A stretch of DNA of 32,481 nucleotides from Spirochaetales bacterium. GTDB taxonomy: Bacteria > Spirochaetota > Spirochaetia > SZUA-6 > JAFGRV01. The stretch covers positions 1 through 32,481 of the forward strand of contig JAFGHO010000102.1 of the NCBI GenBank assembly GCA_016930085.1. Reading direction: 5' to 3'. Of this stretch, positions 1 to 32,481 are shown piece after piece. Within the stretch, counting starts at the first letter, position 1, and each line of letters begins with the position of its first letter. The position numbers and the translations under genes are program-made. The notes beneath the pieces were generated by a model. The model was not told where the DNA came from. It saw only the letters and a program-made list of their open reading frames with translations, and ran no database searches.

Positions 1-87
1 AACATAGCGCGCATTCAATTCCAACATAGCGCGCATTCAATTCCAACATAGCGCGCATTCAATTCCAACATAGCGCGCATTCAATTC
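1..87. repeat. 22-bp tandem direct repeat, four copies, at the window edge
   Basis: Units begin at 1, 23, 45 and 67. The first three are identical 22-mers starting AACATAGCGCGC and ending CAATTCC; the fourth lacks the last base. There is no spacer between units, so this is a tandem repeat and not a CRISPR array. The array starts at base 1, so its true length is unknown. It may be a real minisatellite or the collapsed edge of an assembly. Confidence 0.95.
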
Positions 88-147
88 GATTTTTTTATAA
101 AACTTACTTCCTTTTTATAGTCCGATAATATATGATATTCTGTAGGT

Positions 148-1089
148 ATGGTATTTTGTATCATCGGTATTGTGTTAATCGGTCTCATTATTCTTTTTCT
201 GGCCGGACCCCGTGTGAAGGTGGACACCGGAATAAGACCGGTGGATTTACCTGAAGATCTGGACGATTATCTTTTCGAAAAGGAAAAAAACGTGCCCGGG
301 CTTACTCCCGGTACGGAAAAGAAGATCGTCTGGGCGGGAGCCCCGGGCGAGAAAACCGATTCCGCTTTCCTGTATATTCACGGTTTTTCGGCGACAAGGC
401 AGGAAACCGTTCCTGTGGCGGACAGGGTCGCCGCATTTTTCAACGCGAATCTCTATTATACACGATTGAAAGGACATGGGAGGGACGGCGATGCACTGGC
501 GGAAGCGTGTGCCGGTGACTGGATCTCCGACATATGGGAAGCCTGGGAGATCGGAAGACGAATCGGAAGGAAGAACGTCATCATCGCGGTTTCGACCGGC
601 GCCCCGCTTGCCGCGTGGCTCGCGACAAAAGTGACGGGCCTTTCTGCGCTTGTTTTAATTTCTCCGAATTTCGAGCCGGCGGATAAGGCGGCCCGGTTGT
701 TGCTTCTTCCCTGGGGAAATCTCATCGCGCGGCTTTCCGTGGGAAAGTATTATCACTTTGAACCCCAAAACAGCCTACATGAAAAGTACTGGACTTCCGC
801 CTACCGGTCCGGGGCGCTGCTTCAGATGATGGCAACGTGCCGGCTGGGCTGGAAGGCCGATCTCGAATCAATTTCAATCCCCATCCTGTGCTTGTATACG
901 GAAAACGACAGGGTTATTTCGATTCCGAAATTGAAGCACGCTTATGAGCGGTTTGGAAGCGGGATTAAAAAAATTATCAATGTCGGCAAAGCGCGCGATC
1001 ATAACATGACGGGTTCCATCATTTCACCCGAGACGGTTGATGATGTTGTCGATATAATCGAAGCGTTTCTGAAACAAGGTGTGATATGA
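148..1089 (+). CDS. Membrane-anchored alpha/beta-hydrolase
   Basis: A 313-residue protein with one hydrophobic N-terminal segment (about residues 3-20) that probably anchors it to the inner membrane, followed by an alpha/beta-hydrolase fold. The oxyanion-hole motif YIHGFSATRQET lies at 76-87. The nucleophile elbow is AVSTG (147-151, Ser149), a variant of GxSxG with Ala in the first position. Asp254 (in TENDRV) and His285 (in RDHN) complete a plausible catalytic triad. The family includes carboxylesterases and monoacylglycerol-lipase-like enzymes; the substrate cannot be read from sequence. The Shine-Dalgarno is weak (AGG just before the ATG), so the start is moderately certain, but it is the start that includes the membrane anchor. 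The gene stands alone, followed by a 108-bp gap. Confidence 0.85.
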   Translation: MVFCIIGIVLIGLIILFLAGPRVKVDTGIRPVDLPEDLDDYLFEKEKNVPGLTPGTEKKIVWAGAPGEKTDSAFLYIHGFSATRQETVPVADRVAAFFNANLYYTRLKGHGRDGDALAEACAGDWISDIWEAWEIGRRIGRKNVIIAVSTGAPLAAWLATKVTGLSALVLISPNFEPADKAARLLLLPWGNLIARLSVGKYYHFEPQNSLHEKYWTSAYRSGALLQMMATCRLGWKADLESISIPILCLYTENDRVISIPKLKHAYERFGSGIKKIINVGKARDHNMTGSIISPETVDDVVDIIEAFLKQGVI

Positions 1090-1197
1090 TAGCCACCGGT
1101 ACAATTCGGGGAGTCGATCCATACATGAAAGAACCCAGGTAAAACAATATCGATAAACCGACCGGATACAATCAGGCTACATGACAGAAAGGATGCT

Positions 1198-2379
1198 ATG
1201 AAAACAATACCGATTGTCGCAATATGCGTAATATCGCTATTTTTTTCATGGGGATGTATGAGAGCGACCAGGGTCGAATGGTCGAAAACCTACGGCAGTC
1301 CCCGTAATGACCTCGGTTATTCCGCGGTCCAGACCTTTGATCGCGGTTATATTATCACCGGCTATACATTTCCTGAAAATTCGAGTTTCAACGATCTCTC
1401 CCTTCTCAAAACAGATGCATATGGCACATTGATCTGGGAAAAAACATTCGGCGGCGACCTCTGGGACGTCGGCTATTCGGTCGAACAGACATCCGATGAG
1501 GGATATATTGTCGCCGGTTTTACCCATACGAAGAGTATCGACGAGAGTGATATCTATCTTCTGAAGACGGACAGTCGTGGTAACGCGCTTTGGACAAAAA
1601 CCATCGGGGGAAGTGAATATGATTGCGCCTATTCAATCCAGCAGACTATAGACGGCGGTTATATTGCCGGCGGATATACCAAATCCTATGGAGCCGGCGA
1701 GAGTGATTTTTACTTGATAAAACTGGATTCCCGCGGTGAAGTTCTCTGGACGAATACGTATGGGGGAAGCGATTGGGAAGAGGGCAAATGGGTGAGGCAG
1801 ACCAAAGACGGCGGTTACATCATGACGGGGTACACCCAGTCCTTTGGAGAAGGTTCGAGGGACGCTTACGTGGTAAAAACAGACGCGGCGGGGAACGCCC
1901 TCTGGTCGAAAACCTATGGGGGAAGCGATTGGGACGACGGGAGATGGATCGAACAGACCAAAGACGGTGGTTATATTATCACCGGTTCGACCGTGTCGTC
2001 CGGAGCCGGAAGCTGGGATGTCTATCTTGTAAAAACGGACAGTGAAGGGAATGCCCTCTGGACCAACACTTATGGGGGAAAAGACTATGATGTGGGAATG
2101 TCGGTTCAGCAGACCCGGGACACAGGATATATCATAGCTGGTATTACCTATTCTTTCGGCACGGGAGAGGGAGACGGATATCTGATAAAAACGGATCACG
2201 AAGGCGTCATGCTCTGGTCAAAAACATACGGGGAACCGGGCGCCGACGGCATCTATTCTCTCCGGCTTACATCGGAAGACTGGGCTATCCTGACGGGATT
2301 TTCCAGGACCGATACGGCCGGAGAAAGCGATGTCTGGCTTATTCATACCGATCCCCTCTCGGATAACGGACACCAATAA
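1198..2379 (+). CDS. Lipoprotein with seven ~52-residue repeats, probable beta-propeller
   Basis: A 393-residue exported protein. Residues 1-20 form a signal peptide ending in SWGC, a relaxed lipobox of the kind accepted in spirochaetes, so Cys20 is probably lipidated. The rest is seven tandem repeats of about 52 residues, each following the pattern W-(S/T)-K-T-(Y/F)-GG ... QT-DGGYI-(I/V)-G-(Y/F)-T ... D-(V/I)-YL-(I/L)-KTD-GN. Seven units of this length suggest a seven-bladed beta-propeller. Such repeat proteins are common as secreted or surface proteins in Bacteroidetes, archaea and spirochaetes, and no enzyme function is implied. Several repeats are close copies at DNA level (for example around 1760 and 1915), suggesting recent duplication or gene conversion. 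A GAAAGGA ribosome site precedes the ATG. It ends 9 bp from the convergent downstream gene. Confidence 0.85.
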   Translation: MKTIPIVAICVISLFFSWGCMRATRVEWSKTYGSPRNDLGYSAVQTFDRGYIITGYTFPENSSFNDLSLLKTDAYGTLIWEKTFGGDLWDVGYSVEQTSDEGYIVAGFTHTKSIDESDIYLLKTDSRGNALWTKTIGGSEYDCAYSIQQTIDGGYIAGGYTKSYGAGESDFYLIKLDSRGEVLWTNTYGGSDWEEGKWVRQTKDGGYIMTGYTQSFGEGSRDAYVVKTDAAGNALWSKTYGGSDWDDGRWIEQTKDGGYIITGSTVSSGAGSWDVYLVKTDSEGNALWTNTYGGKDYDVGMSVQQTRDTGYIIAGITYSFGTGEGDGYLIKTDHEGVMLWSKTYGEPGADGIYSLRLTSEDWAILTGFSRTDTAGESDVWLIHTDPLSDNGHQ

Positions 2380-2388
2380 ACCGCCCGC

Positions 2389-3615
2389 CTACCAGACATA
2401 TTTCCCCTGGGGCGTAAAAGGTTTGCTGTAAAGGTATTCGTAAAGAAGAGAAAACTCATGCGGCGTTGTTTTTCTAAACTTGAGTCCGTAGTAGAACCTG
2501 TTGTTTTCCTCGAATTTCCTGATGACCACAGATTCTATCGAGAATTTTTTTTCTTTAAGATGAAAATAAATACTCAATTCATTAAAAACATCGAGTTCCT
2601 TCTCGAGTTCTTTGGAATTATAGACAAAGAGAAGCCCCGACGCGCTGATGTCGATTATCGGTGCGTCGTATCCGGTTTCGATAATATCGACTTTTTCCTT
2701 GAAATAGCCATTCACCTTAAGCGAATAGCTGAGTACCTTCGAGAATTGATCAATGTATTCAATAAGCTCATTGGTTATCTCCTGTTTGATATCTTCTCTG
2801 TTGCATGCATGGATATATCCGACCATATAATTACTGTAGAAGATGGGACAATACACTTCGGAATGGATTCCTTTGATTTTCTTTTGAAAAAGCAGATCCT
2901 TGAACTTGGTTTCCATGTTGAATGTTGGGGTTTTCTGCCGTTCTTCAAATTCGATCATATCGAGTTTCGTGATTATCCTGTCCTCGAGAAACGGGTCAAG
3001 CGCGGGGATTTCCTTTTCCGTTGATGGTATCCAGAGGATTTTACAAAAGCTAACCATCAGATCTTCCTCATATGTTTCAGGTTTTCTGTCTTTCATCATG
3101 ACGATTTTATGTTCGGAAACGCTTTTTCGCATTTTCTCCTGAAAAACCTGGATCAACTGGGTTATTGAAGCGGGATCGAAGTCCTCGGCGAACTCGGGTA
3201 CTTCATCATTCACCGTTTTCTGAATACGCGGAAAATTCAATTCATAGCGCTTCTGTTTGACGAAGAAGTAAACGGAAAGTTTTTCGTGGATTTTTATTCT
3301 TCTGTATTCCCTGTTGGCATTCTTGCAAACTTCATCGGGATGCTTGAAGACTATGTGTTCTCCTCTTTTTTCAATCAGGGCCGTAAGAAAGGTAAAGTTA
3401 TTGTTCTGAAAACTGAACACGATCTGGACATCGTCGCCCTTGTTCAGGGAGGAAATATCACCCTTCAGGATTTCGCATTCGAGTTCAAAATCGGTATAGC
3501 GCAGGAGTTTGCACTGGATTTCCCATGCCCCACCCTCGGCAAAGAGAGTGATCCCCTGTTCCTTGAGTGAACGAAAGATGAACTCCTTCTCAATTCTGCT
3601 TAAAGGGATTCCCAT
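2389..3615 (-). CDS. PilZ-like c-di-GMP-binding protein with a long insertion
   Basis: A 408-residue cytoplasmic protein with no signal peptide. Residues 1-95 resemble the N-terminal beta-barrel of YcgR-like proteins. NREYRR (101-106) supplies a PilZ RxxxR motif (Arg102, Arg106), and DISASG (322-327) supplies the matching DxSxxG motif. In classical PilZ domains these motifs lie a few tens of residues apart; here they are about 215 apart. The intervening part (about 130-300) includes CPIFYSNYMVGYIHACN-like text at 256-272 that recalls a GAF domain core. Similar proteins, including some annotated DUF1577, occur in spirochaetes. The probable role is sensing c-di-GMP in motility or surface behaviour; no flagellar genes are nearby. 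A GAGGGGG ribosome site supports the start. Confidence 0.7.
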   Translation of the reverse strand: MGIPLSRIEKEFIFRSLKEQGITLFAEGGAWEIQCKLLRYTDFELECEILKGDISSLNKGDDVQIVFSFQNNNFTFLTALIEKRGEHIVFKHPDEVCKNANREYRRIKIHEKLSVYFFVKQKRYELNFPRIQKTVNDEVPEFAEDFDPASITQLIQVFQEKMRKSVSEHKIVMMKDRKPETYEEDLMVSFCKILWIPSTEKEIPALDPFLEDRIITKLDMIEFEERQKTPTFNMETKFKDLLFQKKIKGIHSEVYCPIFYSNYMVGYIHACNREDIKQEITNELIEYIDQFSKVLSYSLKVNGYFKEKVDIIETGYDAPIIDISASGLLFVYNSKELEKELDVFNELSIYFHLKEKKFSIESVVIRKFEENNRFYYGLKFRKTTPHEFSLLYEYLYSKPFTPQGKYVW

Positions 3616-3993
3616 TTTCGCCCCCTCTTCATACTCGACACCGCCTTTTTCTGTCAGAACAAATGTTCATTATTCTGATACGTTTTGTTTTGTTGTTTCC
3701 ACATACAAGCCGGGATCAACATCCTCTGTTGCAGGAATACGATTACTACTATTATAGGATGAAAGAAAACAAATTGCCAGTATAAAAACTTCTGCGGAAT
3801 GAGTGCCGTATTCCATGAAAGATTCATGTTTTGAGGTGAAAATGCGAGTATAGCCGGATTTTTTTCTTTTTTTCAATCGACGATATACGTTCTATTAATA
3901 CCGTGAAAGGGCCTTCCCCGCACATGTACGCCGCGTATACTTGACAATGAATTTGTAATTTATGATATTGTAGAGAAGGCAACGTTAATAACC
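3616..3993. other. Divergent intergenic region between pilZ-like gene and the Hdr operon
   Basis: This 378-bp, AT-richer stretch separates two divergently transcribed units. I see the promoter of the rightward operon near its right end and no convincing gene. A 68-codon minus-strand frame (3670-3876) lacks recognisable features. Confidence 0.6.
3941..3969 (+). promoter_or_regulatory. Sigma-70-like promoter of the Hdr/MetFV/Mvh operon
   Basis: A perfect -35 TTGACA (3941-3946), a 17-bp spacer and GATATT (3964-3969, four of six matches to TATAAT). Transcription would begin near 3976, leaving a leader of only about 18 nt before the ATG at 3994. The only ribosome-site-like sequence, AGAAGG (3974-3979), lies 14 nt upstream of the ATG, so translation of the first gene may rely on a weak site. 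Confidence 0.55.
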
Positions 3994-5202
3994 ATGACAA
4001 GAAAAAAAGTTGTGATTGTCGGCGCCGGAATAAGCGGTATGACCGTCGCCAGCAACCTTTCCAAAAGGGGAATAGTTACGATGCTAATCGATAAAAACCC
4101 ATATCCCGGCGGAGAGGCTGTTTTCTACGGCTGCAAGGCGACCGATTCATGTATGCGATGCGGAGTATGTCTTCTTCGCGATGCGCTGTGTGAATTAAAG
4201 GAGAACGATACAATGGCCATCTCGTTTTCCTCGACAGTCCGTTCAATAAAAAGACACCCCCCATCGGGCTATATCCTTGAAATCGAAGTATCGCGCAATT
4301 ATATCGATCCCCGGCAATGTATTGCATGCGGTCTTTGTCAACCTGTTTGTCCCGAAGATGCGATAAAAAAAATACCCGGCTGGACCTACTATATCGATTC
4401 ACATTGCACGGCTTGCGGTGAATGTGTCGACCGGTGTCCGGTCGGGGCCGTCAGTCTGGAAAACCGATGCACACGGATGAGTGTTCATGCCGATTCGATT
4501 GTCATTGCAACCGGTTTCGAACCCTATGATCCCGCACGTAATCTCAAATGGGGTTACGGCAGGAACCCGCAGGTGATTACGGCAACGGATCTGGAGCGAT
4601 GTTTGTATGATGAAAGATACCCCGGAGTTCATGTCAGCCGCATTGCATTTATCCAGTGTGTCGGTTCCAGAAATGTGACGGAGGGTGTTTCACAATGTTC
4701 GCGTATCTGTTGCGCATACGCCTTGCGCATGGCTAATAAATTAACCTATGACCGACCCGGGACGGCGGTCGATTTTTATTATATGGATATCCAGGGTTTC
4801 GGCAAACAGTTTCCGGATTTCATGGCGAACGTAAACGATTCCGTCTCTTTTATACGAAGCAGCCCGGTCAGTGTGGCAACAGAGGAGGGGGGGAAACCGA
4901 TCGTCAGGTTCGAATCCCCTGAGACGCATGCATGTATCGAAACCGCCTATGATCTTCTCGTGTTGTCACACGGTCTCTGCCCCCGGGATAATGCACCTAA
5001 TGTTGCGGAGCTTTTCGGTCTTGATCAGGATGTGAATGGATTTTTCAACGATTTCCCGGCTGACGGGGCCGCCTCTTTACGTTCCGGGATTTTTACAGCC
5101 GGCACATGCAGGGGGCCGATGCGCATCGATGAATGTATAACGGATGCAACGGCCGTTTCTCGGAAGATCTTTGCGTTTTTGGAAGGGGAAGCGGCCGGGT
5201 GA
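3994..5202 (+). CDS. HdrA/QmoA-like FAD and iron-sulfur protein
   Basis: A 402-residue soluble flavoprotein of the HdrA family, about the size of QmoA. It has an N-terminal FAD-binding VVIVGAGISG (7-16), an early Cys cluster CMRCGVC plus Cys66 (53-66), two ferredoxin-type [4Fe-4S] motifs (CIACGLCQPVCP at 109-120 and CTACGECVDRCP at 138-149), and the HdrA signature FIQCVGSRN ... CSRICC (219-240). It lacks the ~140-residue N-terminal domain and the C-terminal ferredoxin domain of full HdrA. It is first in the operon and its stop overlaps the next start by four bases (GTGA), implying translational coupling. With the next two genes it resembles a QmoA-QmoB unit in which the MvhD part of QmoB is separate. 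The role is probably electron transfer to or from the complex; its partner is inferred. Confidence 0.8.
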   Translation: MTRKKVVIVGAGISGMTVASNLSKRGIVTMLIDKNPYPGGEAVFYGCKATDSCMRCGVCLLRDALCELKENDTMAISFSSTVRSIKRHPPSGYILEIEVSRNYIDPRQCIACGLCQPVCPEDAIKKIPGWTYYIDSHCTACGECVDRCPVGAVSLENRCTRMSVHADSIVIATGFEPYDPARNLKWGYGRNPQVITATDLERCLYDERYPGVHVSRIAFIQCVGSRNVTEGVSQCSRICCAYALRMANKLTYDRPGTAVDFYYMDIQGFGKQFPDFMANVNDSVSFIRSSPVSVATEEGGKPIVRFESPETHACIETAYDLLVLSHGLCPRDNAPNVAELFGLDQDVNGFFNDFPADGAASLRSGIFTAGTCRGPMRIDECITDATAVSRKIFAFLEGEAAG

Positions 5203-6794
5203 AGAACAGCAAGGTAAGTATTTTCCTTTGTGATTTTTCTCTTTGCCTGAAAAATGGTCCTGATGTATATCGTATAAAAAAGGAATTGGAAAAGAATCGC
5301 CATGTCGGGGAAGTTATCGTCCTGAAAGCCCCGTGCAGGGAATCCGCCACGGCCGTTCCCGAAATAAGCGGGAACCGCCTTCTTATAGCCGGCTGCTCTT
5401 TTCTGCAAAAGTGTGGTGGCTTCGGACAACCCGGGAAGGTGATATCCGTCGATACATCTAATTTCATTATGATAGATATCAGAAACCTTGTTATGGGACT
5501 TTATTCGACAAAAAAAGAAAGAGAAAGCAACCTGATCGGGCAATTGCTCATGCATGCCGCCATCCTTGCGAATAAGCAGCCGGTAAAAAACGTGAATGTC
5601 CGGCCGTTTGATAAAATCCTCGTGTACGGAAGCGGGCTTTCCGGGTTGCTTGCCGCGCTTGACATACCCTCAACGACTACCCTGGATGTTATCGAAACAC
5701 CGGGAGAAACGGTTTCGCCGGGCTTTTTATGGGAAACGATGAACCATCCTTCGATAGTATATCGATTGAGAGAAAAGGTTTCAGAGAGGGGAATTATCGG
5801 TTTTATCCCGCGTGATGATGTAATGGGTCTTGAACGTGTTGAAAAGGGATTTATCCTGAAGAAAAAAGGGGGCGGCATTGTCGAATACGGGGCGATCATT
5901 TTCGCGCCTGAGCGCCGTGAAGGTGAAAACAATGGAGACGGGTCCCTCACCCTTTCCGGTCTCTATCTTCTTCTTGAAAAGAATGTCGTATGCCGGGGTA
6001 CAATGGTGTTCCTTCTTGAAAATGTCGAAACGACGAGCCCCGAGGTATATGGTGATGTCATGAGGGCGGCTCTCCACAGCAAGAAACGGGACAGGGGTGA
6101 AGTGATTGTTGTCTCGAATGATATCCATGTCGCGTTTCGGGGGGGAGAAGAACTTTATGATGAATGCAGAAAAGCGGGAGTCGTCTTTATCAGACCTTCA
6201 GGGGATTATGAGGCTCTCAGTGACGGAGGTTCGTTCAGGATATCGGGGATTGATGCGGGAACCGGAAGCAGGTTAACCCTGGATAGACCGGAGATCGTTG
6301 TCATCCCGCAGAAACCGGTACTTTCAGAGACCTCGCTGCATTTTGCGGCTATGGCACGTCTGAGTCTGCCGGGAAACCGGTATTCCCAGGCTGATTCCCT
6401 CAGTGCGATTCCTTCGGAAACAAACGTGAAGGGGGTGTTTGTCACGGGCGCGGCAAGGGAGAATCTGGGGTTTTCCGCGATGAGAGAGGACATCCACTCG
6501 TGTGTCTTTGCCGTTACCGCGTATCTGGCCGGACAGGCGGGGAATATCGAAGAACGCATTCCCCTGATCGATGCCGAGAAGTGCGTTCTGTGCCTTACCT
6601 GTATCAGGGTTTGTCCGTATAATGCTTTAGTAACCGATACGGAAAAGGGTATCGCGAAAATTATCGAAACCGCCTGCATGGCGTGCGGAATCTGTGTATC
6701 TGAATGTCCCGCCCGGGCGATGCAGATGAGGAACCTCACGACTACCGCGATCGATGAGGGTGTCGGGCTTCTTTATCCGAAAGGAACTGGTTGA
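5199..6794 (+). CDS. Degenerate HdrA/QmoB-like flavoprotein with C-terminal 2x[4Fe-4S]
   Basis: I choose the GTG at 5199, which overlaps the upstream stop by four bases and follows GGAAGGGGA, over the in-frame ATG at 5133. The product is 531 residues. The N-terminus (VSIFLCDFSLCLK) matches the start of full-length HdrA, where the usual text is a CRCG motif; here only Cys11 and Cys16 remain. ILVYGSGLSGLLAAL (140-154) is the dinucleotide-binding loop. The HdrA signature CxGSR ... CSxxCC is missing. Two ferredoxin motifs close the protein: CVLCLTCIRVCP (462-473) and CMACGICVSECP (493-504). Lacking the central Cys signature, it may have lost one Fe-S site and act as an electron conduit, as QmoB does beside QmoA. 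It abuts the next gene with no gap. Confidence 0.75.
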   Translation: MKNSKVSIFLCDFSLCLKNGPDVYRIKKELEKNRHVGEVIVLKAPCRESATAVPEISGNRLLIAGCSFLQKCGGFGQPGKVISVDTSNFIMIDIRNLVMGLYSTKKERESNLIGQLLMHAAILANKQPVKNVNVRPFDKILVYGSGLSGLLAALDIPSTTTLDVIETPGETVSPGFLWETMNHPSIVYRLREKVSERGIIGFIPRDDVMGLERVEKGFILKKKGGGIVEYGAIIFAPERREGENNGDGSLTLSGLYLLLEKNVVCRGTMVFLLENVETTSPEVYGDVMRAALHSKKRDRGEVIVVSNDIHVAFRGGEELYDECRKAGVVFIRPSGDYEALSDGGSFRISGIDAGTGSRLTLDRPEIVVIPQKPVLSETSLHFAAMARLSLPGNRYSQADSLSAIPSETNVKGVFVTGAARENLGFSAMREDIHSCVFAVTAYLAGQAGNIEERIPLIDAEKCVLCLTCIRVCPYNALVTDTEKGIAKIIETACMACGICVSECPARAMQMRNLTTTAIDEGVGLLYPKGTG

Positions 6795-7175
6795 ATGGCG
6801 GATTTTGTACTGCTGTTGTATTGCGCTTTTGGAGCAAAGAAGGCATTAATGCGGATGAGCGACCTTGGATTACGGATCCCTGCGAATGTGCGGCTTTTTG
6901 AACTTCCGTGCAGCGGCCGTGCGGATGAAGTACTCATCATGAACGCACTGGAAAAGGGATATCGCGGTGTTCTTGTCGTGGGTTGCCAAAAGGAGAATTG
7001 CAGATATATTGCGGGTAACCTGAGGGCGGAGAAACGGGTCGAAAGAATCAGAGCCCTGATAAAGCAGGCGGGGATAAGAGAAAAACGAATCGGGATGGTC
7101 TTTACCGCACCGGATGAAGCGCGGACCCTCTCGAAAAAGATACATGATTTTATGGATCGGATAAACGAAACATAG
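6795..7175 (+). CDS. Divergent MvhD/HdrE-like [2Fe-2S] subunit
   Basis: A 126-residue MvhD-family protein starting immediately after the preceding stop. MvhD carries a [2Fe-2S] cluster linking hydrogenase or another electron input to HdrA. The family's first motif, normally CCNWC, is reduced to a single Cys10 (YCAFGAKKA), while PCSGR (Cys39) and GCQKENCRY (Cys64, Cys69) are kept. Four cysteines remain, so a cluster is still possible. In QmoB this domain is fused to the C-terminus of the HdrA part, which supports reading this gene with its upstream neighbour as a split QmoB. A second, canonical MvhD is encoded at 15392-15850. Confidence 0.75.
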   Translation: MADFVLLLYCAFGAKKALMRMSDLGLRIPANVRLFELPCSGRADEVLIMNALEKGYRGVLVVGCQKENCRYIAGNLRAEKRVERIRALIKQAGIREKRIGMVFTAPDEARTLSKKIHDFMDRINET

Positions 7176-7192
7176 GGAAGAAGGAGACGAGA

Positions 7193-8083
7193 ATGTCAGC
7201 GACAATTATTGACGGAAACAGGATTGCCGCCGGAATACGGACGGACCTGAAAACGGAAATCGACAATTTGAAAATTACCGGGGGTATCGTTCCCGGGCTT
7301 GCGGTTGTTCTTGTGGGTGAGGACCCGGCCTCCCGTGTGTATGTGCGTATGAAAAACAGGGCCTGCTCCGATATCGGTATATATTCCGAACAACATACCT
7401 TTGGCCGGGATATAACGGAAGCGGCACTGCTCGAAAAAATATCGGAATTGAATAGTGATAACAGGATTCACGGTATCCTCGTTCAGCTGCCCCTGCCCCC
7501 ACATATTGAAGAACAGAAGGTGATCGGGGCCATTCTCCCGGAAAAGGATGTCGACGGTTTTCATCCGGTCAATATGGGAAAACTACTCATCGGTATTGAC
7601 GGTTTCAAGCCGTGCACGCCGTACGGGGTACAGCAAATGCTCGTCCATGCCGGGATTCCCGTCGAGGGCGCACACGTCGTTGTCGTGGGCAGAAGTAATA
7701 TCGTGGGAAAACCGATTGCCGGCATCCTCGTTCAGAAACAAAAGCACGCAAACGCCACCGTAACACTCTGCCATTCCCGGACGAAAAATCTCGCCGGACT
7801 CACCAGGCAGGCGGACATTCTTATTGCCGCGATCGGAAAACCGGAGGCGATCACCGCCGATATGGTGAAAGAGGACGCGGTGGTCATCGATGTGGGAGTC
7901 AACCGGGTTGACGATCCGGGTTCGGAAAAGGGGTATAAGCTTGTCGGTGACGTCAAATTCGGGGAAGTCTCGCAAAAGTGCAGGGCCATATCGCCCGTTC
8001 CCGGCGGTGTCGGACCGATGACGATCACCATGCTTCTTTACAACACGGTACAATCGGCAAAGAACCATGCCGGGATCGAATAG
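7193..8083 (+). CDS. folD: Methylene-THF dehydrogenase / methenyl-THF cyclohydrolase (FolD)
   Basis: A 296-residue bifunctional enzyme interconverting methylene-THF, methenyl-THF and 10-formyl-THF using NAD(P). The key residues fall at the E. coli FolD numbers: Tyr50 and Lys54 (YVRMK), Gln98 (VQLPLPP) and Asp121 (DVDGFHP). The nucleotide-binding motif GRSNIVGKP and the C-terminal SPVPGGVGPMT are both intact. An AAGGAG ribosome site lies 6-7 nt before the ATG. Placed inside the electron-transfer operon and just before metV-metF, it supplies methylene-THF to the reductase, so two consecutive steps of the methyl branch are co-expressed. The cofactor preference (NAD or NADP) cannot be decided here. 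Confidence 0.97.
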   Translation: MSATIIDGNRIAAGIRTDLKTEIDNLKITGGIVPGLAVVLVGEDPASRVYVRMKNRACSDIGIYSEQHTFGRDITEAALLEKISELNSDNRIHGILVQLPLPPHIEEQKVIGAILPEKDVDGFHPVNMGKLLIGIDGFKPCTPYGVQQMLVHAGIPVEGAHVVVVGRSNIVGKPIAGILVQKQKHANATVTLCHSRTKNLAGLTRQADILIAAIGKPEAITADMVKEDAVVIDVGVNRVDDPGSEKGYKLVGDVKFGEVSQKCRAISPVPGGVGPMTITMLLYNTVQSAKNHAGIE

Positions 8084-8084
8084 T

Positions 8085-8102
8085 CTGCACGGTATGGTGC
8101 AG
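8085..8102 (+). repeat. Small hairpin between folD and metV
   Basis: CTGCAC (8085-8090) and GTGCAG (8097-8102) form a perfect 6-bp stem with a 6-nt loop, directly after the folD stop. There is no U-tract, so it is not a typical terminator; an mRNA-processing or stability role is possible. It could also be chance. Confidence 0.4.
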
Positions 8103-8128
8103 GATGATTGTCATAAAGTGAGGGAATC

Positions 8129-8791
8129 ATGATTGTAGCGGAACAAAAACCCGTCGGGGAAATACTCGCCATGTTAGGGGCCGGCAAACGGATCCTGGTC
8201 GTCGGCTGCGACAGCTGCGTGACCGTTTGTCTTTCGGGCGGAGAAAAGGAAGTGAATGTGCTCTGCTCGGCACTCAGAATGTCCCAGAAGGGATTCAGCC
8301 GGATTACGGGCCGCACCGTAAAACGTCAGTGCGACAGGGAATTTCTCGAGGACATACGGAAGGACGCGGAGGAAAGCGATATACTGCTTTCGATGGCGTG
8401 CGGTGCCGGCTGCCAGATGTTGTCCGATTTTTTCGAGGGTATGATCGTGCTTCCCGCCCTCAATACCCTTTTTATGGGATCGAACGAAGGTGCCGGATAC
8501 TGGCTGGAACGCTGCCTCGGCTGCGGCGATTGCGTGCTGCATATAACAGGCGGTATTTGTCCCCGCGTGAGGTGCGCCAAAGGACTCATGAACGGTCCCT
8601 GCGGCGGATCCAAAGGCGGGAAGTGTGAAGTCGATCCCGAGCATCTCGAATGCGGATGGAATCTCATTTATCACAGGCTAAAGACCCTCGGTGCACTCGA
8701 CCGGATGATGGAGATACAACCGCCCCGCGACTGGTCCCGGTCCCATGAAGGGGGGCCGCGACGGGTGATAAGGGAGGATATCGCGCTATGA
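8129..8791 (+). CDS. metV: MetV, zinc/iron-sulfur partner of methylene-THF reductase
   Basis: A 220-residue cysteine-rich protein of the MTHFR C-terminal/MetV family, the obligatory partner of short bacterial MetF proteins in acetogens, where MetFV is a flavin enzyme carrying a MetV-bound [4Fe-4S] cluster. Fifteen cysteines are visible, including GCDSC (26-30), CGAGC (91-95), CLGCGDC (129-135), CPRVRC (144-149) and NGPCGGSKGGKC (155-166), the last being a family hallmark. A GAGGG site precedes the ATG. The stop overlaps the metF start by four bases (ATGA), as expected for two subunits made in equal amounts. MetV passes electrons from the Hdr/MvhD subunits to the FMN of MetF. Confidence 0.93.
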   Translation: MIVAEQKPVGEILAMLGAGKRILVVGCDSCVTVCLSGGEKEVNVLCSALRMSQKGFSRITGRTVKRQCDREFLEDIRKDAEESDILLSMACGAGCQMLSDFFEGMIVLPALNTLFMGSNEGAGYWLERCLGCGDCVLHITGGICPRVRCAKGLMNGPCGGSKGGKCEVDPEHLECGWNLIYHRLKTLGALDRMMEIQPPRDWSRSHEGGPRRVIREDIAL

Positions 8792-9741
8792 ACGTGAACA
8801 AGAACAAGAGCGGGCTTGAAAAACTTTTCGAAAAGGGTGAGTTTGTCGTGACCGCCGAATTGGGTCCGCCGAAAAGTGTCGATCCTTCCGTCATCGATGC
8901 CAAGGTGATCGCCCTGAAAGGGGCGGTCGATGCGGTCAATATTACGGACAATCAGGCCGCGATCGTGAGGATTTCCTCGATCGGAACGGGTATTTATGTG
9001 AAGAACGCCGGCATCGAGCCGATTATTCAGATGACCTGCCGCGACAGAAACCGGCTCGGCATCCAGGCGGATCTCCTCGGGGCTTCACTGAACGGGATAA
9101 AAAACCTGCTCTGCATTACCGGCGATCATCAGTCGTTGGGAAACCACCCCCGTGCCCGGTGCGTTTTTGATATCGATTCGATTCAACTCATCGGGATGGT
9201 GAGGGATATGCGTGAGAAAGGTGTGTTTCAGTGCGGAGAGGCGATCAGAAACGGAAAGCATGCCGATGTGCATGCCCCCGGTTTTTTCATCGGCGGAGCG
9301 GCTAATCCGTTCGCGGAGCCCCTCGAGTGGCGTGTCGATCGTTTACGGAAAAAGGTAAATGCCGGGGTCGAGTTTATCCAGACCCAATGTATCTATGATA
9401 TGGAGCGGTTTTCCCGATGGATGAAAGAGGTCACGGCACGCGGTCTGCATGGACAGGTGAAGATTTGCGCCGGTGTTTCTCCGCTCAAATCAGCCGGCGC
9501 GGCGGTATATATGAATGAAAAGGTCGCGGGGATTGTTATTCCGGATCACTGCATCGAACGGCTGAGAAAGGCGGACGATGCAAAAGCCGAGGGGTTGAAG
9601 ATATGTATCGAACAGATTCAACAGCTGATGGAGATGGAAGGGGTCGCGGGCGTCCATATTATCGCGATCGAATGGGAGACTGCCGTGAGAGGGATCGTGG
9701 AAGGCGCGGGGCTTTTACCCCGACCGGAAATGGAGGAATAA
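8788..9741 (+). CDS. metF: 5,10-methylenetetrahydrofolate reductase, catalytic subunit
   Basis: A 317-residue flavin-dependent TIM-barrel enzyme that reduces methylene-THF to methyl-THF, the last THF-bound step of the methyl branch of the Wood-Ljungdahl pathway, and reversible in methyl-group oxidation. Visible family landmarks are the N-terminal FVVTAELGPPKSVD (about 19-32), MTCRDRNR and LCITGDH (about 82-115), and the GVEFIQTQCIYD segment near 200, typical of the acetogen MetF type. The length fits the MetFV type, which needs MetV for electron input. The start is translationally coupled to metV. The next gene starts with no intervening base, so metV, metF and the HdrC fusion form a compact translational block. 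Confidence 0.95.
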   Translation: MNVNKNKSGLEKLFEKGEFVVTAELGPPKSVDPSVIDAKVIALKGAVDAVNITDNQAAIVRISSIGTGIYVKNAGIEPIIQMTCRDRNRLGIQADLLGASLNGIKNLLCITGDHQSLGNHPRARCVFDIDSIQLIGMVRDMREKGVFQCGEAIRNGKHADVHAPGFFIGGAANPFAEPLEWRVDRLRKKVNAGVEFIQTQCIYDMERFSRWMKEVTARGLHGQVKICAGVSPLKSAGAAVYMNEKVAGIVIPDHCIERLRKADDAKAEGLKICIEQIQQLMEMEGVAGVHIIAIEWETAVRGIVEGAGLLPRPEMEE

Positions 9742-10836
9742 GTGAACGGAGAAAGCATTAAAGCCGCATATGAAAAAGCCGCCAATATGCTTCGTGATAT
9801 GGACCTCGAGGAAGTATGCGGCAGGACAGGTGCGAAACGGAAGGGAAATATCCTCTCGCTGGATTATTTTAACGAAACTGTCGAGGTAGTGCTTCCGGAA
9901 ATAATATGCAGGGGTGAACATATTAGCGAGGTCGATGCACTTATTATCATTCATTATCTGATATCGACGGGAGCCGCTGAAACGAATGGCGAGTTTGTCG
10001 GATTCAAGGATCTGCCGGGCGGTATGTTCCATTACAACACCTTTGTAAAAGAAGGCCCCGGGCGTCTTTCCGAGATTTTTGCCGAAGAACACGGAAGAAT
10101 AGTGTCTGCTGCCGCCGGACTTGGCGGTGAAAAAGCCGCTTTCGGGGACGCGTCGGTGAAACTGAAAGTGTTTCCGCATGTGGAGATACTTGTTGTTCTC
10201 TACAGGGATGACGGTGATTTCCCGCAGGAAACCTATATGCTTTTCAGGGATGATATTATCAATTACCTGAGTCTGAAGGATATTTCGATGATGGCGGGTG
10301 TGATAACCGAACGGCTTAACACGCTGGAAAAATCGGCCCTCAAAACCGTCGACCTGATGCATACGGACAGGGATTTTAAAAACGAAATCGCCGCAAGGCC
10401 GGGCGCGGGATTTTTCAGGCGATGTTTTTCCTGTGGTACCTGTACCGCCTCGTGTCCGGTATCGGAGATCGATGAGCGTTTCAATCCGCGCCTGATTATA
10501 CGGCAATGTCTTTTGGGGCAGCGCGAAGAGATCCTCTCTTCAAAGGAATTGTGGTTCTGTGTCCAGTGCTATACCTGTTATGCGAGGTGCCCGCAGGATG
10601 TCCGCTTTACGGATGTGATCGCGGTTCTCAGGGAAATTGCGATAGAGGAGGGGTACGCACCGGAGGTGATGGAGGAAAAGGCAAAGAAAATCGGTGACCT
10701 CGCGCAGCGTCTCAGGCACGGATTGACCGAATATGCCTGGTTTTGCGCGACGGGGAACAAACAGAAAGATCTGCAGGAAAATCTTCCCGAAAAGCTGATG
10801 GATCGGCTTGAAAAGGGATTGAAGGAATTGGAATAA
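9742..10836 (+). CDS. DUF3786-HdrC fusion protein
   Basis: A 364-residue protein starting at GTG 9742, preceded by GGAGGAA. Residues about 5-205 match my memory of DUF3786: a helical region with IIHYLISTGA (69-78), then GFKDLPGGMFHYN (87-99). I cannot name a biochemical function for that domain. Residues about 220-330 are HdrC-like: two [4Fe-4S] motifs, CFSCGTCTASCP (228-239) and CVQCYTCYARCP (273-284). In methanogens HdrC passes electrons between HdrA and HdrB. No HdrB with CCG motifs occurs anywhere in this window, so the DUF3786 part or MetV may be the acceptor. The gene sits between metF and the giant HdrA, which fits a linker role joining the reductase to the bifurcating core. Confidence 0.85.
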   Translation: MNGESIKAAYEKAANMLRDMDLEEVCGRTGAKRKGNILSLDYFNETVEVVLPEIICRGEHISEVDALIIIHYLISTGAAETNGEFVGFKDLPGGMFHYNTFVKEGPGRLSEIFAEEHGRIVSAAAGLGGEKAAFGDASVKLKVFPHVEILVVLYRDDGDFPQETYMLFRDDIINYLSLKDISMMAGVITERLNTLEKSALKTVDLMHTDRDFKNEIAARPGAGFFRRCFSCGTCTASCPVSEIDERFNPRLIIRQCLLGQREEILSSKELWFCVQCYTCYARCPQDVRFTDVIAVLREIAIEEGYAPEVMEEKAKKIGDLAQRLRHGLTEYAWFCATGNKQKDLQENLPEKLMDRLEKGLKELE

Positions 10837-10838
10837 CG

Positions 10839-13800
10839 ATGGATAACGGCATGAGCGGAACGGTTCTGGTTGTCGGCGGGGGAATCGGCGGTATACAGGC
10901 ATCCCTGGACCTCGCGGAATCGGGATTCAGGGTTTATCTCATCGAGAAATCGCCTTCGATCGGCGGAACCATGGCACAGCTCGACAAGACCTTCCCGACA
11001 AACGATTGCGCCATGTGTATCATGTCGCCGAAACTTGTCGATTGCGCAAGACATCTCAACATAACGCTTTTAACCTGTTCCGAAGTCGTCTCATGCGGGG
11101 GCAGAGCGGGTGACTTTATCGTCACGGTAAAACGCCGCGCACGTTATGTGGATGAAACCAGATGCACGGGGTGCGCCGAATGCGAGGGGCACTGTCCCGT
11201 CGTCGTACCGAATGAGTTCGATATCGATATGTCGCTTCGCCATGCGATATACCGTCCGTTTCCTCAGGCGTCCCCGAATGTCTTCGCCATCGAAAAAAAC
11301 GGCATTCCACCCTGCAGGGACGCGTGCCCGGCGGGCTGCAATGTCCAGGGGTATATCGCCCTGATCGGCAGCGGCAGGTTCGGGGAAGCCCTTGATGTCA
11401 TACGGAAAACGATACCGCTTCCCGGGATATGCGGGCGTGTCTGCGGGTATTGCGAAGCGATGTGCAACAGGGCCTCGATCGACGAGGCATTGCGCATCCG
11501 CCTGCTCAAACGCTTTGCCGCCGATTACGAACGAAAAGCCCGGATCGCCGGCCGGAAGGGGAAAAAAGCCGCCGTCACACGAACGATATACATCCGTCAT
11601 GAAAAAGGGACTGGTGGCGTGGAAGACGCCGATAGCGGCGTGGAAGACGCCGATAACGGCGTGAAAATCGCCATTATCGGATCGGGACCCGCCGGTCTTA
11701 CCGCCGCCCGTGATTGCGCGGTCATGGGATATACCCCGGTGGTGTTCGAAGCCATGAAAAAACCCGGGGGGATGCTCAGGTACGGAATACCTGGTTACCG
11801 TTTGCCGGAAGATATCCTTGATTACGAAATCGACATGATTATCGGGGAAGGTGTCGAAATCAGAACGGAAACACCGATAGGGATCGGTCTCACCGTCGCG
11901 CAATTGCAGAAACGGGGCTTTCAAGCCGTGTTTATCGCAATCGGAACCCAAAAAAGCAACAGACTCATGATAAAGGGGGAAGACCTCGCCGGAGTGTTGC
12001 CGGGAATCCGGTTCCTCGAGCAGCGGATCGCGGGCGGGATATCACTTGATATACGCGGAAAGATCGTCGCGGTTATCGGGGGCGGAAACACGGCGCTGGA
12101 CGCAGCCCGTACCGCTTTGAGGCTGGGCGCGCGGCGGGTTATGGTCATCTACCGGAGGACGCGTGAACAGATGCCGGTGAGCGCGGAAGAATATGAAGCG
12201 GCAGTGGAGGAGGGAGTCGAATTTTATTTTCTTTTAAGTCCGATGGAAATTGCGGGGAGAAAGGGCAGGGTGACGGGCGTCCTCTTGCGGCATATGAAAT
12301 TGGGAACCCCGGATGCGTCCGGAAGAAGAAGACCCGTTCCGGTTCCCGATTCGACCGCTTTTTTCGATGCGGATATCGTTATCCCATCACCGGGGCAGGG
12401 AGTCGATGAAACATGGCCTGGTGCGGCATGCGAAAACCTCGAAATGAAAGGGAATCTGATACGGATCGATCCGCTTACGCTCGAAACAAACCTGGAGGGG
12501 GTTTTTGCGGGCGGCGATGCCGCGGGTAGCGGCGGTTATGTCGTGCACGCGATCGCACAAGGACACGAGGCGGCGATTTCCATCGACCGGTATATCCGCG
12601 GTGAAGATATGCGGGCGGGGAGAAAGAAGAAACGGGGGCCTGTCGCCGGTATACCCCCGAGGTATATCGAAAAGAAGGCGGCGATGAAACCGGATAGGCT
12701 TCCGGGCCGCGAACGGCTGATGTCTTTCGACGAAGTCGAAAAAGGACTGACGGAGGAAGAGGCGGTCGAAGAAGCAAAGCGATGTCTCAATTGTTCGATA
12801 TGTTCGGAATGCGGCCAATGTGAGTTGCATTGCTCGGTTAAAGCGATTGATTATTCGCAGAAAGACACGTATGAGGATATCCGTGTGGGTGCGATTCTCC
12901 TCGCCCCCGGCTGCGAGCGGGTCGACCCCGGGGGGTTGTATCGGCTCGGTTTCGGCATATATCCGGATGTGATCACGGGTATCCATTTCGAACGGATGTT
13001 GTCGTCTTCCGGACCGTTTGCCGGGCATATCAGAAGGCCGTCGGACGGAATGACACCGGAAAAAATCGCGTTTATCCAGTGCGCCGGTTCACGGGATACC
13101 GTTGCAGGAAACGAGATCTGTTCGTCCGTCTGCTGTATGTACGCGATCAAGGAGGCGGTGATCGCGAAGGAGCATGATCCGGAGATTCAGCCGGTTATTT
13201 TTTATATGGATATCCGGGCTGTCGGCAAGGATTTCGAACGCTACTACGAGCGGGCAAAGAGCGAATACAACGTACGCTTTGTCCGGTCGCGGGTGTCCGA
13301 CGTATTGAAACGGCCGGGTTCCGGACGGCTTGAGGTACGGTATGAGGGGGGGGACGGGAAGGCGAGCGAAGAAGATGTCGACCTCGTCGTCCTTTCGACC
13401 GGATTTACCGGAGGCGGGCGTCTGCGCGATATCGGCGGGGTTTTCGGTCTTCCGGTCAACAGATTCGGTTATCTTGCCGCCGATCCGCTCGCCGCAGTCG
13501 AAACGAGAATCCCCGGTCTGTTTCTCTGCGGACCGGCCCAGGAACCGAAGGATATTCCGGAGACGATCATGCAGGCCAACGCTGCCTCGGCGGCTGCCGC
13601 CGAAATGCTTGCCGGGGCGCGGTGGCATGACGTCGTTGAAAAGGAATATCCGCCCGAACGTGACATCGGCGGAGAGGGAGTGAAGATCGGGGTGTTCGTA
13701 TGCCGGTGCGGCATTAATATCGCCGCCACGGTGGATGTGAGTGCGGTTTTAGGGTATGCGGAAACACTTCCCGGAGTGGTATTTGCGGAAGAAAACCTCT

Positions 13801-15356
13801 ATACCTGTTCGCAGGATACCCAGGACCATATGAAGGAGATGATCCGAGCGCACGGTTTGAACAGAATCGTCGTCGCCTCGTGTACCCCGCGGACCCATGA
13901 ACCACTCTTTCAGGAGACGATTCGCGAGGCTGGATTGAACAGGCACCTTTTCTCCATGGCTAATATACGCGACCAGTGTTCGTGGATTCACATGAAGGAG
14001 CCGGCGTACGCGACGGAAAAAGCAAAAGATCTATTACGGATGGCGGTCGCGAGGATCGGGCTCGTCGAACCTCTCCCCCGGATACCGCTTCCCGTCATAC
14101 GGGAGGTATTGGTGGTCGGCGGAGGACCTGCCGGGATGTCGGCTGCCCTTTCCCTTTCGCGCCAGGGATTCCCCGTGCATCTCGTCGAGAAGGAGACGGT
14201 GCTGGGCGGGAATCTGCGGAATATCGGCTCGACACTTGAAGGAACGTCCGTAAGGGACCTTCTCGATGATATGATCGGGGCAATTGAAAGCAATCCACTC
14301 GTTACCGTACATTCTGGCTTCGTCGTCGAGGAGGTCGGGGGGTTCATCGGCAATTATACAACGAGAATCAGATCGAGATACGGCGAAGAGTTTATCGAGG
14401 TGCGTCACGGTGTCGCCGTTATCGCAACGGGTGCCGTCGAGTCAAAGCCCGAAGGGTATAATTACGGGAGCGACGGGAGGATAAAAACCGGCCTCGAGTT
14501 TGAATCATACCTGGCCGCATGCGACGACAATTCCCTTCCGCGCAACGCGGTTTTTATCCAGTGTGTGGGATCGCGCGAATCAGGGCATATGTATTGTTCC
14601 CGAATCTGCTGCAAACACACGGTCAAGAATGCCCTTGCGCTAAAGCGGCGAAATCCTGACGCTTCCGTTTTCGTCCTTTACCGTGATGTCAGAACGTACG
14701 GGTTCTCCGAGTATGATTACCGGGTCGCGCGGGATGCGGGGATCGTCTTTATCCGGTATGAGGCGGCCGTAAAGCCGGCGGTACTCGCCGGGAAGGATAT
14801 TCTTGTCATCGAAGTGCGTGAGGCGATGACGGAAAACTCGATCAGGATTCCTGCGGACGCCGTCATTCTGGCGGCGCGAATCGATCCGGGGTATGATAAC
14901 GAAACAATGTCGCGGCTGTTCAAGGTTCCGCTGACCGCGGACGGATTTTTTCTCGAAGCCCATGTAAAACTCCGGCCTGTTGATTTTGCCACCGAAGGTG
15001 TTTTTCTTGCCGGTACGGCCCACAGTCCGAAAACCACTGCCGAAAGCATTTCTCAGGGGAGGGCCGCCGCGGCGCGGGCGGCGATCATTATCAGCAAAGA
15101 TACCTATGAAGCGGAGGCAACGATTGCGGCCCTCAACGAGGACCTCTGCGACGGGTGCGGCATTTGTGTGGGGGTGTGCTCGTATAATGCGATCGAGCTT
15201 GTCGACCTCGAAAACGATAAAAAAATCGTCAAACTGAACGAGGCGATGTGCAAGGGGTGCGGGGGGTGCGTCGCGGCGTGTCCGAGCGGCGCCATGGAGC
15301 AAAAGGGGTTCAGGAATAGCCAGATTCTGGCGGAGATCGATGCCGCACTCCAGTAG
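10839..15356 (+). CDS. 1505-residue tandem HdrA with inserted GltD/NfnB-type NAD(P)H module (HdrL-like)
   Basis: One uninterrupted frame encodes three modules. HdrA-1 begins with FAD motif VVGGGIGG (11-18), TNDCAMC (54-60) and an Fe-S segment CTGCAECEGHC (109-119), and resumes at about 650-925 with CLNCSICSECGQC (649-661) and FIQCAGSRD ... CSSVCC (745-766). Inserted at about 158-600 is a GltD/NfnB-like unit: the Cys-rich N-domain (CRDACPAGC, CGRVCGYCEAMC), AIIGSGPAG (278-286), the second nucleotide site VIGGGNTALDAARTALRLGA (412-431), and GVFAGGDAAGSGG (554-566). HdrA-2 (about 948-1505) is complete: VCRCGIN (954-960), VVGGGPAG (1092-1099), FIQCVGSRE ... CSRICC (1239-1258), and two ferredoxin motifs (from Cys1437 and Cys1471). 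Giant HdrL-type proteins are known in some sulfate reducers. Inference: two flavin centres plus an NAD(P)H site permit bifurcation among NAD(P)H, H2, ferredoxin and methylene-THF. The start is poorly marked; ATG 10851 is an alternative. Confidence 0.9.
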   Translation: MDNGMSGTVLVVGGGIGGIQASLDLAESGFRVYLIEKSPSIGGTMAQLDKTFPTNDCAMCIMSPKLVDCARHLNITLLTCSEVVSCGGRAGDFIVTVKRRARYVDETRCTGCAECEGHCPVVVPNEFDIDMSLRHAIYRPFPQASPNVFAIEKNGIPPCRDACPAGCNVQGYIALIGSGRFGEALDVIRKTIPLPGICGRVCGYCEAMCNRASIDEALRIRLLKRFAADYERKARIAGRKGKKAAVTRTIYIRHEKGTGGVEDADSGVEDADNGVKIAIIGSGPAGLTAARDCAVMGYTPVVFEAMKKPGGMLRYGIPGYRLPEDILDYEIDMIIGEGVEIRTETPIGIGLTVAQLQKRGFQAVFIAIGTQKSNRLMIKGEDLAGVLPGIRFLEQRIAGGISLDIRGKIVAVIGGGNTALDAARTALRLGARRVMVIYRRTREQMPVSAEEYEAAVEEGVEFYFLLSPMEIAGRKGRVTGVLLRHMKLGTPDASGRRRPVPVPDSTAFFDADIVIPSPGQGVDETWPGAACENLEMKGNLIRIDPLTLETNLEGVFAGGDAAGSGGYVVHAIAQGHEAAISIDRYIRGEDMRAGRKKKRGPVAGIPPRYIEKKAAMKPDRLPGRERLMSFDEVEKGLTEEEAVEEAKRCLNCSICSECGQCELHCSVKAIDYSQKDTYEDIRVGAILLAPGCERVDPGGLYRLGFGIYPDVITGIHFERMLSSSGPFAGHIRRPSDGMTPEKIAFIQCAGSRDTVAGNEICSSVCCMYAIKEAVIAKEHDPEIQPVIFYMDIRAVGKDFERYYERAKSEYNVRFVRSRVSDVLKRPGSGRLEVRYEGGDGKASEEDVDLVVLSTGFTGGGRLRDIGGVFGLPVNRFGYLAADPLAAVETRIPGLFLCGPAQEPKDIPETIMQANAASAAAAEMLAGARWHDVVEKEYPPERDIGGEGVKIGVFVCRCGINIAATVDVSAVLGYAETLPGVVFAEENLYTCSQDTQDHMKEMIRAHGLNRIVVASCTPRTHEPLFQETIREAGLNRHLFSMANIRDQCSWIHMKEPAYATEKAKDLLRMAVARIGLVEPLPRIPLPVIREVLVVGGGPAGMSAALSLSRQGFPVHLVEKETVLGGNLRNIGSTLEGTSVRDLLDDMIGAIESNPLVTVHSGFVVEEVGGFIGNYTTRIRSRYGEEFIEVRHGVAVIATGAVESKPEGYNYGSDGRIKTGLEFESYLAACDDNSLPRNAVFIQCVGSRESGHMYCSRICCKHTVKNALALKRRNPDASVFVLYRDVRTYGFSEYDYRVARDAGIVFIRYEAAVKPAVLAGKDILVIEVREAMTENSIRIPADAVILAARIDPGYDNETMSRLFKVPLTADGFFLEAHVKLRPVDFATEGVFLAGTAHSPKTTAESISQGRAAAARAAIIISKDTYEAEATIAALNEDLCDGCGICVGVCSYNAIELVDLENDKKIVKLNEAMCKGCGGCVAACPSGAMEQKGFRNSQILAEIDAALQ
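11616..11657 (+). repeat. In-frame 21-bp tandem duplication inside the giant HdrA gene
   Basis: Two 21-bp units (11616-11636 and 11637-11657) differ at one base and are followed by a third partial GGCGTG. They encode GVEDADS and GVEDADN, residues 260-273, an acidic linker just before the NAD(P)-binding motif of the GltD-like module. Each unit also contains GGCGT and ACGCC as a small inverted repeat. It looks like a recent slippage expansion of a flexible interdomain linker. Confidence 0.9.
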
Positions 15357-15391
15357 CGGGGGAGATGTTTCCGTTTTGGAAGGACCGGATA

Positions 15392-15850
15392 ATGAGTGAA
15401 CCGTTTATACCCAAAATTATCGTTTTTTGCTGCAACTGGTGCGCCTATGCGGGGGCGGATCTCGCGGGGGTAAGCAGATTGCAGATAAAACCCCATTTCA
15501 GGATTATCCGGACACTCTGTTCCGCCCGTGTCGATCCGGAGTTTATCATGTATGCCTTTCGCAAAGGCGCTGACGGGGTAATGGTGGCCGGGTGCCACCC
15601 GGGCGACTGTCATTATATCGGCGGGAATTACCGGACGCGGCGGCGAATGGCCCTTCTGAAAAGCATGCTGAAACAGTTCGGTCTGAATACGGACCGTTTC
15701 CGACTTGAATGGGTGTCCGCGTCCGAGGGGGAGAAATTCGCACGCGTGGTCAATGATTTTATCGACCGGATCGTCGAACTGGGACCGAGTCCGTTCGGGA
15801 AAATAAACAACAGAGATCGCCGTAGAAAAGATGAACCAATATCGGGGTAA
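15392..15850 (+). CDS. mvhD: MvhD, [2Fe-2S] electron-transfer subunit
   Basis: A canonical MvhD of 152 residues. I prefer the ATG at 15392 (GGAAGGA about 8 nt upstream) over the ATG at 15365, which would add nine residues and has its purine run directly against the codon. All family cysteines are present: CCNWC (13-17), Cys43, GCHPGDC (67-73) followed by HYIGGNY. MvhD accepts electrons from the hydrogenase small subunit and passes them to HdrA. Its position directly between the giant HdrA and mvhG fits that role exactly. Unlike the first MvhD of the operon (6795-7175), nothing is degenerate here. Confidence 0.93.
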   Translation: MSEPFIPKIIVFCCNWCAYAGADLAGVSRLQIKPHFRIIRTLCSARVDPEFIMYAFRKGADGVMVAGCHPGDCHYIGGNYRTRRRMALLKSMLKQFGLNTDRFRLEWVSASEGEKFARVVNDFIDRIVELGPSPFGKINNRDRRRKDEPISG

Positions 15851-15975
15851 TGCCGCCGGTAACGGGCGTGTATCCCGATGCCGCAGGGGACGCCATGGAA
15901 AACGGCATGACGGGTTCCGGATATTTTCGGATCACCCCCGGCGGCCGTGATTATATATATAGGGAGGAATACGAT
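15851..15975 (+). other. Structured 125-nt gap between mvhD and mvhG
   Basis: This is the longest gap in the operon. GCCGCCGG (15852-15859) pairs perfectly with CCGGCGGC (15938-15945). Inside are ATGCCG/CGGCAT (15878-15883 / 15903-15908) and GGCGT/ACGCC (15865-15869 / 15890-15894); these inner pairs cannot all form at once. The region is also open in the mvhG frame back to an ATG at 15850, so a 42-residue N-terminal extension of MvhG is formally possible, but the strong ribosome site at 15961-15968 argues against it. Confidence 0.5.
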
Positions 15976-16986
15976 ATGGCGGAGAAGATTACGATAGCAC
16001 TCAAACGCGGGGCATCATGCGTCGGGTGTGATATCGCGGTCGTCAACTTTAATGAACATCTTTTTACCCTTTTAACTTATGCAGATATCGTTTTCGCACC
16101 GACGCTTCTTGATGTAAAATACGAGGACCTCAAGAATTTGCCTGACGGGTCGGTGACCATCGGTTTTTATCATGGCGCCGTGAGAAACTCGGATAATGAA
16201 GAAATGGCAAAGGTGATGAGGGATAAATGCCGCTTTCTTATCGCCTACGGTGCGTGCGCGCATATGGGCGGAATTCCGGGCCTCGCGAACGCCACGACAC
16301 GGAAGAAGATTCTGGAACAGGTATACAAAAAAACAGTATCGACGGTGAACCCGGAAGGGACAATGCCCATGGAAACGTATACCGACGAGGCGGGCCATGA
16401 CCTTACGCTTCCGGCCTTTTACGACCGGGTCTTTGCCCTCGACGATGTTGTGGACGTCGATTACTATGTCCCCGCCTGCCCCCCGACACACGATATAAAT
16501 ATGCAGATTCTTTCTCTTGTCAGGGAGTTTGTCGAAAAGGGGAAGCCCCTTCCCCCCAAAGGATCGGTGATCGCATCGGTAAAAACCCTCTGCGATGAAT
16601 GCGGACGGACAAGATCCCGGACGATATCGGTTGCGAGGTTCCGCAGGCTTCAGGATCTGAAACTCGATGAAGATAAGTGCTTTCTCGAACAGGGGATCGT
16701 CTGTCTGGGACCGGCAACCCGAGCGGGTTGCGGGGCACCCTGTACGGCGGTCAATGTCCCGTGCAGGGGGTGTATGGGACCGACATCCGGCGTCATGGAA
16801 CAGGGGGCATCCATGCTTTCCGCGATCGCTTCGATTATCAGCATATCGGATGATGAAGATAAGCTTTCGGAAGAACAGATCGAACGGCTTATGGATCAGA
16901 TTATCGATCCACTCGGCTGTTTTTACCGGTTTTCCCTCCCCAAATCCCAGCTGGGGCGGGTGGTCGAAGACGTAAAAGAGGAGTAA
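15976..16986 (+). CDS. mvhG: [NiFe] hydrogenase small subunit, MvhG-type
   Basis: The ATG at 15976 follows GGGAGGAA (15962-15969) and yields 336 residues beginning just before the proximal-cluster motif. That cluster is complete: CVGC (15-18), YGACAHMGG (Cys94) and PACPP (Cys168). Further cysteines for two more clusters are CDEC (206-209), Cys235, Cys243, Cys252, Cys256 and CRGC (263-266). There is no twin-arginine signal, so the enzyme is cytoplasmic, as in group 3 hydrogenases (Mvh/Frh-like, F420-non-reducing or methyl-viologen-reducing type). It carries electrons from the Ni-Fe site in MvhA to MvhD and on to the Hdr flavins. Confidence 0.92.
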   Translation: MAEKITIALKRGASCVGCDIAVVNFNEHLFTLLTYADIVFAPTLLDVKYEDLKNLPDGSVTIGFYHGAVRNSDNEEMAKVMRDKCRFLIAYGACAHMGGIPGLANATTRKKILEQVYKKTVSTVNPEGTMPMETYTDEAGHDLTLPAFYDRVFALDDVVDVDYYVPACPPTHDINMQILSLVREFVEKGKPLPPKGSVIASVKTLCDECGRTRSRTISVARFRRLQDLKLDEDKCFLEQGIVCLGPATRAGCGAPCTAVNVPCRGCMGPTSGVMEQGASMLSAIASIISISDDEDKLSEEQIERLMDQIIDPLGCFYRFSLPKSQLGRVVEDVKEE

Positions 16987-16990
16987 CGAC

Positions 16991-18490
16991 ATGCCTGAAA
17001 TCCGGGATACGACACATAAAACAAAAAAACGCGTCATTCATATCGAGCCGGTGACGCGGCTCGAGGGCCACGCGAAAATCGAAATCTTTCTGGATGACAA
17101 AGGGGATGTCGAGGAAACCTACTTCCAGGTAGTTGAATTGAGGGGATTCGAGGAGTTCTGCAAAGGCCGCCCTGCTGAGGAAATGCCGAGAATCGTGACC
17201 AGGCTTTGCGGTGTCTGTCCATGGCCCCATCATATCGCATCGAGTACCGCCCTGGACGAGATTGTCTCCGCTCCGCCTCCGGTGACCGCCGTAAAAATCA
17301 GGGAACTCGGGTATTGCGCCCACATCCTTGAAAGCCACCTCGAGCATATCTACGCCCTCGGTCCCGCCCCCGATTTTATCGTGGGACCTGATGCGGATCC
17401 CGCGAAGCGGAATGTGCTTGGCGTCATCGAGGTGTTGGGGACGGAGGTCGGGAAAAAGGTCGTCGTTCACAGGGGGTACGCGGTTGAAATAGAGGATATT
17501 ATCGGCGGGAAATCGACGCATCCGGTTTTCAGTATTCCGGGAGGTGTTTCCCGGCCGCTGAAACGGGATGAAGCAGCGAGGATCAGGGACCTTGCGGACA
17601 AGCTTGTCTCCTTTTGCGAGTATACCCTCACAGTCGTCTTTGACGTCATCCTGTCGAACAGCCGGTACATGGATATCATCCTCGACGAAACCCTCTATTA
17701 TCACGATTCGTATCATATGGGTATGGTCGACGGCAATAATAAACTTACATTTTACAGCGGCGACCTCCGTGTTATGGACCAGAAAGGAAAGGAAGTCTTC
17801 AGATTTTCCGGTCGCGCTTATTCCGATTATATCGCGGAGCAGCCGGTTCCCTGGTCGTATCTCAAGTTCCCGTACCTGAAAAAAATAGGCTATAACGGCC
17901 TTGTCGACGGACCTGAAAGCGGTCTTTACCGGGTGGCCCCCCTTTCGCGGTTGAATGTGGCGGACGGTATGACAACACCGAAGGCGCAGGAGGCTTATGA
18001 AAAATTCTTTGCGACACTCGGGGAAAAGCCGGTTCAGAACTCCCTCGCTTTCCATTGGGCCCGGGCAATCGAAGCCCTTTATGCGGCCGAGAGACTCAGG
18101 GAACTCGCTCATGACGAGGACATCTTCGGTGATGAATACAGAACAATCGCCGGAGAGGTCGCCGGGGAGGGGATCGGGGTGATCGAAGCCCCGCGGGGTA
18201 CGCTTTTCCATCATTACAAAACAGACGGCAACGCGATAATCACCGATGTCAATCTGCTTGTAGCAAGCGCGCAGAACTATGGGGCGATGAATATCGATAT
18301 CCGGAATGTCGCGAAAGCCCTGATAAAAAAGGGGGAGATCGGCGGCGGCATTCTCAACATGGTTGAAATGGCATTCAGATCATACGATCCTTGTTTTTCA
18401 TGCGCCACGCACGCCGCAATCGGCAGGATGCCTATGGAAATCGTCGTAATAAGCCATGAAGGGGGGGTAATACGAACGATAAGCAGGTAA
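16991..18490 (+). CDS. mvhA: [NiFe] hydrogenase large subunit, MvhA-type
   Basis: A 499-residue catalytic subunit that oxidises H2 or reduces protons. Both Ni-binding motifs are intact: RLCGVCPWPHH (71-81, Cys73 and Cys76) and DPCFSCATH (466-474, Cys468 and Cys471). The typical early motif EPVTRLEGH (19-27) is also present. A 25-residue tail follows His474, the expected cleavable C-terminal extension, consistent with the protease encoded next. The sequence type is group 3 (cytoplasmic, bidirectional), closest to Mvh/Vhu enzymes that pair with Hdr; the subgroup (3a or 3c) needs a tree. GAGGAG about 8 nt upstream supports the start. Intact ligands indicate an active hydrogenase, not a Ni-free relict as in Complex I. 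Confidence 0.95.
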   Translation: MPEIRDTTHKTKKRVIHIEPVTRLEGHAKIEIFLDDKGDVEETYFQVVELRGFEEFCKGRPAEEMPRIVTRLCGVCPWPHHIASSTALDEIVSAPPPVTAVKIRELGYCAHILESHLEHIYALGPAPDFIVGPDADPAKRNVLGVIEVLGTEVGKKVVVHRGYAVEIEDIIGGKSTHPVFSIPGGVSRPLKRDEAARIRDLADKLVSFCEYTLTVVFDVILSNSRYMDIILDETLYYHDSYHMGMVDGNNKLTFYSGDLRVMDQKGKEVFRFSGRAYSDYIAEQPVPWSYLKFPYLKKIGYNGLVDGPESGLYRVAPLSRLNVADGMTTPKAQEAYEKFFATLGEKPVQNSLAFHWARAIEALYAAERLRELAHDEDIFGDEYRTIAGEVAGEGIGVIEAPRGTLFHHYKTDGNAIITDVNLLVASAQNYGAMNIDIRNVAKALIKKGEIGGGILNMVEMAFRSYDPCFSCATHAAIGRMPMEIVVISHEGGVIRTISR

Positions 18491-18510
18491 CACCGGGATT
18501 CATCGGATAT

Positions 18511-19017
18511 ATGGGGAATCCCGTTCTGAATGATGATTGTATCGGGGATTTGATCGGAAAGCGTCTCAGACGGCAATTTCACGGGAGGGATGAGGTGGTT
18601 GTCGAAGCGGTAGAAGGGTCCCCCTTTTCTTTCATGGTGAAATTATCGCAGTATGTGAAAGTGCTTCTCGTGGACGCAGCCTTAGCCGGCCGGGCGGTCG
18701 GCGAGGTCATTCTGCTGCAAAAGGATGATATTCTCGATCACGCGCATACCTTTTACCTTCACGGGATGAATTGTGCGGAAGCGATCATGATCGCAGAGAA
18801 ATTCGGTATCAGGTTTCCGGAGCGGTTTCTGCTTGCCGGGATCGAGATAGGGGGGGAAGGTCCCTCACGTTTTTATCCCGAAGCCGGGCGTAACGTCTTT
18901 GGCGGATCGCTTTCACATGAGCTCGAAAGGATGTTTCCCGTTATTTATAAAAAAATCCTTCATGCGGCCTTGAGTTTTTTCCCTCTTGACCCGGTCTTGA
19001 GTGAAGTAGTTCGATAA
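18511..19017 (+). CDS. Hydrogenase maturation protease (HycI/HyaD family)
   Basis: A 168-residue endopeptidase that trims the C-terminal peptide of the hydrogenase large subunit after Ni insertion. Family landmarks are MGNPVLNDDCIG at the N-terminus, LLVDAAL (about 52-58, metal-binding Asp) and FYLHGMNCAEA (about 80-90, His ligand). The family normally has five to eight residues before GNP; here the first ATG falls directly before it. The in-frame upstream sequence (18460-18510) encodes a matching lead-in (GFIGY) but offers no standard start codon, and there is no clear ribosome site. The true start may use a rare codon, or translation may depend on coupling to mvhA, 20 bp upstream. It is the last gene of the operon. 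Confidence 0.85.
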   Translation: MGNPVLNDDCIGDLIGKRLRRQFHGRDEVVVEAVEGSPFSFMVKLSQYVKVLLVDAALAGRAVGEVILLQKDDILDHAHTFYLHGMNCAEAIMIAEKFGIRFPERFLLAGIEIGGEGPSRFYPEAGRNVFGGSLSHELERMFPVIYKKILHAALSFFPLDPVLSEVVR

Positions 19018-19068
19018 ACCTCATAAGGCGGCGGAATCATAATCTCCGGGGGACGGCGTACGGTTATG

Positions 19069-19089
19069 AGAGTTTTTTTTGAAAACTCT
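19069..19089 (+). repeat. AT-rich inverted repeat after the hydrogenase operon
   Basis: AGAGTTTT (19069-19076) and AAAACTCT (19082-19089) form an 8-bp stem with a 5-nt loop 50 nt after the last stop of the operon. It might end transcription, but it is not GC-rich and has no U-tract 3' of the stem. It also touches the next promoter. Confidence 0.4.
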
Positions 19090-19118
19090 TGAAATATGCA
19101 TAAAAAAGTCGGTATATT
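19089..19118 (+). promoter_or_regulatory. Sigma-70-like promoter of the CBM48-like gene
   Basis: TTGAAA (19089-19094), an 18-bp spacer and TATATT (19113-19118); each hexamer matches five of six consensus bases. The predicted transcript start, near 19125, lies about 40-75 nt before the possible start codons at 19166 and 19199. Confidence 0.5.
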
Positions 19119-19165
19119 TACAATGAGGGTAATCTTTATCGACATATGAGTGCATCGTAGCGGTA

Positions 19166-19651
19166 ATGTCAGGATGCGCTTCAGGAAACTGGTGTGATAT
19201 GGGCGGCAGAAGAAACGACTCAATTAAACCGGATATTGCTTCCGCATTGAGGGGGCAGAGAAGCAGTCAAAATGTCCGGAAAAGCGGTGTCTGGAAGCTG
19301 CATATTCTCGCGTACGCAGCCGGTCTCCTCTTTCTGATGACGGGGGGGGTATTGTTTATCGTCAGCGGACTGCCGACCGTCGATGACAATACGGTGAATA
19401 TGAAGTTTACCCTGGCCGCACCCGAAGCAAGTTCGGTGGCGCTGGTTGGAGATTTTAACGGATGGGATACGGCAAAAACACCGTTGCGTAAAACCGGAGA
19501 GGGTATGTGGCAGATCGACGTCAGGCTGAAAAAAGGCAGGGTGTATACCTATAATTATGTCATCGACGGTGAAGAATGGATCACGGATCCGGCCGCACTT
19601 ATCAATGTCGATGACGGATTCGGGGGAGAAAGTTCTCTCCTGAAATTATAA
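19166..19651 (+). CDS. Membrane-anchored protein with CBM48/AMPK-type glycogen-binding fold
   Basis: Up to 161 residues: a polar N-terminus, one transmembrane helix (about 45-67), then a small beta-sandwich domain (about 78-160) with the sequence VALVGDFNGWD (91-101), GMWQIDVRLKKG (113-124) and YNYVIDGEEWITDP (129-142). This is the isoamylase N-terminal/AMPK-beta glycogen-binding fold. Such single-pass proteins occur in spirochaetes and other bacteria, sometimes beside sigma or anti-sigma genes; no such gene is seen here. The inferred topology puts the domain outside the cytoplasm. Whether it binds glucan is not shown. Two in-frame starts, 19166 and 19199, are about equally weak; the longer is listed. 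Confidence 0.75.
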   Translation: MSGCASGNWCDMGGRRNDSIKPDIASALRGQRSSQNVRKSGVWKLHILAYAAGLLFLMTGGVLFIVSGLPTVDDNTVNMKFTLAAPEASSVALVGDFNGWDTAKTPLRKTGEGMWQIDVRLKKGRVYTYNYVIDGEEWITDPAALINVDDGFGGESSLLKL

Positions 19652-19756
19652 AATATAAAAAGTGACAATATTACGCGGCGATTTTCAAACCTGTTTCCTT
19701 GAACGGGGATCGGGGGAGAAAGAAGATCGCTGCCGGAGACTGGAGGATATATTTTA

Positions 19757-20260
19757 ATGAAAAAGGTGGCCATAATAATCGTATTGTTGCTTTGGTGCGT
19801 ATCGGTATATGCGGAAACCGATCGCAAATCCGATGCGCCGGCATCGATTTCCGGCGGCAGAGACGGCGAGTGGGTGGAGCAGTTCAATGCCGAATTACAC
19901 AATATGCTTTCCGGTTCCCATGTACAGGAGTATTCACTGAAACTTGCCTATGAAATCCTCGAAGATGTCGATTATCCCGAACATGCGCAGGAGGCGGCAC
20001 GGATGTTTTTCGAGGCGGCAAGTGAACTGGATAGGGAGTTGAGGACGAATGCCAGGGTTTCGCTGGTCAAGGTAAAAGTGCGGCAGCATTGTGTGCTGAA
20101 AATGAAAAAGAAAGTAAACCCGAATCTTTTTAAAGAAACAATTACGGTCAAACTGAGCAAAGACGATAAGGAAAACAAGGTCAAGCCCGATCATATAAAA
20201 AAGGAAAAGGATAAAAAAGATAAAGATAAAGATAAAGAGGATAAGGACAAGGATAAATAA
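19757..20260 (+). CDS. Small exported protein with Lys/Asp-rich tail, function unknown
   Basis: A 167-residue protein with a clear signal peptide (MKKVAIIIVLLLWCVSVYA, cleavage probably after Ala19). Residues about 35-120 look helical and hydrophilic. The last ~35 residues are almost only Lys, Asp and Glu (alternating KD pairs). I do not recognise a family. GGAGG about 10 nt before the ATG supports the start. It is followed at 70 bp by another exported protein and then an outer-membrane-like protein in the same direction, so the three probably work together in the envelope. The charged tail might bind nucleic acid, metal ions or another envelope component; that is speculation. Confidence 0.7.
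   Translation: MKKVAIIIVLLLWCVSVYAETDRKSDAPASISGGRDGEWVEQFNAELHNMLSGSHVQEYSLKLAYEILEDVDYPEHAQEAARMFFEAASELDRELRTNARVSLVKVKVRQHCVLKMKKKVNPNLFKETITVKLSKDDKENKVKPDHIKKEKDKKDKDKDKEDKDKDK
20201..20259 (+). repeat. Low-complexity AAAGAT-like hexamer repeat at a gene 3' end
   Basis: The 3' end of the preceding coding region is a run of AAAGAT, AAGGAT and related hexamers encoding repeated Lys-Asp. Such tracts expand and contract by slippage, so tail length may vary between strains. Confidence 0.8.
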
Positions 20261-20293
20261 TGCCGGGTTTTCTCTGGCTACCTTCTTGTCCTT
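20243..20293 (+). repeat. Inverted repeat spanning a stop codon
   Basis: AAGGACAAG (20243-20251) is complementary to CTTGTCCTT (20285-20293) with a 33-nt loop that holds a second small stem (GCCGG / CTGGC). There is no U-tract. It could attenuate read-through between the first and second exported-protein genes, or be an accident of the repetitive tail. Confidence 0.45.
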
Positions 20294-20329
20294 GAAAATC
20301 GATTAACGGATGTACGCAGTATCGTGCCA

Positions 20330-21121
20330 ATGAAAAAATTATATGTCATCGTCATCATCATAGTCTCCTGCCCTTTTTTTTTATGTGCCCAGACCGATAA
20401 ACTGAAAACAGAGCTTGAAACCTGGTATAAAAGTCACCCGCAGGCGGGAAAATATACAGGTATCAAGGAGCAGCTTCTCTCCCTGTTTCAGGAAGCCGAA
20501 CAACGATCGATACCCGGTGTTCTTCTCATGGAAAAGTTACAGGAAGGTTCGTCGAAAGGGGTCCTCCCGGACAGACTGCTCGAAGCCCTGAAAGACGAGA
20601 TGGAACGTCTGTCGGATATTATCGCCATGATTGCCGTGATCGATATCAGAAATATGGAGGCGACGGGAAAGCGGTATTTCGAAATACCGGCCGAAAATTC
20701 CGGGTTTGAAGATATTTCAGGGTTTGAAAATAAAGATATCCGGAGTATGCCCGATATTATCAAACAGATTTCACTTTTCCAGAGAAGCGGCATTCCCCTT
20801 GGGAATATCGGTTCGATACTCGATTATGCCAGAACTATCCAAAAAAACAGAAATATCGCCTTTCAGGCATTAAGCGCCCTTATAAAAATACCCGGTGTTT
20901 CCACACTCTCAACCGAATCTCTCGTTGCATTGGGTGAATCGCTCCTTCGAAGCAAGCTTTCCCCGTCGAGTTATTCCACACTCTCATCGATTTTTTTAAA
21001 GGGCAGAATTTATCAGATGAGTTATACCACAATTAGCGGTATTGTCATCGAAGTTCTGGATAATGGTGGGGGGCTTATTCAGATCGAACAGGAGATAACG
21101 AGGAGAGGACGAAAGCGATGA
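20330..21121 (+). CDS. Exported protein of unknown function, 263 residues
   Basis: I choose ATG 20330 (MKKLYV...); a GTG two codons upstream (20324) is in frame. Residues 1-20 form a signal peptide with likely cleavage after Ala20 (FFLCA before QTD). The mature protein is mainly helical and has no motif I recognise. One feature is the near repeat GFEDISGFENKDI around residue 125-137. The final four bases overlap the next start (ATGA), so it is translationally coupled to the outer-membrane-like gene. A periplasmic partner or assembly factor for that protein is a reasonable guess. The ribosome site is weak. Confidence 0.7.
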   Translation: MKKLYVIVIIIVSCPFFLCAQTDKLKTELETWYKSHPQAGKYTGIKEQLLSLFQEAEQRSIPGVLLMEKLQEGSSKGVLPDRLLEALKDEMERLSDIIAMIAVIDIRNMEATGKRYFEIPAENSGFEDISGFENKDIRSMPDIIKQISLFQRSGIPLGNIGSILDYARTIQKNRNIAFQALSALIKIPGVSTLSTESLVALGESLLRSKLSPSSYSTLSSIFLKGRIYQMSYTTISGIVIEVLDNGGGLIQIEQEITRRGRKR

Positions 21122-22128
21122 AAAAAAGTTCCGTTTGTATGGTGAGTATGTATTGTATTCTGATGTTGTGCACCACCGTCCCGCTCCGGGCAGGTATCTC
21201 GCTGGCCGCTGGATTAGGCGGCATAGTCGATACTGAAAGCGATGAAGTTACCGTGGAACCCCAATCCGAATTCTCGGCAGGATACGATCTTTTTCATCCC
21301 TTCTCCGACACATTCAGTGTTTTCACGCTTTTAAACGGGCAAATGCATTACGGCATTACCGCTGTTGAATGGAGTTATCTCTATGACTGTTCGCTGGATT
21401 TTTCCTTTCGCGACGGGGATCTGTTAATAAAACCCTCGATCCATATCGAGGGGGAGCTTCTGGATTCATCGGTACTCGCCTTGCCTGATGTCTGGGAGAA
21501 TAACGCGGGGCTTCTCCTTTCTCTCGAGGCCGGCGATATGTCTTTTTTCGGTATGCCCGAATTGAGCTGGCAGAAAGAAAATTTCTTTATCAGAGGGGAA
21601 ATCGGCAGTTCATATATATTCAGTACCTGTTATGTCGTCACCCTTGCCGTTTCAGGCGGGATGACCGTATTCGACTCTGCGGATGAAGAGATATTCATTA
21701 CCCCTGAGGTGGATTTGTCCTGGTACCCGGAAATACCGTTTGTATTGAGTGCATCTCTTTCGTTTACCGCATATGATTCCGACTATTCGACTGATTTCAG
21801 CGAAGAGGCAACCGATGTTGAAATACTTGATTTTTATTCCCTGTCGGGTCTTTTTGAGTGTTCGACCTTTTTCGCTGAAATATGCACACTCGAAATCCGG
21901 TTGCCGGTTTCAATGACGTGGAAACAGCATGGGGCGATCGTTGATGACGAGTTGATACCCGAAAAAGAATGGGTGTTTTCTCTCACCCCGGAAGCGAATC
22001 TGAGTATTTTTTTCAATATCCATCACAGTTGTATCGTTACGGTCGCCTGTGAGCAGGCATTTTCCAATAGCCGCTATCAGGAAACGGGAACGGTTTCCCT
22101 TGAGGTCGCCTACGAGTTATCCTTCTAA
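21118..22128 (+). CDS. Probable outer-membrane beta-barrel protein
   Basis: A 336-residue protein with a signal peptide (about 1-25, cleavage near LRA before GIS). The mature part is rich in alternating hydrophobic/polar strands with frequent aromatic residues, and it ends in YELSF, a C-terminal Phe as in many outer-membrane barrels. No conserved domain is recognised. It is coupled by a four-base overlap to the upstream exported-protein gene. A pore, adhesin or structural envelope role is possible; I infer only the barrel. Confidence 0.65.
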   Translation: MKKSSVCMVSMYCILMLCTTVPLRAGISLAAGLGGIVDTESDEVTVEPQSEFSAGYDLFHPFSDTFSVFTLLNGQMHYGITAVEWSYLYDCSLDFSFRDGDLLIKPSIHIEGELLDSSVLALPDVWENNAGLLLSLEAGDMSFFGMPELSWQKENFFIRGEIGSSYIFSTCYVVTLAVSGGMTVFDSADEEIFITPEVDLSWYPEIPFVLSASLSFTAYDSDYSTDFSEEATDVEILDFYSLSGLFECSTFFAEICTLEIRLPVSMTWKQHGAIVDDELIPEKEWVFSLTPEANLSIFFNIHHSCIVTVACEQAFSNSRYQETGTVSLEVAYELSF

Positions 22129-22171
22129 AATGAGAAATATCAAAAAAAAATTACCCGAAGCGACGCATGTT

Positions 22172-22190
22172 ACAGGTCATTACTGCCTGT
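22172..22190. repeat. Short inverted repeat between convergent genes
   Basis: ACAGG (22172-22176) and CCTGT (22186-22190) bracket nine bases in the 63-bp gap between the barrel gene (plus) and the histidine kinase gene (minus). Its position suits a bidirectional terminator, but the stem is short and lacks adjoining T-tracts. Confidence 0.3.
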
Positions 22191-22191
22191 G

Positions 22192-23985
22192 CTATCGACT
22201 GACCGTGGGAAACCTGATACTGATTGTCGTTCCTGCATCGCTTTTAACTGAGATCGTGCCCCCGAGTTGTTTTGTCAGGGTGGTAACGATTTTCATTCCG
22301 AGTGACGGCTGGGTTGCGATATCAAAGTCGGGGGGAAGACCCACACCGTTGTCGTTTATTGAAAGCAGGTATTCCCCGTTTTCCCTGATCAGCTTCACGG
22401 TAATAGTGTTTTCGATCGTGGAATGTTCGCCCGACGTCCGTTCGGGCGGGAACGCATATTTTATCGCATTGAGCAGAAGCTCATTGATAATGAGTCCGCA
22501 TAAAATACTTCGATCGAGATCGAGATAGATAGTACCGATATTTATCCGCATGGAAATATTATTGCCTCCCGTGCTGTATGAAGCGAGGAGATACCTCGTG
22601 AGGTCGTGAACATAATCGGCGACATCGGTGTCCGTGAGGTCTTTTGATTTATAGAGTTTTTCATGGATAATGGCGATCGATTGTATGCGGGAAATGGCCG
22701 TATTGAATATATCGAGGGATTTTTCGTCTTCGATGTATTTCCGCTGCAGCTTCAGGAGACTGATAATGATCTGAAGGTTGTTTTTTACTCTGTGGTGGAT
22801 TTCTCCGAGAAGGATCGTTTTTTCCGAAACAGTCCGATTCAGCTTCATTTCGATTCCTTTTCGAACCTCTATCTCTTCTTCCAGCGATTTATTCGCGGCA
22901 AGAAGTTCCTTTGTCCGTTCATCGACCATTTGTTCGAGATTTTCTTTCATCTTTCTCAGGCTCGTCTCCGTGTCTTTGAGGCGGGTAATATCCCGAAGGA
23001 CGAGCACCTTGTTGATAAGCCTGTTTCTCCAGTTGTAAATAGGCGAGAGATTCGCGAAATAGGTTATCCCCGATACCGTAACCTCTTTACTCAACATCCC
23101 GTCTTCCGGATCGGTTTCGAGTATCTCCTTGAAATCGGGCAAATAGCGTGAGAGGGGCGTTCCGATAATCCCGGTTTCCTTTTCGTTTATCAGCGAGGAG
23201 ACGGCGGGATTGAGATAGACAATCTGATTGTCGGGAGAAAGGAGGATCACGAGATCACTCAGGGATTCTATCACACTATGCTGCGTCAGGGGGATGATCC
23301 TGAAATAACGCAATCGAATGAAATAGATAACGATAAGACTGGAGAAAGCAAAGGAAATGGGTGTGATCTCGAGATAGGAGAGTGAGTGTCTGAACAGATA
23401 TTCCGAAATATTCGCGATGACGGGAAATCCTCCCGCCACGATGAGTATCATCGTGTGCCGCCTCGGTTGTCTGTTTTTTAAAAGACCGAGTATTAAAACG
23501 AATCCCCCGACCGTTAAAAGGTAGATGTAGCCGATAAAAACGTAATAGAGCGGGGAGAATGTCTTTACGATATTGATATTATTGGCATTCAGGGTAGCTC
23601 CGGTCCACATGAGATGGTGGAAGTGATTGGTAAAAATGACGATCAGCCATCCGAGGGAAAGGATTCCGCATAACGCTGAAAGCCTGTATCCCCTGATTTG
23701 ATCCTTGAAAGCGAAGGAGTAGCAAAAACCGATCCATGCGGGGGGAAGGAAGGCAATGCCGATGTATTGAAAGGTATTAAAGAGAAGTTTCAGTTCATAG
23801 CCTGCCATGATGTATTCGAACAGCTGGCAGGTATACCACAACCATGAGGTAAAAAGAATCGCTATTCCCAGCCCGGGTTTGAGAATTTTTCTGTTGATCC
23901 AGATATGGGAAGTCATCATGGTAAGGATGCTTCCCGCGATGATATACCCTGTGATATAGACGATATACGGAATATTGAGATTCAT
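22192..23985 (-). CDS. 7TM sensor histidine kinase (N-terminal 7TM, PAS, HisKA_2, HATPase)
   Basis: A 597-residue membrane kinase. Residues about 5-228 contain seven hydrophobic segments, as in kinases of the N-terminal 7TM class. A PAS domain follows (about 236-340; VIESLSDLVILLSPDNQIVYLNP), then a coiled coil (about 340-385). The phosphoacceptor helix is EIHHRVKNNLQ (395-405, His398), of HisKA_2 type. The ATPase domain shows N-box NELLLNAIKYAF (501-512), DNGVGLP (545-551) and SLGMKIV (561-567). No response regulator is encoded nearby, so it is an orphan here. It lies 41 bp downstream of GH43 in the same direction and may be co-transcribed, suggesting a link to carbohydrate sensing, though it could be independent. 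The ribosome site is weak. Confidence 0.9.
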   Translation of the reverse strand: MNLNIPYIVYITGYIIAGSILTMMTSHIWINRKILKPGLGIAILFTSWLWYTCQLFEYIMAGYELKLLFNTFQYIGIAFLPPAWIGFCYSFAFKDQIRGYRLSALCGILSLGWLIVIFTNHFHHLMWTGATLNANNINIVKTFSPLYYVFIGYIYLLTVGGFVLILGLLKNRQPRRHTMILIVAGGFPVIANISEYLFRHSLSYLEITPISFAFSSLIVIYFIRLRYFRIIPLTQHSVIESLSDLVILLSPDNQIVYLNPAVSSLINEKETGIIGTPLSRYLPDFKEILETDPEDGMLSKEVTVSGITYFANLSPIYNWRNRLINKVLVLRDITRLKDTETSLRKMKENLEQMVDERTKELLAANKSLEEEIEVRKGIEMKLNRTVSEKTILLGEIHHRVKNNLQIIISLLKLQRKYIEDEKSLDIFNTAISRIQSIAIIHEKLYKSKDLTDTDVADYVHDLTRYLLASYSTGGNNISMRINIGTIYLDLDRSILCGLIINELLLNAIKYAFPPERTSGEHSTIENTITVKLIRENGEYLLSINDNGVGLPPDFDIATQPSLGMKIVTTLTKQLGGTISVKSDAGTTISIRFPTVSR

Positions 23986-24026
23986 AGGCCGCTATCCATA
24001 AAGCATAGAAGGTTGAAGAACGGATG

Positions 24027-25616
24027 TCAATCAATCCCTTTATACTCGAACCAGTCGAAATCGGCATGATTGGCACTTTGTTTTCCGCCCCCGGATGCAT
24101 ACATGCCGATATACGCGCCGACAAACCCGCCGGCTTTATCCGTAGAGAGTATGCGGCCGTCGACCTCCCGTGCAAGCGGGGTTTCTTCATCTTCGGAGGT
24201 GCCGTAGTAGAATCCGTAATCCTGTCCCCTCGCTTGAACGGAAAGATACAGCCGTCCCGGGGGGGCGGCGAAGGAATACTCGGCAAGCATTTTTTCCTCC
24301 CCATTGTTGCATTGGGTAAGCCGCAATATATCCTTTCCGTTTTCTTTTACAAGGCAGTACAGGAAATGATAGCGGTTATTCTGTTGCAGAAGAAACCCGG
24401 CGGCCTCCCCCTCGATGTCAGGCGTAAATTCCACGGCAGCGGCCGCCCTGAAATTGATATGCTGCTGGCGCCTGCCGACAAAAGCGGGATTGCCGTATTC
24501 ACTCGCCTTATCCGGCTTGAGCCGCAGCCGCAGATACCCCTTTTTTTCGGAAAGACTGAAAAATCCATCACGCGGTGTCCGTATAAAGTTCCAGCAAAGC
24601 CGGAGTTCGGGGTTGTCGAAATCATCCCTTGCAGGTAACGCCGGAGAGGATGAGGGAGGAAGATCCGGTACCGGGTATGAAGCCTCGATTTTACCTGTTC
24701 CCGGACACACGACGGGCCAGCCATCCTCCCATCTGACCGGGACAAGGAAGGTTTCCCTTCCGAGGTTTCTGTAATACCCGCCGTACGGCCGGGAGGCCAG
24801 ACATACCATCCACCACTCGCCGTTTTGGGTCTCGATAAGATCGGCATGACCGGTATTGACGATCGGGTAATCGCGTCCAAGTTGCCGGTGGGTGAGGATG
24901 GGGTTTGCGGGATTTCCCTTGTAGGGCCCGGTAATGTTCGAACTGCGCGCGATAGTGACCGAATGGTGATAATCGGTCCCCCCTTCCGCGATCATAAGGT
25001 AATAATACCCGTCTATCCGGTACAGGTGCGGGCCTTCCGGCCAGATGACATCCCGCATGGCGCCCCGCCAGAGTCCGTGGTCCTGACCGGTCAGGGTCAT
25101 GGTTTTGAGGTCGAGTTCCCGCAGCCATATTTCCCAGTTTCCGTGGTACCGTTCACCTTCGGGCACGGGCCGTGTTCCCGTATAGTATGCTTTGCCGTCG
25201 TCGTCAAAGAAGAGGGAGGGATCGATGCCGGGCGCGTCGGGCAGCCTGAATGGATCCGACCAGGGGCCGGAGGGATCTTCGGCGGTGACGATAAAATTAC
25301 CGTTTTCTCGATTATTGTTCACATTGGTGGTGATCATGTAAAAAAGCCCGTTATGATAGCGAATGGTAGGGGCGTAGATTCCTTTTGACTGATCGAAACC
25401 GTGCAGCGCAAGCTGGGAAGGGCGGTCCAGGACATGGCCGATCTGTTCCCAGTGAACGAGATCCCTGCTGTGAAAAATCGGGACACCGGGGAAATAAGCG
25501 AAGGTCGATGTGACGAGGTAATAATCTTCGTTCACACGGCATATCGAAGGATCCGGATAAAATCCGGGTAGGATCGGATTGGTGAAGCATGAATCATTGG
25601 TTTTGCTTTTCTTCAT
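24027..25616 (-). CDS. GH43 beta-xylosidase / alpha-L-arabinofuranosidase
   Basis: A 529-residue glycoside hydrolase with no signal peptide, so it acts on imported oligosaccharides in the cytoplasm. The N-terminal five-bladed propeller (about 1-320) begins NPILPGFYPDPS with catalytic base Asp22. Asp132 (GIDPSLFFDDDG) is the pKa modulator and Glu194 (WPEGPHLY) the acid. The C-terminal half (about 350-527) is a beta-sandwich typical of two-domain GH43 xylosidases (DDFDNPELRLCWNFIRTP; GFVGAYIGMYASG). The likely substrate is xylo-oligosaccharide, with possible arabinose removal. It stands downstream of the GH67 gene and has its own putative promoter. AAGGAG about 11 nt upstream supports the start. 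Confidence 0.93.
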   Translation of the reverse strand: MKKSKTNDSCFTNPILPGFYPDPSICRVNEDYYLVTSTFAYFPGVPIFHSRDLVHWEQIGHVLDRPSQLALHGFDQSKGIYAPTIRYHNGLFYMITTNVNNNRENGNFIVTAEDPSGPWSDPFRLPDAPGIDPSLFFDDDGKAYYTGTRPVPEGERYHGNWEIWLRELDLKTMTLTGQDHGLWRGAMRDVIWPEGPHLYRIDGYYYLMIAEGGTDYHHSVTIARSSNITGPYKGNPANPILTHRQLGRDYPIVNTGHADLIETQNGEWWMVCLASRPYGGYYRNLGRETFLVPVRWEDGWPVVCPGTGKIEASYPVPDLPPSSSPALPARDDFDNPELRLCWNFIRTPRDGFFSLSEKKGYLRLRLKPDKASEYGNPAFVGRRQQHINFRAAAAVEFTPDIEGEAAGFLLQQNNRYHFLYCLVKENGKDILRLTQCNNGEEKMLAEYSFAAPPGRLYLSVQARGQDYGFYYGTSEDEETPLAREVDGRILSTDKAGGFVGAYIGMYASGGGKQSANHADFDWFEYKGID

Positions 25617-25717
25617 TATATTCTTACTCCTTTATCAAATGATAACCTCTTTCACGTTTGTCGAAACGGATTGAGGTCTTTTTCGTATACGCGTTTTCCC
25701 AAGCGGCTTCCAGTCAC

Positions 25718-25745
25718 AGGATACACGTCTATAGTTCTTTGTCAA
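25718..25745 (-). promoter_or_regulatory. Putative promoter of the GH43 gene
   Basis: On the minus strand a perfect TTGACA (25740-25745) is followed by a 16-bp spacer and TATCCT (25718-25723, four of six matches). Transcription would start near 25711, giving a leader of about 95 nt before the GH43 ATG. Confidence 0.45.
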
Positions 25746-25778
25746 GAGATAACCCGAACTCCGATTTCCGCGTAATAC

Positions 25779-25788
25779 GACAATTGTC
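25779..25788. promoter_or_regulatory. Palindrome upstream of the GH43 promoter, possible operator
   Basis: GACAATTGTC is a perfect 10-bp palindrome with TACG and CGTA flanks that are complementary when shifted by one base. It sits about 34 bp upstream of the putative -35. A regulator-binding site is possible, but a 10-bp palindrome in 280 bp can occur by chance. Confidence 0.3.
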
Positions 25789-25896
25789 CGTATACCGTTG
25801 AGAAAACATTGGAGATTTCCTGAGATATTCCCCATGAATCAGCGAATTTCTATATCTCCTTTAATAATATCATGTCGATTTTCACGGACGTGAGCT

Positions 25897-28059
25897 TCAA
25901 AGGATCTCCTCGCCGTCATGGGTTTTTTCATCCGGTTTTTTCGGGATAAAAGGATTAGAGATACCGGGTACATAGAAATGGCGAATTTCTTTTACCTCAT
26001 CGAGTGTTTTCTCCGGTTTTTCATATCCTTCGGGAAACGGCATCCGGGAAAACTCCTTAAAATAGAGAAGGCAGGCATCCCGCCACCAGATCGCCTCTTT
26101 TTCCTGTAAGGCAAGCAATACGCGGACGTGTTGAAACCTCGCCCGATCGATCCGGCCTTTCAGTGATTCCCATTCATCGATCATGGCGCGTACACCCCGG
26201 ATACCGTCTGCGTACCTGAAACATAATTCCTCCCAGAGGGTTCGTCCGGATTTCATCCTCCGCTTCCACGCCACGTGGTGAAACCACAGCAACAGCGTTT
26301 CCGGACACCTGTCCATATCGGCAAAACGCTTTTTTACCGGCTCGTGATACTGACTCGCGGCATCGCTTCCGGTGCCGGTCCGGTCGAATCCGATGCCGTC
26401 CTCATCCGCCCTGTGGTAGTAGACCGATGTCCAGTCCTGACGTCCAAAATCGACCCACGGGCCGGGCCCGTAGTGATGGTTATATGCCATTATATGATGT
26501 AATCCCAGCGGCGTCATATAATTGACCGCGTTTTCCCTCGAGCACATCATCATTGTTTTCATGGTATCGACAACCTCCCGGTTGTTCGAGAATGTCATCC
26601 GGATCCATTCTTCCGCGATGTCTTCCGCCTTGAGGCGATGGTTCCATGCGAGCCGTCCGTAGGCATACCAGTTTGCCTGCGCGAACGGATGGCCGCACCA
26701 GTTCCTGTCGGATCCGGTATTGGCTACGGCGGCGATACCCGTGATCGGGCTGCCGTACAGGCTTCCGTCGATCACGCGGGCGACGGTCGATCCGGGCCCG
26801 TGGGCGTATGTATCCGAATCAAGGCATTCTTTTATCAGCGGGGCCAGATACACGAGGTGGGCGGCAAGTCCCAGATATTCCTGTGTCAGCTGGAATTCTA
26901 CGGCAAGGTTCGAGTGCGGCATTGCCCCGAAGAGGGGATGGAAGGGTTCTCTCGGCTGAAAATCGATCGGTCCGTTTTTTACCTGGATCACGACATTTTT
27001 CCTGAATTTCCCGTCCAGGGGGGTGAATTCGGTCCAGGCCTGTTTTACCCTGTCCTCCTTGATTTTGTAATCATAGACAAACGCCCGCCAGATAACGATA
27101 CCGCCGTAATCCGCGAGGACGTCCGCGAGCATATTCGCCCCGTCTGCGTGGGTGCGGCCGTAGTCATGAGGTCCGGGCTGCCCTTCCGAGTCGGCCTTGA
27201 CCAGGAATCCGCCGAAATCCGGAATGATTCTGTATATCTCTTCCGCTTTTTGTTTCCACCAACCGGCTACTTCCGGCGAGCAGGGATCGCTGGTCGGGAG
27301 GGCGTCGAGTTCGATCGGGGCACTGAAGCATATGGAGAGGTACACCTTTATGCCAAAGGGCCTGAAACAATCGGCAAGGGCCCCGGCTTTCGAGAGGTAT
27401 TCCCGTGAAAGACTGAGTGAGTTTGCGTTGACGCTATTGAGGACGGTTCCGTTTATTCCGATCGACGCGTTCGCCCGCGCGTAATCGACGCATCGCGGGC
27501 TGATATAATCGGGGAGTTTATGCCAGTCCCATAACGAGAAACCCGCGTATCCGCGTTCGATCGTGCCGTCGAGATTATCCCAGTGATTCAGGATACGGAG
27601 GTGGATCGCCGGACTTTCGGAGACGGTGAGGTTGTCCAGGGGGGACAGCGTCGCGCAAAGCCTGAGAAAATGAAAACAGCCGTACAGTATATCGATTTCG
27701 TTTGCCGCGGTGATCGTGATTATTCGTTTCCCGGTATAGGTGACTTCGGTTATGGCGTATTCCCCCTCCCCGATCTTTTTTATCTGTTCGAGCGTCCCTG
27801 GCCCACAAAAAATCGGTTTCAGAGAATCGTATGTTCCGGCAACGATAATACCGTCTGTCTGCAAGGTGTCGAAAGCCCGTATGGTAATACCCAGCAACCC
27901 CGAAAGCCCCCGCATCAATGCGTCCCGGGCTTCGATGAGTGTCTTTGACCTCCCCGGGATCATAATGCCGGTGATCTTTTTTTCATACTTCTTGCGCCAT
28001 ATTTTTTCCGAAATCGCCGGATATCTCAACCATAATTCATAGCCGTCTTCATTAATCAT
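25897..28059 (-). CDS. aguA: GH67 xylan alpha-1,2-glucuronidase
   Basis: A 720-residue enzyme that removes D-glucuronic acid or its 4-O-methyl ether from the terminal xylose of xylo-oligosaccharides. Catalytic acids are in place: Glu292 in KADSEGQPGP (288-297), Asp366 in KNGPIDFQPREP (361-372) and Glu394 in FQLTQEYLG (389-397), essentially the numbering of characterised GH67 enzymes. There is no signal peptide, so it works in the cytoplasm on imported aldouronic acids, together with GH43. The length is normal for GH67. AAGGAGC just upstream supports the start. Its product, 4-O-methylglucuronate, is a methoxylated sugar, which matters because the divergently transcribed neighbour operon encodes a corrinoid methyltransferase system. 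Confidence 0.95.
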   Translation of the reverse strand: MINEDGYELWLRYPAISEKIWRKKYEKKITGIMIPGRSKTLIEARDALMRGLSGLLGITIRAFDTLQTDGIIVAGTYDSLKPIFCGPGTLEQIKKIGEGEYAITEVTYTGKRIITITAANEIDILYGCFHFLRLCATLSPLDNLTVSESPAIHLRILNHWDNLDGTIERGYAGFSLWDWHKLPDYISPRCVDYARANASIGINGTVLNSVNANSLSLSREYLSKAGALADCFRPFGIKVYLSICFSAPIELDALPTSDPCSPEVAGWWKQKAEEIYRIIPDFGGFLVKADSEGQPGPHDYGRTHADGANMLADVLADYGGIVIWRAFVYDYKIKEDRVKQAWTEFTPLDGKFRKNVVIQVKNGPIDFQPREPFHPLFGAMPHSNLAVEFQLTQEYLGLAAHLVYLAPLIKECLDSDTYAHGPGSTVARVIDGSLYGSPITGIAAVANTGSDRNWCGHPFAQANWYAYGRLAWNHRLKAEDIAEEWIRMTFSNNREVVDTMKTMMMCSRENAVNYMTPLGLHHIMAYNHHYGPGPWVDFGRQDWTSVYYHRADEDGIGFDRTGTGSDAASQYHEPVKKRFADMDRCPETLLLWFHHVAWKRRMKSGRTLWEELCFRYADGIRGVRAMIDEWESLKGRIDRARFQHVRVLLALQEKEAIWWRDACLLYFKEFSRMPFPEGYEKPEKTLDEVKEIRHFYVPGISNPFIPKKPDEKTHDGEEIL

Positions 28060-28146
28060 GGAAGCTCCTTTATATGATCATCTTTTACATGAAACTATAC
28101 GATGAAAAAAAAACGCGCCTGTCCTCTCACGGTATGTCCGGAAATA

Positions 28147-28174
28147 ATATTAACACGATATGCGGACGGGTCTA
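28147..28174 (-). promoter_or_regulatory. Tentative promoter of the GH67 gene
   Basis: On the minus strand TAGACC (28169-28174) and TAATAT (28147-28152) are separated by 16 bp; each matches about four of six consensus bases. It would give a leader of about 80 nt. Other AT-rich hexamers in this region are possible. Confidence 0.3.
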
Positions 28175-28243
28175 TACTCCTTTTGATTATGCCATAGCGA
28201 TAAAAAAAAATACAGTCGTTTTTTATACCGGCGAAAAAGGCGT

Positions 28244-28272
28244 TTGAATTTTTTTCATTTAGCTGGTATGAT
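28244..28272 (+). promoter_or_regulatory. Promoter of the LacI-corrinoid operon
   Basis: TTGAAT (28244-28249), a 17-bp spacer and TATGAT (28267-28272), with an extended -10 TG one base upstream (28264-28265). The predicted start, about 28279, leaves a leader of about 30 nt. I see no clear LacI-type operator with a central CG in the 250-bp divergent region. Confidence 0.6.
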
Positions 28273-28308
28273 GAAGAAAGCTATATTATTTCGCGGAGAG
28301 GAGTGAAT

Positions 28309-29331
28309 GTGGTCACGCAGTCGGACGTTGCAAAAAAAGCGAATGTCTCGTTCATTACTGTGTACAGGGTACTGAATAACAAAGGGTATGTGAAAAAGGA
28401 AACGCGGGCAAAAGTCTTGAAGGCCGTCAAGGACCTCCATTACTACCCGAATCATATCGGGAGGGCGCTGCGCAGCAAGAAGGTCAATACAATCGGTATT
28501 GTCATCCCCGAACCGCCCAATACGCCGGTCCATGGCATGGAGTATTACAATATGCTGATGCAGGGAATCGACAGATTCGCGGGTTCGCACGGTTTGGATC
28601 TCCTTCTTTCAACATATAAACAGAACGCTTCAGGTGTCGATTATTACCGGCTTTATTTCGAGCGAAAGGTTGACGGGCTTATACTTTTCATCCCGGATAT
28701 GAGATGTCTTGATGTCGACTATATAGTGAAAAAAAGAATACCCTGTGTGATTGTCGGAGAACGTCCGGATAATCCGGGGATAAATTACGTCGATGCCGAA
28801 AATATGGAGGGGATGTTCGGGATAACCGAATACCTTATCCGGAGTGGCTCAAGAAAGATCTTTTTTATTAAGGGAATTTCCCGGATGCGGAATTCGATTG
28901 ACAGGGCGAGCGGGTTTATGAACGCGATGGAAAAAAACGGGATCGATGTCCGGCCTCATTATCTTTTCAACGGCGATTTTACAATCGACTCCGGTATCGG
29001 GGTAATGAAGAAGATCATCCGTTCGGGCGATCTTCCCGATGCGATTGTCTGCTCGAACGATCATATGGCAATCGGGGTGTTGTCCGAAGCCAAAAAAGCG
29101 AACATCAACATACCCTCTGATATTTCTCTGGCCGGATTTGACGACATAAATATCGCCGGACTCATGGATCCGCCTTTGACGACGGTACGGCAACCCCTTT
29201 TTGAAATGGGATATAAAGCTTCGGAAGTGCTTTTTAACCTTATCGAAGATCAGATGCGGACAGCCGAAAAAATTATTTTTCCTGTCGAGCTCGTTATCAG
29301 GAAAAGTATTTTAGGGCCTGATAATGATTGA
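28309..29331 (+). CDS. LacI-family transcriptional regulator
   Basis: A 340-residue regulator. I prefer GTG 28309, which follows AGGAG (28299-28303) by 5 nt and gives the classic start VVTQSDVAKKANVS; GTG 28303 lies almost against that site. The N-terminal helix-turn-helix (about 3-25) and hinge helix (PNHIGRALRSKK) are typical, followed by a periplasmic-binding-protein-like domain (IGIVIPEPPN ... GFDDINIAGLMDPPLTTVRQP). LacI regulators usually respond to sugars or sugar phosphates. Here it heads an operon of corrinoid methyltransferase genes (33-bp gap to the next start) and is divergent to GH67, so it may control both in response to a xylan-derived uronate or xyloside. The effector is inferred. 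Confidence 0.93.
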   Translation: MVTQSDVAKKANVSFITVYRVLNNKGYVKKETRAKVLKAVKDLHYYPNHIGRALRSKKVNTIGIVIPEPPNTPVHGMEYYNMLMQGIDRFAGSHGLDLLLSTYKQNASGVDYYRLYFERKVDGLILFIPDMRCLDVDYIVKKRIPCVIVGERPDNPGINYVDAENMEGMFGITEYLIRSGSRKIFFIKGISRMRNSIDRASGFMNAMEKNGIDVRPHYLFNGDFTIDSGIGVMKKIIRSGDLPDAIVCSNDHMAIGVLSEAKKANINIPSDISLAGFDDINIAGLMDPPLTTVRQPLFEMGYKASEVLFNLIEDQMRTAEKIIFPVELVIRKSILGPDND

Positions 29332-29363
29332 CGAAACAGGAGTTTGCGAGTATAGGAGTATGT

Positions 29364-30044
29364 ATGGATAAATTATTAAGCAGGCTGGCCCTCTGCATCG
29401 AAATGGGAAAACAGAACAAATCGACCCCGTATCCGAAAGAACTAGCAGGCCAGGACGGCGCCGAGGAACTGGTCGCGGAGGCGCTTGAAAAAGGCGTATC
29501 ACCCCGTGATATATTGTACAGGGGGTGCGTTGTGGGAATGAACGCAATCGGGGAGAAGTTCAAGCGAAAGGAAGTCTATGTCCCGCAAATGCTGATCGCG
29601 GCAAAAGCCATGACCGGCGTGATGAACCGTCTCAAGCCTTTTTTCATCTCGGGCGAAATCAAGGAAAAAGGGATATTTCTGATTGGAACGGTAAGCGGTG
29701 ATTTGCATGATATCGGTAAAAATCTTGTGGGCATGATCGTCGAAGGCGCCGGTTTCAAGGTCGTCGACCTCGGCGTTGACGTGAAGCCCGAGACCTTTGT
29801 CAGGGTTATCGGTGAAAACGAGGGGTGCGCCGTCGGTTTGAGCGCCCTGCTTACCACGACGATGGTAAATATGGAAGCCACCGTCGAGGAAATAAAAACA
29901 CGGTATCCACAGACGAAGGTACTGATCGGCGGCGCTCCGGTTACCGGAGATTTCGCGGAAAAAATCGGCGCGGACCTCTACTCGCCGGACCCCCAGGGCG
30001 CGGTCGAATACCTGAATTCGATCACGGAGCAGGCTGCGCTGTAA
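29364..30044 (+). CDS. Corrinoid (B12)-binding methyl-carrier protein
   Basis: I choose ATG 29364, preceded by AGGAG with 5-nt spacing, over the in-frame ATG at 29328. The 226-residue protein is of the MtaC/MtbC/MtvC kind: an N-terminal helical cap (about 1-95, with CVVGMNAIGEKFKRKEVYVPQ), then a Rossmann-type cobalamin domain. The base-off ligand motif is GDLHDIGKN (112-120, His115), followed by GLSALLT (158-164) and LIGGAP (187-192). It shuttles a methyl group as methyl-Co(III) between a substrate methyltransferase and an acceptor such as THF. The cytoplasmic location matches the enzymes around it. The substrate is set by its methyltransferase partner. Confidence 0.95.
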   Translation: MDKLLSRLALCIEMGKQNKSTPYPKELAGQDGAEELVAEALEKGVSPRDILYRGCVVGMNAIGEKFKRKEVYVPQMLIAAKAMTGVMNRLKPFFISGEIKEKGIFLIGTVSGDLHDIGKNLVGMIVEGAGFKVVDLGVDVKPETFVRVIGENEGCAVGLSALLTTTMVNMEATVEEIKTRYPQTKVLIGGAPVTGDFAEKIGADLYSPDPQGAVEYLNSITEQAAL

Positions 30045-30053
30045 GGAGAAGCC

Positions 30054-30791
30054 GTGGGGATTGTAAGTAAATCAGGCAATACCATATTCGACTATTATAT
30101 CGAGCGATCCGGCCTGAACCTCAAAAAGGAGGATGTCGAATACTCGATCGGTTACCGTAGGCGAGACACCCCTTCGTACGTGAGAGAGGAGATCGACACC
30201 GTCTGGCCGGAGGTGGAGGAGTGTGATGATCTTTACGGCGGATTCAGGCTGGTATTCGAAGAGGCCTTGCGGTGTGAAGCGGCCGGATTTTGGCTGGGCC
30301 GGATTTTTTTTGAAACCGGGGAAATAATCGCATCGAATCTGAAAGAAAGCGAGTATATCGCCGTCTTTGTCGCCACTGCGGGAAGCATGATCAGCGAGAA
30401 AATATATTCGGCAAACAGGTCGAACGATTATATGAAAGCCTTTATCCAGGATGCCGCTGGTTCGGAAATGGCGGAGCGCGCGGCGGATTATATTCATGCC
30501 CGTATCGAGAGGGAAGCCGGAAGTCGGGGGATGTCGATCACGAACCGCTACAGCCCCGGTTATTGCGGCTGGAATGTCGCCGAACAGAAAAAGCTGTTTT
30601 CTTTCCTGCCTGAGGGATTCTCCCGTGTCAGCCTGACGGAATCGGGTTTGATGATCCCGATTAAATCCGTCAGCGGGGTTATCGGGATGGGCAAGCATGC
30701 CGTCCGGCGCGATTACGGATGCGCGATCTGTACCATGGAGAGTTGTTACAAACGGCAAAAGAAATACAAATACACAGCGCGAAAGGAATAA
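30054..30791 (+). CDS. MetH-activation-domain-like protein, probable corrinoid reactivation factor
   Basis: A 245-residue protein starting at GTG 30054 after AAGGAG. The C-terminal half matches the activation (AdoMet-binding) domain of B12-dependent methionine synthase: RYSPGYCGWN (165-174), a following LFSFL, then LTESGLMIPIKSVSGVIGMG (194-213) and a terminal CAICTMESC (223-231). In MetH this domain re-methylates inactive Co(II) cobalamin with AdoMet. Stand-alone copies occur beside corrinoid methyltransferase genes and presumably rescue the oxidised corrinoid protein, in place of the RACo-type Fe-S activase. The terminal Cys triad may bind metal or an Fe-S cluster. It is 9 bp after the corrinoid gene and 4 bp before the methyltransferase gene. 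Confidence 0.85.
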   Translation: MGIVSKSGNTIFDYYIERSGLNLKKEDVEYSIGYRRRDTPSYVREEIDTVWPEVEECDDLYGGFRLVFEEALRCEAAGFWLGRIFFETGEIIASNLKESEYIAVFVATAGSMISEKIYSANRSNDYMKAFIQDAAGSEMAERAADYIHARIEREAGSRGMSITNRYSPGYCGWNVAEQKKLFSFLPEGFSRVSLTESGLMIPIKSVSGVIGMGKHAVRRDYGCAICTMESCYKRQKKYKYTARKE

Positions 30792-30795
30792 AGGT

Positions 30796-31821
30796 ATGAC
30801 TGACAACCAATGGAACGATCTGATAGACATTGTCAACGGGAAACGTATCGAACCGTTGCCGGTCGGATTCATTATCGACTGCCCATGGCTTCCGAACTGG
30901 GCGGGGATGACGATCCTGGATTATTTCACCAGCGATGAAAAATGGCTCGAGGCGAACCTCAGGGCGGTCCGGACATTTCCCGATATCATGTTCCTGCCCG
31001 GCTTCTGGTCGGAGTACGGCATGTGCAGCGAGCCCTCAGCGTTCGGCTCACGCTCGACGTTTCCCGCCGATCAGTTTCCGCATGCGCATAAATGTATCTT
31101 TTCTATCGACGATATTTCGAATCTCGCGAAGCCGGAAGCGGGGGTGGACGGACTCACCCCGTTTCTCCTGAACCGCCTCAAACTCAATCAGGAGAAAATC
31201 GAAGAAGAAGGCCACCGGATACGTTTTTCCGTTTCCCGGGGCCACCTCAATATCGCTTCCTACCTGATGGGCACGACCGAACTGATGACCGGTATGCTTA
31301 CCACACCGGAAGAGATCCACCGGCTGCTTCGAATCATCACCGATTTTCTCCTCGACTGGCATGATGTGCAGCGGGAGACCTTTCCCTCGATAGACGGCGT
31401 CATGATCCTCGACGATATGATCGGGTTTGTCGGGGAAGATGAGTTTGCAGAGTTCGGCCTGCCGTATCTGAAGGAACTCTACAATAAAGAGGTCAGCATC
31501 AAATTTTTCCACAACGACGCCGATTGCAGGGTTTCCCTTCCGTATCTGCCCGAAATCGGTATCAACCTTTTCAATATGGGATTCGATATCCCCCTCAACG
31601 AACTCAAGGCCGCAACAAAAAACAAGGTGACCATGCTGGGAAATATCCCGCCGCGCGACGTACTCGCGCGAGGAAGCAACGAGGATGTGAAAAAGGCTGC
31701 GCGGGGGCTGCACGATGTGCTGGATGATCCGTCGCGTGTCATCTTCTCATGCGGGGGGGGTATGCCGCCGGATGTATCCACGGAAAAGATCAATATCTTT
31801 ACAGAAAGCATCAGGGGTTGA
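30796..31821 (+). CDS. UROD-fold (uroporphyrinogen decarboxylase-like) methyltransferase
   Basis: The ATG at 30796 (AAAGGA upstream) gives 341 residues; an open frame continues upstream but overlaps the preceding gene. The TIM-barrel fold family includes true HemE, methylcobamide:CoM methyltransferases (MtaA/MtbA) and several substrate demethylases. It lacks HemE context and sits with a corrinoid protein and its activator, so a methyltransferase is far likelier. MtaA-type enzymes bind Zn through HxC and a distal Cys; here the first motif is FFHNDADC (237-244, His239 with Asp241 in the Cys position, Cys244 nearby) and the second FSCGGGMPPD (317-326, Cys319). This altered site suggests a different subfamily and substrate. 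It is the last gene of the operon; whether it loads or unloads the corrinoid is open. Confidence 0.85.
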   Translation: MTDNQWNDLIDIVNGKRIEPLPVGFIIDCPWLPNWAGMTILDYFTSDEKWLEANLRAVRTFPDIMFLPGFWSEYGMCSEPSAFGSRSTFPADQFPHAHKCIFSIDDISNLAKPEAGVDGLTPFLLNRLKLNQEKIEEEGHRIRFSVSRGHLNIASYLMGTTELMTGMLTTPEEIHRLLRIITDFLLDWHDVQRETFPSIDGVMILDDMIGFVGEDEFAEFGLPYLKELYNKEVSIKFFHNDADCRVSLPYLPEIGINLFNMGFDIPLNELKAATKNKVTMLGNIPPRDVLARGSNEDVKKAARGLHDVLDDPSRVIFSCGGGMPPDVSTEKINIFTESIRG

Positions 31822-31870
31822 TGATGGGCGAAGAAATCCCGGTAAAATAAATCCTGTTTCACACAGGACA

Positions 31871-31917
31871 CACACAGAGGAGGAGGATTAAGAAAACTAC
31901 ACATTCTTCTCTGTGTG
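31871..31917. repeat. 14-bp stem-loop downstream of the corrinoid operon
   Basis: CACACAGAGGAGGA (31871-31884) pairs with TTCTTCTCTGTGTG (31904-31917): 14 bp including two G-U pairs, with a 19-nt loop. It begins 50 nt after the operon's last stop, so it could act as a terminator or 3' stabiliser, though no T-run follows. Confidence 0.75.
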
Positions 31918-31990
31918 CTTCGAGAGCTTTGTGTGAGACTTTGGAGGAATGAAGAGTGTTTCACACGGAGTTCACGGGGCACACAGAGAA
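31907..31990. repeat. Nested inverted repeat sharing an arm with the previous hairpin
   Basis: TTCTCTGTGTGC (31907-31918) is perfectly complementary to GCACACAGAGAA (31979-31990); G-U pairs extend the stem to about 16 bp. Inside, CTTTGTGTGA (31927-31936) pairs with TCACACGGAG (31961-31970) with two G-U pairs. The left arm overlaps the right arm of the previous hairpin, so the two structures exclude each other. Confidence 0.75.
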
Positions 31991-32090
31991 AGAAAATCAA
32001 TGAGGATTTACGGTTTCATTTCACCGCTAAAACGCAAGAGTAAAATCCGGTTTTTTTTATTCTTTTCTTCCAATAATTAAAAAGGATTGA

Positions 32091-32176
32091 TAACACGAAA
32101 GACGCGATGGGCACGTTATGTATTCTCTATCTTCGAGACCTTCGTGCCCCGGGCTTCCTTAAATCCCTTCGTGTTA
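32091..32176. repeat. Nested inverted repeat of the CACGAA / TTCGTG type
   Basis: TAACACGAA (32091-32099) pairs perfectly with TTCGTGTTA (32168-32176), enclosing GGGCACG (32109-32115) and CGTGCCC (32153-32159), also perfect. Degenerate noncoding repeats built of such words are, in my recollection, common in environmental genomes, so this may be one copy of a dispersed family. Confidence 0.75.
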
Positions 32177-32300
32177 AAACAATCTGAATTTATGCAATAA
32201 CAAAATGTAATAAAACCTGTAGAGAAACGCCCTTGTCATGCCGATAGTTGATTATATTCGAGGAACGGCGGTCAATTGCCGTTATCGTCTTCCTGTCAAT

Positions 32301-32336
32301 ACAAATAATCCTTATAAATGAGTAAGGATTATTTGT
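32301..32336. repeat. Perfect 14-bp AT-rich inverted repeat
   Basis: ACAAATAATCCTTA (32301-32314) and TAAGGATTATTTGT (32323-32336) are perfect complements around an 8-nt loop, the strongest hairpin in the window. No T-tract flanks it on either strand. It could be a terminator for an adjacent gene off the contig, a regulator-binding site or a small mobile-repeat remnant. Confidence 0.9.
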
Positions 32337-32452
32337 CGCGGAAAAACGGAAAAAACGGCCTGAGATGAACTAAAAAGCGGGAATATAAGCAGTTTCAGTA
32401 TGGAATTTGAAGAAAAAAAGGGGGAATTCGGGGTTTTTGATGTCACATGATC

Positions 32453-32474
32453 AAAAAAAAAAAAAAAAAAAAAA
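32453..32474. repeat. Poly-A tract of 22 bases near the window end
   Basis: Twenty-two consecutive A residues lie seven bases before the end of the window. A homopolymer of this length at an edge is more likely an assembly or sequencing limit than biology. Confidence 0.9.
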
Positions 32475-32481
32475 CGAATAA

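Follow-up and report, generated by a model that had tools for sequence, protein, structure and literature searches.

A DUF3786–HdrC fusion in an HdrB-less MetVF operon of a Spirochaetales bacterium

Introduction

The electron donor of methylene-THF reductase complexes and the way these complexes couple energy are still debated. We describe here an operon in a 32,481-nt stretch of Spirochaetales DNA (contig JAFGHO010000102.1; 'the window' below, and G000 for its genome) that combines a methylene-THF reductase, Hdr proteins and a [NiFe] hydrogenase, and we compare it with described systems that share parts of this gene set.

In HdrCBA-MvhD-MetVF of Moorella thermoacetica and Sporomusa ovata (PMC9430772), MetV, MetF, HdrC, HdrA and MvhD are likewise encoded in one operon. 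The window's HdrA carries a GltD-like domain, and the Moorella HdrA is also very large (PMC9430772). Unlike these operons, that of the window lacks HdrB, contains a QmoA/QmoB-like pair and a second FlpD, adds an MvhG-MvhA hydrogenase and FolD, and encodes an HdrC that bears a DUF3786 domain. QmoABC has no HdrB subunit: its QmoA and QmoB are flavoproteins of the HdrA type, the latter ending in an MvhD-like domain, and QmoC includes an HdrC-like part (PMC4911364, PMC10504309). In domain content only, the window resembles this complex, with two HdrA-like proteins, an FlpD/MvhD module and an HdrC-like protein in the absence of HdrB. However, its FlpD is a separate gene rather than a fusion to the QmoB-like protein, its HdrC lacks the C-terminal membrane domain of QmoC, and its partners are MetVF and Mvh hydrogenase, with no aprBA nearby and no apr genes among the scanned genes of the window. 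The methanogen HdrABC-MvhADG complex (PDB 5odc, 8rvu) is alike in the sequence and fold of HdrC and in having HdrA, MvhA, MvhG and MvhD, but the window lacks HdrB and its CCG clusters, with MetVF taking the place of heterodisulfide on the substrate side.

DUF3786 (PF12654) usually occurs on its own, as a protein of some 210 residues, and its fusion to HdrC was seen in two genomes only. A full-text literature search found no papers on its function, and NCBIfam holds no family matching it.

Results

An HdrC fused to DUF3786 directly after metF

The operon runs in the order HdrA402, HdrA553, FlpD, FolD, MetV, MetF, DUF3786-HdrC, HdrA1505, MvhD, MvhG, MvhA, HycI (Table 1). The true start of HdrA553 is probably later than the ORF start at 5133, since that start overlaps the preceding gene.

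Table 1. Operon genes of the window and domains of the fusion protein
Feature	Coordinates	Strand	Basis
QmoA-like / HdrA-like flavoprotein, 402 aa (HdrA402), FAD-type Rossmann and 4Fe-4S	3994..5202	+	domain/profile searches
QmoB-like / HdrA-like protein, 553 aa (HdrA553), C-terminal ferredoxin dicluster	5133..6794	+	
FlpD/MvhD-like protein, 126 aa	6795..7175	+	domain type is the one fused to QmoB in Qmo complexes
FolD, methylene-THF dehydrogenase/cyclohydrolase	7193..8083	+	
MetV (DUF5981 C-terminal domain)	8129..8791	+	
MetF, methylene-THF reductase	8788..9741	+	
DUF3786-HdrC fusion protein, 364 aa	9742..10836	+	domain searches; matching architecture in G396
DUF3786 domain (PF12654), residues 21-190	9802..10311	+	Pfam; AlphaFold2 model mean pLDDT 96
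HdrC domain, two CxxCxxCxxxC [4Fe-4S] motifs	10357..10833	+	profiles, structural alignment, motif check
HdrA, 1505 aa, internal GltD/NfnB-like pyridine nucleotide-disulfide oxidoreductase domain	10839..15356	+	
MvhD (FlpD)	15365..15850	+	
MvhG, [NiFe] hydrogenase small subunit	15850..16986	+	
MvhA, [NiFe] hydrogenase large subunit	16991..18490	+	
HycI-type hydrogenase maturation protease	18511..19017	+	

The initial annotation had described an HdrC with an N-terminal DUF3786 domain, encoded directly after metF, and the observation of such a fusion in an HdrB-less operon is confirmed as real. Its ORF has a GTG start and begins directly past the metF stop. The N-terminal part matches PF12654 at E 3.8e-33 (115 bits against a Pfam cut-off of 27) and covers profile positions 1-175 of 176. 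The C-terminal part matches the HdrC profile TIGR03290 at E 1.1e-27, but its 96.8 bits fall under the NCBIfam equivalog cut-off of 160, so we class it as HdrC-type and not as the equivalog of methanogens. It also matches the NCBIfam QmoC profile (1e-19, under the full-length cut-off), over profile positions 2-107 of 360 only. Solved HdrC chains are its best structural matches, with residues 204-364 superposing on them at Z 8-9 (Foldseek, VIA-align). Both CxxCxxCxxxC motifs are unbroken, and the HdrC half stops after 159 residues. A scan of genome contigs with the full-length fusion as query returned no relatives. A 359-aa protein of identical architecture, with 51% identity, is encoded in G396, a genome of the same family; the fusion is therefore no sequencing artefact.

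The AlphaFold2 model of DUF3786 is of very high confidence (pTM 0.91) and shows a mixed helix-strand fold. No convincing PDB fold relative of the isolated model was found with Foldseek or VIA-align, where the best match, BamC (Z 5.9 over 105 residues), was tied with AMPK regulatory domains; viral matches to the model did not fall below E 0.06, and the DUF3786 profile gave only chance matches to PDB sequences. In the family alignment, the most conserved parts are a GDEEFPP strand-turn motif (DDGDFPQ in the window) and an LPGGxFY loop, and no conserved cysteine cluster motif is present. In this respect DUF3786 resembles a binding or scaffold domain more than a redox carrier, and the lack of a cysteine cluster would argue against an electron-conducting substitute for HdrB.

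HdrB is not detected, and a QmoAB-like trio accompanies its loss

No HdrB is encoded in the window, as first reported from the window itself, and this can be extended to the genome: a search of all 135 contigs (5.36 Mb, 96% complete) for the CCG domain (PF02754) returned nothing at E 0.001, and the identical search was positive in 12 of 14 control genomes. A CCG protein is likewise missing from G394, G395, G396 and G212.

The HdrB-less operon, HdrA402-HdrA553-FlpD-MetV-MetF-HdrC-HdrA-MvhD, occurs in twelve genomes including that of the window, with some gene pairs fused or cut by contig ends. The other eleven (G393, G394, G396, G400, G402, G405, G410, G413, G415, G423 and G434) belong to the same taxonomic order or class; none encodes HdrB in the operon, and in all of them HdrC is free, at roughly 155-190 residues, with the open frame of G413 continuing beyond the HdrC part. 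An apparent fused homologue with internal stops in G393 proved to be an unfused 178-aa HdrC. At this G393 locus (L052 1-1040), HdrC is followed directly by MvhD, without the large HdrA that lies between them in other operon copies.

The HdrA402/HdrA553-like pair with its small FlpD is a feature of the HdrB-less operons, the pair being fused in G410 and G405 and, in G413 and G402, truncated or left unlabelled in part. It is absent from all three HdrB-containing operons (G020, G158, G417). A QmoAB-like trio, assigned from domain architecture and published descriptions, is swapped for HdrB. In the HdrC tree, the HdrB-less proteins form one branch apart from the HdrB-linked HdrCs of these three genomes, with support of 100/100. 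HdrB-linked HdrCs of the phylum (L102 1226-1894, L091) carry a long C-terminal tail, FHRxFLxSIExYGR, which the HdrB-less clade lacks; the idea that the tail forms an HdrB interface was set aside, since the alignment with solved methanogen HdrCs does not extend over this part.

The gene order in G020 and G158 is HdrC, HdrB, HdrA, MetV, MetF, a free DUF3786 gene and CooC. Since DUF3786 here stands beside HdrB, and HdrB-less operons exist without DUF3786, the loss of HdrB is not tied to DUF3786.

DUF3786 follows the acetyl-CoA pathway

Across 393 genomes of the same phylum, DUF3786 is present in 24 of the 28 that are ACS-positive (a strong match to the acetyl-CoA synthase family PF03598) and in 6 of the 365 that are ACS-negative (Fisher p 8e-29, uncorrected for ancestry). 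Within the ACS-positive set it is found in 16 of 19 genomes with MetV and in 8 of 9 without; the latter count rules out MetFV as its general docking partner. Where MetV is present and ACS absent, DUF3786 occurs in 6 of 24 genomes, five of which are 60-88% complete, the sixth being that of the window.

Scanning GTDB genomes with a peptide pattern gave 542 relatives, of which the best 80 belong for the most part to former Deltaproteobacteria, Bacillota, Chloroflexota and Spirochaetes. Downstream of DUF3786, the most frequent neighbour is CooC, the next gene on that side at 20 loci; RACo, MetF, AcsE and FolD are found repeatedly as the gene just upstream. Adjoining cooC, RACo, metF, acsE or folD genes are also seen in Sporomusa, Desulfobacterota and Chloroflexota, as in the FchA-FolD-DUF3786-CooC-Fhs-CooS-AcsB-AcsC-RACo order of Sporomusa ovata and the Chloroflexota loci in which a free DUF3786 gene directly follows metF. 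When neighbours were labelled with a small reference set, an acetyl-CoA-pathway gene or CooC could be recognised within 7 ORFs of DUF3786 at only 40 of 118 loci. The link is therefore stronger at the genome level than in the neighbourhood; Hdr genes lie near in only 11 of the 118. The connection to C1 metabolism is thus supported by neighbours in several phyla, and it is wider than the initial annotation had proposed.

Eleven loci of former Deltaproteobacteria (L155, L162, L168 and similar) have DUF3786 directly after a ribulose-phosphate 3-epimerase gene and no obvious acetyl-CoA-pathway gene. G212, which is ACS-positive and lacks both a CCG protein and MetV, has five DUF3786 matches, representing several paralogues. 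One of these proteins, of 355 aa (L058 9532-10596), was ruled out as an HdrC fusion: its N-terminal extension of 150 residues matches no Pfam family.

Acetyl-CoA pathway genes of the window's genome

No acetyl-CoA synthase or CO dehydrogenase was detected in the whole genome of the window, the CFeSP match is weak only, and formate-THF ligase is present. The family members G393, G394 and G396 have ACS. The absence could reflect a real loss or a single missing contig; one contig could suffice because these genes cluster in relatives.

Elsewhere in the window (24027-31818), genes for a GH43 xylosidase and a GH67 alpha-glucuronidase adjoin those for a LacI regulator, a corrinoid protein, a protein with an activation domain of the methionine-synthase type, and a methyltransferase of the URO-D family. 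This region could be involved in demethylation of 4-O-methylglucuronate (from xylan), supplying methyl groups to the MetVF operon.

Origin of the fusion

The fusion is seen in two genomes of one family. In G396 it occupies a second locus (contig C351), besides an operon with free HdrC, and is followed directly by HycI, with hdrA and mvh genes missing; its HdrC half sits on a long branch (0.75 against 0.15 for the window). The corresponding locus of G394, recognised by a divergent PilZ gene and the genes past HycI, retains just FolD, DUF3786 and HycI and has no met, hdr or mvh genes, which indicates that the domain can persist alone. The DUF3786 parts of the window, G396 and G394 group as a single clade with support of 99. 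On contig C333 of G405, the operon that encodes the closest HdrC homologue (77%) also contains an unfused DUF3786 gene, three genes away, an arrangement suggesting that the association of DUF3786 with the operon may predate the fusion. Probably, DUF3786 entered the operon in this family, then joined HdrC, and can outlast decay of the operon.

Discussion

With moderate confidence, we favour a joint explanation in which the fusion is a lineage-specific joining of two modules with separate histories, an HdrC from a clade that works without HdrB and a DUF3786 that serves as a tether, with the QmoAB-like pair in the HdrB position. Within a MetVF methylene-THF reductase that is linked to a hydrogenase, the HdrC half would act as a wire of two clusters, most likely conducting electrons between the large HdrA, itself supplied by MvhADG, and the QmoA/QmoB-like pair with MetV and MetF. 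The likely electron path would run from H2 through MvhAG, MvhD, HdrA, HdrC, the QmoAB-like pair and MetV to MetF. The QmoAB-like pair, not DUF3786, would thereby take the position that HdrB has in Moorella/Sporomusa-type complexes. DUF3786 itself most likely serves the acetyl-CoA (Wood-Ljungdahl) pathway of bacteria in an accessory or tethering capacity, its partners being suggested by co-occurrence and gene adjacency rather than physical binding, and in fused form it would most likely tether the Hdr-MetVF machine to methyl-branch enzymes or help to assemble the two together. Against this explanation count the modest neighbourhood signal (40 of 118 loci) and the presence of DUF3786 in the window's own genome, where neither ACS nor CODH was detected, a gap for which one missing contig could account.

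The initial annotation had proposed that DUF3786 docks HdrC onto MetFV and replaces HdrB as the adaptor. The position of the fusion directly after metF, the genome-wide lack of HdrB and the free DUF3786 genes that directly follow metF in G020, G158 and Chloroflexota loci are consistent with this proposal, and the C1 link that it implied is borne out by ACS co-occurrence and by gene neighbours. The HdrB-replacement role, however, is contradicted by relatives: eleven other HdrB-less operons manage with an HdrC unfused to DUF3786, and in G020 and G158 the domain follows metF in the company of HdrB. Together with its presence in nearly all ACS-positive genomes without MetV, this makes the proposal as a whole improbable, although DUF3786 may possibly dock on MetFV in this one fusion. 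An HdrB might also be present in the organism and have been missed, the assembly being incomplete and divided into many contigs, but the same-family genomes G394, G395 and G396 also lack a CCG protein and none of the twelve genomes has HdrB in this operon, and we consider such an oversight very improbable.

Two further readings concern what the domain does. DUF3786 could help to mature or activate CODH/ACS or the corrinoid protein, acting with CooC or RACo, with the fused HdrC giving electrons. Its most frequent downstream neighbour CooC, the recurrent RACo upstream and a genome-level distribution that tracks ACS rather than MetV all point this way, but the window's genome keeps the fusion while appearing to lack ACS and CODH, and a conserved cysteine cluster motif is missing from the domain itself; this reading is unlikely, if the strongest of the alternatives. 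Slightly less likely still is a neutral fusion, in which DUF3786 was brought along into the operon and became fused to HdrC with no functional link between the halves. Occurrence in just two genomes, the long-branched HdrC half of G396 at a locus without hdrA and mvh, and the G394 locus that keeps DUF3786 and misses the HdrC half would fit such an accident, but the unfused DUF3786 in the G405 operon of the closest HdrC homologue speaks for an association older than the fusion.

Beyond the favoured explanation of the fusion, there is about an even chance that DUF3786 is a conserved but unrecognised accessory component of the bacterial acetyl-CoA pathway and that the window encodes a further type of methylene-THF reductase, with a QmoAB-like module for HdrB and a [NiFe] hydrogenase in the operon. 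If this is true, methylene-THF could be reduced directly at the expense of H2, or the oxidation of methyl groups could yield H2. The HdrB-less, QmoAB-containing operon broadens the known range of methylene-THF reductase complexes, and the tight co-occurrence with ACS makes DUF3786 a concrete candidate for a missing accessory factor in one of the major anaerobic routes of CO2 fixation.
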